From the IMG/VR virus record IMGVR_UViG_3300045970_000382, positions 62,001-126,000 of that record: a DNA stretch of 64,000 nucleotides; one strand, 5' to 3'. The translations under genes were made by a program, and so were the position numbers. The DNA is from a virus. Numbering within the stretch: position 1 is the stretch's first letter; each line of letters opens with the position of its first letter. This document shows, piece after piece, positions 1 to 64,000 of the stretch. The notes under the pieces are model-generated. The model did no database searches, was not told the origin of the DNA, and saw nothing but the letters and a program-made list of their open reading frames with translations.

Positions 1-467
1 TTATGGATCTTGATGTTTCAAACAATAGCGGAAGCGGGGACATAAAACTTAATGAGATTATAGAAATAGAAATCTCTGGGTTCATTGCAGAGTAATCTGC
101 AACAGCAAACTATGTGAATTGCTGGGATCTCTTATTCATTATCGGGTGAATAAGACAATCAGCAGCCAAGCTAAAATGGATTTTGGAAGGTTCAACGACT
201 ATCCAAAGCAGATGGATTATTTAAAATAATCCGGGTAAGTGAGTAGAGTACGAATCAAGTGATTCGGAAGTGCATAGCCCCTAATTAAGATAGCATGATG
301 CTAGGTAGGGTGAAGAAATAGTCTCAACATTACAGGTGACTGTAAGCAGCTTTAAAAAGCGGAATAGATTTAACGAATCTATTTGAAGGTGATGCAATAG
401 TACCGATATAATCCAAGGAGGACCTATCAGCGTGATCTCGGCATCTATAACCGAAGGAAACGCCTAG
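1..467 (+). CDS. 3' end of an upstream phage gene, interrupted by a group I intron
   Basis: An open frame enters from the left edge (read from base 3) and runs ...IEIEISG before hitting a stop inside the intron. After the predicted intron a frame resumes as ISASITEGNA and ends at TAG 465-467. Joining base 81 to base 433 keeps the frame and gives ...EISG-L-ISASITEGNA. The exon is too short to name the product; it lies upstream of tail genes, so a virion protein is a guess. The exact splice positions are inferred from resemblance to the T4 td intron. Confidence 0.5.
82..432 (+). ncRNA. Group I self-splicing intron, td-like (IA2-type) core
   Basis: The stretch contains the conserved group I core in order: ACGACTATCC (P7 5' strand, near 191-200), a hairpin GAATCAAGTGATTC (251-264, like the td GACTC...CAAGTGACTC region), ATAGTC (P7 3' strand, near 318-323, complementary to GACTAT), an ACAGGTGACTGT hairpin, and GATATAATCC near the 3' end. 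T4 td has the same signatures in the same order. The 5' exon end CTGGGT followed by T also matches td. It has no ORF inside; a homing endonuclease gene lies about 120 bp downstream. The 5' boundary near 81/82 is fairly well supported, and the 3' boundary near 432 is inferred from exon frame. Confidence 0.8.
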
Positions 468-488
468 CTTGTATAACTGCTTTAATGC

Positions 489-546
489 TTGACAAATCCT
501 TTTAGTTGGTTTAAACTCTTAGTCGTAAATTAACCGACTAAGAGGA
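489..546 (+). promoter_or_regulatory. Promoter overlapping an RBS-sequestering hairpin of the HNH gene
   Basis: TTGACA at 489-494, a 17-bp spacer and TAAACT at 512-517 form a good sigma70 promoter. A perfect 10-bp inverted repeat follows (516-525 with 535-544, loop 526-534). The Shine-Dalgarno AGAGGA (541-546) is partly inside the 3' arm. A read-through transcript would fold and mask the RBS. A transcript starting near 524 would lack most of the 5' arm and leave the RBS free. This is the logic known for the T4 I-TevI gene. Confidence 0.65.
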
Positions 547-553
547 TTTTCAA

Positions 554-1276
554 ATGTTAAAAAAATTATGTAAAGAGAGTGGATGTGATAGACCTGCGAG
601 AGCTATAGGTTTATGTACTCTTCACTATAATAGATTAAAACCTATAAAGAATTTAAAAAAATGTTCTGTTGAAAATTGTGTACAATTAACAGCAGGAAAA
701 AATGGAGTATGTAAAGAACATTATCAAGAATTTTTAAGAAATGGTACGATAAAAAGTTATGAAAGGGATCCAATAGAAATTAGATTTAAATCTAAATATA
801 AAGTAGATTTAAATACAGATTGTTGGAATTGGACTGCTAGTAAGGATGATTGTGGTTATGGTTATTTCTTAAAAGATGGTAGACCACATAGAGCACATAG
901 AATTAGTTATGAATTTCATAAAGGTCCTATTCCAGAAGGAATAGAAGTTTGTCATACTTGTGATAATCCTCCTTGTGTTAATCCAGATCATTTATTTCTT
1001 GGAACACATAAAGTAAATATGGGTGATATGGTTAATAAAGGAAGAAGTAAAGGTACTCCTGGAGAAGCCCACAATAAAGCTAAATTGACAGATGAAAAAG
1101 TTTTAGAGATACGACGACTTTTTAATGCTGGATATTCTGAATCAGCTTTAGTAAAGAAATTCAAAGTTTGTCAGAGTACGATAAATAGAGTTATACTAAG
1201 ACAGACTTGGTCTCATGTAAAAGAACCTGAACCTGAAAAATTAACATTTAAAACACGAGTTAAAACTCATGTTTAA
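554..1276 (+). CDS. HNH homing endonuclease
   Basis: A 240-residue protein with an N-terminal zinc-finger-like segment (CKESGCDRPARAIGLCTLHY, residues about 6-25) and a second Cys cluster (about 37-56). The HNH_3-type nuclease core lies at about 90-165: WNWTASKDDCGYGY, then RAHRISYEFHKG, then CHTCDNPPCVNPDHLFLGT. A helix-turn-helix-like DNA-binding tail follows (about 175-218). HNH homing enzymes of this form cut intron-less or allele sites and spread with or near introns. It lies just downstream of the group I intron rather than in one of its loops. The ATG has an AGAGGA RBS 7 bases upstream, masked by a hairpin. Confidence 0.9.
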   Translation: MLKKLCKESGCDRPARAIGLCTLHYNRLKPIKNLKKCSVENCVQLTAGKNGVCKEHYQEFLRNGTIKSYERDPIEIRFKSKYKVDLNTDCWNWTASKDDCGYGYFLKDGRPHRAHRISYEFHKGPIPEGIEVCHTCDNPPCVNPDHLFLGTHKVNMGDMVNKGRSKGTPGEAHNKAKLTDEKVLEIRRLFNAGYSESALVKKFKVCQSTINRVILRQTWSHVKEPEPEKLTFKTRVKTHV

Positions 1277-1481
1277 AAAAAGAACAAAAACTAGAGTTAG
1301 CAAGCAGATTACTTTAGAACAAGTTGAATTTATTAAATTCAGATTGAAGTCTGGAGAAGATATTCCTTCTTTAGCAAAAGAATATGATCTAACAGTTACA
1401 CGAATTGCTGCGATAGGTAAACACGTTCTTAAAACCCATATTAAAAGTGGTTTGAAACTTCGTAAATGTAGTTTGCGGTAG
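1269..1481 (+). CDS. Small HTH protein, possible detached tail of the HNH endonuclease
   Basis: Seventy residues, basic, overlapping the HNH gene by 8 bases in the +1 frame. Residues about 12-55 (ITLEQVEFIKFRLKSGEDIP...LAKEYDLTVTRI) form a resolvase-like helix-turn-helix resembling the tail of the preceding protein (LTDEKVLEIRRLFNAGYS). It could be a separate DNA-binding protein translated by coupling, or the C-terminal part of a once longer endonuclease split by a frameshift. I cannot tell which from the sequence. Confidence 0.55.
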   Translation: MFKKRTKTRVSKQITLEQVEFIKFRLKSGEDIPSLAKEYDLTVTRIAAIGKHVLKTHIKSGLKLRKCSLR

Positions 1482-1491
1482 TTCGAGAAAG

Positions 1492-1533
1492 TGGCTGTTT
1501 AAGCCAAGAATCTGGCTGTTTAAGCCATTTTTT
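1492..1533 (+). terminator. Twin GGCTGTTTAAGCC hairpins followed by a T-run
   Basis: Two identical 15-base hairpins (TGGCTGTTTAAGCCA at 1492-1506 and 1513-1527) lie in tandem. The second is followed by six T (1528-1533), as in a Rho-independent terminator closing the homing-endonuclease unit. The stem motif GCTTAAACAGC recurs in other intergenic regions of the window. Confidence 0.6.
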
Positions 1534-1539
1534 CAAATT

Positions 1540-1600
1540 AGCATTATCAGTGTGAAGCTTTATACTGTGAAGCTTTAAAACGCTTATTTTTGGGGATAAA
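1540..1600 (+). repeat. Intergenic repeat element copy (ATCAGTG...AAGCTTtAAAACGC...TTTTTGG)
   Basis: The region reads TATCAGTGTGAAGC, then AAGCTTTAAAACGCTTATTT, then TTTGG. Similar text occurs at 51964-52062 and 62505-62600, and more weakly near 26680-26720. Here it precedes a + strand gene; the other copies lie beyond the 3' ends of minus-strand genes. Function unknown. Confidence 0.4.
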
Positions 1601-1603
1601 GTT

Positions 1604-1705
1604 ATGGCTATGAAAACACAACAAGATAGAGATTTTGATGCTTTAACTGCAAAAGTAATCGTATTTGTTTTAGTAGTGGTGGCGTTGGTTTTATTTTTTG
1701 TTTAG
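1604..1705 (+). CDS. Small single-pass membrane protein (33 aa)
   Basis: ATG at 1604 has a GGGGAT Shine-Dalgarno-like stretch a few bases upstream. It encodes 33 residues: a polar N-terminus (MAMKTQQDRDFDALTAK) and a strongly hydrophobic tail of about 16 residues rich in V, L and F that would span a membrane. It is followed closely by the 555-residue virion gene. No family recognised; size and position fit a small phage membrane protein. Confidence 0.6.
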   Translation: MAMKTQQDRDFDALTAKVIVFVLVVVALVLFFV

Positions 1706-1714
1706 GAATTAATT

Positions 1715-3382
1715 ATGGCAGTTTCAAGTAATCTTGGGGCGTATGTTCAGCTTAAGTTATCTGGAGGCACAGGTAACCAAGACGGTAATTCTTCATTAGG
1801 TGGAGTAGTTTCAAGTAAAACTATAACCAGCCAGACAGTGGCTACGTTATTAAGTGCAAAACCCTTAAAAAGGTTTGCAATATCTGCCATAACCAGTTCT
1901 GCCAAGCGTAGAACCAATTATCTTATAGATAGCATCACACAAAATTTTACTCTAAATCATAGTCCAGATCCTTTTATTTTAGGATTAACTTGGATTAATG
2001 CTTTACCTGCTAATATAACAAATCTTGTTCCAACAGGTTTAGGTACTGATACCAGTTATGCACTCTATTTTAAAAAAGTAGTTGTATCCACTTCGTTAAC
2101 AGAATATTATGCCATTCTTATTCCAGATGTGTTTTTAGATAACGAACCATTGCTGGATGCTGAAACGGGTATCCAAGGAACTAAATCTTTGCTTTTTGAA
2201 AGTACTCCGTGGTCGTATGGAGTAGGTTATCCTACTTGGAATAAATATTATTTAGATAGCAATGGTGCTGTTCTAACATCTAGTTATGCTAAAAAGATTT
2301 TATCTGTTACTACGAATACCAGTACTGGAGCACCTATTATTGGGACTTATCCGGCATTAGTAGCTATTACTGATCCTAAATCCATAAATGGTTATATTGA
2401 ATTTGGGTTGTCTTTTGCTTGGGCTAGTGGTGTGCAAGTTACGGGTACTATTTCTGCTGATTTAGATGGTGGAGTGTATCCATTTCAATTAAAAGTTAAT
2501 GGTAATTCCTATAAGAAATTTGCAGTGGTAAATGATGCTCCTTTTGTGAGAAATACTTATACTGTCACTAATTTAGCCGCTCCTACTACAGATATACAAA
2601 GACCTGACTATAAGTTTAATAATGGTATTACGGGAATTACTGTGCTTGATTCAGGTGGTTGGGCTATTGCATCAGACTATTCAGTAGTCTATGATATGGC
2701 TACTAAACGTTGTGCTGTTCTTGAAAATAGATGGCAGGAAGATTTAAATTATATTCAAGCGGTGGGCAGCACCACTTACAATTTTGAAACCATTGTTTCG
2801 GAAGATGTTAATTATGCAGGTTGGCGTTATGGTGATTGGTCAGATGTATCTATAAATGGCAATTATAAACTCCATAATTCAGCAAAGAATAAATGGCTCA
2901 CTATTTCAGTTATTAATTCCATGTTACCTGTTTCTGGAAATAGATTTCAAATAGTAGATATTCAATCCAGTAATAAAAAGAATGAGTTATTTGATTCTAT
3001 AAAACGAGCAGAAGCACATTTTGGTGATACGGAATATAGATCTTTTTATATTGCTAATACCCATGCAACAGAAGCTATGTGGCAAGTTAAAGTCTATATA
3101 GATTCTCAACCAGTATCAGGAATAGATACACTAGAATTAGGATTAGATCCTGCTGGAATAGGCAATGGATCAACTACGGGGGTGGCTGTCACTATTGTAG
3201 ATGAGAGTACTGCTCCTGTTGGAGTTACTTTTACTACTCCAACTAAGTTAGCTCCTCTAGTAATAGGAGATTTATTACCCTATGAATGTGCTGCGGTTTG
3301 GATTAAACGAACAGTACCGGAAGGAGTGGAATGTGACATTTGGGATAATTTTAGCAGTATTGGAGTATCTGGTCTAATTTAA
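1715..3382 (+). CDS. Putative virion structural protein
   Basis: A 555-residue protein of unknown family, rich in Ser, Thr, Asn, Gly and Val in a pattern typical of beta-rich virion or tail proteins. No signal peptide, membrane segment or catalytic motif is visible. The start ATG follows GGAATTAATT, an acceptable RBS. It heads the run of same-strand tail genes, with only 11 bases to the next ORF. The structural role is inferred from composition and neighbours. Confidence 0.6.
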   Translation: MAVSSNLGAYVQLKLSGGTGNQDGNSSLGGVVSSKTITSQTVATLLSAKPLKRFAISAITSSAKRRTNYLIDSITQNFTLNHSPDPFILGLTWINALPANITNLVPTGLGTDTSYALYFKKVVVSTSLTEYYAILIPDVFLDNEPLLDAETGIQGTKSLLFESTPWSYGVGYPTWNKYYLDSNGAVLTSSYAKKILSVTTNTSTGAPIIGTYPALVAITDPKSINGYIEFGLSFAWASGVQVTGTISADLDGGVYPFQLKVNGNSYKKFAVVNDAPFVRNTYTVTNLAAPTTDIQRPDYKFNNGITGITVLDSGGWAIASDYSVVYDMATKRCAVLENRWQEDLNYIQAVGSTTYNFETIVSEDVNYAGWRYGDWSDVSINGNYKLHNSAKNKWLTISVINSMLPVSGNRFQIVDIQSSNKKNELFDSIKRAEAHFGDTEYRSFYIANTHATEAMWQVKVYIDSQPVSGIDTLELGLDPAGIGNGSTTGVAVTIVDESTAPVGVTFTTPTKLAPLVIGDLLPYECAAVWIKRTVPEGVECDIWDNFSSIGVSGLI

Positions 3383-3393
3383 AGGGGATTAAT

Positions 3394-3594
3394 ATGTTAG
3401 ATTATCAACAAAGAGTTATTGATGAAAAAATAGAATTAGATGAAAAACTTGAAAAATTATTGATTTTTATTTCTTCTGATTTTTTTTCTAAAACAATATC
3501 TTTTGAAGAACAAATTAGATTAAGAAAACAGTCTGTAAGTATGACAGCATATTCAGAAATTTTAGCAGAAAGAATAGAAGCATTTAGTCTTTAA
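3394..3594 (+). CDS. Small hypothetical protein (66 aa)
   Basis: Sixty-six residues, mostly helical and charged (DEKIELDEKLEKLLIF, then FEEQIRLRKQSVSMTAYSE), preceded by the good RBS AGGGGATTAAT. It sits between two virion genes. Such small helical proteins in tail operons can be chaperones or phage 'DUF' proteins with an LRxQ pattern (LRKQ here), but no family can be named with confidence. Confidence 0.6.
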   Translation: MLDYQQRVIDEKIELDEKLEKLLIFISSDFFSKTISFEEQIRLRKQSVSMTAYSEILAERIEAFSL

Positions 3595-3600
3595 TATCTT

Positions 3601-5247
3601 ATGCGTATATATTTCGGTTTTGGATGGATTCATACTCCAGATGTAATAGCCAGTTTTACAGGTGGACTTATTCAGAAAAGTTGGCATTTAGATTTAATTT
3701 GTAAAAGGGATTATTTAAATAATTTATATCTAGGTGGTGCTTTTTCTGAAAGTGGTAAAAATGTAGCTATTTATATTTTAAGTACAGGTATAACATTTAG
3801 TTCTAAAACTCTTAAAAATAGAGTTTTTCAACTTTATGGTAACGAAGATATTGATGGTCATGGAACTGCATTGGCTTCTATAGTGGCAGGTGTTCAGTAT
3901 GGTATTGCACGTTCTGCTCATGTTTATGGTCTTACTTTAGATTATGCTAATTTAAGAACTTCTTTAGATGCTGCTATTACTGTAGTTTTAAATCATATTG
4001 CTAATGGAACTAATAAAGCTGTAGTATTATTAGATGCTTTAGAAGTTCCTGAAGAGTCTAATAATTTTAGATTTACCAGTGATTCTGATAATGCTCTTAC
4101 TCTTAGTGTGCAAAGATTATTAGATTTAAACATAACGACAATTGCTTGTGCAAAATCAGGTTACTATAATAAAGGTAATTGGCTAGGAAATTTGAATTTG
4201 GATTTTCTTCCACCAATCAGTACTACAGACGTTATGTCTTTTGTTGGTTTTGATAATAGATTTATTCATTATCTTTATTGCAATTATGGAGCATCAGCTT
4301 TCTTATATGCTCCATGTTGTATGATTGTTGTAGAATCTTTACAAGGTATTTTGTATTATGATTCTCATGCAGATTATGCTTCAGCTATTGGTACAGGTAT
4401 TGCTGCATTATGCCTATCAAAAAATCCACATTGGGGGCATAAACAAGTAAAAGCCTTTCTTAAAAGAATTTGTAGAACTAAAAAAATAAATAACAGTAGG
4501 TCTTATGGTTATGATGCTATTGTTGGTATGGATAGAGATTTTGTGTTAGATAAACAAGGGCATATTATTGTTTATACTTATCCTAATTTTACAATGTTGA
4601 CCAGTGATTCTGTTAATGCTTATTTTATTAAAAATCTGTTAGAATTTAATTCAGATGCAGATCTTGGAGAATTTAATAGTAACCAAACTATCTCTATATC
4701 TTTTGATGTAATTTGTAAGTCTTTTTATGAAGAAAATAAACCTTATCTTTTAAAGATACTTTCTAGTGACTGTGCTTTTTTAAAAATAGATTCAGCTAAT
4801 AAACTCTATGGTTTTGTACCTGTTCATAAAACAGATATTTCATACAGTATTATTTTAGGAATAAGTAATGGTGTTAATGCTCTTTCAAAGACTTTGATTT
4901 TTAAAATAAAGACCACGGTGACTCAAAGTAAGGTAGCGGCTGTTAAAGTTATTGTAAAAGAAAAGAATTGGTTAGATTTTAATTTAGTATATAAAGAACA
5001 TGAGAAATATAATTTAGTTGAGACGCAATTTCATTTAAAGACTTCTATTACTAGACCTGTCAGTAGAGAAGTAGGATTTTATGACCATGTTTCAGGTCAT
5101 TATTCTAATTCAATAAAATCTTCTCCTAATACAGGGGATGCTTTCGTTGATACTAAGTCAGATAGATTGTATGCTATAATAGCAGAAGATAAAAAAGATA
5201 GATTAATATCTGATTCTAAAATAATAAGTAGGATAGATCCGCAATGA
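3601..5247 (+). CDS. Subtilase (proteinase K)-like virion protein, catalytically degenerate
   Basis: A 548-residue protein whose first 280 residues follow the proteinase K/S8 fold: WHLDLICKRDYL (28-39), VAIYILSTGI (55-64), DGHGTALASIVAG (85-97), ASAIGTGIAAL (260-270). The His (H87) and the Ser position (S261) are kept. The catalytic Asp of the DTG motif is Ser (S61), and the oxyanion Asn motif AAGN reads AKSG (184-187). The C-terminal half is unrecognised and beta-rich. It lies among tail genes and its stop overlaps the next start by 4 bases, so it is probably a structural protein built on a protease fold. Confidence 0.7.
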   Translation: MRIYFGFGWIHTPDVIASFTGGLIQKSWHLDLICKRDYLNNLYLGGAFSESGKNVAIYILSTGITFSSKTLKNRVFQLYGNEDIDGHGTALASIVAGVQYGIARSAHVYGLTLDYANLRTSLDAAITVVLNHIANGTNKAVVLLDALEVPEESNNFRFTSDSDNALTLSVQRLLDLNITTIACAKSGYYNKGNWLGNLNLDFLPPISTTDVMSFVGFDNRFIHYLYCNYGASAFLYAPCCMIVVESLQGILYYDSHADYASAIGTGIAALCLSKNPHWGHKQVKAFLKRICRTKKINNSRSYGYDAIVGMDRDFVLDKQGHIIVYTYPNFTMLTSDSVNAYFIKNLLEFNSDADLGEFNSNQTISISFDVICKSFYEENKPYLLKILSSDCAFLKIDSANKLYGFVPVHKTDISYSIILGISNGVNALSKTLIFKIKTTVTQSKVAAVKVIVKEKNWLDFNLVYKEHEKYNLVETQFHLKTSITRPVSREVGFYDHVSGHYSNSIKSSPNTGDAFVDTKSDRLYAIIAEDKKDRLISDSKIISRIDPQ

Positions 5248-6152
5248 CAGTTTCCACTTTTAGATCAATAGATTATGGAGCACCCGTTCTTAATGGTGAA
5301 TTTGGAGCTTTTTTTAATGTTCTTAATACGTGTTTAGTGACAGGTTATGCTGCTAATGGTGGTGCTGGTTGGACTAATCCTTATTTTGATGCTCAAAATA
5401 ATTATGTTTTACGAACGGGTTTACCTGGGTATGGTTTTTGTCTTAGAATAGCAGATCAATATACAGACCATGCCAATTTTGCAGTTATGGCGGGTTTTTC
5501 TAGTATGACAGGTTTAAATGTAGGTGAAGATTGTACTCCTACTGTTTTACAGTCCCTTTATGGTGTAGGACTTTGTAAAAGCATTACTGCAAATACAGTT
5601 GCTAGAAATTGGCTTATTGTTGCTAACCAACGATTTTTTTATCTGTTTATTTGTGCAGATGGTTCTTCTGATTTTACTACAGCAGAAGGTTATTGTTTTG
5701 GACAGTTTGATTCATTTAGAGTTGATGATGAATTTAATTGTATTCTTATTGGTAGAGATCCAGTAGACTTTTCAATAGGTAATTATTCTTATTTTGCAAA
5801 TTCAGGTGCGACAAATGCTGCAATAGGTAAGCATTGGTTAATGCGGAGTTATACTCAAATAGGTGCTGCTGTACCTTGTGGTAAGCATTATGATATCAGT
5901 AAAACTGCTCTGCCTTTTCCAAATCTAGTAGATGGAAATTTATATTTATCTCCTGTATTTATAACAGAATCTACTTTGAATTGTGTACGTGGTAAATTAC
6001 CAGGATTATGGGCTATTTGTCATAATAAATCTTATTTTAATCACGGTGATGTTTTTACAGGTAATGGAGATCTTGCTGGTAAGACTTTTATGGTAGTAAA
6101 AGTCTATAATGGAGCTTTTGCTTTAGAAACATCTGATACTTGGGATGCTTGA
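5244..6152 (+). CDS. Tail/virion protein, paralogue of the 9205 gene
   Basis: A 302-residue protein translationally coupled to its upstream neighbour (ATGA overlap). Its start (GEFGAFFNVLNTCLVTGYAANGG) matches the start of the gene at 9205 (SIRKILKSCLVDGYGSFEGLGWT), with the shared pattern L..CLV.GY.....GWT, so the two are likely ancient duplicates. Aromatic-rich beta text, no membrane segment. Such proteins occur in tail regions of many phages; the precise role is unknown. Confidence 0.6.
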   Translation: MTVSTFRSIDYGAPVLNGEFGAFFNVLNTCLVTGYAANGGAGWTNPYFDAQNNYVLRTGLPGYGFCLRIADQYTDHANFAVMAGFSSMTGLNVGEDCTPTVLQSLYGVGLCKSITANTVARNWLIVANQRFFYLFICADGSSDFTTAEGYCFGQFDSFRVDDEFNCILIGRDPVDFSIGNYSYFANSGATNAAIGKHWLMRSYTQIGAAVPCGKHYDISKTALPFPNLVDGNLYLSPVFITESTLNCVRGKLPGLWAICHNKSYFNHGDVFTGNGDLAGKTFMVVKVYNGAFALETSDTWDA

Positions 6153-6154
6153 TT

Positions 6155-9100
6155 GTGGCTACCAAGATTTTAAAGCCTACAAAAGAAGCAACTTTTTTTG
6201 CTGCTCCATTTGGCCCTTATAATCAATTTCTTTTCAATGATAGTGGACTTTATGTAGAAAGTGGAGCTCTTTCACTTCAATATTCTGGCTATGCTAACAT
6301 CAATTCTTATTTTCCAGAACAACTTTATACAAATATAGAAACTTGTCCAATAACTGGATATCTTTTTGTTAATTCTTCTAGAGTGAATTCTTCTGATGGA
6401 TGTCAAGAAGATAAAGTAGTGAGTGTTAGTGGGACTAATACTGCTAAAGGAGTTAAGGGATTTTTAGAATCAATAGCATTTGGTTGTGAGAAAAAAGTAG
6501 ATGAAGTTGAGTGTATGAATCCTAATGGAAATTCTTATACTCTATATAGACATGAAATTGCACCTAAGACTATTATAGATTTTCCTATTTTACCAATAGT
6601 TCCTAGTGCTGGCGGTCAGATGGCAGTAGGACAAGCTTATCTAGAATGGAGAAATAATTGGTTAAAGTCTCAAATGACCCAATCTTATATAAAAGGTTAT
6701 AGTTTTAATAGTTCACCTTTTGCTTTAAAGAGTGAGAAAGCTGATATTTGTGATTGTGATTTAATAGATAGAAAATATAATCTTAAAAGATATGTACATC
6801 CACAAAGTTTCAGTGGTAAAACTAGACTATTTGTTCAGTCTATTTTTGGATCTAAAGAAAAACTGATGGATGTTGAAATAAATGGAATTACTGTTTCAGT
6901 TATGTATCATGGTTTAGCAAAAAATACTGATGATACTAAACGTAAAAGAATTGCATCTTTAGATAAACAGTTTACGAAGTTACATACGGATGATGCGGGA
7001 AATTATTATCTATTACAAGTATCTTCTTCAATATCTATTAATGCGCTTGTACCTTCTAGAGAAGGACGTTTATTACAAAAATGGTTGAAGACTAAGAATT
7101 TTGATAAAAAGAAAAGTTCTGTTTATGAAGCATTTATTTTATCTTCTTGTTCACCAACCAAGACTGTTAATATTGCAGGAAGTTCTTTAGAAGGAGTATG
7201 TTATCAGAGTTTAGGTGGTTATGGGTGGAAGTCTAATTGGCGGGGTAATGAATTTTCAATAGCTACTTTAGATTGGGAAACACCTTGTAAAGCTAAACTC
7301 TTTACAGCTAATGTTACTTTAACAGATCCTGTTGTATTATATTCCGATGAAAAAGATAGAAAATTAGCTTCCATAGTAGAACAATATGAAGCTCCTGAAA
7401 TTTTAAAAAAATTGACAAAAGAAGAAAGAGAAGCTCTTGTTCCTGCCGTAGTTTCACAATATAAATCTATATATTCTTTATTAGTTACAGAAATTCCAGG
7501 TGAAAATCCAGAAGATCCTCCTATTAAAAAATATTGTATAGATGGTGATATACATGAAGGAGAATGGGGATGGGTTATATCTAATGAATTTAATGTGACT
7601 CCTTCTACAAAAAAGAATTTAGAAGATGAATTAAAAACTAAAAATAAACAAGATGGTGGCTTACCTTATTCTCCTACTTTTTTTAAAGATTTAGCTGATG
7701 CTTTTATAGTTTCAGAATCTTTAGCTGATTCTGGTGAATTTAAGTTCCCTTATTATGCAGACCGTATATTTACTTGGGATGAAATGTATGGAGTATTTAA
7801 TTTAGAATTACCTTACGACGTTCGTGACCATATTGGAGGTATGGCTGGATCAGGTCCTGTATATTGTTTTTATAATGATAAAGATCTGTTAAAGATAGTC
7901 TATTATCAAAATGGAGCAGTCACTCCAACTTCAACAAATGATAACGATAATTCTGAGAATCAGTGTGGTGATGCTTTTACAAGAGGATCTACTATAAATG
8001 GAGGAGGTGGAGGTTCTAGTTCTTTTTATATAGGAGGTATTGAAGTATTGAATTTGGCAGCTAGTAGTTATTCTCAATCTGAATCTTCTTCTAAACAATC
8101 TTGTGGTGGTTCTAATTTAGAATGTCTTGAGTATCCACCACACCCAGGGCCTTGTAATATTGTTTATTGTGGAACTTATTTTTGGAAAAATTTTAGAGGC
8201 AGTGTACAAGGAAGTTCTTTTTCATTTTCAGGAGGCCAGTCATCAAAAATATGTTTAGTAATTTCTAAATATGATTGTGAGACTGTTTTTATGGCTAGTG
8301 TTACTTCTTATAGTGGCAGTCATTCTGAATCACAAACAGATGGTAAAAATTGTATTTGTGCCCAATGGGTATCTCCAAGACGTAGTGCTGCTTATTGGCA
8401 ACCTTGTTTTTCACCATTAGAAAACTGTACTGCTCAAGGTGGTGAAGCTCCTTGTTGTGCTAAGGAAAAACAATATGGGCCTAAATTTGATCAGAACTAT
8501 GGGCCAGGTCAAGCCTGTGCTGATATAGGTCCTACTATGGGTGTAAATGGTGCTATTTTTATATTTGATGTTTATGGATTTTGGTTTAATGGCCCTAATT
8601 CTGATGCTGTTAGAGCAGGTGATAATAATCCTGACCCTAATAGAAATAATTTTGATTGGTCTAATTATAGTCATGTAGATCAAAATGCTATAGGTTGGCG
8701 TCCTTCTAAAAAAGGTAATATTCCCAGTAGAGGAGGATATTGCACTTATAGACCTACTACCCCTGATTGTGCGGGTGAAGAATTAAAATTTATTCCACAA
8801 GGAATCCAATTTGCGTATTTAGGAAGTGGGGCTGCATACGATTCTGATTGCAATATTAATTATTCAAGTAAATCTAAAAGTATGACCAGTTCAGTATTAA
8901 AAGTCTATGCTGTTACTAGAACTGATGAAACTCTTGTTTTAGAAGGCACTGAAGGTTATGGTGATCTAGGTAATATGTTTGCAGGTGATATTAGTGCGGG
9001 AAATGCTGTTTTTACTCCAGGTTGTCATGAATGGACTGGAGAACAAAAGTTTTTAGGCCGTATTGATCCAATGTTTCCGTATGTTGAATCAGTTGTAACT

Positions 9101-9208
9101 ATTAATCAAAGTGTAAATGGAGTTTATTGGCTTGTATCACCTGATATGATATACAGTGCAGATTATCCTTTTGATAAGAAAGGACTTTATTATATAGGTT
9201 CAGCATGA
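6155..9208 (+). CDS. Large cysteine-rich virion protein
   Basis: About 1018 residues when started at GTG 6155, just after the previous stop; an in-frame TTG at 6140 is the alternative. It is a Ser/Gly/Asn/Tyr-rich beta protein with roughly 30 cysteines. Over half fall between about residues 600 and 900, including motifs such as APCCAKEK and KNCICAQW. There is a serine-rich stretch near QSESSSKQSCGGS. No catalytic motif or named family recognised. It lies in the tail operon and ends overlapping the next ATG by 4 bases. Likely a tail or adsorption component. Confidence 0.6.
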   Translation: MATKILKPTKEATFFAAPFGPYNQFLFNDSGLYVESGALSLQYSGYANINSYFPEQLYTNIETCPITGYLFVNSSRVNSSDGCQEDKVVSVSGTNTAKGVKGFLESIAFGCEKKVDEVECMNPNGNSYTLYRHEIAPKTIIDFPILPIVPSAGGQMAVGQAYLEWRNNWLKSQMTQSYIKGYSFNSSPFALKSEKADICDCDLIDRKYNLKRYVHPQSFSGKTRLFVQSIFGSKEKLMDVEINGITVSVMYHGLAKNTDDTKRKRIASLDKQFTKLHTDDAGNYYLLQVSSSISINALVPSREGRLLQKWLKTKNFDKKKSSVYEAFILSSCSPTKTVNIAGSSLEGVCYQSLGGYGWKSNWRGNEFSIATLDWETPCKAKLFTANVTLTDPVVLYSDEKDRKLASIVEQYEAPEILKKLTKEEREALVPAVVSQYKSIYSLLVTEIPGENPEDPPIKKYCIDGDIHEGEWGWVISNEFNVTPSTKKNLEDELKTKNKQDGGLPYSPTFFKDLADAFIVSESLADSGEFKFPYYADRIFTWDEMYGVFNLELPYDVRDHIGGMAGSGPVYCFYNDKDLLKIVYYQNGAVTPTSTNDNDNSENQCGDAFTRGSTINGGGGGSSSFYIGGIEVLNLAASSYSQSESSSKQSCGGSNLECLEYPPHPGPCNIVYCGTYFWKNFRGSVQGSSFSFSGGQSSKICLVISKYDCETVFMASVTSYSGSHSESQTDGKNCICAQWVSPRRSAAYWQPCFSPLENCTAQGGEAPCCAKEKQYGPKFDQNYGPGQACADIGPTMGVNGAIFIFDVYGFWFNGPNSDAVRAGDNNPDPNRNNFDWSNYSHVDQNAIGWRPSKKGNIPSRGGYCTYRPTTPDCAGEELKFIPQGIQFAYLGSGAAYDSDCNINYSSKSKSMTSSVLKVYAVTRTDETLVLEGTEGYGDLGNMFAGDISAGNAVFTPGCHEWTGEQKFLGRIDPMFPYVESVVTINQSVNGVYWLVSPDMIYSADYPFDKKGLYYIGSA

Positions 9209-9969
9209 AATTACGTCTTTCTTCTGATCCACAAGCTAAACAGATTACTGCTGATGTGGATTCTATCCGAAAGATTTTAAAATCCTGTTTAGTGGATGGG
9301 TATGGTTCTTTTGAAGGTTTAGGTTGGACTCAAGTTTTTGTATCTAATACGGCTGCTGTTTTTAAATCTAAAAATGATGTGGTTTTGATCGTAGAAGAAA
9401 CTCTTGATACCGTAAGTTTTAGAGGTTGTAGTAATGCATCTACTATTTCAGATTATACTTTTTCAGAAAAACATCTTTATAAGTTTTTTCCAACGGTGTA
9501 TCAAAGAGAAAATGGACTTACTCTAAATAAAAGTTCTTTAATAACTAATTGGACATTATTAGGAACGGATAGTTATTTTTATTTCTTTTCTGGTAATTTT
9601 TTATTGTTCTTTGGATCTTTTATGGAAACTAGAACTAATGAATCTGAAATGTTAATATGTTCCTCTTCGTTTGGTACGTTTACAAATACAACAGATGACC
9701 ATATTGTTACTAAAAAGAGTAATAATTTATTTAGTCCAGAATTTGTAGGAAAGATAACAATTTTTGATAAATATAGACAGGGTGAGACTTTTTCTTATGT
9801 AAATATTTATGAAGATCTTTTTTTTGCATTGTTAGGTATTTTACCCGAAGTTTTTGTAGTGGATATACAATCACCTTTTAATGATGGATCTTTTTCTACT
9901 ACTTTTGGTAAAAATATTCTAGTTAAGAATTTTAATGGCAGACCTTTCTTTTTTCAAACAGATGGCTGA
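9205..9969 (+). CDS. Tail/virion protein, paralogue of the 5244 gene
   Basis: A 254-residue protein starting at an ATGA overlap with the preceding gene. The N-terminal segment (IRKILKSCLVDGYGSFEGLG) matches the 5244 product, so both share a domain. The rest is aromatic and beta-rich (YFYFFSGNFLLFFGSF) but reads as beta strands rather than a membrane helix. Structural role inferred from the operon. Confidence 0.6.
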   Translation: MKLRLSSDPQAKQITADVDSIRKILKSCLVDGYGSFEGLGWTQVFVSNTAAVFKSKNDVVLIVEETLDTVSFRGCSNASTISDYTFSEKHLYKFFPTVYQRENGLTLNKSSLITNWTLLGTDSYFYFFSGNFLLFFGSFMETRTNESEMLICSSSFGTFTNTTDDHIVTKKSNNLFSPEFVGKITIFDKYRQGETFSYVNIYEDLFFALLGILPEVFVVDIQSPFNDGSFSTTFGKNILVKNFNGRPFFFQTDG

Positions 9970-10372
9970 TTTAGGTAATTGCGGATTTACTATTAATTCT
10001 TTTAAAGTTAATATAGTGAGTCCTATTTTTAATTATTTTACCAAGTCTTACGGAGTTAGTAGTACAAATGTCTTAACTCCATTGACGGGTAGTATATCTT
10101 TCTCTACAATGTTACCATTGATAGAAAATATAGAAGTAATAACTAAGTCTATCAAAGGTATAACAAGAAAGGACGAAATTCCAACACCTAAACTAGTTCG
10201 TTTATATGATAGACAATCTGGAATAATGATTCATGAAGTTCTCAGCAACCTTGATGGATCATTTGAATTTAATGGGTTAAGTATTACAAAAGAGTTTTAT
10301 GTAATAGTTTTAGATGATGGTGACAGCATCTATAATGCCTTAATAGAAGATCATTTATTTGCCTTATGTTAA
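9962..10372 (+). CDS. Tail-associated protein with a carboxypeptidase-regulatory-like domain
   Basis: About 136 residues from ATG 9962, which overlaps the previous stop by 8 bases; an upstream in-frame ATG at 9935 would give 145. The C-terminal 60 residues (LVRLYDRQSGIMIHEVLSN...DGSFEFNGLSITKEFYVIVLD) have the pattern of the CarboxypepD_reg/transthyretin-like beta-sandwich often found in phage tail proteins. It likely contributes an Ig-like domain to the tail tip or fibre. Confidence 0.65.
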   Translation: MADLGNCGFTINSFKVNIVSPIFNYFTKSYGVSSTNVLTPLTGSISFSTMLPLIENIEVITKSIKGITRKDEIPTPKLVRLYDRQSGIMIHEVLSNLDGSFEFNGLSITKEFYVIVLDDGDSIYNALIEDHLFALC

Positions 10373-10384
10373 ACAGGATAAAAC

Positions 10385-10801
10385 ATGATACCTCAAAATG
10401 AAGAAGATGTAGAATACTTAACAAGGGGAGATAGACGTCCCCAAAGGTATAATTCTCAATCAGGTGGTAGTCCTGATGAACATGGTTGTAATAAAGATTA
10501 TCCTTTTGCAGATATTCTACCTAAAGATGAAGCTTATATAGATTTTTTAAAAAATAAAGAAGTGGTAGGAATAGCTGTTAATGATATTGGTATGAAATGT
10601 TCCAGTGTTATGAATTTTGTTCATAATCTTAAAAATTATTATCCTGAAGAACTTTTAAAAAATAATATAGAAGGATTACAAAATTCTGTCACTAGTCTTA
10701 ATTCTGCTTTAACAGAATTACAAGAATATTTACTTGCCAGAGAAAAACTTGCCAGAGAAGTGCTTAAGTCTGGTAGTACTTGGATAAGACGATCTTTGTA
10801 A
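10385..10801 (+). CDS. Hypothetical tail-operon protein
   Basis: A 138-residue hydrophilic protein with a disordered N-terminus (TRGDRRPQRYNSQSGGSPDE) and a helical C-terminal half with a likely coiled coil (LLKNNIEGLQNSVTSLNSAL...LAREKLAREVLKS). The start follows AACAGGATAAAAC. It sits among tail genes with 9- to 12-base spacers. Family not recognised. Confidence 0.55.
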   Translation: MIPQNEEDVEYLTRGDRRPQRYNSQSGGSPDEHGCNKDYPFADILPKDEAYIDFLKNKEVVGIAVNDIGMKCSSVMNFVHNLKNYYPEELLKNNIEGLQNSVTSLNSALTELQEYLLAREKLAREVLKSGSTWIRRSL

Positions 10802-10810
10802 GGAATTAAT

Positions 10811-11227
10811 GTGGCAGCTTGTATATTTGATCTTATAATTGAACAAGGATCTCTTTATGAAGCATTATTTTCTTGGACTGACGACCAAGATGTACCTATT
10901 AATTTGTCAGGTTGGTCTGCTAGGATGCAAATTAGATCTACTGTAGAATCGAATGTTGTTTTAGTAGATTTGTCTACTGAAAATGAAGGTATTTTACTGA
11001 CTTACAATAACCCAGGAACAATCCTCATTCGTCTCACTACTAGACAGACTAATGCTTTTACTTGGGTAACAGGTGTATATGATTTAGAATTATACAGCCC
11101 TCAATTTGAAAGTTATCGGCTTATAAAAGGAAAAGTTAAAATAGATCCTCAGGTAACTAGAGTTCCGCCCATGATTATAGGTGTATTTAATTTTACAACA
11201 GGACCTGTGATTAGTCTCATATCTTGA
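10811..11227 (+). CDS. Baseplate/fibre-associated beta-sandwich protein (BppU-N-like pattern)
   Basis: A 138-residue protein from a GTG start preceded by AAGGAATTAAT. It follows the pattern of small phage proteins with I.QG..Y...F.W.D..g.p.dLsGW.ArMqIR at the start and GVYDLELYSP...LI.GKVKIDPQVTR at the end. These proteins usually lie next to fibre genes and resemble the N-terminal domain of BppU-type baseplate proteins. It probably forms a small structural module at the fibre base. Function beyond that is unknown. Confidence 0.6.
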   Translation: MAACIFDLIIEQGSLYEALFSWTDDQDVPINLSGWSARMQIRSTVESNVVLVDLSTENEGILLTYNNPGTILIRLTTRQTNAFTWVTGVYDLELYSPQFESYRLIKGKVKIDPQVTRVPPMIIGVFNFTTGPVISLIS

Positions 11228-11242
11228 TAAAAGAGGTTCTGA

Positions 11243-11635
11243 ATGGCTGTTATCCCAGGTCAACCTGATAAAGTATTAAAAAATTCTAATAGAATAGTTC
11301 TTATAAAAAGAGAAGTAATTAGAAGAGTTGTAACGACACATGAACAAGGCCCTCCTGGTGTATCTGGACTACCTGGATTAAAGGGTTCTGAAGGTGTACA
11401 AGGGCCACAAGGCCCTTTAGGTTTAACTCCTATTCCCAATCAATTAGTATTTTTCATTACTGAGAATACTAGAAATAGATTTACACTTTCATCTGTTCCT
11501 ATAGTTAATTCTGTTTTAGTAGCCATGAATGGAGTATTCCAGCATGGTTGGACTTTAGATGGATTAGATATAGTATTAAACACTCCAGCGGAAAAAGATG
11601 ATTTCATTTTAGTTTTCTGGTTTGAAAGCGTATAG
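11243..11635 (+). CDS. Short collagen-like fibre protein
   Basis: A 130-residue protein with a short collagen-type stretch (GPPGVSGLPGLKGSEGVQGP, about residues 37-56, continuing QGPLG) between a basic N-terminus and a C-terminal beta domain (VLVAMNGVFQHGWTLDGLDI). The C-terminal motif recurs in the neighbouring fibre genes (VYLNGVLQELTADYAF, AYLNGILQALTDDYTY). Collagen triplets in phages form trimeric fibre shafts, so this is likely a small tail-fibre subunit. Confidence 0.7.
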   Translation: MAVIPGQPDKVLKNSNRIVLIKREVIRRVVTTHEQGPPGVSGLPGLKGSEGVQGPQGPLGLTPIPNQLVFFITENTRNRFTLSSVPIVNSVLVAMNGVFQHGWTLDGLDIVLNTPAEKDDFILVFWFESV

Positions 11636-11672
11636 TAAAGAATTATTTTATTAGATTATCAGGATAAGTACC

Positions 11673-12431
11673 ATGACCGTTTCTACAATTAAAGGCAGTC
11701 AAATTAGACTGGGTGCAATTACCGCTGCACATTTAGCCGCAGATGCGGTGTATATTGCCAATGCATTTAATTATGTGAGTGGTATTGCTGGTGGGGCTAC
11801 AGGTTCAGCAACAGATTTAGCACTACAGAGTGCTGATGGAAAACGTGCTGGATCGTATTATAAAGTCACTACTGCGGGTTACTTTAAGGTATCTGCACCT
11901 GTAGTAGAACCATTAGATCCAGATTTACAAGCCGAGTTTTATGTTAATAATAATGACGGGTTAGTTTGGAATACGGGCGGTACTGTTGATATTATTGATA
12001 ACTCTAATTCCACTTTAACAGGTACAGATCATTTAATTGGCGTATCAGGTTCCACTAACTTAGGTTACACTGTCACTATACATAGTGACTTCACCACTAA
12101 GGTTTCAAATTTAGAATCAGCCGTTGGTACAATAGGTAGTTTAGCGACTACTGCAACAGACTTGGTTGCTGCTATCAATGAAGTCCACGGTGAGTTAGTT
12201 GCCGCTGCTCCAGTATTTGTCCACGAAACACCTGCAGGTGATATTGATGGTGCTAATAAGGCTTATCTTATCACAGATACATCTATTGCTGGAACTGTTC
12301 AAGTTTATTTGAATGGAGTTTTACAAGAATTAACTGCTGACTATGCTTTTGCCACCAAGACCATCACATTCGTAGATGCTCCTGTTGTAGATGATAAAGT
12401 ATCTACCATTTATTACAAATTAGCGGCCTAA
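11673..12431 (+). CDS. Tail fibre protein, paralogue 1
   Basis: A 252-residue protein starting with the anchor-like segment MTVSTIKGSQIRLGAITAAH, then a beta-rich body and a central heptad-like segment (VSNLESAVGTIGSLATTATD). It closes with a VYLNGVLQ domain. The next gene is homologous over its full length, and the 13255 gene shares the N-terminal TQIRGTQILD-type motif. This suggests a shared attachment domain used by several small fibres. GC content is somewhat higher here than in the flanking genes. Confidence 0.7.
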   Translation: MTVSTIKGSQIRLGAITAAHLAADAVYIANAFNYVSGIAGGATGSATDLALQSADGKRAGSYYKVTTAGYFKVSAPVVEPLDPDLQAEFYVNNNDGLVWNTGGTVDIIDNSNSTLTGTDHLIGVSGSTNLGYTVTIHSDFTTKVSNLESAVGTIGSLATTATDLVAAINEVHGELVAAAPVFVHETPAGDIDGANKAYLITDTSIAGTVQVYLNGVLQELTADYAFATKTITFVDAPVVDDKVSTIYYKLAA

Positions 12432-12458
12432 TATTCGTAGATTTAGGGAGATATTATT

Positions 12459-13205
12459 ATGACAATTTCTACAATTCATGGCTCACAGATACGGTTGGGA
12501 GCGATTACTGCCGCCCACTTGGCTGCGAGTGCAAAATATATCAGTAATGCCTTTAATTATGTAGGTACTATTGAAGGTGGTTTAACAGGTTCAGGTACAG
12601 ACCTTTCGTTACAAAGTGCTGACGGAAAAAGACCTGGATCATATTACAAAGTGATTACCGCTGGTTTTTTTAAAGTAGATGCAGGTGCTCAATTTTATGC
12701 CAACATCAATGATGGTCTGGTTTGGAATTTAAGTGGTTCTGTTGATATTATTGATAATACGGGCACTCTTATTTCTGGTGACACTGGTCTTATTGATGTG
12801 TCAGGAACCGTGGATGATGGTTTTACGGTTACGGTTGCAGATGCTTTTACTGGTAGAGTCACTACTCTTGAAACAAATGTTGATACTGTTGCTAATTTAG
12901 ATACCGATTCTAAAAACTTGGTGGGAGCTATTAATGAGCTTCATGCTGCTATAGTACCTCCAGCTCCAGTTTATGTACGGCAACAGCCCACTACAGGTGC
13001 TATTAATAGCACTAATTTAGATTATACGTTAGAATTTGCTCCTATAGCTGGAACTTTGTTAGCGTATTTGAATGGAATTTTACAGGCACTGACTGATGAT
13101 TATACTTATGCTGCACCTAACGATGTACCTACTGTATCTTTTGTAGAAGGTGGAGCACCTAAAACAGATAGTGTGTTGACGTTCCTTTATTTTAAATTAG
13201 GTTAA
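12459..13205 (+). CDS. Tail fibre protein, paralogue 2
   Basis: A 248-residue protein beginning MTISTIHGSQIRLGAITAAH and clearly duplicated from the preceding gene. The two share the anchor, the DLSLQSADGKRPGSYYKV and LVWNLSGSVDIIDN segments, the heptad region and the YLNGILQALTDDY C-terminus. The main differences are a deletion after FKV and scattered substitutions. The pair could assemble as heteromers or serve as alternative fibres. Confidence 0.7.
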   Translation: MTISTIHGSQIRLGAITAAHLAASAKYISNAFNYVGTIEGGLTGSGTDLSLQSADGKRPGSYYKVITAGFFKVDAGAQFYANINDGLVWNLSGSVDIIDNTGTLISGDTGLIDVSGTVDDGFTVTVADAFTGRVTTLETNVDTVANLDTDSKNLVGAINELHAAIVPPAPVYVRQQPTTGAINSTNLDYTLEFAPIAGTLLAYLNGILQALTDDYTYAAPNDVPTVSFVEGGAPKTDSVLTFLYFKLG

Positions 13206-13254
13206 GCTATTGTGGTGGTGAGGGATAAGTCTTGCCACTATTTAAGGAGCTATC

Positions 13255-13521
13255 ATGGCTAGAACACAAATTCGCGGTACTCAGATATTAGATAAGACTA
13301 TTGAACCGATAGATTTGTCTGTTGATTACGCTTTAGCTAATAATGTTTCTTATCAATTTTTGCCTGTTCTTAAACACGACTCTTTTATAGCTAAAGTCCC
13401 ACCACCCCAATTCTTAGCAATTTTTACTCGTAGTCAAACTTACACCCAGTTAGTCATTTATTTGGGACTCTTACCCGTGGTTACTAGAGCGGGTTCTACT
13501 GTGCAGGTGCAATTATCATGA
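13255..13521 (+). CDS. Small fibre-associated protein with TQIRGTQI anchor motif
   Basis: An 88-residue protein starting MARTQIRGTQILDKTIEPID, which matches the anchor region of the two preceding fibre proteins. The remainder is a short beta-rich segment. RBS AAGGAG is clear. Its end overlaps the next start by 4 bases. It looks like a minimal attachment adaptor or a shortened fibre. Confidence 0.6.
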   Translation: MARTQIRGTQILDKTIEPIDLSVDYALANNVSYQFLPVLKHDSFIAKVPPPQFLAIFTRSQTYTQLVIYLGLLPVVTRAGSTVQVQLS

Positions 13522-13754
13522 CCCAACGTTATCCCTTAGTTTTGAACGGTGTGCAGATTCAGGAAATACAGGCGGGTGAATTTTTAGCTGTGCCAGAGTT
13601 GTTTGCAGACAATGGTGTGGTTTGCAATAAACAAACTATAGATACCAGCATCACATTCCCAGAAGCCACCAATGTTATTTCAGTGGGAACACTAACCATA
13701 AGCCCAGGTGTCACTGTCACTCTGGGTGCAGGCCAGAAATGGTCTATCATTTAA
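13518..13754 (+). CDS. Small hypothetical fibre-operon protein
   Basis: A 78-residue protein coupled to the preceding gene by ATGA. The sequence (LVLNGVQIQEIQAGEFLAVP...VGTLTISPGVTVTLGAGQKW) reads as two beta segments, the second resembling a short pectate-lyase-like or fibre-tip repeat. Family not recognised. Confidence 0.5.
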   Translation: MTQRYPLVLNGVQIQEIQAGEFLAVPELFADNGVVCNKQTIDTSITFPEATNVISVGTLTISPGVTVTLGAGQKWSII

Positions 13755-13767
13755 AGGCAGGTTTAAT

Positions 13768-14421
13768 ATGACCACTGTAGTAAAAACTAATAGTTCAGGA
13801 TATTCGGTCACACCAGGTGTGGATAATATCTTTGAATTTAAAACCAATGATATACTAGCTCTCACAATCAATGCTTCTCAAGTCGTTTCCTTAGTAAATC
13901 CATTACCTGTAAATTCGGGAGGTATTGGTTTTGCTGCTCCAGGTATGGTTGGTAACATTTTAAGAAGCAATGGCACTATCTGGGAATCAGTAGCACCTAC
14001 ACCTACTATTACCGATGACACTACCACCAATGTTCTTCAATATTTGGGTATGTCCAGAGCCACGTCAGGGGCTTGGATCACTGATTATATTTGTACCTCT
14101 AAGTTGAATTTTAATCCGTTTACTGGTGTATTAACTTCCTTTTTATTCAATGCTTCTTCTGACGTGACTCTGAAAGAAAATATTACACCTATTGTAAACG
14201 GTTTGTCTACTATAGAAAGTCTTAATGGTGTTAGTTTCAATTGGAAAGATAGTCAGTTACCATCCATAGGTTTAATTGCTCAGGAAGTTGAAAAGGTTTG
14301 TCCCATATTGGTATCGGAAGAAGATGGTTTAAAGTCTTTGAACTACAATGGCATCATTGGCTTGTTAGTAGAAGCGGTTAAGGAATTGTCGGCACGGGTT
14401 AAAGAATTGGAGAACGGATAA
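13768..14421 (+). CDS. Tail fibre with C-terminal S74 intramolecular chaperone
   Basis: About 217 residues from ATG 13768; an upstream in-frame start at 13708 would overlap the previous gene. The last 85 residues match the Peptidase_S74/endosialidase chaperone: SSDVTLKENITPI, then LSTIESLNGVSFNWK, then SIGLIAQEVEKVCPILV, then LNYNGIIGLLVEAVKELSAR. These domains trimerise and fold fibres, then usually cleave themselves off just before the conserved Ser-Asp. The body upstream is short, so this is a small trimeric fibre or spike. The end overlaps the first RCC1-like gene. Confidence 0.85.
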   Translation: MTTVVKTNSSGYSVTPGVDNIFEFKTNDILALTINASQVVSLVNPLPVNSGGIGFAAPGMVGNILRSNGTIWESVAPTPTITDDTTTNVLQYLGMSRATSGAWITDYICTSKLNFNPFTGVLTSFLFNASSDVTLKENITPIVNGLSTIESLNGVSFNWKDSQLPSIGLIAQEVEKVCPILVSEEDGLKSLNYNGIIGLLVEAVKELSARVKELENG

Positions 14422-15581
14422 TGGCCTCTAACTATACTGAAGATGACCCTGTTTTTGGCACTGTAGACTTGGATGACGAGTATATAACTGATGCTTGGTT
14501 GGTTGACAGATATGTGGGTAATACATTATGGTCTTTTGGATATAATAATAATGGACAATTAGGTAACGGTACAATTATTGATTATTCTAGCCCTATTCAG
14601 ATAGGTTCACTAACTAACTGGAAACAAGTTGCTTGTGAATATAGACATACTTTAGCTATTAAAACTGACGGCACTTTATGGGCTTGTGGATATAATGATT
14701 ATGGGCAATTAGGTAACGGTACAGCTATTTATTATTCTAGTCCTATTCAAGTAGGTAGCTTAACTAATTGGAAACAAGTTGCTGGTGGATATAAAAATAC
14801 TTTAGCTATTAAAACAGATAATACATTATGGGCTTGTGGATATAATTATTATGGACAATTAGGCAACGATACAACTATTGCTTATTCAAGTCCAATCCAA
14901 ATTGGTAGTCTGACTAACTGGAAACAAGTTGCTTGTGGGCGCTATCACACTGTAGCCATTAAGACAGACGGCACTTTATGGAGTTGTGGATATAATTATT
15001 ATGCTCAATTAGGTAATGGTACAGTTATTAAATATTCTAGTCCTATCCAAATTGGTTCATTGACTGATTGGAAACAAGTAGTTAGTGAGCAATACTCTAC
15101 ATTAGCTATTAAGACAAATGGAACTTTATGGGCTTTTGGATATAATGGTAATGGACAATTAGGCAATGGTACAACCATTAATTACTCTAGTCCTATTCAA
15201 ATTGGTTCATTGACTAATTGGAAACAAGTTGCTGGTGGATATTTTTTTACTGTAGCCATTAAGACAGATGGAACTTTATGGGGGTTTGGTACTAATTCTT
15301 ATGGACAATTAGGCAATAATACACGTATTCATTATTCCAGCCCCATTCAAGTAGGTAGCTTAACTGACTGGAAACAAGTTGCTTGTGGAAATAGTACTTT
15401 AGCTATTAAAACTGACGGCACTTTATGGGCTTTTGGATATAATGATTATGGACAGTTAGGTAATAGCACATCTATTAATTATTCCAGCCCTATCCAAATA
15501 AGCAGCCTGACTAATTGGAAACAAGTTGCTTGTGGAGATAAACATACTGTAGCAGTCACATTTAAAGATATAGGAGATTAA
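14421..15581 (+). CDS. RCC1-like seven-bladed beta-propeller fibre protein 1
   Basis: A 386-residue protein with an N-terminal anchor of about 37 residues (DLDDEYITDAWLVDRYVGN) followed by seven 50-residue RCC1/alpha-tubulin-suppressor-like repeats. The repeat frame is LWAFGYN..GQLGNGT..., then YSSPIQIGSL, then TNWKQVACG, then HTLAIKTDGT. Seven repeats would close one propeller. Variation concentrates after LWxxG, in the segment before YSSPIQ, and before the H/T-AIKTDGT strand. The position after S74 fibre genes suggests a receptor-binding head. Homologous genes lie at 16242 and 17435. Confidence 0.8.
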   Translation: MASNYTEDDPVFGTVDLDDEYITDAWLVDRYVGNTLWSFGYNNNGQLGNGTIIDYSSPIQIGSLTNWKQVACEYRHTLAIKTDGTLWACGYNDYGQLGNGTAIYYSSPIQVGSLTNWKQVAGGYKNTLAIKTDNTLWACGYNYYGQLGNDTTIAYSSPIQIGSLTNWKQVACGRYHTVAIKTDGTLWSCGYNYYAQLGNGTVIKYSSPIQIGSLTDWKQVVSEQYSTLAIKTNGTLWAFGYNGNGQLGNGTTINYSSPIQIGSLTNWKQVAGGYFFTVAIKTDGTLWGFGTNSYGQLGNNTRIHYSSPIQVGSLTDWKQVACGNSTLAIKTDGTLWAFGYNDYGQLGNSTSINYSSPIQISSLTNWKQVACGDKHTVAVTFKDIGD

Positions 15582-15583
15582 AA

Positions 15584-16240
15584 ATGCAATATTTACTGAC
15601 CGAAAACAAATCTGTACTGCTAGGCCCGATTGATTGGAAACCAAGATTCATACAATCAGAGCTAGATGATTTAGAGGTAGACTTTAAAATACCTATCGCA
15701 GAACCAGGTTATTTGGCTATTAATGAAACCTTGGAAATTATTCCGGTAATCACGTCTTATAAGCCAGCCGTGGATTTCAATTTTGAACATTTGGCAGGGC
15801 CATTCTATACCTTCACCAACAATGGGGCACATGAAGTCTATAGCTCCTATCGTTTGTCGTTAGACATTATCAAGGAGAATTTACATGCCATTGCTGCAAT
15901 GGCAAGGTTCAGAAAGGAAGAACTGGGTACTAAAACCACTATCCAGAACTTGGAAGTGACTGTAGACACCACCCGAAGTAGCAGAAACATCTTCGTACAA
16001 AAATACTTATTGATGAGTGAGTCTGATACTGTGTTGTTAAAGTTTGCTGAAGGTTGGTTTACGGTGACTAAAGCAGAATTAGGTCAAGTTGTGCAAGCGG
16101 GTAATAATTATATCCAAGCTCAATTCGATGCTGAAAAGGTTAAGTTGGGTGAGATAGATGCTCATGACACTTTTGAAGGTCTGCAAGCTGTAGTTATTAT
16201 ACCACTACCTGAAGTACCAGAAGCTCCTTTAGGAGGCTGA
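15584..16240 (+). CDS. DUF4376-like tail fibre accessory protein
   Basis: A 218-residue protein. Its C-terminal half matches the DUF4376 pattern seen near phage fibre genes: ARFRKEELGTKT, then LEVTVDTTRSSRNIFVQKYL, then LLKFAEGWFTVTKAELGQVV, then YIQAQFDAEK. It sits between two propeller genes. Members are often linked with tail-fibre assembly, so a chaperone or adaptor role for the propeller fibres is plausible but inferred. Its higher GC and codon use differ from the propeller genes. Confidence 0.65.
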   Translation: MQYLLTENKSVLLGPIDWKPRFIQSELDDLEVDFKIPIAEPGYLAINETLEIIPVITSYKPAVDFNFEHLAGPFYTFTNNGAHEVYSSYRLSLDIIKENLHAIAAMARFRKEELGTKTTIQNLEVTVDTTRSSRNIFVQKYLLMSESDTVLLKFAEGWFTVTKAELGQVVQAGNNYIQAQFDAEKVKLGEIDAHDTFEGLQAVVIIPLPEVPEAPLGG

Positions 16241-16241
16241 T

Positions 16242-17423
16242 ATGCTGACCGGATTTAAGACTATAGACCCTAATACAGGTAATGCTAATGATTTGGGTGA
16301 ACGGTATCTGACTAAAGACTATATGCTCGATGCTTATCCTAACTTGATTCCAGGTATGAACCCTAGTGGGTTGTGGAGTTTTGGATATAATGGTTTTGGG
16401 CAATTAGGTAACGATACACGTATTAATTATTCTTCTCCTATTCAAGTAGGTAGTCTGACTAACTGGAAACAAGTTACTTGTGGGCGTTACCATAGTGCAG
16501 CTATTAAAACAGACGGCACTTTATGGGCTTTTGGCGATAATTATAGTGGACAATTAGGTAACGGTACAACCATTAAATATTCCAGCCCTATTCAAATTGG
16601 TAGTCTGACTAATTGGAAACAAGTTGCTACTGGTTTTTATCATACTGTAGCCATTAAAACTGATGGAACTTTATGGGCTTATGGAAATAGTGGTTATGGA
16701 CAATTAGGCAACGGTACAACTAACAGTTATTCCAGTCCTATTCAAATTGGTAGCTTAACCAACTGGAAACAAGTTGCTTGTGGGTATAGATATTCTTTAG
16801 CTATTAAAACTGATGGCACTTTATGGGCTTTTGGCGATAATTATAGTGGACAATTAGGTAATGGTACAACCATTAAATATTCCAGCCCTATTCAAGTAGG
16901 TAGTTTAACTAATTGGAAACAAGTTGCTACTGGTTTTTATCATAGTGCAGCTATTAAAACAGATGGGACTTTATGGGGTTGTGGATATAATGGTTTTGGT
17001 CAATTAGGCAATGGTACAACTGACAGTTATTCCAGTCCAATTCAAATTGGTAGTTTGACTAATTGGAAACAAGTTGCTACTGGTTTTTATCATATTGTAG
17101 CCATTAAAACTGATGGGACTTTATGGAGTTTTGGTAAGAATTGGCAAGGACAATTAGGAAATAGTACAATTGACAATTATTCCAGTCCCATTCAAATTAG
17201 TAGCTTAACTAATTGGAAACAAGTTGCTTGTGGAATTGATAATACTGTAGCCATTAAAACAGATGGGACTTTATGGGGTTGTGGATATAATGGTTTTGGT
17301 CAATTAGGCAATGGTACAACTGACAGTTATTCCAGTCCCATTCAAATAGGAAACTTAACTAACTGGAAATTTATATATGCTGGTCGGAATAATAATTTTG
17401 TTATTTCAGCTTTATATTTATAG
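16242..17423 (+). CDS. RCC1-like seven-bladed beta-propeller fibre protein 2
   Basis: A 393-residue protein with an N-terminal segment of about 43 residues (NDLGERYLTKDYMLDAYPNL) similar in layout to that of propeller 1, then seven 50-residue RCC1 repeats. Blade signatures include LWSFGYNGFG, LWAFGDNYSG (twice), LWAYGNSGYG, LWGCGYNGFG (twice) and LWSFGKNWQG. Some blades are nearly identical to blades of the third gene. The ATG follows AGGAGGC at the end of the preceding gene. Confidence 0.8.
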   Translation: MLTGFKTIDPNTGNANDLGERYLTKDYMLDAYPNLIPGMNPSGLWSFGYNGFGQLGNDTRINYSSPIQVGSLTNWKQVTCGRYHSAAIKTDGTLWAFGDNYSGQLGNGTTIKYSSPIQIGSLTNWKQVATGFYHTVAIKTDGTLWAYGNSGYGQLGNGTTNSYSSPIQIGSLTNWKQVACGYRYSLAIKTDGTLWAFGDNYSGQLGNGTTIKYSSPIQVGSLTNWKQVATGFYHSAAIKTDGTLWGCGYNGFGQLGNGTTDSYSSPIQIGSLTNWKQVATGFYHIVAIKTDGTLWSFGKNWQGQLGNSTIDNYSSPIQISSLTNWKQVACGIDNTVAIKTDGTLWGCGYNGFGQLGNGTTDSYSSPIQIGNLTNWKFIYAGRNNNFVISALYL

Positions 17424-17434
17424 GTAGGTGAATT

Positions 17435-18568
17435 ATGGCAACGTCAGGTTTTCAAAGTAATTCAGCTACATTAGAAGGTATTTTTGTTAAAAAGAATATT
17501 TTCCTAGAATCTAATTTATGGGCTTTTGGCGATAATTATAGTGGACAATTAGGTAATGGTACAACCATTAAATATTCCAGCCCTATTCAAGTAGGTAGCT
17601 TAACTAATTGGAAACAAGTTGCTTGTAGATGTACATATACCTTAGCCATTAAAACAGACGGCACTTTATGGGCTTTTGGCGATAATTATAGTGGACAATT
17701 AGGTAATGGTACAACCATTAAATATTCCAGCCCTATTCAAATTGGTAGTCTGACTAATTGGAAACAAGTTGCTACTGGTTTTTATCATAGTGCAGCTATT
17801 AAAACAGATGGAACTTTATGGGGGTTTGGTACTAATTCTTATGGACAATTAGGCAATAATACAACTATTGATTACTCTAGTCCTATTCAAGTAGGCAGTT
17901 TAACGGATTGGAAACAAGTTGCTTGTGGATGTACATATACCTTAGCCATTAAAACAGACGGCACTTTATGGGCTTTTGGCGATAATTATAGTGGACAATT
18001 AGGTAACGGTACAACCATTGGTTACTCCAGCCCTATTCAAGTAGGTAGCTTAACTAATTGGAAACAAGTTGCTTGTAGAGATAAATATACTGTAGCTATT
18101 AAAACTGATGGCACTTTATGGGCTTGTGGATATAATGGTTTTGGGCAATTAGGTAACGATACACGTATTAATTATTCTTCTCCTATTCAAGTAGGTAGTC
18201 TGACTAACTGGAAACAAGTTGCTTGTGGGAGCTATCATACTTTAGCTATTAAAACAGACGGCACTTTATGGGCTTATGGAAATAGTGGTTATGGACAATT
18301 AGGCAACGGTACAACCATTAGATATTCCAGCCCTATTCAAATTGGTAGTCTGACTAATTGGAAACAAGTTGCTTGTGGATATAAACATACTGTAGCCATT
18401 AAGACGGATGGGGCATTATGGACTTGTGGATATAATGGTTTGGGACAATTAGGCAACGGTACAAGAATTAATTACTCCAGCCCCATTCAAATTGGTAGTT
18501 TAACTAACTGGAAACAAGTTGCTGGTGGGAGCTATCATACTTTAGCCATTAAGACAGATGACTTATAA
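17435..18568 (+). CDS. RCC1-like seven-bladed beta-propeller fibre protein 3
   Basis: A 377-residue protein with a short N-terminus of about 27 residues (MATSGFQSNSATLEGIFVKK) and seven RCC1 repeats: three LWAFGDNYSG blades, then LWGFGTNSYG, LWACGYNGFG, LWAYGNSGYG and LWTCGYNGLG types. It ends abruptly at AIKTDDL, with no C-terminal domain. Different N-termini on the three propellers suggest attachment at different sites or alternative use of one site. Confidence 0.8.
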   Translation: MATSGFQSNSATLEGIFVKKNIFLESNLWAFGDNYSGQLGNGTTIKYSSPIQVGSLTNWKQVACRCTYTLAIKTDGTLWAFGDNYSGQLGNGTTIKYSSPIQIGSLTNWKQVATGFYHSAAIKTDGTLWGFGTNSYGQLGNNTTIDYSSPIQVGSLTDWKQVACGCTYTLAIKTDGTLWAFGDNYSGQLGNGTTIGYSSPIQVGSLTNWKQVACRDKYTVAIKTDGTLWACGYNGFGQLGNDTRINYSSPIQVGSLTNWKQVACGSYHTLAIKTDGTLWAYGNSGYGQLGNGTTIRYSSPIQIGSLTNWKQVACGYKHTVAIKTDGALWTCGYNGLGQLGNGTRINYSSPIQIGSLTNWKQVAGGSYHTLAIKTDDL

Positions 18569-18577
18569 CAGGATTTT

Positions 18578-19351
18578 ATGAAAAAATACATATTCACGGC
18601 AGGACTACCTAGAGCTGGAACTACGCTCTTAGGTACTATTTTAAAACAAAACCCACGGTTTGAAGCCTCCATATCAGGGCCACTGGCACGGTTTGTCAGA
18701 GCTGTTATTCAAGAGTCATCTTCCCAAGGCGGATATCGCCATGAATGTCCACCTCCATTACGAAAACGGCTTATCCAAGGGCTGTTTGAGAATTATTACA
18801 GCGACCCCACCAAAGATGTTGCGTTCAATCATAATCGCGGTTGGGGTTTGTTGCTACCTACTATTAAAGACCTTTACCCCGATTGTAAGTTGATTCTATG
18901 TGTGAGAGACATGGGCTGGGTGTTGGATTCATTTGAAACTTTAGTAAGAAAGAATCCTTATTCGTTTTCCTCCATGTTCTCTTTAGATGAAAATATCAAT
19001 GTTTATACCCGTTGTGAAACTCTATTAAGACCAGATAGGACATTAGGTTTTGCTTACAATGCAGTTAAGCAAGCCATCACTTCCGAACATAATGATTCTG
19101 TTTTTATACTTGAATATGACAAGCTGGCACAAGTCCCAGAACTGATGCTTAAAGCCCTGTATAACTTTATTGAAGAACCTTACTTTGAGCATGATTTTAA
19201 TGATGTTGAGGCTTCTTATGATGAATTCGATGAAGATGTACAGTTACCCGGACTACATACTACTCGAAAAAAAGTGGAGTTTATTGAACGTAAGACTATA
19301 ATTCCACCTGATATATGGGAGCGTGTCAAAAACATGGAAGTGTGGAAATGA
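18578..19351 (+). CDS. Sulfotransferase family protein
   Basis: A 257-residue protein with the PAPS-binding P-loop GLPRAGTTLL at residues 9-18 and a second PAPS motif around LILCVRDMGWVLDSFETL (about 105-122). It matches the Sulfotransfer_3/Sulfotransfer_1 fold. It would transfer sulfate from PAPS to a hydroxyl of a sugar or peptide. An APS-kinase-like gene at 22741 could supply PAPS, and glycosyltransferases lie between the two. The ATG follows ACAGGATTTT and the stop overlaps the next start (ATGA). Confidence 0.8.
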   Translation: MKKYIFTAGLPRAGTTLLGTILKQNPRFEASISGPLARFVRAVIQESSSQGGYRHECPPPLRKRLIQGLFENYYSDPTKDVAFNHNRGWGLLLPTIKDLYPDCKLILCVRDMGWVLDSFETLVRKNPYSFSSMFSLDENINVYTRCETLLRPDRTLGFAYNAVKQAITSEHNDSVFILEYDKLAQVPELMLKALYNFIEEPYFEHDFNDVEASYDEFDEDVQLPGLHTTRKKVEFIERKTIIPPDIWERVKNMEVWK

Positions 19352-20079
19352 TTTACAATGTCATACCTGGAACGTTTAATAATTATGGAATAAGAAATGG
19401 AGATATGATTGCCATTATCAATTTCCTGCAATGGTTTAGAATGCAGGAAGACGACCCTACTATTAAACTCCACATAAAATCTAATGTCATAGTTAAAACT
19501 GACTATTGCAAACAGTTCTATAAATTGTTATGTGAACTGACCGACTGTTTTTCTCTGACAGAAGGCTATCAAAATCTACCTTATCATGAACTGATGCTTT
19601 GGGACTTCAGGGACATTTGTGGGGATGTAGTATCCATTCATAATCCTCATATCCAAAAGAAAAAGATTGTAGTGTTTCCGGTCTATGATTCAGATTACCA
19701 TGTTTATAGGAATTGGAATATAAGTCTACTTGAATCCATACTAGAAGAGTACACTGAAAAATATCCCGATTATGAAAAACTGCTCTGTGTTAAAGACCTA
19801 CCTGATTTAGATATAAAAATGTCAGGGTTTTCCATCAGCACCCACTTTATGCAAAACATAAAACATATTATGGAAGCGGAGATATTCATTGGTGGTGATA
19901 CCGGGGTTTCACATTTCGCTTCAGCACTTAACCTTGGTCCTAAAGAACTAGTGTACTGTTACAATGGCAGGAGCACGGTACATACTTTGCCTTTTCATTT
20001 ATTAAGTGGTAAAGGCACGTTAAGAAAATACTGGTTAAATTGCTATAAAACAACCTATAAAGGACAGCTAGTGTTATGA
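19348..20079 (+). CDS. GT9 (heptosyltransferase)-like glycosyltransferase
   Basis: A 243-residue protein starting at the ATGA overlap (19348). The C-terminal half has the GT9-type donor-site text FIGGDTGVSHFASALNLG followed by YCYNGRSTVHTLPF. The N-terminal half is a degenerate Rossmann domain (GDMIAIINFLQWFRM). GT9 enzymes move heptose or other sugars; in phages the acceptor is unknown. It belongs to the glycan island. Confidence 0.65.
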   Translation: MIYNVIPGTFNNYGIRNGDMIAIINFLQWFRMQEDDPTIKLHIKSNVIVKTDYCKQFYKLLCELTDCFSLTEGYQNLPYHELMLWDFRDICGDVVSIHNPHIQKKKIVVFPVYDSDYHVYRNWNISLLESILEEYTEKYPDYEKLLCVKDLPDLDIKMSGFSISTHFMQNIKHIMEAEIFIGGDTGVSHFASALNLGPKELVYCYNGRSTVHTLPFHLLSGKGTLRKYWLNCYKTTYKGQLVL

Positions 20080-20663
20080 AGATATTGTTAGGTAGCGGTT
20101 ATAAAAAAGAAGAAGGTTTTGTTACTATAGATGACGACCCTATAGTGAATCCAGATTATCTGATAAATCTGGATGATGTTAATATAAAACTACCTTTTGC
20201 GGATAATTCAGTTAGTGAAATCAGGGCTTATCATATTTTGGAGCATATTGGTGAAGGGTTTATACCTCTAATTCAAGAGATGTATAGAATATCTGAACAT
20301 AATGCAATATTGGATATTAAAGTACCCCACCATAACCACGAAGTCTATTATGGAGATCCTACCCATAAACGACCTATCACAGTCAATGGCATGAAATTAT
20401 TTGACCAAGACTACAATCGGGAACATATAGCGGAGCATAATGCCAGTTCGGGATTAGGTATCCGGTATAAGGTTGATTTCAGAATGCTCTGGTATAATTT
20501 TGATTATGACCCTTTTTATATGGATATGATTAAAGGGATTGAACAACGCCAAGCAGCAGGAACTTTATCCAAAGAAGAAGAATTTGCTTTTATGCGTTTA
20601 ATGCGTGAGGCTAATAATGTGGCAATGAACACTAACATTAAGATGCTGGCTATCAAGGAGTAA
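20076..20663 (+). CDS. SAM-dependent class I methyltransferase-like protein
   Basis: A 195-residue protein with the truncated Rossmann pattern of phage Methyltransf_11-like proteins: MKILLGSGYKKEEGFVTIDD at the start, LPFADNSVSEIRAYHILEHI (about 46-65) and VPHHNHEVYYGDPTHKRPIT. The LGSGY motif would bind SAM. The overlap of 4 bases with the GT9-like gene couples the two, so methylation of a sugar or related surface component is plausible. The target is unknown. Confidence 0.65.
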   Translation: MKILLGSGYKKEEGFVTIDDDPIVNPDYLINLDDVNIKLPFADNSVSEIRAYHILEHIGEGFIPLIQEMYRISEHNAILDIKVPHHNHEVYYGDPTHKRPITVNGMKLFDQDYNREHIAEHNASSGLGIRYKVDFRMLWYNFDYDPFYMDMIKGIEQRQAAGTLSKEEEFAFMRLMREANNVAMNTNIKMLAIKE

Positions 20664-20667
20664 TGCA

Positions 20668-22065
20668 GTGGCACAACCTATAAAGTATGACAGTAATGAC
20701 CCATTATCTTTTATTATAGAATATTTAGAAAAAGCTAATGAGGATGAACTAGCTAATAAGGTACTAGATGTATTTGCCAGAAACTCCAATCAATTGGAGC
20801 AGTTTAACTTGTTGGCTAAACTGTATTTGGATTTACGGAACGGTGACAAGGCCGAAGAGTTTTCCCTAAAAGTGTTGTCCATGGTGGCTGACCCGCAAGC
20901 TCAATATAATGCTAGGTCTAACATCGCCAAGATGTATAACAACATGAACAAACCTGATAAGTCTTTACAGCACTCCAGCCTGAATAGGATTATTACTCCA
21001 GATGACCCAGATACCCTGTTAGAATCAGTATTTTCGTTATACTTATTAGGTCAAAAAGACGATGCTGAAAAGATACTGAGAGATTTGAAAGCTAGGGAAG
21101 ATACTTTAAGCGAACACCATCAAACTATTGTTGATTTTAACTTGGGTACGTATGACATGGAGCAAGGTCACTTCCTAAAAGGGTTGGCTGGGTTTTTAAT
21201 TAATATCAAAAAATTAGGCTTATGGTTCTCCAACAGGGAACTACCCTACAAGTATTGGAATGGCGGTATATATCCGGGTAGAACTTTAATCTTGTTTATG
21301 GAAGGCGGAGGCATTGGTGACGAGTTCATATCTGTGAGACACATGGATGACCTTAAAAGACTTGGGTTTAGACCTATCTATTATACCTTTAGACCGGACT
21401 TATATAAGATTTTTAACCGTTGTGGCTATGAAACGGTATTAAATCTTGATGATGTACCTAAAGATTCCTTATGGACTTACGCCATGCAAGTGCCATTATG
21501 GATAAAGAAGACTCCTGAAACTATTATCAGGGAAAATTATCTATATCCATCTGATGAAGCCAGATCTAAATGGCAGTTTATAAAAGATTCTAACAAGTTT
21601 AAGATTGGTGTACGTTGGCAAGGTAATGCTAAAAATGAACGTGACTTGCATCGTAAGGTTCCTCTTGACGGGATTATGGACACTTTAAAATCAGTATATA
21701 AGAACAAAGATGTAGAATATTATTCGTTACAGATTGGTGATGGTGAGGAAGAGATTGTTAATTACCTTGAATTGATAAACGTATCTGATAAAATAGAATC
21801 TTATGATGATACTTTAGCATTATTGGAAAACTTAGATTTGGTTGTATCTTCGTGTACTTCGGTACTCCATGCCTCAGCTATAGTGGGTACTGAAACCATT
21901 GGTTTGATTCCAATATCAGCTTATTTCACATGGTTAAGTCCCACTCCTAATAGACCTATTTATACCAGCATCTGGTATGGCGACAATTTAAGAATTTTTA
22001 AACAGACTACTATCAATAGTTGGGAAACTCCTTTTAATCAGATAAAGGAATATCTTAATGGATGA
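20668..22065 (+). CDS. TPR-domain glycosyltransferase-like protein
   Basis: A 465-residue protein from a GTG start with GGAG upstream. The first 180 residues are helical repeats with TPR character (LAKLYLDLRNGDKAEEFSLK; LFSVFSLYLLGQKDDAEKIL-type pairs). The C-terminal part is GT-B/GT9-like: FKIGVRWQGN, SLQIGDGEEE, then VVSSCTSVLHASAIVGTETI and the WYGDNLRIF segment. The layout resembles bacterial TPR-glycosyltransferases of the OGT-like group. It likely glycosylates a phage or host product. Confidence 0.7.
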   Translation: MAQPIKYDSNDPLSFIIEYLEKANEDELANKVLDVFARNSNQLEQFNLLAKLYLDLRNGDKAEEFSLKVLSMVADPQAQYNARSNIAKMYNNMNKPDKSLQHSSLNRIITPDDPDTLLESVFSLYLLGQKDDAEKILRDLKAREDTLSEHHQTIVDFNLGTYDMEQGHFLKGLAGFLINIKKLGLWFSNRELPYKYWNGGIYPGRTLILFMEGGGIGDEFISVRHMDDLKRLGFRPIYYTFRPDLYKIFNRCGYETVLNLDDVPKDSLWTYAMQVPLWIKKTPETIIRENYLYPSDEARSKWQFIKDSNKFKIGVRWQGNAKNERDLHRKVPLDGIMDTLKSVYKNKDVEYYSLQIGDGEEEIVNYLELINVSDKIESYDDTLALLENLDLVVSSCTSVLHASAIVGTETIGLIPISAYFTWLSPTPNRPIYTSIWYGDNLRIFKQTTINSWETPFNQIKEYLNG

Positions 22066-22744
22066 CTTTTATACTTTTATTGTATTATCCACTATCAATA
22101 CTGATACAGGTGTTCTTGACAGATTGGTTAGATTTGAGCAGACTATTAACACTTTAAATTCAATAAGGTTGAAAGTACCCAATGCAAAGATAATCTTTTT
22201 AGATAACTCTATAGAACCCTTGACACCTGAACAACTTAAACAGATATGGGCTAAAGTAGATATTTGTAAGTATGCTTTCCAAACTTTACCCAACCTTTAT
22301 TTTAATCAGAGAGGTCTGAAAGGTGATGGGGAAATTTGTATGATGTACGAAGCCATGCAAATACTTAAAATTTCTGAATTGCTTGGAAAACGTGTTTTTA
22401 AGTTATCTGGCAGATATTTTTTAAACGAGCATTTTAATATAGATGCTTATAATGATCTACAAGGTAAATATGTAGCCAAGATTAACGCTTGGGACATTAC
22501 TAAAGATAATTGGGTTACTAGAGAACAAGTTTATTATTTTGAAACAAGATTGTGGTCATTCTGTGGTACATTATTTGATGAATTTTATAATCAACTACCT
22601 GTCATTTTTAATTACATGATGAATGTGGATAATAATCTTGAGAAAGCTTATTTAAAATTATTAGATCCAGATAAGATAGTACCTATGGATGTTATCGGAG
22701 TTAGTGGTTATTCGGCTGATACTGGGGAGATAAAGATAGAATGA
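22058..22744 (+). CDS. Putative glycosyltransferase-like protein
   Basis: A 228-residue protein overlapping both neighbours by 4-8 bases. It starts with a GT-A-like strand pair (YTFIVLSTINTDT; AKIIFLDNSIEPL) and has KLSGRYFLNEHFNIDAY, a motif that also occurs in phage and bacterial glycan-synthesis proteins. No DxD motif is evident. Assigned to the glycan island by context and the weak fold resemblance. Confidence 0.45.
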   Translation: MDDFYTFIVLSTINTDTGVLDRLVRFEQTINTLNSIRLKVPNAKIIFLDNSIEPLTPEQLKQIWAKVDICKYAFQTLPNLYFNQRGLKGDGEICMMYEAMQILKISELLGKRVFKLSGRYFLNEHFNIDAYNDLQGKYVAKINAWDITKDNWVTREQVYYFETRLWSFCGTLFDEFYNQLPVIFNYMMNVDNNLEKAYLKLLDPDKIVPMDVIGVSGYSADTGEIKIE

Positions 22745-23133
22745 AGATATTGATTTATGGATTATCCGGTTCAGGAAAATCTACGTTAGCTAAGAAATTA
22801 GCTGATAGATTAAATATCCCAATTATTAATGGAGATGAAGTTAGGATGCAGTTTAATGACTGGGACTTTTCCATTGATGGAAGATTGAGACAAGCAATTC
22901 GTATAAAGGATATAAGTGAGAGTTATGATTTAGTTATTTTAGATTTTATTTGTCCGTTATCTGAATCTAGAGATACACTTAATCCTGATATAACTATTTT
23001 GATGGATACAATTGAAGAATGCCAATATGAAGATACTAATTCTATTTTTGAATTTGGTAATCCTGATATAATTATTTCAAAATTTGATTATGATGTAGAT
23101 AGAATTTTAGAAAGGTTATTAGAAAATTCATGA
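22741..23133 (+). CDS. Adenylylsulfate (APS) kinase-like P-loop kinase
   Basis: A 130-residue protein with a Walker A motif GLSGSGKSTLA (7-17), NGDEVR (about 32-37, equivalent to the APS kinase DGDxxR), GRLRQAIRIKDI (about 51-62) and DFICPLSESRD (about 73-83, equivalent to the ISPxxxxR element). It is shorter than bacterial CysC (about 200 residues). If active it phosphorylates APS to PAPS, the donor of the sulfotransferase at 18578. Overlaps its neighbours by 4 bases on each side. Confidence 0.7.
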   Translation: MKILIYGLSGSGKSTLAKKLADRLNIPIINGDEVRMQFNDWDFSIDGRLRQAIRIKDISESYDLVILDFICPLSESRDTLNPDITILMDTIEECQYEDTNSIFEFGNPDIIISKFDYDVDRILERLLENS

Positions 23134-23432
23134 TTGAAAAAGATCCCTCCAGTTATTCCATGTTGACTTATACAGCTATCCTGCTGTTGTCAACATGGGG
23201 TTCTATTGTCAATATCATTAACAAAAAAGAATTCAAAATAATGGAAGCTTTGGGTGAGGTATTCACTTCGGCTTTTATAGGTTTGCTGGTATTCTGGTTA
23301 TGTGAAGGTGCAGATATAGTTCCATTATATACAGCCGCTTTAATAGGTATCAGTTCTCACATGGGGTCGAGGGGTTTATTTCAATTGGAACTTATATTAC
23401 AAAAAAAAATAAACAAGATAGGAGATTTATAA
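23130..23432 (+). CDS. Phage holin (LydA-like)
   Basis: A 100-residue protein with three hydrophobic segments (YTAILLLSTWGSIVNI, about 14-29; FTSAFIGLLVFWLC, about 44-57; and VPLYTAALIGISSHMGSRG, about 62-80). This is the usual pattern of the LydA-type holin family, including the conserved GISSHMGSR motif. It would open the inner membrane at lysis. The start overlaps the APS-kinase stop, which links the end of the glycan island to the lysis genes. Confidence 0.8.
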   Translation: MIEKDPSSYSMLTYTAILLLSTWGSIVNIINKKEFKIMEALGEVFTSAFIGLLVFWLCEGADIVPLYTAALIGISSHMGSRGLFQLELILQKKINKIGDL

Positions 23433-23515
23433 TGAAAAATCCAAGTGACACTAAAAAAGGCCCAGGTCGTAGACCCGCCAACAAACAAGACCATAAAAAG
23501 AAGAAAAATAAATAA
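23432..23515 (+). CDS. Very small basic protein (27 aa)
   Basis: ATG at 23432 overlaps the holin stop codon and follows the RBS GGAG (GATAGGAGATTTATA). It encodes 27 residues rich in Lys, Arg and Pro (KKGPGRRPANKQDHKKKKNK). Coupled translation and a strong RBS support a real gene; the function is unknown. Confidence 0.5.
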   Translation: MKNPSDTKKGPGRRPANKQDHKKKKNK

Positions 23516-23578
23516 GGGGGACAGACCATAAAAATATTACCCATAAAAATAGAATCAAATACTATTTACAACGTACTT

Positions 23579-23740
23579 ATGAATGGCGAGTATAGATTGA
23601 GGGCAGGTGGTGATTTAATTACGGACGGCTTTAGTGTAATCGTCATTAAGATGTCGCAGCAAGATGTAAAGGACGCTTTAATGCCGTTGCGAAGGCATTA
23701 TATGGAGCGTATAGGGGATAATTTAGATGAGGGTTTATAA
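23579..23740 (+). CDS. Small hypothetical protein (53 aa)
   Basis: An open frame from ATG 23579 encodes 53 residues (MNGEYRLRAGGDLITDGFSV...). The frame is open further upstream to about 23529, but without a standard start codon. Its TAA overlaps the ATG of the next small ORF. Position in the lysis region; no family recognised. Confidence 0.45.
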   Translation: MNGEYRLRAGGDLITDGFSVIVIKMSQQDVKDALMPLRRHYMERIGDNLDEGL

Positions 23741-23868
23741 TGCGTAATTTTTGGGCTATCTTAAAAGTGTGGTAGTCTGACCCTTTAATAGTAGGATTCA
23801 TCTGGGGAATACTACTGAGTGCAGTTATTATTTTGTTAATTAATTTACAGACCATTCATTGTGGATAA
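23740..23868 (+). pseudogene. Small membrane-protein ORF interrupted by an in-frame amber codon
   Basis: ATG 23740 (overlapping the previous TAA) starts MRNFWAILKVW, then TAG at 23773-23775. The same frame continues SDPLIVGFIWGILLSAVIIL and a few more residues to TAA 23866-23868. Reading through gives a 42-residue single-pass membrane protein whose hydrophobic span lies after the TAG. It may be a nonsense mutation, amber readthrough or a sequencing error. The continued membrane-like text argues the segment was recently coding. Confidence 0.45.
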
Positions 23869-23869
23869 T

Positions 23870-25120
23870 ATGGCTGCAATATTTGATGCCCTTACTGATG
23901 AAGATAGACGAATGACTAATCATGTTAATAAAAACCTAAAAGAACAGTTAAGTGAACGAATTAAAGAACAACGTTGTTTTAACGATATTTTTTACAGTGT
24001 CAGTAATTTGGATACACCTATACCTGAATTGTTACAGACTATTGTAAATTTGTTACCCAAAGGTTGGATGTACCCGGAAGTAACCGCCGCCAGAATAGTT
24101 GTTGAAGACCGTTGTTATGACACCATCAACTTTCGTGAAGGTTTTGCCCAGTTGACGGCTCTGATAGAACTTGATGGTTATTGTTACGGAAGTGTTTGTA
24201 TTACTTACCTTGAAGCTAAACCAGAACAACAGGAAGGCCTTTTTCTTTATGAAGAAAGTGTATTGTTAGATGCGGTAGCTTTATTAATAGCTAGAATTCT
24301 TAAACGTATCAGTCTAAATAAAGAACTGGCTCTTGAATATGAAGAAAAAGCCATACGGGCTGAAGAATTAAAAATAGCTAACAAAAAACTGGCTTTTCAA
24401 CAGGAAGAAAAAGCTAAACGTGCAGCAGAACTGGTAATTCTTACTACTTTAAAACAGGAAAAAAATAATCAGACAGCGGAACTGTTAATAGTTAACCAAA
24501 AATTACGCTTGTCTATCTTTGAGACCATTACCTTAGCACGGCAACTCGGTGAGATGCGTGACCCTTATACTGCGGGGCATGAAGAGCATGTAGGGGATTT
24601 GGCAGCGGCAATAAGTGTCGAAATGGGTCTGACTAAAGAATTTCAGGAAGGTATTCGTGTTGCTGGGTATCTGCATGATGTTGGTAAGATAATTATTCCT
24701 GCGGAAATACTGTGCAAACCGACAAAATTAAGTTTTGAAGAATTTGCTCTAATTAAAACTCATGTCATGGCAGGCTATGAGGTCGTTAAAAATATCAGCT
24801 TCCCTTGGGAAGTGGCACGACCTATTTTAGAACACCATGAGAAACTGGACGGCAGTGGTTATCCAAACGGTCTTAAAGGTGATGAAATATCACTGAATGG
24901 GCGTATTTTGGCAGTGGCGGATGCCTTAGATGCCATGTCTACGCATCGGCCCTATCGCCCGGCATTGGGGCTGTTTTTTGCAGTCACTGAAATAGAACGT
25001 TGTGCGGGTACTTACTACGATCCGCAGGTTGTAGAAGTCTGTGCAAGGCTATTTAAGGAAAAAATGATAACCGTTTATCATGACTATGCTAAAGTAATAT
25101 ACCCACTTGGACATAAATAA
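23870..25120 (+). CDS. HD-GYP domain c-di-GMP phosphodiesterase
   Basis: About 416 residues from ATG 23870; GTG 23861 is a possible alternative start. A sensor-like GAF-type region (about 35-150) is followed by a coiled coil with repeated EEKA.RA.EL..AN motifs (150-212) and an HD-GYP domain (215-400). The catalytic text is present: HD at 269-270, HVMAGYEV, and HHEKLDGSGYPNGLKG (322-337) with the GYP signature. Such enzymes hydrolyse c-di-GMP. GC content is higher than in its neighbours, so it was probably acquired from a bacterium. It lies between lysis genes, which is unusual. Confidence 0.9.
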   Translation: MAAIFDALTDEDRRMTNHVNKNLKEQLSERIKEQRCFNDIFYSVSNLDTPIPELLQTIVNLLPKGWMYPEVTAARIVVEDRCYDTINFREGFAQLTALIELDGYCYGSVCITYLEAKPEQQEGLFLYEESVLLDAVALLIARILKRISLNKELALEYEEKAIRAEELKIANKKLAFQQEEKAKRAAELVILTTLKQEKNNQTAELLIVNQKLRLSIFETITLARQLGEMRDPYTAGHEEHVGDLAAAISVEMGLTKEFQEGIRVAGYLHDVGKIIIPAEILCKPTKLSFEEFALIKTHVMAGYEVVKNISFPWEVARPILEHHEKLDGSGYPNGLKGDEISLNGRILAVADALDAMSTHRPYRPALGLFFAVTEIERCAGTYYDPQVVEVCARLFKEKMITVYHDYAKVIYPLGHK

Positions 25121-25390
25121 ATGAAATCCTTATATTATTTAACCCCAGTAGTGTTATTAATGGGGTGTACCATCGTCCATTATGACGCCTTACCTGGGCA
25201 AGGCACTAGCGTTTCCATTTATTCATTAGGGTCTGATAAAGCCTTTACAGACTTTAAAGCCAGCATAGATCAAAAAGGCAGCAGAAAACTATCTATTGGA
25301 GCTTTTGATGAAATACAAACTAAGGGCATGGAACAGGTTAATCAAGGATTAAAAATGATGGTGGAAGGGGCTGTTGCGGGGGCTAAATGA
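25121..25390 (+). CDS. Small lipoprotein, possible outer-membrane spanin
   Basis: An 89-residue protein with a signal peptide and lipobox (MKSLYYLTPVVLLMGCTIVH, Cys16 would be lipidated). The mature part is polar and ends with a helical segment. It starts directly after the HD-GYP stop. In a lysis cassette a small lipoprotein is often the o-spanin (Rz1 type); here that is inferred from position only, because no clear i-spanin partner is seen. Confidence 0.6.
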   Translation: MKSLYYLTPVVLLMGCTIVHYDALPGQGTSVSIYSLGSDKAFTDFKASIDQKGSRKLSIGAFDEIQTKGMEQVNQGLKMMVEGAVAGAK

Positions 25391-25494
25391 TTATGAAAAT
25401 TATTGAAATTACTATTCTTACTCTAGTAGCAATGGGTATTTTATCTTTATTTGGCATGTGGATGTGTGCTTTGTTGAAAGATGATGATGAATGA
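25387..25494 (+). CDS. Small single-pass membrane protein (35 aa)
   Basis: ATG 25387 overlaps the lipoprotein stop (ATGA) and encodes MIMKIIEITILTLVAMGILS then a short tail ending KDDDE. One hydrophobic helix of about 20 residues is evident. It may contribute to lysis (spanin- or antiholin-like) given its position. A second ATG at 25393 is possible. Confidence 0.5.
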   Translation: MIMKIIEITILTLVAMGILSLFGMWMCALLKDDDE

Positions 25495-25663
25495 ACTGGA
25501 AAAAATAACTGCCGAATTAAGAATGGAACAGGCTAGTATAATCCTGAAAATTCTAGTATATAGCTTTGGAAAATCTTTCTTTTGTGACAATTTAAGATAT
25601 TCCAGATTTTTTGGTAACGATTATCTAATTACGTTTAATTGCAAGAGAAATTCACATGATTAA
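25487..25663 (+). CDS. Small hypothetical protein (58 aa)
   Basis: About 58 residues from ATG 25487, overlapping the preceding ORF by 8 bases and the endolysin by 8 bases. It has a helical N-terminus (NELEKITAELRMEQASIILK) and an aromatic, basic tail (FCDNLRYSRFFGNDYL). Tight overlaps with both neighbours support translation. No family recognised. Confidence 0.45.
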   Translation: MNELEKITAELRMEQASIILKILVYSFGKSFFCDNLRYSRFFGNDYLITFNCKRNSHD

Positions 25664-26081
25664 CAGTAGAGATTTTAAAGACTTATTACCCCAAGTAGCA
25701 GACTTGGCTAAACAGTTTGTAGCTGTTTGTGAATCTAGAGGTCTGCATGTATTGATAACATCCACTTATCGTGATAAAGAAAGTCAAAATGCTTTATATG
25801 CAATAGGTAGAACTACTCCAGGTAAGCGTGTCACTAATGCTAAAGGAGGTGATTCTATGCATAATTACAAAATCGCTTTCGATTTCGTACCCATGTTATA
25901 TGGCAAACCTGCCTGGAACGAACTTGGATTATTTACCAAGTGTGGAGCTGTTGCTAAGAGTGTTGGTCTTGAATGGGGTGGTGATTGGAAAACTTTTAAA
26001 GATTTACCACATTGCCAGTTTACAGGTGGATTAACTTTAAGCGATTTTAGAGCTGGAAAAACTTTAACTAAAACGTCTTAA
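25656..26081 (+). CDS. Endolysin, M15-family L-alanyl-D-glutamate peptidase type
   Basis: A 141-residue protein with the M15/VanY zinc-peptidase signature: TSTYRDKESQNALYA (about 36-50), the Sx-H-xx-x-AxD motif SMHNYKIAFDF (about 67-77) and LPHCQF near 120-125 supplying the last zinc ligand. Length and architecture fit phage endolysins such as T5 Lys. It cuts peptidoglycan peptides after the holin opens the membrane. It ends in an 18-base tail-to-tail overlap with DHFR. Confidence 0.85.
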   Translation: MINSRDFKDLLPQVADLAKQFVAVCESRGLHVLITSTYRDKESQNALYAIGRTTPGKRVTNAKGGDSMHNYKIAFDFVPMLYGKPAWNELGLFTKCGAVAKSVGLEWGGDWKTFKDLPHCQFTGGLTLSDFRAGKTLTKTS

Positions 26082-26564
26082 TTGAATAAATTTGTAATAA
26101 AGATCTCCATCTTTAATTAATTCTGTATTAACTATTTTCCATTTAAGAGGATCTATATCTGGAAAATAAGTGTCACCTTCAACATCTATAGGTAGTATTG
26201 ATAGATACAGACTATCAACATCTTCAATAAACAATTGATAAATCTCACCTCCTCCAATAATAAAAGTCTTAGTACAAGACCGACCTAAAACCAGAGCTTG
26301 TTCTTTGTTGTTGACTACGACCACATCACCCGCACCTGGTTCAGTTTCATAATGAAGTAAATCTTTTGTTCTTGATAAAACTATGTTAGTTCTATTTAAT
26401 AAAGGCTTACCTAATATCTCATAAGTTTTACTACCCATTATAATGGAAGAATATAAAGTTAGTTCTTGAAACCGTTTTAAATCTGTAGGTAATTTCCAAG
26501 GAATAGATCCATCTTTACCTATCACTCTGTTATTACTCATACAAGCTATTATTATTAAAGACAT
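26064..26564 (-). CDS. Dihydrofolate reductase
   Basis: A 166-residue protein with the DHFR fold: LIIIACMSNNRVIGKDGSIPW at the start, the LPTDLKRF helix with the catalytic Asp-type acid (D28), IIMGSKTYEIL, and FIIGGGEIYQLFI. It reduces dihydrofolate to tetrahydrofolate for thymidylate synthesis in infected cells. It is the most downstream gene of the minus-strand block and converges with the endolysin. No thymidylate synthase is in this window. Confidence 0.9.
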   Translation of the reverse strand: MSLIIIACMSNNRVIGKDGSIPWKLPTDLKRFQELTLYSSIIMGSKTYEILGKPLLNRTNIVLSRTKDLLHYETEPGAGDVVVVNNKEQALVLGRSCTKTFIIGGGEIYQLFIEDVDSLYLSILPIDVEGDTYFPDIDPLKWKIVNTELIKDGDLYYKFIQLRRFS

Positions 26565-26589
26565 TCGGTTATTCCTTTAGTTATAAAAT

Positions 26590-26720
26590 TTGTTTTGAAA
26601 ACAGCATTAACAGTGATAGTTAAAACCTGTAAAATAAGCCACTAAAAACGTTGCTGGTGGCACGAAAGCAAATAAACCAGCATCAGTGTATTACTTATAA
26701 AATTATCTCAGCTTAAACGT
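26590..26720. repeat. Intergenic region with hairpin and repeat-element remnants
   Basis: A GCCAC...GTGGC hairpin lies at about 26638-26661 (loop TAAAAACGTTGCTG). The segment ATCAGTGTATT ... CTCAGCTTAAACG (about 26679-26719) matches the repeat element seen near 1545, 51990 and 62530. It separates DHFR from the next minus-strand gene. No other gene is seen here. Confidence 0.35.
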
Positions 26721-26898
26721 TAATTTTTTCAATTAGTGTCATTTCAAGATCATCAAAATAAATCTTTAGATTACTTTCATTAATAACTATTTTTAAATTG
26801 TGATACTTCCCATCATTAAAAATCCAACGTTCTATAGTTTCTGAAACTGTATAAGAATAGGGTTCCAAATCTTCGTTAGTATCTTTAATCATTTTCAT
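26713..26898 (-). CDS. Small hypothetical protein (61 aa)
   Basis: Sixty-one residues, acidic at the start (DTNEDLEPYSYTVSETIERW) with a beta-rich second half (NLKIVINESNLKIYFDDLEM). Its start overlaps the end of the first AP2-type homing-like gene by 14 bases. No family recognised. Confidence 0.5.
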   Translation of the reverse strand: MKMIKDTNEDLEPYSYTVSETIERWIFNDGKYHNLKIVINESNLKIYFDDLEMTLIEKINV

Positions 26899-27622
26899 CT
26901 ACCACATAATTCATCATAGCTTCATAAATATCTGGATCTATGACATCTTTATAGAAATTAGCCAGTCTTTTAGCTTCAGCTTCTTTAGCAGGTTTATAAA
27001 CTAGATATGCTTCTTGTTCTGTTTTGTAACAACCAAGATATTTTTGTCTTCCTTCAATATTACATACAGCCATATATGGATTTATTTTACAATCTGGATA
27101 ATAAGTAACTCCAATACAACATTCACCTCTACCAGCATCACATTTTACTAAAAAGGAATTTACTTCTCGTGGTACTAGTCGGCATGTTTCTGGTGAATAA
27201 ATTTTATTGCCTTTAATAAGGCAATCTTTATCTATAAACCAATTTAAATCTGAGCCTACCATTAATAAATAATCATGAGCAAAGTTTTGAAAATTCTTCC
27301 ATCTTTCACAAACAGTGCAGTTTCTGTAAGTAGGATGTAAATTTTTATAATCTTCGTTATAACATCTTCTCAACATGTCACTCCAAACCATATAAATTCT
27401 TCTATGCGTTTTTTGGGAATAAATTCCAATTCCAATAAAACCAATCCCACAAACATTAGGATGGTTTGGATTCTTAACATTACCATTTCTTAAATTACCC
27501 GCGGTGCAATACGTTTCAGATCCATTTTCAAATATAACTCTTACGTTGCGAGCAGAATTATATTCTAAAACAGTGCAAAACCCAGATCTAGTTGTTTCAA
27601 AAACATCGCCTACTTTTATCAT
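26885..27622 (-). CDS. AP2/HNH-like homing-type protein, copy 1
   Basis: A 245-residue protein of a three-part family that has seven copies in this window. It has an N-terminal SH3/KOW-like beta domain (IKVGDVFETTRSGFCTVLEY), a central nuclease-like domain (MVWSDMLRRCY...TVCERWKNFQNFAHDY...NKIYSPETCRLVPREVN) and a C-terminal AP2-type DNA-binding domain (IGVTYYPD...GCYKTEQEAYLVYK). The SPETC..VP..N motif resembles HNH_3, but I do not see a standard catalytic His. Such genes are often annotated as HNH or homing endonucleases in phages. Its ATG overlaps the SNF2 helicase stop (ATGA). Confidence 0.75.
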   Translation of the reverse strand: MIKVGDVFETTRSGFCTVLEYNSARNVRVIFENGSETYCTAGNLRNGNVKNPNHPNVCGIGFIGIGIYSQKTHRRIYMVWSDMLRRCYNEDYKNLHPTYRNCTVCERWKNFQNFAHDYLLMVGSDLNWFIDKDCLIKGNKIYSPETCRLVPREVNSFLVKCDAGRGECCIGVTYYPDCKINPYMAVCNIEGRQKYLGCYKTEQEAYLVYKPAKEAEAKRLANFYKDVIDPDIYEAMMNYVVDEND

Positions 27623-29163
27623 AATAAATCCTTAATAGATATCTTACCTTCAATTAATCTAGATGATAGATCTATTCCTTCTTCTAAGGAAGATAATATC
27701 TTTTCTTCTATACTGTTCTTTGTTAATAAGAAGTAGTAGAACACTCGGTCACTTAACTGACCTTCACGGTGAATTCTCTTTAACGATTGACGGTACGTAA
27801 TTACATTATCTGTAATTTCATAGTAGATACAATATGCTGCGTTCTGAAGGTTGAGACCAGTGCTACCACTTGATATATTAATTAAAAATATCTTAGATGT
27901 CTTATCTTTCCTGAAATTTTCATACTCCTTTGCTAGATCTTTTTCACCACCATTAAATTTGAGATTCATTTTAACAAGACGTTCTTTTATCATGATGCCG
28001 CTTTCTTGAAAGTGAAAAAAGATGATGGCTTTTTGATCTTCTGGTAACTCCTCTATTATCTCAGAAAGTTCATCAAGTTTTGGATTGTCTTTAAAACGTA
28101 TTGCTATTCTAGATCCATCTTCAAAAACTTCGTATACGAAACCAGAACTTATCTGTCTACCTTTATTATAAAAATTAACAGTGGTTTTTTTATCCTCAAT
28201 TGTTTCTCTCGCTAATGTCCGTAATGTTTGCATTTCAGAATGACTCTGATCTGAAAAAGGAACAAATCTTTTTATAAAAACTTGCTTCGGTAAATCCCCG
28301 CATTCTTTATCAGAATAGTAAATTGATTTGTTCTTGATAAAAGAATGTAATAATTGTTCTTTCCTTTTATCAAGAACAAAGTCTACACCACCAAAATATC
28401 CAGGTTTAGCATTGTAAAATGCTTGACGAAACATGGATATACTTGTCCCTAATGTTTCTCCTCTATCAATTAAGTACATTTGACTCCAAAGATCCTGACT
28501 ATCTTTACCAAGAGGAGTACCTGTAAGTGAATATCTATAAGGTGTTCGTTCACAGATATAATTACAGATTTCAAATGTCAGAGACCGATGATTTTTTGCA
28601 CGATGCGTTTCATCTAGAACAACCATATCGAAAGAATTAATAAAATCTTTTGCCTTTATTGGATCAAATACTTTAGATCTTTTCTTTTTATTCCTTGTTT
28701 TTTGTAAATTGGTCGTCATCACGGACAACCCCTCATAATTTATGACATATACACCTGCTTCTTCATTAAGCAACTCTTGTCTTTCTTTTAAAGAACCATA
28801 GAGTTTAACTATCTTATAGTCAGAAAATTGTTCTATCTGTTCTTTCCAATTTTGGATATTGATGACTCCAGGTACTACGACCAAGAGTTTATCTATTTTC
28901 TTTTGTTGTTTAAGATAATCAAAGATCATTAATGCTATAACAGTTTTACCCAAACCCATATCAAGATGAAGAAGAAAATTATCAGTAGTAGCACAGAGAT
29001 AAAAGACTGCTAACTGGTGGGTGTGCGGAACTAATTTTAAATTAGATTTATAACCTAGCTCTTTAACAGCTTCTTCTAATTCCTCTCTTCCAACAGACTT
29101 AATCCAATCGTAGTTTTCAAGCTTTCGGTTTAAAAACACATCAACAACACTTTTACGAATCAT
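27619..29163 (-). CDS. SNF2-family DEAD/DEAH-type helicase
   Basis: A 514-residue superfamily 2 helicase/translocase. Walker A is LDMGLGKTVIAL (about 67-78), motif II is VVLDETHRAKNH (about 196-207), motif III is YSLTGTPLG, and motifs V-VI are SGSTGLNLQNA and YRQSLKRIHREGQ. The DETH box and GxxR-rich motif VI place it with the Snf2 group that remodels protein-DNA or branched DNA. A role in replication-fork or recombination remodelling (as T4 UvsW) is inferred. The stop overlaps the downstream AP2-type gene. Confidence 0.85.
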   Translation of the reverse strand: MIRKSVVDVFLNRKLENYDWIKSVGREELEEAVKELGYKSNLKLVPHTHQLAVFYLCATTDNFLLHLDMGLGKTVIALMIFDYLKQQKKIDKLLVVVPGVINIQNWKEQIEQFSDYKIVKLYGSLKERQELLNEEAGVYVINYEGLSVMTTNLQKTRNKKKRSKVFDPIKAKDFINSFDMVVLDETHRAKNHRSLTFEICNYICERTPYRYSLTGTPLGKDSQDLWSQMYLIDRGETLGTSISMFRQAFYNAKPGYFGGVDFVLDKRKEQLLHSFIKNKSIYYSDKECGDLPKQVFIKRFVPFSDQSHSEMQTLRTLARETIEDKKTTVNFYNKGRQISSGFVYEVFEDGSRIAIRFKDNPKLDELSEIIEELPEDQKAIIFFHFQESGIMIKERLVKMNLKFNGGEKDLAKEYENFRKDKTSKIFLINISSGSTGLNLQNAAYCIYYEITDNVITYRQSLKRIHREGQLSDRVFYYFLLTKNSIEEKILSSLEEGIDLSSRLIEGKISIKDLL

Positions 29164-30620
29164 TTTCTGGATGACTCCCGTTTTCTATACTTTATTTTTT
29201 CATTTTCTTTTCCATTAGTATCTCCAGTACTAGGAAAATGAACATTCAGCTCGTCCCAGTAACGATTCTCGTTCATCATAATTGCATCAAGACAGAATTG
29301 ACCTATTCTGTAGCATTGGCTAATTAGTACACACTGCTCTCGTTCCTCGTCACGAGCTTTAGCAATAAACAACCGTGCTAATCCAATTTTGGACTCAGCC
29401 TGAGTTTGGCAATATGCCACAATATTATCTGCTGTTGCAGCTTTACTATAATCTTCAGCCAGATGTTTTAGAGTAATTATTTTAGCATCTTCAGCCAATC
29501 TATTAGACTGAGATGCTGTAGCTATTGCTAAATTTCGTTCCACAGCAACACGCCTTAGTTCTTTATAAATTATACCCGTATCTATACGAACATTAGAACT
29601 GCCAATTTGCATTAGGTCTGCATAGTCAAGTATTAATAAATCTGGAATGTAGTTTAAGAATCGCTCCATACTATCTAAATATGCTTCAAGCCCTTGTATA
29701 GTTAAACCATTGGTGGGGAATCTTTTGATGTATAGTCGCCATCTGTTTTTAAATTTGCTTAATTTATTGGCTATTATTTTCCTACTATCTGATTTATGGT
29801 CGATAACAGCTATGGTTATTGTTTTAAAATTGATACTTGAAAACCGATTCATTTCATCCATTTCAAATTTTGCTATTCGTGCTTCATCTTTTGAAGTACT
29901 TAGAGCAAACATTCCTTGAATATATTTTCTACTCATTTTCTCTTCTGACATTTCTAAAGATATATGCAATACTTTTAATCCAGATCTTACACATGTTTTA
30001 CCTACATGGACTAAAAAACTTGTCTTTCCTTTGTTAGCTGGAGCCAGTATCACGAACAATTCTCCAGGTGCTGGACCAAATTTCATATCATCTAAAGGTT
30101 GGATGCCTGTTGGAAATGGATCCAATTCTTCACTTAAAAATTTAAGTGATTGGTTTGGATCAGCAAAAAAGATACCTGGATTGAAAGTGAGGACTTCTTG
30201 TTTAGATGATGTATTAAGTATAGCTCTAGCATTTTCTAAGTTACCAGATTTTAATGCGCCAGCCGCTTCTATTATGGCTGTTTTCAATAACTGGGAGTTG
30301 ATAAATTCTGTAATTTGAGATAAGACATAAGTCTCGTTAACCGAATCTTGATTCTCAAATAAGGAATTTAAAGTAGAACTATAAACTCGTTCTGTTTTTG
30401 GATCATCAAGATGAGATTGTAACAGATCAGCAATATGATCCTTAGCTGGTTCTTTAAATTTTATATAGAATTCAATAGCCTGAATAGCAATAGTTTTATA
30501 AATTGTGTTATCCAAAAGTCCCGGATCTAAAACATTGACTAAATATGGGGCAGCTGTATCTGAGAAGCAAAGTAAAACAAGTAGATTTTCTTGCAGCGAA
30601 CCTGTTAAATTTTCATTCAT
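29160..30620 (-). CDS. DnaB-like replicative helicase
   Basis: A 486-residue protein with an N-terminal helical domain and a RecA-type ATPase: Walker A LAPANKGKTSFL (192-203), then VLHISLEMSEEKMSRK, then Walker B LLILDYADLM followed by ATASQSNRL (sensor). This is the architecture of DnaB and T4 gp41-type hexameric helicases that unwind the fork. It overlaps the SNF2 gene by 4 bases and is preceded by the exonuclease gene. No primase gene is in this window. Confidence 0.85.
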   Translation of the reverse strand: MNENLTGSLQENLLVLLCFSDTAAPYLVNVLDPGLLDNTIYKTIAIQAIEFYIKFKEPAKDHIADLLQSHLDDPKTERVYSSTLNSLFENQDSVNETYVLSQITEFINSQLLKTAIIEAAGALKSGNLENARAILNTSSKQEVLTFNPGIFFADPNQSLKFLSEELDPFPTGIQPLDDMKFGPAPGELFVILAPANKGKTSFLVHVGKTCVRSGLKVLHISLEMSEEKMSRKYIQGMFALSTSKDEARIAKFEMDEMNRFSSINFKTITIAVIDHKSDSRKIIANKLSKFKNRWRLYIKRFPTNGLTIQGLEAYLDSMERFLNYIPDLLILDYADLMQIGSSNVRIDTGIIYKELRRVAVERNLAIATASQSNRLAEDAKIITLKHLAEDYSKAATADNIVAYCQTQAESKIGLARLFIAKARDEEREQCVLISQCYRIGQFCLDAIMMNENRYWDELNVHFPSTGDTNGKENEKIKYRKRESSRK

Positions 30621-30623
30621 AAT

Positions 30624-31478
30624 CTATCTAAACCACGAAAATGCTTCAGACATCTTATCTGTTACATGTATCCCTTGTGAGATAAGTAAACGATCTATTT
30701 TTGATTGAGAAGATTTGTGTTTTAATAAAATATCTGAATCTAATTTATTAAATTCCATATTTGGATATGGTAGGGTTATTACTTTGTAAGCTAAATCAAA
30801 ATGATCTTTGTAATCTCTTTTTGTTTTAAAACTTAAATCAATATTAGATAATATTTTCCTAGCCCCTACATCACCAATTCCTTTTATACCTGGGAAACCA
30901 TTATGCGTACCTACTAGTGAAGTATAATCAATCCAGTCTTTGGGTGACAGTGGATGATAATCTTTTTTGAACTCTTGTTGCCCATAAAGATAAGTTTTTG
31001 CACCCTTTCTTTTATAAATGTAAAAATTGTTTTGATCTAAAATCTGGTATAGATCTGAATCATTAGATATGCAAATGATCTTATCAAAAACTTTTTCATA
31101 TTTCTTTGTTAGTAGAGAGATCCAGTCATCAGCTTCATATCCACGTTCTTTAATAATGGGAATATTCATTAATTCTAAAAGTTGAATACACAAGTCTTTG
31201 TTATAAGTTAGAGCTTCAAAGAAGGAGTTGCCATCTTCGTTTTTTCTACGATCTTTTTTATACTTTGCGTAAAAAGATTCCCTTAAATATGGTTTTCTAT
31301 CATCTGTTACTATGATGTTGGTAGGTAGGGTAAAATTAATAACTGATGTAAGCATACCAATAAATCCGTATATGCCACCTGTGAGCTGTCCGTTGTAGGA
31401 CAAATTCTTGTTAGCAGCAAGTCCTCTTATTAAAACATTATTAAAATCAATAAGTACAAGCGTTTTTTCATCTGTCAT
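30624..31478 (-). CDS. 5'-3' exonuclease / flap endonuclease (FEN family)
   Basis: A 284-residue protein with the FEN signatures: LVLIDFNNVLIRG (7-19), YKKDRRKNEDG, GYEADDWISLL (acidic cluster, about 113-123), ISNDSDLYQIL and a helix-hairpin-helix HNGFPGIKGIGDVGARKIL. Like T4 RNase H and T5 D15 it removes RNA primers and 5' flaps. It lies one base from the Mre11-like gene, in one operon with the DnaB-like helicase. Confidence 0.9.
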   Translation of the reverse strand: MTDEKTLVLIDFNNVLIRGLAANKNLSYNGQLTGGIYGFIGMLTSVINFTLPTNIIVTDDRKPYLRESFYAKYKKDRRKNEDGNSFFEALTYNKDLCIQLLELMNIPIIKERGYEADDWISLLTKKYEKVFDKIICISNDSDLYQILDQNNFYIYKRKGAKTYLYGQQEFKKDYHPLSPKDWIDYTSLVGTHNGFPGIKGIGDVGARKILSNIDLSFKTKRDYKDHFDLAYKVITLPYPNMEFNKLDSDILLKHKSSQSKIDRLLISQGIHVTDKMSEAFSWFR

Positions 31479-32516
31479 TTATTCACCTTTAAAAAGTTTT
31501 AAACCTATATCAAGTAAACTACCTGATATTTTTTCAGTCTGTGCAAATTTTAATAATACATCTTTTGATGATAAAGATTTTATATTTGATTTTATATAAT
31601 CCTTTATTTCATCCGATGCTTTTGTTTCAACTATTTTTTCCATACGGATATCGTGGAGTTCAATAGCATTATCTTTACAGTAATTAATAGTCTGTGCTTT
31701 TAATTCTGCCCACTTATGAATAAGATTTCTATCTAACAATAATGTTATTTTAACCTGATCTTCTTTTTTTAATTTCTTTAAGTCAACTAACAAATCATCA
31801 AAAGAATTAACTTCCTTTTTTATATGAGGTCTTTTTATTGTTTTAATATCTATAAATCTTAATTTACCATCTTCAATAACAGACATTCGTGGCTGGTAAT
31901 CATCCCCGAATGACACGGGGTGCTGGGTGCCAGGATAATTTACTTTTCGTAATGTTTGAGGAACGTGAATATCACCACTTACTATCTTAGCTGATACATT
32001 TTTAAAAAAGTTTGGATCAAGACCACAGTTGAGTTCATGAAAATTAGATACTTTTGATCCAATAATAGATTGGTGTATGAACAAAAATTTTAAATTTGGA
32101 TCATTTATTATTGGTAGCCACTCTTCCCATTCAATTTCAGCAACTCTACTATGTGGAAGAAATAAAAACTGATCTCTTTTCCAATATGTTGGTTTATCTA
32201 TAAATGTTATGTTTTCGTACTTGGATACGAAACGTAAGAAACAGTGATTTCGGTCTACTGTATAGTCGTGGTTGCCTCCCAGTATGGATATAGGGCAGTA
32301 CTTGTCTCTAATTTCAAGGAACGAGTTGACAGTTCTATTAACCAACTGGGACTTATGCTTATCCTTCCTATCTAAAACATCCCCAAGGTGTAGGAAAAGA
32401 TCATATCCACCTTTATCTAATTCAGCCTTAGCGAAATCAAATACCTTCCAACGATACTCATTACTTGGATTATCGTCGAGGTGCGTATCATTGATAATAA
32501 GAATTTTTCTAGTCAT
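31479..32516 (-). CDS. SbcD/Mre11-like metallophosphatase nuclease
   Basis: A 345-residue protein with phosphoesterase motifs INDTHLDD (8-15), HLGDVLDRKDKH (43-54), GGNHDYTVD (80-88), FIHQSI and SGDIHVPQ. It corresponds to T4 gp47 and bacterial SbcD, nucleases that process DNA ends with a Rad50-type ATPase. No SbcC/gp46 homologue is in the window. It overlaps the upstream AP2-type gene by 8 bases. Confidence 0.85.
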   Translation of the reverse strand: MTRKILIINDTHLDDNPSNEYRWKVFDFAKAELDKGGYDLFLHLGDVLDRKDKHKSQLVNRTVNSFLEIRDKYCPISILGGNHDYTVDRNHCFLRFVSKYENITFIDKPTYWKRDQFLFLPHSRVAEIEWEEWLPIINDPNLKFLFIHQSIIGSKVSNFHELNCGLDPNFFKNVSAKIVSGDIHVPQTLRKVNYPGTQHPVSFGDDYQPRMSVIEDGKLRFIDIKTIKRPHIKKEVNSFDDLLVDLKKLKKEDQVKITLLLDRNLIHKWAELKAQTINYCKDNAIELHDIRMEKIVETKASDEIKDYIKSNIKSLSSKDVLLKFAQTEKISGSLLDIGLKLFKGE

Positions 32517-33252
32517 TAATATCCACCTTATAATTTATCATTGCTGATAGTATATCTGGATCTATTGTATCCTTAAATACATTTGCTAGTCTTTTAGCTT
32601 CAGCCTCTTTAGCGGCTTTATAAGCTAAATAAGCTTCTTGTTGTGTTTTAAAATAACCAAGATGTTCTTGTTTTCCTTTAATCCTGCAACTAGCCCTATA
32701 TGGTGTTGATGTACCTTCATAATAATTGACTCCAATACAACACTCACCTCTACTAGCATTACTTTTTTCTAAAAAATTATTCACTTCTTGTGGTACTAAA
32801 CGACATGTTTCTGGTGAATAGATTTTATTACCTTTAATAAGCCAATCTTTGTCCAGTTGGTAATTTAAATCAGAACCAAACATGAGTAAGTAATCATGAG
32901 CGAAGTTTTGAAAACACAACCATCTTTCACAAACAGTACAATCTTTATAAGTAAGTTGTTTTTTCTGTGTAAATTCTGAATAACATCTTCGTAACATAGC
33001 AAGCCAACAATTATAAATTCTTAGATGCGACGTACAAGAATAATTTCCAATTCCAATAAATCCAATTCCATAAAATTTAAGACTTGGGTATTTAACATAA
33101 CCATTTCTTAAAGCACCAGCTTCACAAGTCGTTTCAGCCCCATCTTCAAATCTGACTCTTACATTGTGAGCATTTATATACTCTATAACAATGCAAGAGC
33201 CAGATTTGTTTGTTTTAAAGGCGTCACCAACTTTAATAGAAGGTAAAAGCAT
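32509..33252 (-). CDS. AP2/HNH-like homing-type protein, copy 2
   Basis: A 247-residue member with all three domains: IKVGDAFKTNKSGSCIVIEY, NCWLAMLRRCYSEF...NKIYSPETCRLVPQEVN, and a C-terminal IGVNYYEGTSTPYRASC...GYFKTQQEAYLAYK. It is closest in wording to copies 1 and 7. It sits precisely between the DUF932-like gene (TAATG overlap) and the SbcD/Mre11-like gene (8-base overlap), so it was inserted without disturbing either reading frame. Confidence 0.75.
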   Translation of the reverse strand: MLLPSIKVGDAFKTNKSGSCIVIEYINAHNVRVRFEDGAETTCEAGALRNGYVKYPSLKFYGIGFIGIGNYSCTSHLRIYNCWLAMLRRCYSEFTQKKQLTYKDCTVCERWLCFQNFAHDYLLMFGSDLNYQLDKDWLIKGNKIYSPETCRLVPQEVNNFLEKSNASRGECCIGVNYYEGTSTPYRASCRIKGKQEHLGYFKTQQEAYLAYKAAKEAEAKRLANVFKDTIDPDILSAMINYKVDIND

Positions 33253-34121
33253 TAGGCATCTTCTTCTAGTTCTACTTCTGAGTGTGTCAATTTCTCTTCT
33301 TGTATTATGTCAAAAGTATCTCTGTCGTAATCACGGATTAATGATCTCTTACCATAAAAGATACTAGATATGAGACTGTCAGTTGATAATAACGAAGATG
33401 CTGTTTTGGATTCGTGTGTGGAGTAAGCTGTCAATATATTGTACAACGTCCATAAGTCACAAGGGAACAGATTTGGATCCAATAACGTTTCAAGTGTTTT
33501 GTCTGAAAACTTTTTCTCAAAGAGTTGGAGTGCTTCGTCGTAAGTGATTATGATTTCCCTCCAAGACATCCAAAGGTCATAAAGATATTTACTATCTTCT
33601 ATTATTCTAGCTACCTTACCCTGTAGTGATGTTGGATTGAACCCTTCGTCAAGAAGCTGGCGGGAATTGAATCCAGCCACAGCCTGGCCGACTACAGCAC
33701 CATTACTGCAAACTTGTCTGAACACACCTAACTGCAATTTAAATCCACTAGCATGAGCATAACTATTGTTGAGAAGTAAGTGAATTTTATTAGTGTCACC
33801 ATTTCCTAAATCCACTTCAGGGAATTGGTCAAGTGATATTTTAGCCCGTATAATAGCTCCTGATTTTATAGACGTCACTTCAATCTGTGGTTCAGCTCCA
33901 AACATCAAGTTTACACAATCACTTACAGTCTGCAACGCAGACTCGTGCCTAATCAGGAAGGATTTTGAACTGTGTATACCAAATAATAAGTCATGTTCTG
34001 AACTCAGAATTACCTTTTTCTCATCGTATTCGTGGTGTTGTGCTAGTTCGGGGAATGCTTGTATATAAGGCAAGAATTCAACTTCACGCCTCCACAAATT
34101 GTTATTTTCAAGAATATTCAT
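33252..34121 (-). CDS. DUF932-like phage/plasmid protein
   Basis: A 289-residue protein with the DUF932-type pattern: SSKSFLIRHESALQTVSDCV near the start, LNNSYAHASGFKLQLGVFRQ followed by VCSNGAVVG in the middle, and helical C-terminal text. Members are common on phages and plasmids and are of unknown function. The gene is first after a good promoter (34165-34193), so it may be expressed early. Confidence 0.65.
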   Translation of the reverse strand: MNILENNNLWRREVEFLPYIQAFPELAQHHEYDEKKVILSSEHDLLFGIHSSKSFLIRHESALQTVSDCVNLMFGAEPQIEVTSIKSGAIIRAKISLDQFPEVDLGNGDTNKIHLLLNNSYAHASGFKLQLGVFRQVCSNGAVVGQAVAGFNSRQLLDEGFNPTSLQGKVARIIEDSKYLYDLWMSWREIIITYDEALQLFEKKFSDKTLETLLDPNLFPCDLWTLYNILTAYSTHESKTASSLLSTDSLISSIFYGKRSLIRDYDRDTFDIIQEEKLTHSEVELEEDA

Positions 34122-34164
34122 AATAAAGATCTCTTTTTATTTTATTGGTTTTAAACGAGCTTGT

Positions 34165-34193
34165 ATTATACAAAATATTAACTAAATTAACAA
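34165..34193 (-). promoter_or_regulatory. Sigma70-type promoter: TTGTTA-17-TATAAT
   Basis: On the minus strand TTGTTA (34193-34188), a 17-bp spacer and a perfect TATAAT (34170-34165). It lies just upstream of the DUF932-like gene and partly overlaps the end of the PD-(D/E)XK gene. Same architecture as the promoters at 38683, 46499, 50899 and 61631. Confidence 0.7.
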
Positions 34194-34753
34194 GATGCTC
34201 TTTGACGTTTTTTAAAAATATATTCAGGTTGGTTCTGTACCTTTTTTACATTAGCTTTACTTAAAAAGGTAGTTAAAGGCAGAAGATACAGATCTAAATA
34301 AAGAATATGGATTTCAACATCGTGGTGTAATTCAAAAATATCTATTCCATTTTTAGATAAACCTACTAAAATAGGTTTATTATTTTGACGGGCTATATAT
34401 AAAGGGAGTTTATTATAGAACTCACATTCTTTTAAAAGTTTATTCCAGTGCTCAATTATTCCACTCTTGCTTGTTCTAAAAATTAAACTTTCTAAATTTA
34501 GATTTTGATAATGCTTCACTTCTATGTAAAACATATTGGTGAACTTATTACCTTCAAATGCGGCTGAAACAATATCTCCAGCTTGGCTGACAAAATTTTT
34601 ACCTGTGTAAGATAGAACAGTGGCTCTACCGCCTGAATTTTGAGAACGAATCAGCACATCTTCACGTTTACCATTGGTTATCCAAAGTGATAGTTTTCGT
34701 GCAATTAGATTTTCCATCTGATTGCCCTTTTGTTTACTACCCCCTGAGCGCAT
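34187..34753 (-). CDS. PD-(D/E)XK nuclease, putative Holliday-junction-resolvase-like
   Basis: A 188-residue protein. Residues 1-30 (SKQKGNQMENLIARKLSLW) carry the KGxxxE-type helix. After SQNSGGRATV come AGDIVSAAF (acidic D) and FYIEVKHYQN (ExK), which form the PD-(D/E)XK catalytic core. Phage proteins of this layout are annotated as endonucleases or Holliday junction resolvases. It follows recA directly, consistent with a recombination role. The exact substrate is inferred. Confidence 0.7.
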   Translation of the reverse strand: MRSGGSKQKGNQMENLIARKLSLWITNGKREDVLIRSQNSGGRATVLSYTGKNFVSQAGDIVSAAFEGNKFTNMFYIEVKHYQNLNLESLIFRTSKSGIIEHWNKLLKECEFYNKLPLYIARQNNKPILVGLSKNGIDIFELHHDVEIHILYLDLYLLPLTTFLSKANVKKVQNQPEYIFKKRQRASC

Positions 34754-34759
34754 GGTTCT

Positions 34760-35818
34760 TTAATACTTAGATGATTTTGGAAGGAAAGATTTTTCAATGT
34801 CTTGCCACAGGGTTACTATAGCAGAATTTAAAACAGTTCTAAGTTTTTTTGCTTCTTCTTTATCTTCCATTATTTTTTTGATACTTTTCAATTGAGCTGG
34901 AGTCAGTTTATCAGTGTCATTAATTCCAATACCTAATTTTGCTGATACAGTATGTAATTCTTTACATGTTTCTAGAAAAGTTATTCCAGCTTCTATATCG
35001 TCAACTCCATAGCCAAAATATACGGGATATTCGCAGGTACGAAAGGGTAGACCTATTTTATTTTTTTTACAATTGGCTTTTACCATGATACCTATAACAC
35101 GATCTATACCTTTTATGGTCTTTTTTAATTTTTTTATCTCGGCTAACCATAGAATGTGTGTAGCATAAAAATCCATAGCTTTACCACCTGAACGTGTATA
35201 TTTTTCACCAAAAGTCACACCTATGTTTTCTCTAACTTGAGATATTATCATTAAGTGAATAGTGCTTTTTTCAAGTGGTTTAATTAAACGTCTAAACATT
35301 TCAGACATTTTCTTTTGTTTACCCATAGCGTATGTACCTTTATCAATTTCACGTTCTTTTTCAGAACGATCTGATAGAGCATCAAGTGAATCTACAATAA
35401 AAAGAGTAGGCACTTTTACTTTTAAAGTAATATCCATCAGATATTCGTGTAGAAATTCTACAGTATTATCTCCTTCACAATCTATAAAAGTTATGGAATC
35501 TACGGGCATACCGATAGCCTCAGCATAACCAAGATCAAAAGCTGCTTCTGCTTCTAAATAATACACTTGTCCATTAGAGTATTTATTTAAAAAATTAACA
35601 CAAGCTTCTATAGCCAACAGAGTTTTTGAGCTAGATTTATCTCCAACAATATTAGACATTCGTCCTAATACCCAACCACCACCTAGAACACAATCTAATA
35701 ACTGACAACCACTAGAAAACATTTCAATGCCTTCTTTATTAACTGTTGCAAAGTAATTAGATTTTTCTGGTAGAGTTATTGCAATAGTTGGTCTTGTTTT
35801 TTTAATTTCCTCAGACAT
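34760..35818 (-). CDS. RecA/UvsX-like recombinase
   Basis: A 352-residue protein with a RecA core: the sequence FSSGCQLLDCVLGGGWVLGR, Walker A GDKSSSKT (59-66), the YLEAEAAFDLGYAEAIG segment equivalent to the RecA D..hA.dp.yA..LG motif, Walker B TLFIVDSLDAL, and an L2-like region QVRENIGVTFGEKYTRSGGK. It forms filaments on ssDNA for strand exchange. It lies between SSB and the PD-(D/E)XK nuclease. Confidence 0.9.
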   Translation of the reverse strand: MSEEIKKTRPTIAITLPEKSNYFATVNKEGIEMFSSGCQLLDCVLGGGWVLGRMSNIVGDKSSSKTLLAIEACVNFLNKYSNGQVYYLEAEAAFDLGYAEAIGMPVDSITFIDCEGDNTVEFLHEYLMDITLKVKVPTLFIVDSLDALSDRSEKEREIDKGTYAMGKQKKMSEMFRRLIKPLEKSTIHLMIISQVRENIGVTFGEKYTRSGGKAMDFYATHILWLAEIKKLKKTIKGIDRVIGIMVKANCKKNKIGLPFRTCEYPVYFGYGVDDIEAGITFLETCKELHTVSAKLGIGINDTDKLTPAQLKSIKKIMEDKEEAKKLRTVLNSAIVTLWQDIEKSFLPKSSKY

Positions 35819-35837
35819 AAATAATTCCTAAGATAGG

Positions 35838-35864
35838 AAAAAGGGGCCTTTATTAGACCCCTTT
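35838..35864 (-). terminator. Rho-independent terminator after the SSB gene
   Basis: Stem AAAGGGG (35840-35846) pairs with CCCCTTT (35858-35864) around an 11-base loop. On the minus strand the hairpin is followed by a T-run (five A at 35838-35842 on the + strand). It lies 10 bases beyond the SSB stop and precedes recA, so it may lower recA transcription relative to SSB. Confidence 0.75.
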
Positions 35865-35873
35865 GTGCGTATT

Positions 35874-36932
35874 TTATTTGTTGCGGTTACGGAGTCCTGC
35901 TAATCTGGAAGATGTTGATGGAGGTTTTGGTTTTTCTTCCTCTTCCTCTTCCTCTTCTTCTTGTTCTGGTTCAGGTTCCTTTATTACTGGTTTTTCAGGT
36001 TTAGCTCTTCCAGTTTTAGGTTTAAACATTTTTTTGAGTTCATCTGCAATATCAATAACCAAGTCATCCAGAGTTTCGTATTCACTGGGATCTATTTCAG
36101 AACCCATAGTTTCTATTACTTCTATTAATTCATTTTCATCCATGTTTTGTAAATCTTTTTCAGTTAAAGATTCAAGATCAATTTTTTTAGCTTTCTTTTT
36201 CTCAGGAATTTCATTAGTTTTAACTCCACTGGCAGGAGCTCCACTAAAAACAGCGGTCAGATAATCATAATCGTAGAAGATTAAATTTTCAGGTAATGAA
36301 TTTTTACCGCTGATTTTGCTCCATATTTCTTCTTCAAAATCTTCAATTGCAGAAGGTCGTCTAGCAACTTTAATTGCATATTTGGTAGTCAATGAAGTTC
36401 CTTCTCTGACAACATCCAAATCATAACCTTCTTCAGGACAATCTACGGGTAATACTTCTCGTGTATCATCATCAACGGCTTGCATCATAATAGTTTTATC
36501 TAATGATGCGGGCATTGACCAAGCTTTTAAAACAGGTTTGGATTTGCCTTCCCGAACTAAAATATAGACCAGTACACGGCTAGCAGGTTTTAATGTTTTA
36601 GCATAATCAGGATCGTCAACAGCTACACGTTGTCTTTCCTCACAGATTGGGCAACGTAATTTGGTTTCTCCAGTATGAGGATTAACTGTATTGAAAGGAC
36701 AGATGTAGGCATCATTATTTGGCCCTACTTGATAGTGGACGAAAATTCGGTAGCCATAATGATCTGCATTTTCCCAACCTGGAGGTAAAATTCTTACACG
36801 ATTTGTTCCTTCCGCTGGTTTGAATAAGGGTATGCTTGCAGTTAGATAACCGTCACGAATACCACTGTCTGCTTCACTGATCTGTGATTTGGTTTCTTCG
36901 TAGGTACGTTTTCTGTATGTAAATTTAGCCAT
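35874..36932 (-). CDS. Single-stranded DNA-binding protein (gp32-like)
   Basis: A 352-residue protein. The N-terminal core includes a zinc-binding set of Cys residues (YICPFNTVN, then LRCPICEERQ, about 95-125), as in T4 gp32-type SSBs. The C-terminal quarter is an acidic tail (an EEEEEEEE run near 330) followed by a short basic end SRLAGLRNRNK. The acidic tail usually recruits replication partners. The gene has its own leader of about 110 bases and a terminator, fitting the high amounts of SSB needed. Confidence 0.85.
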   Translation of the reverse strand: MAKFTYRKRTYEETKSQISEADSGIRDGYLTASIPLFKPAEGTNRVRILPPGWENADHYGYRIFVHYQVGPNNDAYICPFNTVNPHTGETKLRCPICEERQRVAVDDPDYAKTLKPASRVLVYILVREGKSKPVLKAWSMPASLDKTIMMQAVDDDTREVLPVDCPEEGYDLDVVREGTSLTTKYAIKVARRPSAIEDFEEEIWSKISGKNSLPENLIFYDYDYLTAVFSGAPASGVKTNEIPEKKKAKKIDLESLTEKDLQNMDENELIEVIETMGSEIDPSEYETLDDLVIDIADELKKMFKPKTGRAKPEKPVIKEPEPEQEEEEEEEEEKPKPPSTSSRLAGLRNRNK

Positions 36933-37045
36933 TGTAATTACCTTCTATTGTTTAGATTTAATTGATTATGTGTCGGTATGCGTTTTGGATTGCGTTTGAC
37001 AGTTTATATACTATATTCTTTTTATTTTCTCCTATTAGTTAAAAA

Positions 37046-37546
37046 TTATTCTGCTTTTCTACGGGTGCGGAGTTTGGATTTGTTTTTTTCATATTCTAGA
37101 TCTGAAACTTTGTTTTCAGCAGTTTTTATGTTAGTAGATGTATAATATCCAGCTATAAAAAGATTACACAATTCTTTTAATAAAAAGCCTTTAGATTGAA
37201 ACCCCTCTTTTAGTGCAGACCATTCATCTGCTTCTTTTTTAGTATCAAGGTAGTATTTTTGGGCTAAAATATATTTCTCATCACTTTTGACCAATTGATC
37301 TATTAAAGCTTCAGTCATCTTAATGGCTTTATCTTTTAAACATTCTTGTCTAATAGATAAAGATACTTCAGAATAAGATCGTTCAAGGTCATATTTTGCT
37401 GATTCCTTGTAATTTGATTTTATAGCGGATATTTGAGCTACCTGAAAGAACAGCTCAGCTTGCTGAGATACCTCGGTATTGAGATCATTTTCATTAATAA
37501 TTAATCTTTCTCTAAAAATTTCTAATTCTGCATTAGTTATCTTCAT
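37046..37546 (-). CDS. Helical hypothetical protein, UvsY-like layout
   Basis: A 166-residue, almost fully helical and charged protein with coiled-coil character. The C-terminal text WSALKEGFQSKGFLLKELCN followed by LFIAGYY resembles the end of small helical phage proteins next to replication genes, and the overall layout is like T4 UvsY (recombination mediator). That link is weak. It overlaps the clamp-loader gene by 4 bases. Confidence 0.5.
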   Translation of the reverse strand: MKITNAELEIFRERLIINENDLNTEVSQQAELFFQVAQISAIKSNYKESAKYDLERSYSEVSLSIRQECLKDKAIKMTEALIDQLVKSDEKYILAQKYYLDTKKEADEWSALKEGFQSKGFLLKELCNLFIAGYYTSTNIKTAENKVSDLEYEKNKSKLRTRRKAE

Positions 37547-38475
37547 AATAATAATTTTCCTAAAGCGAGTAAAAGTGGAGCCATTTTTTCAGATTGTCTA
37601 AATGGTTCAGAAAAAGCTTCAACTATTGCAAGGACTTCTTCAGCTTGTTTTTGAGTCTTAGTTGATAAAAGGACTTTACTCATGTATGCTAAGATTACTA
37701 AACGAATTGATTCTGGATTATTTTCTGTTAGTTTTTTTATTATTTGAAGTACATCAATGTAACTGATTCCTTTTAATAAAGCTCTACACAGCTCGATAGT
37801 CTCCCCTTCTTCTGTATCAGGTTCTTGTAATACTAATCTAATTTCACTTATTTCAGTAAGACCACGACATTTTGAAAGCATTGTTAATGCTCTACGAGGT
37901 GATCCATAACAGGAATTAGCAATAACAGATAAACCTTTTTCAGGTATATCAAGTTTTTCTTCTGAGTTTACAAGATCTATTAAATCAAAAATATCGTCTG
38001 CACTTACATCTGCTAAAGCATAAACATGACATCGTGTTTTAATATTATCAGGAACTTTATCTGATTCAGTTGTACAAAACATAAAGTAAACATGCTTTGG
38101 CGGTTCTTCAATTATCTTTAGTAATGATGCCCATGCAGGTTTGCTACAGAAATGGACTTCATCAAGTATAATTACTTTTACGGGGCTTATGCCAAAGGCC
38201 GAATATTGAAGGTTCTCTTGTAAACTTCGCATAAAGTCTATGCCATTGTTTGAAGCGGCATCAATTTCTAAGATATTAGCAGCATCCGCACCCAATTTAT
38301 GAGCAACAATACGTGCAAGGCTGGTTTTGCCGACTCCAGTACCTCCAACAAAAAGTAGAGCATGAGGCCATGCTTTTTTTCTTTCCAATTCTTTGAGTGA
38401 TTTTATAACATGATCCTGACCAATCACTTCGTCAAGATCTTGTGGTCTATAAGCTACGTGAAAATCAAGATTCAT
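37543..38475 (-). CDS. Sliding-clamp loader ATPase (DnaX/gp44-like)
   Basis: A 310-residue AAA+ protein: YRPQDLDEVIGQDHV (9-23), Walker A GGTGVGKTSLAR (44-55), Walker B VIILDEVHF, sensor 1 FMFCTTESDKVPDNIKTRCH and sensor 2 GSPRRALTML. It loads the beta-type clamp encoded at 42037. Unlike bacterial gamma/tau it lacks the zinc-binding cysteines. Only one loader subunit is in this window. Confidence 0.9.
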   Translation of the reverse strand: MNLDFHVAYRPQDLDEVIGQDHVIKSLKELERKKAWPHALLFVGGTGVGKTSLARIVAHKLGADAANILEIDAASNNGIDFMRSLQENLQYSAFGISPVKVIILDEVHFCSKPAWASLLKIIEEPPKHVYFMFCTTESDKVPDNIKTRCHVYALADVSADDIFDLIDLVNSEEKLDIPEKGLSVIANSCYGSPRRALTMLSKCRGLTEISEIRLVLQEPDTEEGETIELCRALLKGISYIDVLQIIKKLTENNPESIRLVILAYMSKVLLSTKTQKQAEEVLAIVEAFSEPFRQSEKMAPLLLALGKLLL

Positions 38476-38650
38476 TTTTTCTCCTCTTTTTATTCTTTAT
38501 ACCCGCTTTAAATCCATTCACAAATCCATGTAAATAATTTAGTAATTCTTCTTCATCTTTATTGAGATGATTTATTCCATCTCTTAGCGAGTCTTCAGTC
38601 TTTTCATGTAGAGCTTCAAGTGCTTTGATGACATTAAGTGTCTCATTCAT
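38465..38650 (-). CDS. Small hypothetical helical protein (61 aa)
   Basis: Sixty-one residues (MNETLNVIKALEALHEKTED...) with a basic C-terminus (AGIKNKKRRKNES). First gene after the 38683 promoter and overlapping the clamp loader by 11 bases. Real because of promoter, RBS context and overlap. Function unknown. Confidence 0.55.
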   Translation of the reverse strand: MNETLNVIKALEALHEKTEDSLRDGINHLNKDEEELLNYLHGFVNGFKAGIKNKKRRKNES

Positions 38651-38682
38651 AAAGATGGTATTATGGTTATTTTTGAAGCTAT

Positions 38683-38711
38683 ATTATACAAAATATAAAG
38701 TAATAATGCAA
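38683..38711 (-). promoter_or_regulatory. Sigma70-type promoter: TTGCAT-17-TATAAT
   Basis: Minus strand: TTGCAT (38711-38706), 17-bp spacer, TATAAT (38688-38683), about 30 bp upstream of the 61-residue gene that begins the clamp-loader operon. Confidence 0.7.
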
Positions 38712-38721
38712 GGCTATTTTT

Positions 38722-41307
38722 TTATAAATATTCACGATAAAAATCGTAATTTTCGTGTAATTTAGTAGGTACAGAACAAAACTCAGTAGAAGTAAAAACA
38801 TCAATCTGCTCCTGTTCATACCAATTTTTTCCATAACTCATTTCGCAAGTTAAAGGTATATTTAACCATGGGTAGGAAGAAGTATCTAGCATTAACTCTG
38901 CAACCAATAAACATGATTCTTCTAATTTAGAATCTTCAACATAGCATGTTAAATCATCATGGATCATCATAACTATTTCTAGTCCAGAATCACACAATTT
39001 ATTCATAGCATTAACACAAAGTCTAGCAGCTAGACTTTGTATTGGAGTGTTAATTATTTCATTGAATGATAGAGGCCCATGTCTACGATGACCTAACATA
39101 CTTTCAACATAACCATATTTTTTATAAAATCCAACTAACCAGTTCTGCCATTTTTTTATACCATGAAAAACTTCCCAAAATTCTTCATTAATAGGTATTA
39201 AAATATCTATAGGTATATTTAAACCTTTAGCAATATTATAAACAGATGCTCCATAAAATTGTGGGAAAGTCCATTGGTTTTTAATTTCGTTACGAAACTT
39301 CTTAATGGCTTTGGGATCATTTAAAAATTCTATACCTCCTACTGCTTGTGGATATGCTTTGGCAATTTTTTTGCACCATTCTAAATGCACATCATAATCT
39401 TCCCAAACCATTTTACAAAAGACAGGATCTTGGGATGCTACAGCAATAAGACGTGCTTCAATTTGACCATAATCTGCACAGACCATCCAATGCTCTTCTG
39501 GTGCTTTTATGATACGTCTAATTTCTTTACCTTTACGATTTGGGAAGTTTTGGAGATTTGGGTTTTGAGAAGAAATCCGACCTGTACTAGTAAATAGATG
39601 ACTAAATTGAGTATGAATCTTTTTATCTATAGTGTCACTGTGCTTAAAAATAGGATCAATATAAGTGCCTTTCTTTTTAGTTAATGTTCTATTTTCAAGT
39701 AACAGTTTTCCAATTGGATGTGTTATTCTTGCTAAGACGGATTCATCTGCTGACTCTTTTCCTATAAAGAATGATTTATCAAGATTACAGAAATTTTTAA
39801 TAAAGACTAATACTTGGGCGGGAGAATCATAGTTAAATACTTTATATCTAGTTTCGTACTTCTTAACGTCAGGCAGTTCTTTTATTTGATTATGAATCTT
39901 ATCTAATTTTTCACTAAGATCATTAAAGATTTCTAAAGTGGCTTCTTCATCAGGAACAACTCCGTTAATTTGTGTAAGTACTAGAGTAGCACTTGATCTT
40001 TTTAGATCATTGTAAGGTTTTAACATTCCTATTTCTTTTAGAATCTCAAGCTGTTTTTTATATAGCGAGTAAGTCCATTTAACATCTAGACCATTATAAG
40101 GAAGTATTTGTTTTAAAGAGTGTTTTTCTAAATCAGTTCTATCTAAATTTGATATAATCTTTAAATTGAATCCAAAGTATTGTCTTATCAAAAAATCTAA
40201 TGAATGAGTCCGCATCAACTCATTGATGCAGTAAGCCTGTGCCTGAGAACATTCCCATTTGTTCCAATCTTTTAATATCTCCTTACCGAAAATTACTCCA
40301 AGCCACTCTTGCTCGAACTTACTATTATGGGCCACTAGTTTTTTAACATTTAAGAAAAACTCTTTAAGACGGTTATGTAAAGATTTAAATTGCTTGCTAT
40401 TCCAAGTTCCTTCTCTGTACTGATAAGGGAATGCAACGGTATGTTCAAATGTCCCAATAGATATGGAAAGTATTCTTGAATCCGGTTGGTAAGGACTCAA
40501 TTGATTCGTTTCAATATCTAACGAAACTATATCTAGCTTTTCAAAATTATCTAGCCACTTAAACACGGTTTTAAGATTTTCATCTGTGGGAAGTTCAACC
40601 CATTCAATACCCAAAGTTAATTCTGATTTTTTAGGTATCCATGGAGGATTGTAAGAATTTAAAAAATTATCTAATTCATCAATATGACTTTGAAAATATC
40701 CATCCCATTCACTTGTTTGGGTGTATGAACTACCATCTTTCTTTCTTCTTTCCCTATGCTTGCTCATTATAAAAGCTGGATCATGGATTGGATATAGCCA
40801 ACATCCATATGTGTCTATTTTTACAGGAATAAACTTACCGGCATATAATCTTTCTCCACCTTCTAATCCAAACCAAACTAAGGCAGAAGTCCCTACAGCT
40901 ATAATTATTTTAGGTCTGGATTCAAGAATATCTTTCTCTATTCGTAATCTACAACATGTTAGTTCTAATTCGTTTTCATCTTTCTTAGAATAGCAATTGA
41001 GTATAGAATTAAAACGCGATCTATCAAAAACATCTTGTGTTAGTTTTTCTAGAAGAAACTCTATTGAATCTCCTTCTAAGTAGGATCCTATTTCATCTTG
41101 AATCCGTGTCATCTTAGGAAGTAAAAAATAAAAATCTGGATTTTTCACACCTTCAGCATCTAGTTTAGGAGACTTTAATTTAGCTCTATTCAGAGGACAA
41201 ATTTTACATCCAAGTGCTCTAGCAGAATGGATCGGCATCTTTTTCGAGATGGTTTTGTTGTTTTTGGTATCATCAAAAAAAAAGGACACTTTAATCTCCG
41301 ATATCAA
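38722..41307 (-). CDS. DNA polymerase I-family polymerase fused to an N-terminal UDG-like domain
   Basis: An 861-residue protein. Residues 30-220 look like a family-4/5 uracil-DNA glycosylase: C34-x2-C37 and C105...C118/119 as probable Fe-S ligands, IIIAVGTSALVWFG, and YPIHDPAFI. A DEDDy 3'-5' exonuclease follows (LDIET at 263-267, NSKFEQEWLG), then the palm: motif A VCADYGQIEARL (D612), motif B R672...FYG, motif C MIHDDL (H783, D784). There is no 5'-nuclease domain; a separate FEN is at 30624. Phage SPO1 polymerase has a similar UDG-like front end. Confidence 0.88.
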   Translation of the reverse strand: MISEIKVSFFFDDTKNNKTISKKMPIHSARALGCKICPLNRAKLKSPKLDAEGVKNPDFYFLLPKMTRIQDEIGSYLEGDSIEFLLEKLTQDVFDRSRFNSILNCYSKKDENELELTCCRLRIEKDILESRPKIIIAVGTSALVWFGLEGGERLYAGKFIPVKIDTYGCWLYPIHDPAFIMSKHRERRKKDGSSYTQTSEWDGYFQSHIDELDNFLNSYNPPWIPKKSELTLGIEWVELPTDENLKTVFKWLDNFEKLDIVSLDIETNQLSPYQPDSRILSISIGTFEHTVAFPYQYREGTWNSKQFKSLHNRLKEFFLNVKKLVAHNSKFEQEWLGVIFGKEILKDWNKWECSQAQAYCINELMRTHSLDFLIRQYFGFNLKIISNLDRTDLEKHSLKQILPYNGLDVKWTYSLYKKQLEILKEIGMLKPYNDLKRSSATLVLTQINGVVPDEEATLEIFNDLSEKLDKIHNQIKELPDVKKYETRYKVFNYDSPAQVLVFIKNFCNLDKSFFIGKESADESVLARITHPIGKLLLENRTLTKKKGTYIDPIFKHSDTIDKKIHTQFSHLFTSTGRISSQNPNLQNFPNRKGKEIRRIIKAPEEHWMVCADYGQIEARLIAVASQDPVFCKMVWEDYDVHLEWCKKIAKAYPQAVGGIEFLNDPKAIKKFRNEIKNQWTFPQFYGASVYNIAKGLNIPIDILIPINEEFWEVFHGIKKWQNWLVGFYKKYGYVESMLGHRRHGPLSFNEIINTPIQSLAARLCVNAMNKLCDSGLEIVMMIHDDLTCYVEDSKLEESCLLVAELMLDTSSYPWLNIPLTCEMSYGKNWYEQEQIDVFTSTEFCSVPTKLHENYDFYREYL

Positions 41308-42022
41308 CGGTGCGATTCATTAGAGCTATATAAGCTCTTGGATCTATAGTATCTTTATAAACATTGGCTAGTCTTTTAAATTCAGCCTCTTTAGCTACTT
41401 TATAAACTTGTCTAGCTTCTTTTTCTGTTTTATAAGATCCAAGACGTTTTAATCTTCCTTCAATATGACATCTAGCCACATACGGATTTGGCTTACCTTC
41501 AACATAAGTAACTCCGAGGATACGTTCACCTCTACTAGAATCACCTTTTTCTAAAACATAATTTATTTGTGGTGGAACTAAACAACATGTTTCCGGTGAA
41601 TATATCTTATTTCCTTTAATAAGCCAATCTTTGTCCAGTTGGTAATTTAAATCTGAACCCACCATTTGTAAATAATCATGGCAAAAGTTTTGAAAATTAA
41701 ACCATCTTTCATCTACAGTACAACCACGATAAGTAGGCCGTTTTAATTGAGCAGCTTCGTGATAACATCTTTTTAACATATAAATCCAACAATAATAAAT
41801 TCTTGGATGTGATGTACAAGAATACTCCCCAATACCAATAAATCCAATACCAAAAAATTTAAGTTTTGGGTTTTTAACTCTACCATTTCTTAACTGACCC
41901 GCTTGACAAATTTTTTCAGTTCCATCTTCAAATCTGACTCTTACGTTAATAGCAGAATTATACTTTATAACAGTACAAAAACCAGATGTATTCGTTTCAA
42001 ACCTATCTCCAACTTTAATCAT
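41291..42022 (-). CDS. AP2/HNH-like homing-type protein, copy 3
   Basis: A 243-residue copy with IKVGDRFETNTSGFCTVIKY, YCWIYMLKRCYHEA...NKIYSPETCCLVPPQIN and a C-terminal LGVTYVEGKPNPYVARC...GSYKTEKEARQVYK. It differs from the others in RGERILGV and in ending MNRTVDIGD. It is placed between the beta clamp (15-base gap) and the polymerase, whose start it overlaps by 17 bases. Confidence 0.75.
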   Translation of the reverse strand: MIKVGDRFETNTSGFCTVIKYNSAINVRVRFEDGTEKICQAGQLRNGRVKNPKLKFFGIGFIGIGEYSCTSHPRIYYCWIYMLKRCYHEAAQLKRPTYRGCTVDERWFNFQNFCHDYLQMVGSDLNYQLDKDWLIKGNKIYSPETCCLVPPQINYVLEKGDSSRGERILGVTYVEGKPNPYVARCHIEGRLKRLGSYKTEKEARQVYKVAKEAEFKRLANVYKDTIDPRAYIALMNRTVDIGD

Positions 42023-42036
42023 ATTTTATTCCTTAA

Positions 42037-43134
42037 TTAAAAAGCCTTGGTTGAGATCAAGTGCAAGAAATTACCATTGCAACTCTTGCAGGCTATAATG
42101 CCACTTGTGTAGCTGATACAGATGTGGGTCATTTTAGGTAAAACTCTATTCAATATTTCTGGATCAACTTGGAAACGGCCTGATTCAAGTAGAGTTGCAA
42201 CTTCAAAGCTATCATCACTCCTTCCTGATTTAGAAAGTGTGTCGAAGAATATGGTTTTATCTTTGCTTTCAATCTTGGTTATCATTTTGTCTTCAGGGGA
42301 TACCAAAATACAAGCTCTGCTTATGATATTTTCTAATTCTTTTGTTACTTCTATAAAAGAAGTAAACTTATTTTCTAAGGTACCTATCAAGTTTACAAAG
42401 TCTGTCTTAGTATCAACGTCTATTAAACGGGTAAATATAGTCGTATTTTCATCTATTTCTGCTATTAAGAATAAATTATCTTCATCTTCTGACACATAAA
42501 GATCTATATATTCTATATCCTCATTATCTGTTGGTTTAGCTTTTATCAATCTAATAAGTTGTTCACAAAAAGTGCTTGGAATAATTACATCTATAACAAT
42601 GTTATCCATGATATTGGGAGATTCGTACTTATATCTGCTGACAGTAATTCCATCAATTGAATAAAACTCTAATTTTCCTTCGTCAATAATTAGCCTTACC
42701 CCGCTCTTTTCAGGAGAAGATAAATCTTGAGAAATACTTACCAGACAACTAGCTAGACCATCTATAACATCTAGTGGTAAAGATATTTTTTGACATGATA
42801 TTATGTCTGGCATAGTGAAAATGAAATCCTCTTTAGGTAAGGTAGGGAAACTCATTTTTGTTCTACCACTCTTAAAGATAATTTCATCCATCTTTTTAAC
42901 TATTTCAACATCATTGCCTGAAATAGAATTCAGCATCTTTATAAGCAGAGCAGCGGGTATAGCACATTCTATATTATTTTTGTATTTTACTTCTATAGCC
43001 TGTAAATCATTGTAGGCTGTCACTTTAGTAGAATCAAAACAAAAATGGGTTAAGATCGGGGCAAATGATCTAGTCATGATAAAGGGATAAGCTTTATCTA
43101 AAAGATTTGATAATTCATTTTTATTCACTAGCAT
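42037..43134 (-). CDS. Beta-type DNA sliding clamp
   Basis: A 365-residue protein with the length and repetition of bacterial DnaN: three similar domains of about 120 residues. The features that show it are ELSNLLDKAYPFI..RSFAPILTH at the start, SGVRLIIDEGKLEFYSIDGI in domain 2 and EILNRVLPKMTHICISYTSG in domain 3. It would tether the polymerase at 38722 and be loaded by the 37543 product. It lies two bases from the DpdA-like gene. Confidence 0.85.
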   Translation of the reverse strand: MLVNKNELSNLLDKAYPFIMTRSFAPILTHFCFDSTKVTAYNDLQAIEVKYKNNIECAIPAALLIKMLNSISGNDVEIVKKMDEIIFKSGRTKMSFPTLPKEDFIFTMPDIISCQKISLPLDVIDGLASCLVSISQDLSSPEKSGVRLIIDEGKLEFYSIDGITVSRYKYESPNIMDNIVIDVIIPSTFCEQLIRLIKAKPTDNEDIEYIDLYVSEDEDNLFLIAEIDENTTIFTRLIDVDTKTDFVNLIGTLENKFTSFIEVTKELENIISRACILVSPEDKMITKIESKDKTIFFDTLSKSGRSDDSFEVATLLESGRFQVDPEILNRVLPKMTHICISYTSGIIACKSCNGNFLHLISTKAF

Positions 43135-43136
43135 CT

Positions 43137-44660
43137 TTATTTTCCTTTAATTTTGGGTAAGATAATTTTATAATTTATTGAACCTAACAACTCTGTTATA
43201 TTTTCGGTTACTAATAAATTAATTTCATCTGTTGAAAGATTAATTGGGACTTTTAATTCCAAATCCAGTAATTTAATAATAGGTGAGACTTTTATTAATT
43301 TTGTTTCAGGTAATTGTTCAGTAGTTACTGTTATGGATAGTTCTTCTTCTGATTCCACTACAACAGTACTGGATTCATTAATGATTCTTGTTTGTTGTCT
43401 TTTTACCAGTTTGATTTCTTGTTTAACAGGAGTTATTTTTTCAACTTTAGTCTTTTTAAATATGGGATCTGAAGTAATTGATTGTTCTAGTTCCTTTAAA
43501 GTTAAATCTGTTAAATGAACTCTATTTTTCAATACATGTTGGTAATTATTTTCAGAACTTTTTTGTATTATTATTAACTTTTTCTTAGCTAATACCATTT
43601 CAGGTAAAAAATCTTTATTAAATTTGTCTTCAATAAAATAATCATTAATGGCTAAACAAGCAGAGGCATAATTATCGTAAGAATAAGATAAAAGAAATTT
43701 TAGATTGTCTTCTCTTTCAAAAATTCTATCAATAACAGTATAGATTCCAGGAACAGTATTTGAAGATGACGAAGCAGTACCTGCTAAATAAATATTCCCA
43801 CCTTGTTCATAATTAAAATTATCTTTATAGTGATTTTTTAATTCTTTTTCTGCATTAATGTAAAATAAGGCATTAACAGTATCGCGTTCTAAATATCCAA
43901 CATTTTTTTCAGCAGACAATTTTTCTATAGATGAATTTAAAGATGAGATATATGAATCAATTATTTTTCTATTGGATGGAGTTAAACCATAATAATGACT
44001 TGGACTAATAACACGACCTGCTGTCACTGCTATGCTTTTTATTCTATGAGGAAAATAATCGTATTTAACGACTTCATTATTCTTAATTACAAAATTTGGT
44101 ATTTGAATATGGCCTAGTCTAGCTCCAAATCCCCAAGTACTGGAATCACAACTATAAAATGGATATAGTTTTAATATATCAAGAGCAGTTGCAGCAAATC
44201 CATGAATCTTTACACGAGGTGATCCATCAGGAAGTTGAATATACTGCTCAAATACTCTTTTAATCCATCCCTCATACGGAGCAGCGTAAGGTCCTTTATT
44301 GACACCCGCTACGCCTATGTATTCATAGGCATCTATCATTTTAGATAACCATTTGAAATCTTCAAATAAATGAAATGCAGGAATAGGATATAATCCATTT
44401 GATTCCATGTATTTAAGTATGTCCCAACTGTATCCAGGATGACCAATCACATCTAAAGTCACATAGAATGTAAGATTTTTAGATGCATGTAAGTATCCAA
44501 TATACTTGTCAAGCATCGTTTTAAAAAATCTTGTTCTGATTATATTGTAATTTAGATTTGTATTACTTCTGAAGGATTTATCTTCGTAGTGCTGAATATA
44601 ACGAGCAAAAACTGTATGTGCTCCACTATCGAGTGATAACCATAACTCTTTATCTTTCAT
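43137..44660 (-). CDS. DpdA/TGT-like 7-deazaguanine transglycosylase
   Basis: A 507-residue protein. The first 230 residues fit the tRNA-guanine transglycosylase superfamily as seen in phage DpdA: SLDSGAHT (9-16, TGT has DSGGFQ), YVTLDVIGHPGYSWDILKYM (66-85) with the probable nucleophile D70, GLYPIPAFHLFEDFKWL (89-105), IGVAGVNKG, VKIHGFAATA (150-159) and YSCDSSTWGFGAR. DpdA enzymes put 7-deazaguanines into DNA. The last 150 residues are a charged low-complexity extension. FolE and a QueD-like protein nearby support this reading. Confidence 0.75.
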   Translation of the reverse strand: MKDKELWLSLDSGAHTVFARYIQHYEDKSFRSNTNLNYNIIRTRFFKTMLDKYIGYLHASKNLTFYVTLDVIGHPGYSWDILKYMESNGLYPIPAFHLFEDFKWLSKMIDAYEYIGVAGVNKGPYAAPYEGWIKRVFEQYIQLPDGSPRVKIHGFAATALDILKLYPFYSCDSSTWGFGARLGHIQIPNFVIKNNEVVKYDYFPHRIKSIAVTAGRVISPSHYYGLTPSNRKIIDSYISSLNSSIEKLSAEKNVGYLERDTVNALFYINAEKELKNHYKDNFNYEQGGNIYLAGTASSSSNTVPGIYTVIDRIFEREDNLKFLLSYSYDNYASACLAINDYFIEDKFNKDFLPEMVLAKKKLIIIQKSSENNYQHVLKNRVHLTDLTLKELEQSITSDPIFKKTKVEKITPVKQEIKLVKRQQTRIINESSTVVVESEEELSITVTTEQLPETKLIKVSPIIKLLDLELKVPINLSTDEINLLVTENITELLGSINYKIILPKIKGK

Positions 44661-44675
44661 CTATTATCCATTTAA

Positions 44676-44735
44676 ATTTTGCTGTTTAAGCCGTGTTTTT
44701 ATACAGTGCTATGGTGGTATTACCGCCACCATTTT
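44676..44735 (-). repeat. Intergenic hairpins (GCTGTTTAAGC motif and ATGGTGG stem-loop)
   Basis: GCTGTTTAAGC at 44681-44691 matches the motif at 1493, 1514 and 62564. ATGGTGG (44711-44717) pairs with CCACCAT (44726-44732) around an 8-base loop. The region lies after AP2/HNH copy 4 and before the DpdA-like gene. It may be a weak terminator or mRNA-stabilising structure. Confidence 0.4.
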
Positions 44736-44742
44736 CTAATCG

Positions 44743-45342
44743 TCAGCACGTTGTTTTAGTTGAATTTTTACAGGTTTTATCGTGTACTTCATAATTCATT
44801 AAAACAATATAAACTCTTGAATCAAGATTCTTTTTATACATACGAGTTACTCTTTTTATTTCAGCTTCTTTAGCATTTTTATAAGCTAAAAATGCCAATT
44901 CAATTGTTGGAAAATGACCTAATGATTTATTCTTTTTATTAATGTAACAAAGAGCCCTATAAGGGCTCTTTGTTCTATTTGACCAAGATACTCCAATTGG
45001 AAGATTATTATTTTTACTCTTATAACATGTCATAATGCAGTTCAGTTCTTGGGGCAGTAATACACACGTATCTTTACTATAGATTTTATTATCTTTAATA
45101 AGAATATCTTTGTCAAGTTGCCAATTTAAATTAGAACCATTCATAGCTAGATAATCATGACAAAAATTTTGAAAATTATGCCATCTTTCATCTACTGTAC
45201 AACCAATGTAACTCTGTTGTTTATCTTGAACCTTTTTAACATAACATCTAAAGAGCATTGTACTCCAAGTAAAATAGATTCGTCTATGAGACACCGACGA
45301 ATATTGGCCTTCTCCAAGAATACCTACACCATGTGCTGCCAT
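44743..45342 (-). CDS. AP2/HNH-like homing-type protein, copy 4 (N-terminally shortened)
   Basis: A 199-residue copy that lacks the SH3-like N-terminal domain and starts near the GVGILGEGQYSS segment. The central domain (YFTWSTMLFRCYVKK...NKIYSKDTCVLLPQELN) and the AP2-like end (IGVSWSNRTKSPYRALC...GHFPTIELAFLAYK) remain, and the C-terminus carries an extra tail KTCKNSTKTTC. It diverges most from the others. It is either a decaying copy or a shorter functional form. It is 3 bases from the ligase gene. Confidence 0.7.
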   Translation of the reverse strand: MAAHGVGILGEGQYSSVSHRRIYFTWSTMLFRCYVKKVQDKQQSYIGCTVDERWHNFQNFCHDYLAMNGSNLNWQLDKDILIKDNKIYSKDTCVLLPQELNCIMTCYKSKNNNLPIGVSWSNRTKSPYRALCYINKKNKSLGHFPTIELAFLAYKNAKEAEIKRVTRMYKKNLDSRVYIVLMNYEVHDKTCKNSTKTTC

Positions 45343-45344
45343 AT

Positions 45345-46472
45345 TTATTCGTAATTCCTTACACAGATTCCTCTTGCATGAAACGGCACTTTATACTCTG
45401 TTAGGTTCTGGTAACGGACTGTCAAATATTTACCTATTAAGTTCTCTTTGTCTTTAAACCATCTTGTTCTTGTAGCAGCATCGCCTTTTGGCCTCACATT
45501 AAATTCAGCACCTAACTTTGTGGCACACGTAAAAATGATTTGATTTTCTTCTTTACCTACACCACAGTATCCACCTGTGATAATAAATTCTTCTTCAAAG
45601 TAATCCTTTAATTTTAACAAATCATAAGATCGATAATCTACTTTGTATAAACCATCTTTGTTGCGTAACATACTACCTTCATACCCTTGTTCTACTGCTT
45701 GGATATGAAATTCTTGAATTTCATCATAGCTATTTACTTTTATAGTCTCAACTAGATGTATATTTTCAGTAGAGCTACCAAACCATTTATTTAGCTCCTC
45801 AAATCTTTCATAATAAGGAACATCGAGTCTCACAAAATCATAGATATGAAATTGTATAGGATTATCTGATATGTTTTCACGAGATGTTAAAACTCTTTTA
45901 ATCCTACTTACTATTTGATTCAGTGGTAAGTTTGGATTATATAATTCTCCATCAAGTATTGTTCCGACAGGGCATTTTTCAAGTATCTGTTTGCTAAAAA
46001 TATCTAAGGTAGTAAAAGGTTTGTTTTTTCGTGAAGTAAATTTAACTGTGTTATTAGGCATAACTTCTGCTAAACATCTAACCCCATCCAGCTTTCGTTG
46101 TACGTATGCGGGGTATTTAAGTCTATCAGGGTGTTTAAGATATGACTGTGCCAGCATTGGTAGTATTATCTTATTTTCATTACAATCCTGTAAATCTTTT
46201 CGATAACCTTCATCTCGTTTTTTTTCAGCAGTCGAATCTAATTCAGACCATGCCTGCATAAGTGGAGAAGTTTCATTGCTCTTACCAATATTTTTACCTG
46301 ATCTAATATGTTTGACAGCTTGTTGTTTCTTACCGTCAATATATCCATGTTCTACTACAATGTCAGCACTTTTATCATCTTGACTTTCAATCCATCCTGA
46401 CCAGACTTTAATTTTGCCTGTTGATGACTTCCCAAATAGAGTTATTTTATTGCTTATTGTAATCATTGCCAC
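45345..46472 (-). CDS. ATP-dependent DNA ligase with N-terminal WGR-like domain
   Basis: A 375-residue protein. Residues 1-90 resemble a WGR domain (KIKVWSGWIES, VVEHGYIDGKKQQAVK, SGKNIGKSNETSPLMQA). The nucleotidyltransferase domain carries motif I VQRKLDGVRC with the AMP-binding Lys127, then GTILDGELY, IYDFV, EGSMLRN and LLKLKDYF (motif V). It seals nicks in DNA. The gene follows its own strong promoter (46499-46527). Confidence 0.88.
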   Translation of the reverse strand: MAMITISNKITLFGKSSTGKIKVWSGWIESQDDKSADIVVEHGYIDGKKQQAVKHIRSGKNIGKSNETSPLMQAWSELDSTAEKKRDEGYRKDLQDCNENKIILPMLAQSYLKHPDRLKYPAYVQRKLDGVRCLAEVMPNNTVKFTSRKNKPFTTLDIFSKQILEKCPVGTILDGELYNPNLPLNQIVSRIKRVLTSRENISDNPIQFHIYDFVRLDVPYYERFEELNKWFGSSTENIHLVETIKVNSYDEIQEFHIQAVEQGYEGSMLRNKDGLYKVDYRSYDLLKLKDYFEEEFIITGGYCGVGKEENQIIFTCATKLGAEFNVRPKGDAATRTRWFKDKENLIGKYLTVRYQNLTEYKVPFHARGICVRNYE

Positions 46473-46498
46473 TCCTTTTATATTGCTTTAAAAACATA

Positions 46499-46527
46499 TT
46501 ATACATAAACTATACAGTCAAGTCAAG
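46499..46527 (-). promoter_or_regulatory. Sigma70-type promoter: TTGACT-17-TATAAT
   Basis: Minus strand: TTGACT (46527-46522), 17-bp spacer, TATAAT (46504-46499). It lies about 27 bp upstream of the ligase ATG and is the best of the set. Confidence 0.75.
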
Positions 46528-46543
46528 AGTTATAACTTGTTAA

Positions 46544-47278
46544 TTAATCATTAAATTCTACTACACGATTCATTAAAGCAACATATACTCTTGATTCTAA
46601 TAAATTTTTGTAAAAATTAGCCAGTCTTTTAAATTCAGTTTCTTTAGCTACTTTATAAGTTAGATATGCTTCTTGTTCTGTTTTGTAAGAACCAAGATAT
46701 TTATATTTTCCTTTAATACTACATTGAGCTATATATGGATTTATATAACGTTCATCATAAGTAACTCCAATACGAAATTCACCTCTATTAGCATTACATT
46801 TTTCTAAAACATTATTTATCTCTTGTGGTACTAAACAACATGTTTCTGGTGAATAGATTTTATTACCTTTAAATAATATATCTTTATCCAATTGCCAATT
46901 TAAATCTGAAATCATCATTAGTAAATAATCGTGACAAAAATTTTGAAAGTTCCACCATCTTTCACAAACAATACATCCAATATAAGATTGTTGTCTTGAT
47001 TGAGTTTCTAAATCATAACACCTTCGTAACATTTGAAACCAAACCATATAAATTCTTGGATGTGATGTACGAGAATAATTTCCTACGCCAATATAACCAA
47101 TTCCAGAAATACTAGGATGATTTGGATTTTTAACATGACCTCCTCTTAAATTACTTGCTTGACAAATTATTTCAAATCCATTTTCAAATCTAACTTTCAC
47201 ATTTCTTGAATCTATAAATTCTATAACAGTACAAGATCCATAATTATCCGTTTTAAAAACATCTCCAATTTTAATCAT
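46544..47278 (-). CDS. AP2/HNH-like homing-type protein, copy 5
   Basis: A 244-residue copy with IKIGDVFKTDNYGSCTVIEF, MVWFQMLRRCYDLE...NKIYSPETCCLVPQEIN and IGVTYDERYINPYIAQC...GSYKTEQEAYLTYK. It shares RGEFRIGV with copy 6. Its ATG overlaps the upstream 73-residue gene by 8 bases, and its stop lies upstream of the ligase promoter. Confidence 0.75.
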   Translation of the reverse strand: MIKIGDVFKTDNYGSCTVIEFIDSRNVKVRFENGFEIICQASNLRGGHVKNPNHPSISGIGYIGVGNYSRTSHPRIYMVWFQMLRRCYDLETQSRQQSYIGCIVCERWWNFQNFCHDYLLMMISDLNWQLDKDILFKGNKIYSPETCCLVPQEINNVLEKCNANRGEFRIGVTYDERYINPYIAQCSIKGKYKYLGSYKTEQEAYLTYKVAKETEFKRLANFYKNLLESRVYVALMNRVVEFND

Positions 47279-47492
47279 TTTTTAGTTTCTCTGAAGTGTT
47301 GATTATATTAACCCATTCTTTTATAACACGCATTTTACTGTGGGGTGTCAAAACTGAATCAAAATGTAGACGAAATCGATCTATCTCATATTTCGTTACT
47401 TCGTTTAGACGAAAAATTCTTAAGACAGTCTCTTTTAACTCGAAAGGAGACGAATTCTTATTTCCATAAATAGATAGATTGTAACGAGGCAT
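47271..47492 (-). CDS. Small hypothetical protein (73 aa)
   Basis: Seventy-three residues (MPRYNLSIYGNKNSSPFELK...), mostly helical in the second half (EVTKYEIDRFRLHFDSVL). It lies 3 bases after the QueD-like gene in the same operon and overlaps AP2/HNH copy 5. No family recognised. Confidence 0.5.
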   Translation of the reverse strand: MPRYNLSIYGNKNSSPFELKETVLRIFRLNEVTKYEIDRFRLHFDSVLTPHSKMRVIKEWVNIINTSEKLKND

Positions 47493-47495
47493 TTC

Positions 47496-47852
47496 TTATT
47501 TTAAAAAACCTTGTAGAACTATAGATCCATTTTCATTATCTTCTGAAACAGATACTTTATCTGCATTAAAGTGAGTTAAGATTAATTCAGCCAGTAATTC
47601 ACAGCTTGTTGTACCCATATATGGTATGTTGTTTATTTTATTGGGGAAAATAGTAGTGAGAAAATCATTGACTCTATGTTTTAGTTCAATAAATTCAATA
47701 TTACGATCTGAATGATAAACTGGAATTACTACTTCTATATGAAATATATGCCTGTGATAGTTTTTTAAATATTGGCATTCTTCTGTATCAAGTATATCTT
47801 TCCAACAATGAAGTCCCTCGAATGTGGTTTTACAAAATATATATCTTTTCAT
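47496..47852 (-). CDS. queD: QueD-like 6-carboxytetrahydropterin synthase
   Basis: A 118-residue protein of the PTPS/QueD fold in the version found in phages and actinobacteria: FEGLHCWKDI near the start, YHRHIFHIEVVIPVY (His ligands of the zinc site, about 33-47), FIELKHRVNDFL, TSCELLAELIL and VSVSEDNENGSIV. QueD makes CPH4, the second step of 7-deazaguanine synthesis after FolE. It is shorter than E. coli QueD. Next to it is a glycosyltransferase; FolE lies two genes upstream in the operon. Confidence 0.75.
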   Translation of the reverse strand: MKRYIFCKTTFEGLHCWKDILDTEECQYLKNYHRHIFHIEVVIPVYHSDRNIEFIELKHRVNDFLTTIFPNKINNIPYMGTTSCELLAELILTHFNADKVSVSEDNENGSIVLQGFLK

Positions 47853-48974
47853 TCAATTTAGCCTTGTCATAGAAGAAATAATATGATGGAACATATTGGG
47901 TATAGCAGCAGCACTTTTAGTTTCCACTTGTTCTCTATTAACGTTTATTAATTCAGATAAATAATTATTATCCATTTTTTGAAAAGTATCTAATAATTTT
48001 AGAGTGTATTGTGTAGAGTAATCAGTATTAGCAGGATATCTAAACAGGTCTAAGAATATTTCAGGATATGATAATGCATCAGGAACTATGGGGATGCAAC
48101 CTGCAAAAAGTGATTCAATCATACTGATTCCAAAAGTCTCTTGTTTGGCTAAAGATATACTGTATTTGCATTGGTTTAATAGAGTGTAAAACTCATCCTT
48201 AGTCTTAGTAAGATTTTGAGTAATTTTTAATTCATAGCCACGATTCTTTAATTCTTTATTAAGGAAATCTAATGAACTTTTACTTTTTTCTTTACTAAGT
48301 CTATGTGGAAAAGCTACCCAATTTTTCTTATGTTCAAGTTTTGTATTGACTAAAGATATTGAATCATAAAACGGTAAAGATGTCACTTTGATTTTTTTAT
48401 TAATAGATATATAATCTTTATCATCTAATTGTGTTCTCACAAATTTAAGAATTAAATTTTTATGGAACTCCGTTGCTACGAAAATGGTATTTGAAATTAA
48501 AAGCCAACCTGTTTCAAAATTTTTTGACCAATTTTGGACACATTTTTGATAAGTTAAATCCCACTCGTCCCAAGTTCCAGCGTGCAATATGCCAAATATT
48601 TTTATTGATATTTCTAACATGGATTCAATATATTTTAATTGCTCTATACCAGGATTCCACAAGTCGTGAAAAAACACTCCAAACTCAGTTTCACCCTCAT
48701 AGTGGTGATGTTTAATAATTTTTATTATTTCACACATCTGGGATGTTTTCCAAATGCCTGTATTTAATGGATTTAAAAAATGATGATTATCTATTGTATT
48801 TGAATCAAGTTTACTTCCATAAACAGTTATATAAGTTATGCCATTTTTATCACCTGAAAGTATTTTATTTAGATAAGATCTAATCCATTCATCCCATTGT
48901 TTGCTATAACGGTTTTCTATCGGTTCGATTGGAGCATTGATTAAAAACATTGTTTTATTCCTTATTATAAACAT
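47853..48974 (-). CDS. GT-B glycosyltransferase (GT4-like)
   Basis: A 373-residue protein; a shorter start at 48950 (MFLINAPIEPIENRY) is possible. The C-terminal domain contains the GT4-type donor site SLAKQETFGISMIESLFAGC followed by IPIVPDALSYPEIF. The middle has the linker WVAFPHRLSKEKS. It sits directly upstream of the QueD-like gene, so it could glycosylate a modified base or act on another product. The acceptor is unknown. Confidence 0.7.
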   Translation of the reverse strand: MFIIRNKTMFLINAPIEPIENRYSKQWDEWIRSYLNKILSGDKNGITYITVYGSKLDSNTIDNHHFLNPLNTGIWKTSQMCEIIKIIKHHHYEGETEFGVFFHDLWNPGIEQLKYIESMLEISIKIFGILHAGTWDEWDLTYQKCVQNWSKNFETGWLLISNTIFVATEFHKNLILKFVRTQLDDKDYISINKKIKVTSLPFYDSISLVNTKLEHKKNWVAFPHRLSKEKSKSSLDFLNKELKNRGYELKITQNLTKTKDEFYTLLNQCKYSISLAKQETFGISMIESLFAGCIPIVPDALSYPEIFLDLFRYPANTDYSTQYTLKLLDTFQKMDNNYLSELINVNREQVETKSAAAIPNMFHHIISSMTRLN

Positions 48975-49242
48975 TTAGTATTTGAGTAGGCCAGTTTTGT
49001 ATCTCTTTTTTTAATGATTCTTTACCCGTGTCCCCACTCATGTAGAAATCGAAAAGGCGACATTGTTCTGAAATAATTTTCATATTTTCAGCTAATAATT
49101 CTATACCTTTTATTATTTCAATGTCTTCGTGTGTAATATCATAATCTATTATTCCTTTTACTGAATTATGTATATCTGATAACATTTCATCTGCTAAATT
49201 GCTGATCTGATAATGCACGTAATTGTAGTGTCCTCCACTCAT
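48955..49242 (-). CDS. Small conserved phage protein (95 aa)
   Basis: Ninety-five residues beginning MSGGHYNYVHYQISNLADEM and ending with an FDFYMSGDTGKESLKKEI motif. This MSGGHY...YMSGDTG pattern occurs in many phage and bacterial small proteins of unknown function. It lies between FolE and the glycosyltransferase with a short overlap of 20 bases. Confidence 0.6.
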   Translation of the reverse strand: MSGGHYNYVHYQISNLADEMLSDIHNSVKGIIDYDITHEDIEIIKGIELLAENMKIISEQCRLFDFYMSGDTGKESLKKEIQNWPTQILNVYNKE

Positions 49243-49252
49243 TTTGTTTCTC

Positions 49253-49822
49253 CTATCTTATTGAGTCAAAAAATTCTGTTCGAGAAACTAGGTTCTCAAA
49301 ACAACCAAGGTATGCAGTTGTAGATATAGTGCTGTTATGAGTTTTTACTCCCCTAATTTTCATACAAAGATGCTGTCCTGTAATATGCACTATACAGCCT
49401 TTTGATTTAAGACTTCTATCAAGAGTTTTAACAATATCTGTTGTTAATTGCTCTTGAAGAATTGGTCTAGCTGCTAGTAATTCAATAACTCGTGGTATTT
49501 TACTTAATCCAATAACTACATTATTTGGAATATACGCAAAATTTATTTTCATCTCAACTGGGAGAAAATGGTGTGGGCAAACACTCCAAACATCTAAATT
49601 CCTGAACGTTATCATTTCGTTATAATCTGCTGGAAATGTTGTATTAAGAATCTTTTCCATTTCTTTTTCAGAATCGGGACTTAATCCTCTAAATATCTCT
49701 TTGTATGATCTTGCTACTCTAGCAGGGGTTTGTGCAAAATTAGGATCATTTAAATCTAATCCTAGAGTTTCTAATATGGATTTAAAGTGTTGTTCAATAT
49801 CTAATAATTGATTAGGTGTCAT
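49253..49822 (-). CDS. folE: GTP cyclohydrolase I
   Basis: A 189-residue protein with the FolE signatures: TPARVARSYKEIF, MITFRNLDVWSVCPHHFLPV (zinc Cys and His), VVIGLSKIPRVIELLAARPILQEQL and QHLCMKIRGVK (second Cys). It makes dihydroneopterin triphosphate from GTP, the entry to both folate and 7-deazaguanine synthesis. With QueD and DpdA-like genes close by, the second role is favoured; DHFR elsewhere also makes folate relevant. Confidence 0.88.
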   Translation of the reverse strand: MTPNQLLDIEQHFKSILETLGLDLNDPNFAQTPARVARSYKEIFRGLSPDSEKEMEKILNTTFPADYNEMITFRNLDVWSVCPHHFLPVEMKINFAYIPNNVVIGLSKIPRVIELLAARPILQEQLTTDIVKTLDRSLKSKGCIVHITGQHLCMKIRGVKTHNSTISTTAYLGCFENLVSRTEFFDSIR

Positions 49823-49833
49823 ATTATTTCCTT

Positions 49834-49869
49834 AAAGTATATCCGATTATTTTACATCGGATATACTTT
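49834..49869. terminator. Long perfect inverted repeat between parB-like and folE genes
   Basis: AAAGTATATCCGAT (49834-49847) pairs perfectly with ATCGGATATACTTT (49856-49869) around an 8-base loop. It lies between the ParB-like stop and the FolE start, both on the minus strand. There is only a weak T-run, so it may be a terminator/attenuator or a protein-binding site. Confidence 0.6.
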
Positions 49870-49878
49870 AGTTATTTA

Positions 49879-50835
49879 TTACTCTGTTACTTGTTCTTTT
49901 TCCTGTTCTTTTAACAGTTTAGCTGCCTTACGCTCTTCATTCAATTTTTGTAATGGAGAAGTAGCACGTTTTATTTCTGTTTTTATATCCTCATTAAAGA
50001 AACAATGAAAACCAGCAGTATCAATGAACGCAGAAACTATTGTTTCCAATTCTTCTTCTGATTTGGAATCTATTTTTATTAGTATATAATCATCTGGTAT
50101 GGGGTGTTTTGGTCCTTGTATTTTTTCTTGTTCTTCTATCTCTTTTTCTTCTTGCAAAACTTCGTTGTGGTCTTTAACATCGTTTTTTCCAGTAGCCTTG
50201 TCAACATGCTTTTTCAATTCAGCTACAGACCACTTTTTATCCACTGCTTTTTGAGCCATAGCAAGTTGTTCTTCTTTGGGTAATGATAAAATATTTAAAC
50301 CATGCCAATATTCCAATTCTTTCTTAGTAATCATTGTTTGGATAGCACTTTCAAGCTTTATAAGTCTCAAAGCATTAGCCACATGGGGTCGTGACTTACC
50401 AATTTGTTTGGCGAGTGTTTCTTGAGTAAACTTGCCTTTTTCCATAAGACTTCTCAAGGCGTATGCTTCTTCTATGGGCGATAAATCAGTCCGTTGTAAG
50501 TTTTCAATCAAAGCTAGTAACGAAGATTCATTTTCAGTATGAACAGATATGATTGCTTTAATGCGTTTTTTATCCAATAAAATATGTGCCCGCCAGCGAC
50601 GTTCACCAGCAATCAGTTCATATTCTTCTCCATCTTCAGCCGGTTCTTCTAACAAACGAACTGCTATGGGTTGAATCATGCCATTAACATCAATGGATTC
50701 AGCCAGCTCTTCTAACTCTTTTTGGTTAAAATCCTTTCGGGGTTGGTTCCGATTAGGGACGATGTTTGAAACTTCTACGAATTTCAATTCGTCAGTCAGA
50801 GTTTCAGTGACGGTTTTTCTTTTTAAAGCACTCAT
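49879..50835 (-). CDS. ParB/Spo0J-family protein 1
   Basis: About 318 residues from ATG 50835, chosen because TTGGAG lies 6 bases upstream; an in-frame TTG further up is less likely. It has the ParB CTPase core (VSNIVPNRNQPRKDFNQKEL; YELIAGERRWRAHILL with the GERR motif; ALIENLQRTDLSPIEEA) followed by an HTH (TQETLAKQIGKSRPHVANAL) and an acidic, Lys-rich C-terminal region. ParB proteins bind parS and spread on DNA, or in phages act as regulators. No ParA is in this window. Confidence 0.85.
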   Translation of the reverse strand: MSALKRKTVTETLTDELKFVEVSNIVPNRNQPRKDFNQKELEELAESIDVNGMIQPIAVRLLEEPAEDGEEYELIAGERRWRAHILLDKKRIKAIISVHTENESSLLALIENLQRTDLSPIEEAYALRSLMEKGKFTQETLAKQIGKSRPHVANALRLIKLESAIQTMITKKELEYWHGLNILSLPKEEQLAMAQKAVDKKWSVAELKKHVDKATGKNDVKDHNEVLQEEKEIEEQEKIQGPKHPIPDDYILIKIDSKSEEELETIVSAFIDTAGFHCFFNEDIKTEIKRATSPLQKLNEERKAAKLLKEQEKEQVTE

Positions 50836-50898
50836 AATATTCTCCAATTGATAAGATTAATATGTTTTATAAATTACAAATAAATAAAATCATGGCTT

Positions 50899-50927
50899 AT
50901 TATATACAAACTAAAACCGCTTGTAAA
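50899..50927 (-). promoter_or_regulatory. Sigma70-type promoter: TTTACA-17-TATAAT
   Basis: Minus strand: TTTACA (50927-50922), 17-bp spacer, TATAAT (50904-50899), about 64 bp upstream of the ParB-like start. The long leader may hold regulatory sites. Confidence 0.7.
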
Positions 50928-50955
50928 GTGTTTTATAAAACTTTTTTAGGGGAAC

Positions 50956-51007
50956 AAGACCCCGTTTTAAACGGAGTCTTATCTTAAGATATGCACTTTA
51001 GAGTGCA
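50956..51007 (-). terminator. Two hairpins after the 51014 gene
   Basis: TGCACT/AGTGCA (50992-51007) and a longer hairpin from AAGACCCCGTTT paired with AAACGGAGTCTT (50956-50980, with one G-T pair) follow the stop of the 201-residue gene on the minus strand. No strong T-run, but the position fits a terminator that separates this gene from the ParB-like promoter. Confidence 0.55.
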
Positions 51008-51013
51008 TTGAGA

Positions 51014-51619
51014 TTATTTTTTAGTAATAGAAAAGACTTCACCAGCTGCATTGACAATTTGGCCTTTTTTGACAGCAGCTTCAAGTATACGGAGACTGTT
51101 ATACCAGATGATATGAGCAGAAGATCTTTTTGCAACTACGTTAAGTTTTTCTAATTCATCCATTAGACAATCGAGAGTTAAATCAAAATGGTCAAGAATA
51201 ATTTCCCGCATAATGCCACTGTTGCTGGGTGCTGAAACTTTAGGAGTTTTAGGAGTTTTAGGTTCTTTTGCAGTTTTAGGAACTTTAGGTTCTTTTGCAG
51301 CTTTAACAGGTTTTGGTTCTTTTTCAGTTTTTTCTTTGATTGAACGGATTCTGGCAGGTTTTGCAACAATTGGAGTGTAAGCAGCAATAACTTCATCTAG
51401 ACCATCCAGTTCAGGTGGTACCCAATCATCATTATCAATATTATTCTCGAATCCATCTGCAAAAAGTATGTACCAATCTTGAGCTTCAGGATCTAACGCG
51501 TCCCAATCTTCTTCTGGAGCTTTTGACAGCAAGAGAGCAACTTCTTTTAAGTATTCAAGTTTATCTTCGCCTGCATAAGGCTTTTTTAAAAATTCTTCTA
51601 TCTTATCATATACTGACAT
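51014..51619 (-). CDS. Hypothetical protein with Lys-Pro-rich linker
   Basis: A 201-residue protein. An acidic helical N-terminus (about 1-85) is joined to a C-terminal winged-helix-like segment (about 138-201, ILDHFDLTLDCLMDELEKLN) by a repetitive linker of KEPK, TAKEPK and KTPK units (about 95-130). The layout suggests two modules tethered by an extended basic arm, probably contacting DNA. It has its own promoter. Family not recognised. Confidence 0.55.
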   Translation of the reverse strand: MSVYDKIEEFLKKPYAGEDKLEYLKEVALLLSKAPEEDWDALDPEAQDWYILFADGFENNIDNDDWVPPELDGLDEVIAAYTPIVAKPARIRSIKEKTEKEPKPVKAAKEPKVPKTAKEPKTPKTPKVSAPSNSGIMREIILDHFDLTLDCLMDELEKLNVVAKRSSAHIIWYNSLRILEAAVKKGQIVNAAGEVFSITKK

Positions 51620-51685
51620 AATTATTTTCCTCTTATTAAAAGTTATTAGATTTTTAATTAAAAATCTTAATTAAAATGAGCGTGA

Positions 51686-51714
51686 ATTGTAGTTCAAAAA
51701 TCTTATAAAGTAAA
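51686..51714 (-). promoter_or_regulatory. Sigma70-type promoter: TTTACT-17-TACAAT
   Basis: Minus strand: TTTACT (51714-51709), 17-bp spacer, TACAAT (51691-51686), about 67 bp upstream of the 201-residue gene. Same spacing as the other promoters, with one mismatch in the -10. Confidence 0.55.
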
Positions 51715-51733
51715 GAGTTGATTTAAATTAATT

Positions 51734-51943
51734 TTACAGTTTAGTAAATGGATAATTCCCCTTAATTTCAGCATTTAAAAATTTGCCTTTTGAATCGGCA
51801 TCTAAAAAGTCTTCAAAAATTTTTAATGGCACATGATTATACATATACTCGGAGCCATTTTTAAATTCAACAGTTAACTCCTTGCTTTCTTCATTGTAAG
51901 ACAGACTTGCAATATTACTGGATGATACCTCAATTTTTTTCAT
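51734..51943 (-). CDS. KTSC-domain protein
   Basis: Sixty-nine residues matching the KTSC domain: SSNIASLSYNEESKELTVEF, GSEYMYNHVPLKIFEDFLDA and SKGKFLNAEIKGNYPFTKL. KTSC proteins are small domains found in phages and bacteria and sometimes fused to lysyl-tRNA synthetase; the molecular role is unclear. Confidence 0.8.
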   Translation of the reverse strand: MKKIEVSSSNIASLSYNEESKELTVEFKNGSEYMYNHVPLKIFEDFLDADSKGKFLNAEIKGNYPFTKL

Positions 51944-51963
51944 ATATTACTCCTATGTTAATA

Positions 51964-52062
51964 ATGTGTTTTAAGCGTGTTTAAATTTCAACGGTTATCA
52001 GTGCATAGCTATGTTTAAAACTAAGCTTAAAACGCATTTTTAGTGGTTATTTAACGGGATTT
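51964..52062 (+). repeat. Intergenic repeat element copy (about 100 bp)
   Basis: GTGTTTTAAGCGTGTTT ... ATCAGTG ... TAAGCTTAAAACGCATTTTT ... GGTTATTTAACGGGATTTT lies just beyond the 3' end of AP2/HNH copy 6. The element at 62505-62600 has the same order of blocks beyond copy 7. Core GCTTAAAACGC at 52025-52035. Confidence 0.6.
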
Positions 52063-52797
52063 TCAGTCATCAATATCGACTACGCGATTCATTAGTATTG
52101 TATATATTTCAGGATCTAAATCATCTTTAAATAAATTACCTAACCTTTTAAATTCAGCTTCTTTAGCTGCTTTATAGGCTAGCCTAGCTTCTTCTTCTGT
52201 TTTGTAACTACCAAGGTACTTTAATTTTCCTTCAACGTTACAAGCAGCTTTGTATGGATTTGTTTTACTACCAGAAGGAGAAACTCCAATACGAAATTCA
52301 CCTCTACTAGCATCACTTTTTTCTAAAACAGTGTTTATCTGAGGTGGAACTAAGCAACAAGTTTCTGGTGAATATAGCTTGTTTCCTTTAATACGAAGAT
52401 CTTTGTCTATTTGCCAAAATAAAGCAGATCCAAACATTGATAAGTAATCAGGAGCAAAATTCTGAAAATTCCACCAACGTTCACATACAGTACAAGCACT
52501 ATAAGTAGGCCATACACCTCTAATAGTTTCATTATAACATCTTCGTAACATCTGAATCCAACAATTATAAATTCTTGGATATAATTTACAAGAATAATTT
52601 CCAACTCCAATAAATGCAATACCATAAATAATTGGATGATTTAGATTCTTAACCTGACCATTTCTTAAAGCGCCAGCATTACAAATTTTTTCAGTCCCAT
52701 CTTTAAATCTAATTTTTACATTGTTATAATCTATATATTCCATAACAGTGCAATTACCAGATTTATTTGTTTTGAATACATCACCTATTTTAATCAT
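52063..52797 (-). CDS. AP2/HNH-like homing-type protein, copy 6
   Basis: A 244-residue copy with IKIGDVFKTNKSGNCTVMEY, NCWIQMLRRCYNET...NKLYSPETCCLVPPQIN and IGVSPSGSKTNPYKAAC...GSYKTEEEARLAYK. Its ATG overlaps the stop of the C-terminal helicase piece (ATGA). It is followed by the 100-bp repeat element. Confidence 0.75.
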   Translation of the reverse strand: MIKIGDVFKTNKSGNCTVMEYIDYNNVKIRFKDGTEKICNAGALRNGQVKNLNHPIIYGIAFIGVGNYSCKLYPRIYNCWIQMLRRCYNETIRGVWPTYSACTVCERWWNFQNFAPDYLSMFGSALFWQIDKDLRIKGNKLYSPETCCLVPPQINTVLEKSDASRGEFRIGVSPSGSKTNPYKAACNVEGKLKYLGSYKTEEEARLAYKAAKEAEFKRLGNLFKDDLDPEIYTILMNRVVDIDD

Positions 52798-53927
52798 GCT
52801 GTCTCCTTTATTAAAGCTTTTGCCTGTGTTACTACTTTTGGTGCAAGAGTTTTACCAAGGAGTTGTATAACTTTGTCTTTGTTTTCAACTATATCTTCTA
52901 AAGTTTTTATTCCAGCAGCATCCAACTTCTTGGCTTTCACTATTCCAATTCCATCTAACGAAACTAATTCGGCTAGACCGGCTCTGACACCATGTTTTAC
53001 ACGGAGTGCAATAATAGTTAGTTCTTTAGAACTCTCCCAACCAAATAATCCATTCATCCACGTTAATGCTCCAATTATTCTATCAATATCAGATCGTAAT
53101 TGTCGTGAGTAAATATGGATTCCTTCTTGTTCAGTTAGAACATCATATAAATCTGCAGCAATAGTACTTTTAGTTATAGATTTTGATACTAGTTGAGGAA
53201 TTGTATCTAAAACAGCTTCAGAATAATTCTCAACGAATTCTATATCTTTAGCAGCTATATAACCAGCCTGCATACTTGGAGTTGTTCCAAGAGTATAGGA
53301 AATAGCCAAATCACTAGACCAGAGATTATGATTATAGATATTCATAAAATTCATATACCAATGAAAAACATCTCTTGGATAAAAATAAAGAGTAGCACTT
53401 ATTTTACCTAACGAAGTAATCTTAAACACACCAGTATCTGTAAGTGTTAACATTCTTATTTTAATAAGATCAGCTAATACTTGATCTATAAACCCATCTT
53501 CTAATTTTAACTGAATAGCTGCCAATGATCTTAAAAACCAATGTCTTAGTGTTTCCCTATTCCAAACCTCACCATTGGATATTTCAGCCAGTACATGAAA
53601 TCCTAAAATGTCACTGTTAATCAAAGTAGATATGATATTTCGTGGATTATTTATTTTATATTGCCATGAAGAAACATTATCACAGATAAAATAACAACGA
53701 CCTATATCAGACCAACCTAAACGACCACAACGTCCAGCAGCCTGCAATATATCTAATTCATCTATTTGACTAAGACCACGTGTGTTACCTACAATAATAA
53801 CATTGGTAGCACAGGTGTTGCAGTTATGTGTTAAGATTTTATTAGCAAAAAAGTTATGGTTCTTTTCTACAGATAAGTCTATATGGATATTTTCTGATTT
53901 TCGCTTCACAATAGATGTTATTTTCAT
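52794..53927 (-). CDS. C-terminal helicase piece headed by a C-intein half (IntC)
   Basis: A 377-residue protein. Residues 1-35 are an intein C-terminal fragment (block F/G: HIDLSVEKNHNFFANKILTH then Asn35), followed by Cys36 as the +1 extein residue. The extein continues CNTCATNVIIVGNTRGLSQI, then ILQAAGRCGRLGWSDIGRCY (helicase motif VI), a winged-helix/ratchet-like region and a helix-hairpin-helix near the end (LVSLDGIGIVKAKKLDAAGI). Trans-splicing with the product of 54803-57952 would restore the Ski2/Hel308-like helicase. Confidence 0.88.
   Translation of the reverse strand: MKITSIVKRKSENIHIDLSVEKNHNFFANKILTHNCNTCATNVIIVGNTRGLSQIDELDILQAAGRCGRLGWSDIGRCYFICDNVSSWQYKINNPRNIISTLINSDILGFHVLAEISNGEVWNRETLRHWFLRSLAAIQLKLEDGFIDQVLADLIKIRMLTLTDTGVFKITSLGKISATLYFYPRDVFHWYMNFMNIYNHNLWSSDLAISYTLGTTPSMQAGYIAAKDIEFVENYSEAVLDTIPQLVSKSITKSTIAADLYDVLTEQEGIHIYSRQLRSDIDRIIGALTWMNGLFGWESSKELTIIALRVKHGVRAGLAELVSLDGIGIVKAKKLDAAGIKTLEDIVENKDKVIQLLGKTLAPKVVTQAKALIKETA
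53823..53927 (-). other. Split intein, C-terminal half (IntC)
   Basis: Thirty-five residues ending HN followed by Cys. Blocks F and G of the Hint fold are clear (DLSVEKNHNFFANKILTHN). It needs the N-terminal half at 54806-55111 for splicing in trans. Confidence 0.88.
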
Positions 53928-54771
53928 AATTTTTTAATATTTTTTTAATTTCAATTTGGAATTTATTAAGAACAGCTTGTGGAGAATCTTTCCTATAATT
54001 AAAAGGAATTCTTATAACATGCCATCCTAATGATTGTAAAAATAAATCTTTTCTATTATCACTTTCTATTTTTTCAGGACTTGAGTGACATATATCTGAA
54101 TCTATTTCAATAGCAATTTTAAATTCAAGAATAGCAAAATCTATACAATATCCTCTATGACATTTACCATTATTATCAGGTTCAGGATAATTAAAATCTA
54201 TTTTAAAAGGTAATTTAATAATGTTTATCCAAGAAATTATTTTCTTTTCAAATTTACTAGGCTCTTGATACATACCAAGATAATGCCAAGCTGTATGTTC
54301 ACGTTGAAGTTTTTTTGATTCTTCAGTATGTTTTTTCCCATAAAAATGATTATCTTTACCTGATTCATTTTCATTTTTTACACGTCTTGGGAATGTTGGA
54401 GTATTTTGATAATGGGCTTTCATTGTCTTGCTTATCTGTTGTTTTGTTTCATTTGTTTGTGCAGGTCTTAATGCAAAAGATGCTTTCATTTTTAATGAAA
54501 ATTCTTCTGTTTTCCAAAGTTCTTTATTTTGTAAATTACGCTCTTTAACTTTGTCAGGATTAGCTTTGCAATAGGCTTTTGAAGTTTCTCTTTTATTATC
54601 TTTCCATTTTTGACTAACTAAAGGAGCGTTAGGATATTTAACTTTGTATTCAGTTAATTTATATCCATGCGTAAAAAATAAATGTCCATTAGTTATTTGT
54701 TTACATTGTTTACCACATTCTCTACAAGAGATTGTTTCATATGTATCATTTTCAAACATTAGCTTCACCAT
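53854..54771 (-). CDS. Free-standing homing endonuclease (Vsr-like, NUMOD3)
   Basis: A 305-residue protein inserted between the two halves of the split helicase. The N-terminus has a zinc-finger-like segment (CRECGKQCKQI...LFFTHGYKLTEYKVKYPNAP). The middle has NUMOD3-type DNA-binding text (FYGKKHTEESKKLQREH). The C-terminus is a Vsr/EDxHD-type nuclease: YCIDFAILEFKIAIEIDSDI then CHSS, followed by RKDLFLQSLGWHVIRIPF. This matches the endonuclease family reported with fractured genes (I-Bth0305I type). It overlaps the IntC-helicase start by 74 bases in another frame. Confidence 0.85.
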   Translation of the reverse strand: MVKLMFENDTYETISCRECGKQCKQITNGHLFFTHGYKLTEYKVKYPNAPLVSQKWKDNKRETSKAYCKANPDKVKERNLQNKELWKTEEFSLKMKASFALRPAQTNETKQQISKTMKAHYQNTPTFPRRVKNENESGKDNHFYGKKHTEESKKLQREHTAWHYLGMYQEPSKFEKKIISWINIIKLPFKIDFNYPEPDNNGKCHRGYCIDFAILEFKIAIEIDSDICHSSPEKIESDNRKDLFLQSLGWHVIRIPFNYRKDSPQAVLNKFQIEIKKILKNYENNIYCEAKIRKYPYRLICRKEP

Positions 54772-54802
54772 TAGCTTACCTTAGGATTAGCTTACATTAA
54801 CA

Positions 54803-57800
54803 TTAACTAAAATCAGTGTCAAGATTAAACAAATCTTCTTCCCCTGTAAGATTTTGTGCTTCAATTATTGAAAAAGAATTATCTTTATTTTTACAATAAA
54901 AAGGATGTTTTCTATCTACAATTATTGTTTTTCCATTTTCTAATGTAATAACAAACTCATTAATAGGTCCATATTCTAAGACATTAAGAATATTATCTTG
55001 TTCTAAATATCCTTGTTCATTCCAAGATAAAATTTCATCATTGATTTTAATATCTTTAGCTAATTTTTCTGTCCCATTAGACATAGTTACTAATGTATCT
55101 TTTGATACAGAACCCCATGCCAAACCGCTGGTGGAAATTAATACTTGTAAAGATTCTTTAGTATTTTCAGCAAAATCTTCTAAAAATTGTGTTCGGGAAC
55201 TCATTTCTAAATCAGCATTATAAAATAAACAATCAATTTCTTGATCTTTAAATTTAGATTCAAGCATCCGTCCAGTATTTTTATCATGTACGAAGATTAG
55301 TGTTTTCTCATTTGGATTTTTATAATAACATTCAAGAGCTAGATTCAATTTATCTTGCTGTTGGTCAGCATATCTTAAAGATGTGTCATATTCTAATAAA
55401 TTCCATTGAATAACAGTGGGTCTCCAATTATTATTTATTACTTCTGTCGGTTTACCGTTTAGTGTTGTAAGCCAAGTCTTAAATTCAGATACATTTGGCA
55501 TAGTAGCAGATAGCATCAATATCTTAGCTGATGGTACTAACTTTGAAAATCGCATGATTCCTACTTCAAGTGCATGTCCTCTATTTGTAGTAAGAAGTGA
55601 TGATTCGTCGGTAATTATCAGCCCAATATCAAATAACCAATCTGATTTTTCAGATTTATAATTTCGTGAACGGGAGTTATGTAACATAATTCCACCTTGT
55701 CCGCCAATCCAATTTTGTATTGGGTATGAAACATTTTTAGGTTGTATTTCAAGATCATATACAATATCTTTTCTTAAAAATTCTATACTTTTAATTTTGA
55801 CAAAATGTAAATGTGGATTGAGATTGTTTCTTTGTCTTGGGTTATTTTCATTAATTCGTATATCCCATGTTAAATATTCTTTATCTTTGTATATTCTAGT
55901 ATTTTTTATTACAAAACTAAATCTTCCAACTAATAGTGTTAAATTTTGAATATCTTTAGATAGTTGAAAAGATGCTGTTCTAAAAAGATGTCTATTTTTA
56001 CTTGAGTTATCAAAAAACCCATCACCGCAAAGCATTCCATTTAAAAAGGATTCTATTTTAGATGCTTCCCAAGTAAAAACAAAATCAGGAATAGATTTTT
56101 CACGAGATAATCCACCAAACAAATGTCCTATGTATTGCCATAAAACTGAATTCACATGCAGTGTGTGTATTATTCCACCAATAGGTCTAATATCTGTTTT
56201 TGAAGTAATATTACCACCAAAAACTTTTTGTGCCCGTTCTAAAAATTGTAAGTTGTCATTTTTTTGCTCTATGGTTAATCTTGGGCCACGAACACAGCAT
56301 CCATCAGCAACAAAAAATCCCAATGCCCATGCTAGATCATTGTCAACTTCAATTTTTGCTGGAAATTCTAATTTAGAATGATATGCTTTTACTTTTTTCA
56401 TTTCATTTATATCTAATAAACCTAATCTAAATGAATTTTCAAGTAATATTAATGGGAGATAACCTCGTTTTCTCCAATCATTTATTCTTTGTGTTGTCTT
56501 ACTTAGACGTTCGTTTTCATATTTTATTGATGGGACTGCGCTAATTAAATAAAAATCATTTGAAAAAAGATTTAGTATTTTATCACTTGTGAAAAATGTT
56601 CTAGTTTTATTTACTATAGGTAAATCTAATAACAGTTCAGCAAACGGAATTATAGATTTAGTTGCTAAAGTTTCAAATCCAGTACTTATAGCAACTTGAT
56701 CTTTTTCTATATCAATATCTTTTAATATTTTAGGTATTAGTTTCTTTGTAGTTTTATCTAAGATAAATAAATTATGGCATTCTGTCATTTCAACAGATCT
56801 TCCTCCAATTAAAGATACTTTATAAATATCTTTTGGTTCTATTTTAATTCTTCCAGTTATTTCAGTCGGTAAGATTCCTTTTCCTTCATGGTAAGAAAAT
56901 ACTTCACAATCAATATTATCTTCAACTATGTTACCAATACAGTCTTTCCAAACATTGCCGTTTTTATAACAATAAAGCTCAGTTTCGTATGGATACGAGT
57001 CGGTCATTTCTGATGTACAACAAATAATATCAGCTTCGTTTAGTTCTTTAGCTTTTGTTTCTGTTAGAACAAAGTCTCCAGTTAAAATACATATTTTATA
57101 ATCTTGTCCAAATGATTTAGTCCAGTCGTTAAATTTTTCAAGAGTTAATGCTTTTAATGGTGAGACATAACAAATCTTCTTTTTGTGTACTTTTAATGTT
57201 TCCCAAACAAATAATTCAGCAGATATAGTTTTTCCTGTTGATGTAGCTGTTCCTAATACTAAGTTACAATCTTGATGCCAATAACCGTGTTTTAAAATTG
57301 TGGATTGCACACGATTGAATTGCTTAAATCCATATTTAAAATGTGGAAAATAATTATTTAAATAACAATCTTCAATCTCAACTAAATCTGTCATCATTTC
57401 TTTTGATGCCAAGTCTTTTGTTGGTTTATAAACAGGTTCAATAGAACTTTGTACCGATTTAATTGTCGAATTTAAAGATCTTAAATGATGTTCTGTTTTT
57501 GTACCACAGTTAGGAAATGCAGCACAACCCATGAATTTTACACCTGTAGCTTTAACAGTTCTTTCAACGGTATAAGAACCACATTTTTTACAGAATATAA
57601 TCTCATTAGATATTTTAATCAGATTATTTACTCGAAGAGTTATTCTTTCAAATACAGTAGTGTTACCCTCTGTTCGTAATACTTTAGGTTCCTGACATAT
57701 AATTTTATTTGCAATAGTGTCGTATAAAATGTTACGAATGGCGTCTTCACCAATATCTCTGGTTTTGCCAGTACCATCAACAGTGGTATAGATATGTATT

Positions 57801-57952
57801 TCAAGTGAAGGTTTAGATTTTAAAGTGGCACAGATGACTAACTCTGTTCCTCTCTTTGGAAGTTTAAATTCCCATTTTAAAAAATCGTGTTGAGGAGTAA
57901 AAAAAGTATCTGCCCAGTTTTCAAATTGATCTTTTGTTAGAGCAACAAACAT
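54803..57952 (-). CDS. N-terminal part of a split Ski2/Hel308-like helicase with a full intein and an IntN half
   Basis: A 1049-residue protein. Residues 118-152 hold a zinc ribbon (CKKCGSYTVE...CAAFPNCG). The SF2 helicase domain has Walker A GTATSTGKT (234-242), YVSPLKALTLEKF, TGDFV, CCTSEMTD (312-318), then motif II ITDESS (780-785) and SATMPN. A continuous intein occupies 319-759. After VLISTSGLAWG (937-947) a second, split intein begins (948-1049) and the reading frame ends. The missing C-terminal helicase half is encoded at 52794-53927. Confidence 0.88.
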   Translation of the reverse strand: MFVALTKDQFENWADTFFTPQHDFLKWEFKLPKRGTELVICATLKSKPSLEIHIYTTVDGTGKTRDIGEDAIRNILYDTIANKIICQEPKVLRTEGNTTVFERITLRVNNLIKISNEIIFCKKCGSYTVERTVKATGVKFMGCAAFPNCGTKTEHHLRSLNSTIKSVQSSIEPVYKPTKDLASKEMMTDLVEIEDCYLNNYFPHFKYGFKQFNRVQSTILKHGYWHQDCNLVLGTATSTGKTISAELFVWETLKVHKKKICYVSPLKALTLEKFNDWTKSFGQDYKICILTGDFVLTETKAKELNEADIICCTSEMTDSYPYETELYCYKNGNVWKDCIGNIVEDNIDCEVFSYHEGKGILPTEITGRIKIEPKDIYKVSLIGGRSVEMTECHNLFILDKTTKKLIPKILKDIDIEKDQVAISTGFETLATKSIIPFAELLLDLPIVNKTRTFFTSDKILNLFSNDFYLISAVPSIKYENERLSKTTQRINDWRKRGYLPLILLENSFRLGLLDINEMKKVKAYHSKLEFPAKIEVDNDLAWALGFFVADGCCVRGPRLTIEQKNDNLQFLERAQKVFGGNITSKTDIRPIGGIIHTLHVNSVLWQYIGHLFGGLSREKSIPDFVFTWEASKIESFLNGMLCGDGFFDNSSKNRHLFRTASFQLSKDIQNLTLLVGRFSFVIKNTRIYKDKEYLTWDIRINENNPRQRNNLNPHLHFVKIKSIEFLRKDIVYDLEIQPKNVSYPIQNWIGGQGGIMLHNSRSRNYKSEKSDWLFDIGLIITDESSLLTTNRGHALEVGIMRFSKLVPSAKILMLSATMPNVSEFKTWLTTLNGKPTEVINNNWRPTVIQWNLLEYDTSLRYADQQQDKLNLALECYYKNPNEKTLIFVHDKNTGRMLESKFKDQEIDCLFYNADLEMSSRTQFLEDFAENTKESLQVLISTSGLAWGSVSKDTLVTMSNGTEKLAKDIKINDEILSWNEQGYLEQDNILNVLEYGPINEFVITLENGKTIIVDRKHPFYCKNKDNSFSIIEAQNLTGEEDLFNLDTDFS
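54806..55111 (-). other. Split intein, N-terminal half (IntN)
   Basis: Residues 948-1049 begin Ser-Val-Ser-Lys-Asp-Thr-Leu-Val (the block A pattern CxxxDTxV with Ser1), and contain the block B region (ENGKTIIVDRKHPFYC). They end at the stop codon with no endonuclease. The extein junction would be ...LAWG/CNTCATN..., a continuous helicase motif. Confidence 0.88.
55676..56998 (-). other. Continuous intein with LAGLIDADG endonuclease inside the helicase
   Basis: Residues 319-759 (441 aa) of the 54803-57952 product. It starts SYPYETELYCYKNGNVW and ends YDLEIQPKNVSYP...GGIMLHN, followed by Ser760. It carries two dodecapeptide motifs (WALGFFVADGCC at about 542-553, FLNGMLCGDGFF at about 636-647). 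Removal joins TSEMTD to SRSRNYKSEKSDWL, a normal helicase sequence. Ser1/Asn/Ser+1 chemistry. Confidence 0.88.
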
Positions 57953-57984
57953 GCTTATGCCTTTTATGAATTAATTGGTATTTC

Positions 57985-58013
57985 ATTATATAAAAACTAT
58001 AATAAATAAGCTA
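57985..58013 (-). promoter_or_regulatory. Possible promoter: weak -35, perfect TATAAT
   Basis: Minus strand TATAAT at 57990-57985 with TAGCTT at the -35 position (58013-58008, 17-bp spacer). The -35 is poor, but the region is the only gap (57953-58024) upstream of the helicase gene. Confidence 0.4.
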
Positions 58014-58024
58014 GACTGTATTAA

Positions 58025-59026
58025 TCATTTATTTTGTTGGAATTCTAGATTATGGAGTCGTTCACGGATTAGAGTACAATATTCTGGATTTTTTTCTATA
58101 AGAACGTAATTTCTATTTGTGAATAGACATGCTATTCCTGTTGAACCTGATCCAGCAAAAGGATCTAATACTGTGTCACCTTTTTTTGAAATCATTTTAA
58201 CTAAATGCTCCATTAATTTTAAGGGTTTTACAGTAGGATGTTTATTACTTAAGATTGAATCTAGACCTAAATTTCTTTCACTCTTTACAGATTTTGTTGA
58301 GTAAAAATATCTAGATATTTCAATATTTGGAAAAATAGATAAAACTTCATCTGATTCATCATGCATTACATTTGACGGATATCTTCCTAAATCATTGGGT
58401 ATCCAAGTATCTTTAGGATTTAAATAATAACTTGAAGCATGTTCTCTCCTTTTTTGTTTTGAATTATCTATTTTTACATTATCTACGTCTCCAAATCTAA
58501 CATCATCTATATTAAGTGCTCCTGTTCCCCAACGAACGATGTTCTCTGTTATGGTATGATATAAAAGTGGCTTCCTAGCCAATGTTATAGGTTCAAGTGC
58601 TGGTTTTAAGCAAGAAGCAGAACCTTCCCATTCACCTTTATCATCTAATATCTTATCTATACTTTTACCTAAATTGACTCCTTTTGGAAACCCACTACCA
58701 TATAGCCAAATGAGCATATCTCTTATTTCAAAACCAGCATCTTCAATACGCACAGCCATTCTATGCTGAGTTTTAGTTCCTGAAAAAGATAATAGATGTC
58801 CTCCAGGTTTAAGTACCCGTAAACATTCTTCCCATATATCTTGAGAAGGAACATCATAGTCCCATTTATTACACATAAATGAGATTCCATAAGGCGGATC
58901 TGTTATGATTGCATCAATAGAATTTGAGGCAAAATTCTGCATTTCTAACAAACAATCTCCCTGATAGACTTTGTTAGTCTTAAATCTATTTTTGTAATTA
59001 GATTTTAATTCTTCAAACTTAGACAT
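58025..59026 (-). CDS. Beta-class DNA methyltransferase (N6-adenine or N4-cytosine)
   Basis: A 333-residue protein. Motif IV DPPYGISFMCNKWDYDVPS (43-61) precedes the SAM-binding motif I TVLDPFAGSGSTGIA (about 288-302), the order of the beta class. HPTVKPLKLMEHLVKMIS gives the usual helix before motif I. It methylates an exocyclic amino group of DNA to protect against host restriction or to regulate genes. No cognate restriction enzyme is seen. Target sequence not predictable here. Confidence 0.85.
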   Translation of the reverse strand: MSKFEELKSNYKNRFKTNKVYQGDCLLEMQNFASNSIDAIITDPPYGISFMCNKWDYDVPSQDIWEECLRVLKPGGHLLSFSGTKTQHRMAVRIEDAGFEIRDMLIWLYGSGFPKGVNLGKSIDKILDDKGEWEGSASCLKPALEPITLARKPLLYHTITENIVRWGTGALNIDDVRFGDVDNVKIDNSKQKRREHASSYYLNPKDTWIPNDLGRYPSNVMHDESDEVLSIFPNIEISRYFYSTKSVKSERNLGLDSILSNKHPTVKPLKLMEHLVKMISKKGDTVLDPFAGSGSTGIACLFTNRNYVLIEKNPEYCTLIRERLHNLEFQQNK

Positions 59027-59244
59027 TATTTATCTAATAAAGAGGAATTATCAGTTCTACTTATATAACTCAAATCTGAGACATAATGTTGTATTTTGTT
59101 TTTTGAATCTAATTTAAATCTAGCTTCAAAATGATAATAACCTTCTCCTTCCTTAGTTAGTTTTTGTAAGGCTTTTATGATTTTTTGTTGAAGGTTATGT
59201 TCATCAAGATTAATTAAAGAATCATCTGTTATAATTATTACCAT
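59026..59244 (-). CDS. Small hypothetical protein (72 aa)
   Basis: Seventy-two residues (MVIIITDDSLINLDEHNLQQ...), overlapping its neighbours by 1 and 7 bases. A hydrophobic strand at the N-terminus and a helical middle; no family recognised. Overlaps support real translation. Confidence 0.5.
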   Translation of the reverse strand: MVIIITDDSLINLDEHNLQQKIIKALQKLTKEGEGYYHFEARFKLDSKNKIQHYVSDLSYISRTDNSSLLDK

Positions 59245-59519
59245 CTATTTTTAGGATTAAGATTTTCAATTAATTTTACTAAAATATCACCATGACAGGC
59301 TTTTGGTTTACAACAACACCCTAATACTTTATCTTGTAAATTAGGTAACATTTCTCTAAGATGTTCAGCTTGTGGAGAATTAGTTATCCATTCTTCATAT
59401 TTTTGAATAACTTCTTCTCTGTTACCATCTTTACCTATGATAAATGGATTACCCCACTGACCTGGACGTCTTATATCTACATCATATTTACTATTATAGG
59501 CATTTACTACCTTAGTCAT
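59238..59519 (-). CDS. DUF4326-family protein
   Basis: Ninety-three residues with the DUF4326 pattern: VVNAYNSKYDVDIRRPGQWG, NPFIIGKDGNREEVIQKYEE, and LGCCCKPKACHGDILVKLIE with the conserved CxCxPxxCHG-type cysteines. The family is common in phages and bacteria and may bind a metal or nucleotide; the role is unknown. Confidence 0.75.
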   Translation of the reverse strand: MTKVVNAYNSKYDVDIRRPGQWGNPFIIGKDGNREEVIQKYEEWITNSPQAEHLREMLPNLQDKVLGCCCKPKACHGDILVKLIENLNPKNRW

Positions 59520-59525
59520 TTTAAT

Positions 59526-59867
59526 TTATTCCTTAAGAAAGATTTTCCAAGCGTTACGTTCATAAGAATCAGTTGTATAGCCATTTTTTAATAAATTTTT
59601 TAACAGATTTTTATCTAAAATACTTTCTACATAAATTGTTTTTTTGAAAGATTCAAGATGTAGAATCATTCCTTTAAAATAACCTTGACCTTGATATTTT
59701 TCTGGTATAGAAACGTTAGCTACATCAATTGTGTTATAAATAACTCCACCCAAATTGTGATAACCATGCCGTAAATAGACCTTGATATGTTTAGTTTCAA
59801 TCCAGGTATTTTTTACATGATTATCTATAAAATAATCAATGAGTTTTAAAAGTGTCTTATCTTTCAT
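59526..59867 (-). CDS. GNAT-like acetyltransferase domain protein
   Basis: A 113-residue protein with the core of a small GNAT fold: IDVANVSIPEKYQGQGYFKGMI (conserved V/I.P.yqGqGyg motif) and TIYVESILDKNLLKNLLKNGY. It is shorter than most GNATs, lacking much of the N-terminal arm. The substrate is unknown. Confidence 0.6.
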   Translation of the reverse strand: MKDKTLLKLIDYFIDNHVKNTWIETKHIKVYLRHGYHNLGGVIYNTIDVANVSIPEKYQGQGYFKGMILHLESFKKTIYVESILDKNLLKNLLKNGYTTDSYERNAWKIFLKE

Positions 59868-60433
59868 TATGAAACCTCAGCGTATTTAAAATTCTCAATT
59901 ACGAACGGAGTGTCATTTCCGTATTTCTTTTTATACTGTAGGTACTCGTTTTTATTCACTAAAAAATAGACGGCATCGTTTAACATTAATCCATTAAGAC
60001 TAGCCCTTATTTCATAAAAGTTTTTATATATCTCGCTTTCTTTTGGTTTTAGATCAATAAAAGTTTCGTGATATTTTCCTTTATGCTGATTACTAAAGTG
60101 AGACTTAAACTTTTTAAGAGAAATATTTTTACTGGGTAACACTGTGACATCTAAAATATTTTCAATTATTTCAGGATAATTGTTGAGTAAGAACGATAAT
60201 GAATCTTTATTTACGTATCTTGTGTATGTTAAATAAAACCATTTAAAAACATCAGAATGGTTTTTTAAGTTATATAATCCATTTCTTGTTTTTGAGAATG
60301 GTACTTTGTCATTAAGAACTTTTGCTATTTTAAACAAAAGAATAATTTCATTATTCTTTATGGCTACATGTACTTGGAATATTGCTCTTTCATTAGGGAT
60401 TATTGTTATAGTCTTTCCGTATTTTGTTCTCAT
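59867..60433 (-). CDS. Hypothetical protein (188 aa)
   Basis: A 188-residue basic protein of unknown family (MRTKYGKTITIIPNERAIFQ...). It mixes strands and helices, with KNISLKKFKSHFSNQHKGKY near the middle. It lies between the ParB-like protein and the GNAT-like gene, with a 1-base overlap with the latter. Confidence 0.5.
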   Translation of the reverse strand: MRTKYGKTITIIPNERAIFQVHVAIKNNEIILLFKIAKVLNDKVPFSKTRNGLYNLKNHSDVFKWFYLTYTRYVNKDSLSFLLNNYPEIIENILDVTVLPSKNISLKKFKSHFSNQHKGKYHETFIDLKPKESEIYKNFYEIRASLNGLMLNDAVYFLVNKNEYLQYKKKYGNDTPFVIENFKYAEVS

Positions 60434-60445
60434 AAATCCCCTTAA

Positions 60446-61300
60446 TCATCTTATTATTGAATTTTCACGTTCACCTTCGACTCTTCTTTTAACTTTTTCA
60501 TAAAAGACTTTAATATCAGTAAAGGCTAAGTCAGCTATGCCTTGAAAACGACCTGCTATGAAAGCTGTTTGAATTGAATCATCGTCAGATATAACACATT
60601 CTTTAATACCATTACATGTAATTTCATAATTTTCTAAATCATTAAATACATTGTGAATTAATTCCCATTGAGATACATTAAAACGGCCTTTAAGTAGTTC
60701 TTTATCTACTAAATTAGTGTCACCTGTTTTTATTTTGTTGATGATTTGTCTCTGCATAGCTTTATCGCCATTTGACTTGCGAATGATACCTAATGCGTCA
60801 TTGGTCTTTAATTCACCACTTTTCATTGCTTCTTTTACAGAGTCATCAGCATTAAGAAGTGCTATGCGATTGCTTACGTGAGACAATGATTTACCAATTC
60901 TTTTAGCTATATCAGCTTGGCTCCAATTATAAGGATCATCACGGAGTCGTTGCAACATTTCAGCTTCTTCAAGCGGTAAAAAATGCTTACCATCATTAGA
61001 TGTTATCATGTCGGCAAATATATAGGCTTCTGATTCATTTTCATCTATTACTAGAGCAATAAAATCAGGAATAATTCCTTTTTCAACTAAACTCATACAG
61101 GCCATGTATCGTCTATGACCATCAATGAGTTGGTATTCACCATCTTTTAGTTGAACTCTACAAGGCTGTAACATGCCACGCTCTTTAATAGATTCAGCCA
61201 GTATCTTCAAGTCCCCAAAATCAAAGCGGGTGTTTCTTCCAGGAATTACTGTTACGTTTCGTGGATCTAATGTTTGAAAGTTATTATTTATAGGAGTCAT
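60446..61300 (-). CDS. ParB-family protein 2
   Basis: About 284 residues from ATG 61300; an upstream in-frame start at 61378 would overlap the 104-residue gene much more. It has the ParB N-domain: NVTVIPGRNTRFDFGDLKIL, ESIKERGMLQPCRV, YQLIDGHRRYMACMSL (GHRR in place of GERR), an FLPLEEAEMLQRLR segment and an HTH (SQADIAKRIGKSLSHVSNRI). It differs strongly from the ParB-like protein at 49879. It may act as a regulator or partition-like DNA binder. It has no ParA partner here. Confidence 0.82.
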   Translation of the reverse strand: MTPINNNFQTLDPRNVTVIPGRNTRFDFGDLKILAESIKERGMLQPCRVQLKDGEYQLIDGHRRYMACMSLVEKGIIPDFIALVIDENESEAYIFADMITSNDGKHFLPLEEAEMLQRLRDDPYNWSQADIAKRIGKSLSHVSNRIALLNADDSVKEAMKSGELKTNDALGIIRKSNGDKAMQRQIINKIKTGDTNLVDKELLKGRFNVSQWELIHNVFNDLENYEITCNGIKECVISDDDSIQTAFIAGRFQGIADLAFTDIKVFYEKVKRRVEGERENSIIR

Positions 61301-61598
61301 AAGAGCGTATTGCAGAGTAGTCGTTGGTTGTGATGTCTTTAATTGAATTAAAAAACTGTTTAAGAGTTTCAGAATCAAATCCTTTTTTCAATAATGCTTG
61401 TCTAATTAAAGGAGCATCACAATCTTCCTCTAAATAAGCATTGTCATCTTTCATATAAGAATATGAAGATATTTTATTTTCAATACCTAATACCATTAAA
61501 TGACCTTTATTAATACGGAGCCAACTGTGTCCAGGATCAGAATAAAATGTTAATGCTTTAGAATTAAGAGTTACGTTTTTACCATTTGTGATAATCAT
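61284..61598 (-). CDS. Hypothetical conserved phage protein (104 aa)
   Basis: A 104-residue protein with a beta-rich start (FYSDPGHSWLRINKGHLMVL, a recurring SDPGHSWL motif) and a helical end. First gene downstream of the promoter at 61631-61659 and overlapping the ParB-like start by 17 bases. Function unknown. Confidence 0.55.
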   Translation of the reverse strand: MIITNGKNVTLNSKALTFYSDPGHSWLRINKGHLMVLGIENKISSYSYMKDDNAYLEEDCDAPLIRQALLKKGFDSETLKQFFNSIKDITTNDYSAIRSYDSYK

Positions 61599-61630
61599 AC
61601 TTATAGCCTTTTGTTTTTGTTTGGTAATAT

Positions 61631-61659
61631 ATTATACAAAAACTACACTTGTATGTAAA
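61631..61659 (-). promoter_or_regulatory. Sigma70-type promoter: TTTACA-17-TATAAT
   Basis: Minus strand: TTTACA (61659-61654), 17-bp spacer, TATAAT (61636-61631). It lies about 33 bp upstream of the 104-residue gene that heads the ParB-2 operon. Confidence 0.7.
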
Positions 61660-61668
61660 GATACAAAA

Positions 61669-62145
61669 TCAATATATTTTTATCAAACGGTTGGAATCAT
61701 CACCCACTTGAGTAGAAAGACGGATGTGATATTGATTTGGATTATTTGCTTTGTGAATAACTAGGCGTACACAGTCGTAGTGTAAATGATATTGTTCTAG
61801 AATAGGTGAAGTTTCGTGATCTAAACACCAGATTATCTCGAGTTCGTCATCTTTTTCGATAAGACTTAAAATGGTCAGCCATTCAATGGATAGTGTAGCT
61901 GGATTTAAAATTACAGAAGCTTTATATTTTCTAGATTTGATAGGATACTTATCTATAATCTCAGATAAAATGTAAAACATATATTCTCTAGGAGCACCTT
62001 TCTCAGTAGTGTACCTTAAATTGATTCTAGATTTGTTTTCATTTGTGAGAGTAAAAGCAACAAAATCAGATCTTTTTAGATTAAGGATATCTAATTCTGA
62101 TAGCAGAATCCTAGTTCCGAAAGTAAAGGCTTTTTGTTTTATCAC
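61669..62145 (-). CDS. Hypothetical protein (158 aa)
   Basis: A 158-residue protein, mixed alpha/beta, starting at GTG 62145 (MIKQKAFTFGTRILLSELDI). The 9-bp inverted repeat CTAGTTCCG/CGGAACTAG flanks the start (62145-62153 and 62111-62119), so the start codon is at the edge of a stable stem. The start region is inside a perfect 110-bp tandem duplication. No good RBS is visible. Family not recognised. Confidence 0.5.
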   Translation of the reverse strand: MIKQKAFTFGTRILLSELDILNLKRSDFVAFTLTNENKSRINLRYTTEKGAPREYMFYILSEIIDKYPIKSRKYKASVILNPATLSIEWLTILSLIEKDDELEIIWCLDHETSPILEQYHLHYDCVRLVIHKANNPNQYHIRLSTQVGDDSNRLIKIY

Positions 62146-62274
62146 GGAACTAGAATTAAAGATTAAGCAACAAAATCAGATCTTTTTAGATTAAGGATAT
62201 CTAATTCTGATAGCAGAATCCTAGTTCCGAAAGTAAAGGCTTTTTGTTTTATCACGGAACTAGAATTAAAGATT
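62055..62274. repeat. Perfect 110-bp tandem duplication
   Basis: 62055-62164 and 62165-62274 are identical, bounded by AAGCAAC at each junction (including the start of a third at 62275). The unit holds the start region of the 158-residue gene. The second copy therefore has a truncated 29-codon frame that ends in a TAA at the copy junction. The lack of any difference suggests a recent event. Confidence 0.85.
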
Positions 62275-62410
62275 AAGCAACCTGTTCATAAGATTTTCTT
62301 ACAGGTTGTTTTTTAGCAGGAATCATTGTAAATAATTTCATATCTATGATATGTGGATTGGTTAAAGTTTTGGTCTTATTCACCAAGGCAACTATATTGG
62401 ACTTTTTCAT
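62273..62410 (-). CDS. Small basic protein (45 aa)
   Basis: ATG 62410 has a perfect AGGAG Shine-Dalgarno upstream and encodes 45 residues (MKKSNIVALVNKTKTLTNPH...MIPAKKQPVRKSYEQVA). The stop codon lies at the junction of the 110-bp duplication. Basic and short; function unknown. Confidence 0.6.
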   Translation of the reverse strand: MKKSNIVALVNKTKTLTNPHIIDMKLFTMIPAKKQPVRKSYEQVA

Positions 62411-62601
62411 TCTAAATCTCCTCTTGTTTAAGTTCCAAATTTGACTCTGGATATTCGTACAAGTTCAGATTAGCATATCTTGAATGAAAGTCAATATTTA
62501 ATTTTGTGTTTTAAGCACTGTTTTATTAACTTATGTCAGTATATCAAGCCAGTTGCTTTCTAAGCTTAAACAGCGTTTTTGGCGGCTATTTTAACAGGGT
62601 T
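62411..62601. promoter_or_regulatory. Intergenic region: promoter and repeat element
   Basis: A minus-strand promoter is likely at TTGACT (62494-62489), 16-bp spacer, TAATCT (62472-62467), which would serve the 45-residue gene. From 62505 to 62600 lies a copy of the intergenic repeat (GTGTTTTAAGCAC ... GTCAGTATATC ... TAAGCTTAAACAGCGTTTTT ... GGCGGCTATTTTAACAGGG) adjoining AP2/HNH copy 7. Confidence 0.5.
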
Positions 62602-63336
62602 TTAGTCGTTTGGTTCGACCACATAATTTATTAAAGCTAAATACACTTTTAGATCTAACTGATCTTTATAAAAGTTTGCTAATCTTCTAATTTCAGCTTC
62701 TTTAGATACTTTATAAGCTAGATATGCTTCTTGTTCTGTTTTGTAATAACCAAGATATTTATTTTTTCCTTTAATACTACATCGAGCTTGATATGGATTT
62801 GGTTTACCTTCATAATAAGTAACTCCAATACAACATTCACCTCTATTAGCATCACGTTTTATTAAAAGTTTATTTATTTCTTGTGGAAGTAAACAACATG
62901 TTTCTGGTGAATATATCTCATTATGTTTAAAAAGTATATCTTTATCTAGTTGCCAATCTAAATCTGATCCAAACATTTGTAAATAATCATGAGCAAAGTT
63001 TTGAAAATTCCACCATCTTTCACAAACAGCACAACCAATATAAGAAGGTTGTTTTAATTGAGTATCTTCGTTATAACATCTTCCTAGCATAGACTTCCAA
63101 CACTTATAAATTCTTAAATGTGTTTTAGGAAAATAAATTCCAATTCCAATAAAACCTATATTACAAACACTAGGATGATTTGGATTTTTAACTAGACCAT
63201 TTCTTAATTGGCTTGCTTGACAAGTTGTTTCAGTCCCATCATCAAATCTGACTCTTACATCATTACAATCTATATACTTTATAACAATACAAGAACCAGA
63301 ACTATTCGTTTCAAATCTGTCACCTACCTTAATCAT
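62602..63336 (-). CDS. AP2/HNH-like homing-type protein, copy 7
   Basis: A 244-residue copy with IKVGDRFETNSSGSCIVIKY, KCWKSMLGRCYNED...NEIYSPETCCLLPQEIN and IGVTYYEGKPNPYQARC...GYYKTEQEAYLAYK. It sits 7 bases from the 87-residue gene and is followed by the 100-bp repeat. It is very close in wording to copies 1 and 2. Confidence 0.75.
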   Translation of the reverse strand: MIKVGDRFETNSSGSCIVIKYIDCNDVRVRFDDGTETTCQASQLRNGLVKNPNHPSVCNIGFIGIGIYFPKTHLRIYKCWKSMLGRCYNEDTQLKQPSYIGCAVCERWWNFQNFAHDYLQMFGSDLDWQLDKDILFKHNEIYSPETCCLLPQEINKLLIKRDANRGECCIGVTYYEGKPNPYQARCSIKGKNKYLGYYKTEQEAYLAYKVSKEAEIRRLANFYKDQLDLKVYLALINYVVEPND

Positions 63337-63343
63337 TTTTTAC

Positions 63344-63607
63344 CTATAAAACCTGAACAATGTTAAAATGAAAGCTTATTGTTTCTACAATAAACATTCT
63401 ATGATTCATGAAAAGTTTAGTCTTAGGATCCCAAACAGAAGTCAAATTAAGAGTATCAGTTTTATTCTTTATATCACGAAGTATCTCATGGTAAGATACT
63501 TTATCAATGTATATGTAGAATTTTATATCTGTTTGGTTTGGATTGTTTTTTAATACTCTAGCTGTATCAGCACAAATCCTATTATAAAGATCATAAAATG
63601 TTATCAT
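63344..63607 (-). CDS. Small hypothetical protein (87 aa)
   Basis: Eighty-seven residues (MITFYDLYNRICADTARVLK...), alpha/beta, overlapping the Ro60-like gene by 4 bases. It may be translated by coupling with the Ro60-like gene. No family recognised. Confidence 0.5.
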   Translation of the reverse strand: MITFYDLYNRICADTARVLKNNPNQTDIKFYIYIDKVSYHEILRDIKNKTDTLNLTSVWDPKTKLFMNHRMFIVETISFHFNIVQVL

Positions 63608-64000
63608 AATAGTGAGAAAGAAGATATTACAGCTGGAGTATTACTATCAAAACCAACAACATCTAACATATTGCTATCTAATGGGTCTGCTATTGTAAAT
63701 CCATTTGATTCCATAGCAGTAACAATTAATTTAGCATTAGGTTTATTCATAATTGTGCGGTATTTCTTAAGTAGCGTACTAGGATGTGATCCCTGATTTA
63801 CTTCATTATCAGTATAACAAACAAATACATCCACATCCAGTTTATTGTCTATAGCGTATTCAAACATCAACCCTATATTGGTAGATCCAAAACTGGTATT
63901 ATTTAATACATCAGTAACTTCTTTAAGACTCATAGTCTCATTTATAGCTAAAGGTTGTATCACGTTATGAAATCCAAGAATATAACATTTAGGTTCTGCT
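63604..64000 (-). CDS. C-terminal part of a Ro60/TROVE-like RNA-binding protein (partial at window edge)
   Basis: The frame is open to the right edge (starting ...EPKCYILGFHNV) and carries the vWA half of Ro60 proteins: PLAINETMSLKEV, VDVFVCYTDNEVNQGSHPST, LIVTAMESNGFTIADP and MLDVVGFDSNTPAVISSF. The motifs YTDNE and SNGFTIADP.D..MLDVVGFD are typical of Ro60/Rsr. Ro60 binds misfolded and Y RNAs. The N-terminal TROVE domain, if present, lies beyond the window. Confidence 0.8.
   Translation of the reverse strand, partial: AEPKCYILGFHNVIQPLAINETMSLKEVTDVLNNTSFGSTNIGLMFEYAIDNKLDVDVFVCYTDNEVNQGSHPSTLLKKYRTIMNKPNAKLIVTAMESNGFTIADPLDSNMLDVVGFDSNTPAVISSFSLL

What the first reader, a model, noticed from the sequence alone, without database searches (positions are those of the whole stretch)
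14421..18568. Three successive seven-bladed RCC1-like propellers built from 21 near-identical 150-bp repeats
Each gene has exactly seven repeats, enough to close one propeller. Variable positions cluster at fixed spots in each repeat, while the frame is nearly invariant even at the DNA level. Identical blades recur within and between genes. This looks like a diversity generator: recombination among repeats could shuffle blades and alter receptor specificity without a reverse transcriptase. They follow S74 fibre genes and a DUF4376 protein.
Basis: partly seen in the sequence, partly recalled or inferred. Interest (0 to 1): 0.8.

Follow-up and report, generated by a model that had tools for sequence, protein, structure and literature searches.

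The report
Shuffled seven-bladed phage tail propellers
A large uncultured bacteriophage carries three neighbouring genes for seven-bladed RCC1 propeller proteins, most likely tail-fibre adhesins, whose blades copy pieces of DNA from one another so that the probable binding face changes while the seven-blade ring stays intact.

Summary
Three ORFs (14421-15581, 16242-17423, 17435-18568) each encode exactly seven ~50-aa RCC1 repeats: 21 blades, and no others in this 156-kb IMG/VR phage record. One protein models as a closed seven-bladed propeller (pLDDT 94). Variable codons fall in loops that strand order puts on one face. The scaffold is conserved as protein, not as DNA (pN 0.07, pS 0.48). No two blades are identical, but stretches up to 94 nt are shared within and between genes more than site-shuffling allows (0/400). 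In relatives, 134 of 152 complete genes have seven blades. Orthologues with anchors >=94% identical have propellers 74-86% identical, blade positions scrambled, and threefold higher synonymous divergence. One in-register patch transfer was caught between two phages otherwise identical over 16.6 kb. In-register gene conversion is thus well supported; a fast programmed generator is not: near-identical genomes show no excess of array changes (4 of 18 events; arrays are 23% of sequence), and no reverse transcriptase, integrase or resolvase was found. The tail-adhesin role is inferred from gene order, an isolate with similar order, and published virion proteomes of distant homologues; receptor binding is untested.

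The parts
14421..15581 (+). Propeller gene A: N-terminal anchor (35 aa) and seven RCC1 blades starting at 14526, 14676, 14826, 14976, 15126, 15276, 15423
16242..17423 (+). Propeller gene B: anchor (43 aa) and seven blades starting at 16371 + 150n
17435..18568 (+). Propeller gene C: anchor (27 aa) and seven blades starting at 17516 + 150n; AlphaFold2 model pLDDT 94.3
15584..16240 (+). DUF4376 / tail-fibre-like protein (phrog_10508) between genes A and B
13768..14421 (+). Fibre protein with C-terminal Peptidase_S74 chaperone domain, directly before gene A (listed ORF 13708-14421; ATG at 13768)
16575..16580 (+). Site in blade B2 where a near-twin genome carries the blade-C4 allele (AAATAT to GGTTAC) at its contig end
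34760..35818 (-). RecA/UvsX-like recombinase, candidate for the conversion step
35874..36932 (-). gp32-like single-strand DNA-binding protein
18578..19351 (+). Sulfotransferase family protein; a sulfotransferase follows an RCC1 gene in the isolate S-SRM01 too

Best explanation
The three genes most likely encode tail-fibre-tip adhesins. A short N-terminal anchor docks each protein on the tail structure (inferred); the rest is a closed seven-bladed RCC1 propeller (predicted). Loops at blade positions 6-19 and 38-40 lie on one face and carry most variable residues; this is probably the binding face (inferred). The blades, close enough for homologous recombination, exchange short in-register tracts of about 20-90 nt within a gene and between the three genes. 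This patchwork conversion, probably by the phage's own RecA-like recombinase (inferred), plus exchange with related phages, reshuffles loop alleles among fixed positions. Selection keeps seven blades and the scaffold sequence and favours change on the variable face. It is an evolutionary process, not a fast programmed switch.
For: Structure: 7 blades in each window gene; in relatives 134 of 152 complete non-redundant ORFs have 7, others 4x14, 4x21, 1x28; AlphaFold2 pLDDT 94.3; best PDB folds UVR8, HERC2, RCC1. One face: higher entropy in face-A than face-B loops in the window and all 18 relatives; window variable codons pN 0.395 > pS 0.272, frame pN 0.068 < pS 0.482. Conversion: shared-run test 42,368 vs 20,976 (sd 2,289), 0/400, codon-block shuffle also 0/400; identity equal within (0.782) and between genes (0.776); all 21 window blades match best inside their own genome. 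Caught event: L081 vs L082 differ at 3 of 16,627 bases, all in 17 nt of one blade, all matching the blade two places downstream (68-nt exact match, offset exactly 300 nt), one N-to-D change at codon 19. Scrambling: 8 orthologue pairs with anchors 94-99.5% identical have propellers at 0.79, same-position 0.792 vs other-position 0.780, pS 0.37 vs 0.12 in anchors. Tail role: fibre-gene neighbours; isolate S-SRM01 has RCC1 genes after baseplate-wedge and long-tail-fibre genes and one before a sulfotransferase; three RCC1 proteins found in virions of coliphage W70 (PMC11370258) and one in GAP32 (PMC5259590). RecA-like and gp32-like genes present.
Against: No direct evidence of receptor binding, or that these proteins are in this virion. 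In coliphages A73 and 121Q the RCC1 genes do not sit next to annotated tail genes, so the tail reading may not hold for all phage RCC1 proteins. Near-identical genomes show no excess of array changes. Only one conversion event was seen cleanly; the window-twin event is at a contig end. For the window alone the one-face contrast is borderline with the hand alignment (p = 0.050; 0.006 with the family alignment); the face assignment is from strand order, without coordinates. Choosing pairs by high anchor identity biases anchor pS downward, though non-array flanks give the same picture.
Confidence: 0.66

Rival explanations
1. They are DNA-organising proteins of the capsid interior ('DNA condensation' proteins), as the RCC1 name and the phAPEC6 authors suggest.
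For: RCC1 proteins occur in virions (PMC11370258; PMC5259590); the phAPEC6 paper proposes DNA ordering because eukaryotic RCC1 contacts nucleosomes (PMC7247149); PHROGs files them under nucleotide metabolism.
Against: In this lineage they sit among tail-fibre genes; variation is concentrated on one face with pN above pS there, unexpected for a DNA-binding surface; the closest folds by score (UVR8, HERC domains) are protein-interaction domains (functional reading from general knowledge).
Confidence: 0.1
2. Ordinary recent amplification: blades were duplicated lately and drift neutrally, as in highly repetitive propellers of all lineages.
For: Recent blade amplification is well documented, RCC1/BLIP-II group included (PMC9218822); median blade identity in these genes is 72-76% aa.
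Against: Frame codons carry high synonymous divergence (pS 0.48), so the blades are not young copies; the seven-blade count recurs across many phages; orthologous anchors persist while blade positions are scrambled; variation is face-specific.
Confidence: 0.1
3. A dedicated diversity-generating system (retroelement, invertase or site-specific recombinase) shuffles the blades at high rate.
For: Module-wise reuse of blade parts and variable codons at fixed positions.
Against: No RVT_1, phage integrase or resolvase match in the 156-kb record; no elevated array change among near-identical genomes.
Confidence: 0.04
4. Propellers diversify mainly by horizontal exchange of whole propellers or gene blocks between related phages, with little intragenomic conversion.
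For: In L031 vs L042 genes 1 and 2 differ strongly as a block while gene 3 and the upstream 1.6 kb are nearly identical; a tight cluster of seven SNPs just upstream of an array gene separates L100 from L101.
Against: All 21 window blades match best inside their own genome; L031 and L042 gene-1/2 blades mostly share longer exact stretches with own blades than with the sister genome; the L082 patch has its donor in the same gene.
Confidence: 0.1

Closest known systems
RCC1-repeat (RCC1/BLIP-II) seven-bladed beta-propellers, e.g. UVR8, HERC2 RLD, RCC1, BLIP-II
   Same: Same repeat family (PF00415) and seven-bladed fold; TM-score about 0.85 to UVR8/HERC2
   Different: Blades are far more alike (72-76% aa medians), exchange DNA with each other, lie in three neighbouring phage genes with short anchors, and vary on one face
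Highly repetitive, recently amplified propellers (Pereira & Lupas 2022, PMC9218822)
   Same: Near-repetitive blades within one propeller; RCC1/BLIP-II group and viral members are in their set
   Different: Their blade numbers form a continuum around family medians; here complete genes have 7 with few exceptions and fused genes mostly multiples of 7; inter-gene conversion and a variable face are shown here
Phage RCC1 / 'DNA condensation' proteins of coliphages W70, GAP32, 121Q, phAPEC6
   Same: RCC1-repeat proteins, often in several copies (3 adjacent in W70, 11 in phAPEC6), found in virions of W70 and GAP32
   Different: Interpreted there as possible DNA organisers or left open; here the tail-fibre locus and one-face variation point to adhesion
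Phage T4 gp37 tail-fibre adhesin, host range changed by duplication of a small repeated domain (recalled from memory; seen here only as a citation)
   Same: Recombination among repeats in a tail-tip adhesin alters specificity
   Different: Different fold; copy number changes there, whereas here blade number is fixed and alleles are reshuffled
Diversity-generating retroelements
   Same: Variation confined to loop residues on a conserved scaffold of a likely receptor-binding protein
   Different: No reverse transcriptase; templates are sister blades

Membership tests
RCC1 repeat family (PF00415) | Sequence match above the Pfam gathering score in tandem repeats | tested here: met
   7 stretches per protein, E 2e-86 to 8e-93
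RCC1-like domain (seven-bladed propeller) | Seven blades closing a ring | tested here: met
   7 repeats per gene; AlphaFold2 model pLDDT 94.3, pTM 0.90; PDB matches TM about 0.85. Predicted, not solved
Highly repetitive propellers (PMC9218822) | Median blade identity above 60% | tested here: met
   Medians 0.74, 0.72, 0.76
Diversity-generating retroelement target | Reverse transcriptase in the genome | tested here: not met
   No RVT_1 match at E <= 1 in the 156-kb record, which may be incomplete
Phage tail-fibre adhesin | Located in the tail-fibre gene cluster | tested here: met
   Upstream ORFs match tail and tail-fibre PHROGs; similar order in isolate S-SRM01
Phage tail-fibre adhesin | Protein is part of the virion and binds host receptor | not testable with these tools
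   Literature support only for distant homologues in virions
Concerted evolution by gene conversion | Copies more alike within a genome than orthologous copies between genomes, with templated patches | tested here: met
Hypervariable (rapid) locus | Excess of changes among near-identical genomes | tested here: not met
   4 of 18 events in arrays, 23% of sequence, p = 0.62

The most novel reading that the evidence does not exclude
Phage RCC1 proteins at large are a class of modular receptor-binding propellers: fixed seven-bladed scaffolds whose specificity face is diversified by in-register gene conversion among 7-21 or more sister blades, a repertoire mechanism that needs no reverse transcriptase and no special recombinase. 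The common 'DNA condensation protein' annotation would then be wrong across jumbo phages, coliphages and cyanophages.
Probability: 0.4. Interest if true: 0.8.

Novelty: new variant of a known kind. Interest (0 to 1): 0.62.

Why it matters
It gives a testable function for a widespread group of phage proteins now annotated as DNA-condensation or nucleotide-metabolism proteins, and suggests how a phage can vary an adhesin surface by ordinary recombination while a structural rule, closing a ring of seven, holds the number of parts constant. The seven-blade rule, the scrambled blade order behind conserved anchors, and a caught patch transfer make it checkable in cultured freshwater cyanophages such as S-SRM01.

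Tried and rejected
2) Rate excess in arrays: an informal look at selected pairs suggested one; a first systematic count still included same-contig duplicates; the corrected count over 25 groups of distinct contigs showed none, so I withdrew it. 3) Blade gain/loss between close relatives: L100 vs L101-L106 (7 vs 6 blades, exact 150-bp difference) and L151 vs L152 (5 vs 7 blades, 303-bp difference across a 114-nt identity) look like recombination but are just what short-read assembly collapse would give; not used as evidence. 4) The caught L082 event is harder to explain that way: the patch joins to acceptor sequence 4 nt away, a junction absent from both parent blades. 5) Exceptions to the seven rule (9 of 152): L013, L068 and L099 have gaps of about one blade where the HMM probably missed one, L062 a blade split by an insertion, L012 a truncated version of the L013 gene, L019 the possible collapse above; L110 (4 and 8) and L026 (27) are unexplained. 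6) A BLIP-II interface comparison was considered, but the paper held does not list the interface residues, so it stayed a lead. 7) Ostreococcus virus paper: its 'RCC1' hits shown are strain numbers. 9) Host: not identified; one Prosthecobacter MAG contig encodes a 40% relative, not evidence of host.

Full report
WHAT IS THERE. The window is bases 62001-126000 of a 156,223-bp IMG/VR virus record. At 14421-18568 lie three genes, A (14421-15581), B (16242-17423) and C (17435-18568), with a DUF4376/tail-fibre-like gene (15584-16240) between A and B. Each protein is a short N-terminal anchor (35, 43, 27 aa) followed by exactly seven repeats of 50 aa (one of 49). Pfam RCC1 matches all seven repeats in each, and these 21 are the only RCC1 hits in the record. 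An S74-chaperone fibre gene directly precedes A; further upstream ORFs match tail PHROGs; a sulfotransferase-family gene follows C.

Blades are 78% identical at DNA level on average, 97% at most over the compared 132 nt, and no two are identical. The scaffold is conserved by selection on the protein: at 34 frame codons pN is 0.068 and pS 0.482; at 16 variable codons pN is 0.395 and pS 0.272. Identical sub-blade modules do recur, e.g. 94 nt between B1 and C5, 83 nt between B4 and C1, 48 nt between A6 and C3.

STRUCTURE. AlphaFold2 on an alignment of 70 phage propellers gives protein C a mean pLDDT of 94.3. Strands fall at blade positions 20-25, 32-37, 41-46 and 1-5 of the next blade. In a four-stranded antiparallel blade the loops 6-19 and 38-40 are then on one face and 26-31 and 47-50 on the other; this is a topological inference, as no coordinates were available. 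Loops of the first face are the more variable in the window and in all 18 relatives tested (loops-only permutation p between 0.001 and 0.08). Closest solved folds are UVR8, HERC2 and RCC1 domains.

RULE OF SEVEN. Among 152 complete, non-redundant RCC1 ORFs from related viral contigs, 134 have 7 detected blades, 4 have 14, 4 have 21 and 1 has 28; 9 deviate, most with a likely technical reason. With more loci the counts are 173 with 7, 8 with 14, 8 with 21, 2 with 28 and 15 others. Many contigs carry three such genes.

BLADES EXCHANGE DNA. A GENECONV-like permutation of the 21 blades gives a larger total of shared runs than any of 400 shuffles, with single sites or whole codons shuffled. Identity does not depend on distance: adjacent 0.779, within gene 0.782, between genes 0.776. 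Each window blade is most similar to another blade of its own genome (21/21), although anchors show orthology to genes of other phages. In eight orthologue pairs with anchors 94-99.5% identical the propellers average 0.79, and blades at the same position (0.792) are hardly more alike than at different positions (0.780); synonymous divergence is 0.37 in propellers against 0.12 in anchors. Pairs were chosen by anchor identity, which biases the anchor value down, but non-array flanks agree (L031/L042 97.05% over 13.7 kb, L040/L062 96.8% over 3.7 kb, L058/L062 95.3%).

EVENTS CAUGHT. Contigs 3300020558_000217 (L081) and 3300042469_000137 (L082) are identical over 16,627 bases except for three SNPs within 17 nt of one blade. 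All three convert it to the sequence of the blade two positions downstream, in register (68-nt exact match, offset 300 nt); the one amino-acid change (N to D) is at variable position 19. In the window's near-twin (3300045971_000438) the only four differences over the overlapping 20 kb are a patch in blade B2 equal to blade C4, again at position 19; it lies at a contig end, whose other end carries the window allele, so it may be a population variant or an assembly effect.

A NEGATIVE RESULT. Over 25 groups of near-identical contigs from different assemblies, 4 of 18 difference events are in arrays, which make up 23% of the sequence (p = 0.62). Arrays therefore do not change faster than the rest on this scale, and many are identical across samples. 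I found no reverse transcriptase, integrase or resolvase, while a RecA-like recombinase and a gp32-like protein are encoded. The process is best described as conversion by general recombination plus selection, acting over longer times and probably together with exchange between phages.

FUNCTION. The isolate Synechococcus phage S-SRM01 (Kyanoviridae) has two RCC1 genes just after baseplate-wedge and long-tail-fibre genes and a third directly before a sulfotransferase. RCC1 proteins were found by mass spectrometry in virions of coliphage W70 (three proteins, phrog_4219, one of the families the window proteins match; PMC11370258) and GAP32 (PMC5259590). The phAPEC6 authors proposed DNA ordering (PMC7247149). 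Gene order plus one-face diversification favour adhesion in this lineage; binding is not shown. In coliphages A73 and 121Q the RCC1 genes are not beside annotated tail genes, so extending this to all phage RCC1 proteins is a hypothesis.

NOVELTY. RCC1 proteins in phages and amplified propellers are known (PMC9218822). In the searches of the held library I found no paper describing phage RCC1 proteins as blade-shuffling adhesins; the library lacks most subscription journals.

Noticed in passing
26885-27622, 32509-33252, 41291-42022, 44743-45342, 46544-47278, 52063-52797, 62602-63336 (-): At least seven paralogous ~200-247-aa ORFs that look like AP2/HNH-type mobile endonucleases scattered through the replication genes; the one tested has no Pfam hit at 1e-3.
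   Followed up: partly
54803-57952 and 52794-53927 (-): Helicase ORF with an intein splicing domain, and a downstream ORF that begins with an intein C-terminal part.
   Followed up: partly
62055-62281: Two exact 110-bp tandem copies (100% identity), possibly a real duplication or an assembly effect.
   Followed up: no
18578-22744: Sulfotransferase, methyltransferase-like and further transferase-like genes behind the propeller genes; S-SRM01 has a sulfotransferase and glycosyltransferase behind its RCC1 genes.
   Followed up: partly
3601-5247: Subtilase-like (Peptidase_S8) protein in the tail gene region, weak Pfam match.
   Followed up: no
L110:5355-7348: Two adjacent RCC1 genes with 4 and 8 blades, exceptions to the seven-blade rule that I could not explain.
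   Followed up: no

Follow-up and report, generated by a model that had tools for sequence, protein, structure and literature searches.

A helicase of an uncultured phage is very probably encoded as a fractured gene, in two open reading frames (ORFs) whose products would be joined by protein trans-splicing, and the nuclease gene that lies between them most likely homes the entire block. A break at a single codon of motif V (LAWG / CNT) divides the host gene between two ORFs, each ORF carries one half of an intein, and a free-standing putative homing endonuclease gene separates the halves. We infer splicing, cleavage and homing from the anatomy of the locus, its catalytic residues, an intact relative, a fractured ortholog and the incongruence of trees. 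The locus adds a well-supported case to a known arrangement that has rarely been documented.

Locus and gene order

The DNA analysed here (the window) is a stretch of 64,000 nucleotides, bases 62001-126000 of the 156,223-bp virus record IMGVR_UViG_3300045970_000382. The same record encodes a terminase large subunit (L035:17046-18563), which indicates a tailed phage. Three minus-strand ORFs run from 57952 to 52794 and encode the N-terminal part of the helicase, the nuclease and the C-terminal part of the helicase, on the strand and in the order given by the original prediction. Their features are as follows.

54803-57952, minus strand: helicase N-part ORF, 1049 aa.
56999..57952, minus strand: helicase N-extein part 1 (aa 1-318), with a zinc-ribbon-like region and motifs Q/I/Ia up to EMTD; matches DEAD (5.6e-16) and Zn_ribbon_Top1 (1.7e-4), and aligns to L044 and LR756511.
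55676..56998, minus strand: contiguous cis intein 1, 441 aa, Ser1...LHN/Ser+1, with a LAGLIDADG endonuclease; matches PF14890 (2e-12) and TIGR01445 (1.2e-7).
55112..55675, minus strand: helicase N-extein part 2, 188 aa, from motif II (DESS) to motif V (...STSGLAWG); matches Helicase_C (1.8e-5).
54806..55111, minus strand: N-terminal intein half (IntN), 102 aa, with Ser1, followed by the stop codon at 54803-54805; matches TIGR01445, PF14890, the IntN of L046 and, by profile, NrdJ-1.
53854-54771, minus strand: nuclease ORF, 305 aa, a putative free-standing homing endonuclease gene with a ROS/MUCR-type zinc finger, NUMOD3 and a C-terminal Vsr/EDxHD-like nuclease.
52794-53927, minus strand: helicase C-part ORF, 377 aa.
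53823..53927, minus strand: C-terminal intein half (IntC), 35 aa, with blocks F/G (VEKNHNFF...LTHN); matches TIGR01443 (27.3 bits).
52797..53822, minus strand: helicase C-extein, 342 aa, from Cys+1 (CNTCATNVIIVG), with motif VI and a C-terminal HhH, followed by the stop codon at 52794-52796; matches PRK01172 (4.7e-23), PRK02362 (2.6e-22), Hel308 (2.9e-17) and HHH_5.

IntC begins before the nuclease ORF has ended, with an overlap of 74 nt (53854-53927). This overlap, a cis intein in the first ORF and a second fractured gene elsewhere in the genome come in addition to the elements named in the original prediction. Overlaps of at least 10 nt occur in 6 of the 65 same-strand neighbour pairs in the window, and the nuclease/IntC pair has the longest; one possible reason is coupling of IntC translation to that of the nuclease. 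A further record, 3300045971_000438, was dropped as an independent replicate, being 100% identical to the window virus over 15 kb.

Split intein halves

After motif V (ISTSGLAWG), the N-terminal part of the helicase continues with 102 residues (SVSKDTLV...DTDFS, aa 948-1049 of the first ORF) and then stops. IntC comprises aa 1-35 of the third ORF and ends VEKNHNFFANKILTHN (ILTHN at its end), directly before Cys+1 and the C-extein with motif VI. Both parts of the original reading stand: the helicase ends mid-motif at LAWG and runs into an N-intein half and a stop codon, and a separate ORF opens with a C-intein half ending HN-C, after which the helicase resumes.

The two proposed halves were compared with hidden Markov models of inteins. 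IntC reaches 27.3 bits with the C-terminal splicing model TIGR01443, against a curated cut-off of 15.6. IntN alone is marginal, at 20.0 bits with TIGR01445 (E 0.001; cut-off 24.5) and 18.2 bits with PF14890 (E 0.0023); its L046 counterpart, which is 54% identical, passes TIGR01445 at 26.5 bits. When 12 IntN halves of fractured genes were combined into a profile and compared with the PDB, the NrdJ-1 intein ranked first (E 1.4e-21). Across fractured genes, IntC has an invariant His and a terminal His-Asn, and motif residues are near-invariant. The halves of natural split inteins usually carry net charges of opposite sign; here the charges are -10 for IntN and +3 for IntC, and in L046 they are -10 and +5.

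Classified by sequence, the window split intein is class 1: it has Ser at position 1, a terminal Asn, HN followed by Cys+1, and Asp at F:4. Block B departs from TxxH, reading DRKH in the window and DKKH in L046, with the His kept and the Thr replaced by Asp. Active inteins that deviate at the block B Thr exist, so DRKH weakens the class assignment slightly and leaves the intein call unaffected.

The helicase and its cis intein

Joined, the exteins would read STSGLAWG-CNTCATN, which rebuilds motif V. The first ORF also contains a contiguous LAGLIDADG intein (aa 319-759, flanked by EMTD and SRSRN) that scores 32.6 bits with TIGR01445, over the cut-off, and matches LAGLIDADG_3 weakly; this intein is missing from the helicase of L044. 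Without both inteins the exteins sum to 318+188+342 = 848 aa, and the reconstructed helicase is 57% identical to the intein-free L044 helicase (852 aa) end to end, gapless at both junctions (the C-extein is 55% identical). Another intein-free homolog, in the 595-kb phage LR756511, reads STLAWG and then LNLPARRVVILG; N-extein part 2 shares 38% identity with it over 215 aa in a local alignment.

The helicase is assigned to PHROG 6819. Its halves score 74.1 and 62.1 bits with the Hel308 equivalog model NF040935, under the cut-off of 1200, and by these matches the protein is a distant Hel308/Ski2-like phage helicase, not Hel308 itself. Motif II reads DESS, as opposed to DESH in L044, owing to which the helicase may be altered.

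The nuclease between the halves

A Vsr-like/NUMOD3 endonuclease had been placed between the halves, and both attributes were recovered. Pfam models identify a ROS/MUCR-type zinc finger, NUMOD3 and DUF559/MTES_1575 in the 305-aa protein. For the AlphaFold2 model (mean pLDDT 67.7; nuclease domain mostly 66-83), the top two PDB folds in Foldseek were Vsr (1vsr; probability 1.00, E 3.1e-3) and I-Bth0305I (3r3p; probability 0.97, E 6.9e-3), both with marginal E values. The protein is a predicted Vsr/EDxHD-type homing endonuclease.

The same site in other phages

Relatives were defined as the 61 IMG/VR loci returned by a scan with the C-extein. The codon after LAWG is empty in 54 of these, holds contiguous inteins in four (L077, L080, L082 and L086, all ending HN/CNLPARR), is fractured in two (the window lineage and L046) and is associated with a bare nuclease in one (L051). 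The intact, insert-free helicase that the original prediction proposed to look for is the common state, with an uninterrupted motif V in 54 of 61 relatives; homologs without the insertion are L044, LR756511 and 53 more. A search with IntN for further fractured helicases returned nothing beyond the window lineage and L046, and a pattern scan confirmed no C-extein relative in GTDB genomes and so pointed to no host. The alleles L049, L050 and L059 have a native Cys at +1 (AWGCNLPARR), which means that the element did not have to bring the +1 nucleophile.

Contiguous inteins also occur at a third site of the helicase, in motif II (DE/C...N/CH), in L066:3751-7053 and L096:3934-7053. The L066 motif II intein contains zinc fingers resembling the C2H2 type, and one segment of it looks like Vsr rather than LAGLIDADG.

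L046 copies the layout of the window. It reads LAWG/AVNEETEI...stop, then encodes a nuclease of 240 aa that shares the domains of the window nuclease, and then M...ILTHN/CNLPARNVVIVG; the fracture falls at the same residue, and IntN, nuclease and IntC are all homologous to those of the window.

In L051, a nuclease ORF alone (2887-3834), without an intein, is inserted three codons away and cuts the orthologous helicase (L051:1247-4825) in motif V. No Rfam intron was recognised in L051, and its helicase is a possible case of genes in pieces. The ribonucleotide reductase (RNR) of L051 is also a fractured gene. Function in two pieces has been reported for a ribonucleotide reductase divided by a homing endonuclease (cited in PMC10448857). 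Phage Aeh1 NrdA is an example of genes in pieces. For the window, the corresponding explanation would be that the halves form a non-covalent complex, with intein remnants that do nothing or merely help assembly. The L051 ortholog, cut at nearly the same place, suggests that a two-piece helicase may be tolerated. However, at around 44% divergence the window and L046 still have matching IntN and IntC halves with their block motifs, along with Cys+1, the terminal His-Asn and the His of block F, whereas inert remnants should decay, and we regard this explanation as unlikely.

Still less probable is a decayed gene or an assembly artefact, in which a homing endonuclease gene landed in an intein and left the helicase dead. 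The DESS in motif II and the restriction to a single virus lineage would fit such a history, but all 848 extein codons are intact and collinear with L044, L046 has the same layout on an independent contig, and the genome of the window virus contains a second fractured gene. Removal of the insert as an RNA intron, with IntN and IntC forming one contiguous intein, has very little to commend it: intron-encoded homing endonucleases are known in phages and a group I intron is present elsewhere in this genome (window 64-346), but no Rfam group I or II intron was found in window 52500-58100, even at E<=1, or in L046 at gathering thresholds; moreover, the IntN half ends with a stop codon of its own, IntC opens with its own ATG, and the adjacent ORFs are in different frames.

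Probable mobility of the element and proposed mechanism

Between the window and L046, identity is 56% for the intein and 48% for the nuclease, against 34% for the C-extein and 41% for the N-extein. In a tree of 44 C-exteins, evaluated with SH-aLRT support and the AU test, the window pairs with the empty L044 (SH-aLRT 100) and L046 with the empty L048 (96); a single clade for both fractured alleles was rejected (p-AU 3.9e-51). An element that is more alike than its hosts and is scattered on the host tree is the pattern that homing produces, and by this comparison the IntN-nuclease-IntC block behaves as a mobile element. The alternative, repeated loss of the element from a common ancestor, would alone leave the higher identity of the element unexplained.

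We propose that the N-precursor, ending in IntN, and the C-precursor, starting with IntC, would associate through their intein halves (-10 and +3), which would fold into one Hint domain. An acyl shift at Ser1, transfer to Cys+1, cyclisation of the Asn in the HN that closes the intein and, last, an S-N shift would then join ...STSGLAWG to CNTCATN... and restore motif V; the LAGLIDADG intein in the N-precursor would also have to excise in cis. The Vsr/EDxHD-type endonuclease would most likely cut intein-less helicase alleles at motif V, and repair at the cut would copy the whole IntN-endonuclease-IntC block during co-infection.

The split intein of L046 (2704-2997 + 3787-3888) has Ala1 (AVNEETEI), HN followed by Cys+1 (CNLPARN), and Asp at F:4. 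With no nucleophile at position 1, Cys+1, and no Cys at F:4 (which would denote class 3), it is formally a class 2 split intein, observed on a single contig. According to PMC7891396 (2020), split inteins of class 2 had not yet been reported and are predicted to exist. We tentatively suggest, as a possibility that we do not favour, that the motif V fracture represents a split-intein lineage that moved toward class 2, in which L046 would supply the first class 2 intein known to be split in nature, and the Ser1 intein of the window would be its sister (with the common block B Asp). Ala1 could also be a sign of a dying intein. The Ser1/Ala1 ortholog pair offers a ready test for natural split class 2 inteins, and both split inteins are candidate tools for protein engineering.

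Other fractured genes, endonuclease-like genes and an intron

The genome of the window virus was searched as 20-kb pieces. A second fractured gene, encoding a class II ribonucleotide reductase (TIGR02505), lies outside the window at G000:C1:10723-15398 (same coordinates in L035). It is split at LLQG/CGVGFS and comprises IntN, a 389-aa free-standing nuclease and IntC, with a cis LAGLIDADG intein downstream. Many of the IMG/VR loci that the IntC motif retrieved are fractured genes, named from their sequences as RNR, dUTPase, clamp-loader or DNA polymerase. In nearly all nuclease-bearing fractured loci (several among L004-L031; exceptions are L007 and L014), IntC starts 10-74 nt before the nuclease ORF ends, an overlap that could couple translation of the C-half to that of the nuclease.

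Two fractured dUTPase-like genes, L018 and L022, have IntN halves without the block B His (PKSKEV and PHEKEV), which may indicate that their split inteins use altered chemistry. The split RNR inteins of L011 and of L012/L013 are nearly identical; a GIY-YIG-like nuclease gene separates the halves in L012/L013 and is absent in L011.

The 156-kb genome also encodes twelve related HNH endonuclease-like genes (PHROG 953), with 46-67% protein identity to the first. Seven are in the window (52063-52797, 62602-63336, 46544-47278, 44794-45333, 41291-42022, 26885-27622 and 32509-33252) and five more are elsewhere in the genome; one copy overlaps the helicase stop by 4 nt. The group I intron at window 64-346 (plus strand; Rfam RF00028, 80 bits) is followed by a 240-aa ORF (554-1276) that resembles an HNH/zinc-finger endonuclease.

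Comparison with known systems

Fractured genes were described by Dassa et al. 2009 (NAR 37:2560), as cited in PMC7891396, PMC12350094 and PMC7090010; PMC12350094 cites the same study for the EDxHD/Vsr class of nuclease. The original prediction had recognised this arrangement, which is therefore not itself new. The fractured genes of Dassa et al. reportedly have, like the window locus, split intein halves on two ORFs, a free-standing Vsr/EDxHD-type nuclease between them, the same order and strand, and a phage DNA-metabolism gene as host. The window locus differs in its host gene, a Hel308/Ski2-like SF2 helicase, in its site, motif V, and in the additional cis LAGLIDADG intein. Our literature search, which had Dassa 2009 itself outside its scope, returned no report of a Hel308/Ski2-like host gene or of this motif V site, and both appear to be new for fractured genes. 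The AceL NrdHF split class 3 intein (PMC7891396) shares the fractured-gene organisation and comes from a metagenomic phage-like contig; unlike the window locus, it has a GIY-YIG nuclease and a class 3 mechanism.

The closest solved intein to the IntN profile, the NrdJ-1 split intein (PDB 8ubs), differs in having an RNR host, another site and low identity to the window IntN. The best single-sequence PDB match of IntN is the gp41-1 split intein (PDB 6qaz; E 0.047), the host of which is the replicative DnaB-type helicase gp41, with a fold and a site other than those of the window helicase. I-Bth0305I (3r3p) and Vsr (1vsr) share the predicted fold of the window nuclease, together with a multi-domain organisation with a zinc finger/NUMOD. 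I-Bth0305I is encoded by a group I intron that interrupts a phage recA gene, whereas the window nuclease is placed between intein halves.

With this locus, the fractured genes come to include a repair-type helicase and a new site. Together with its relatives, the locus provides a natural series around one codon (no insert, a contiguous intein, a fractured intein plus nuclease, a nuclease alone), which makes it testable how genes fracture, and whether the nuclease or the splitting of the intein came first.
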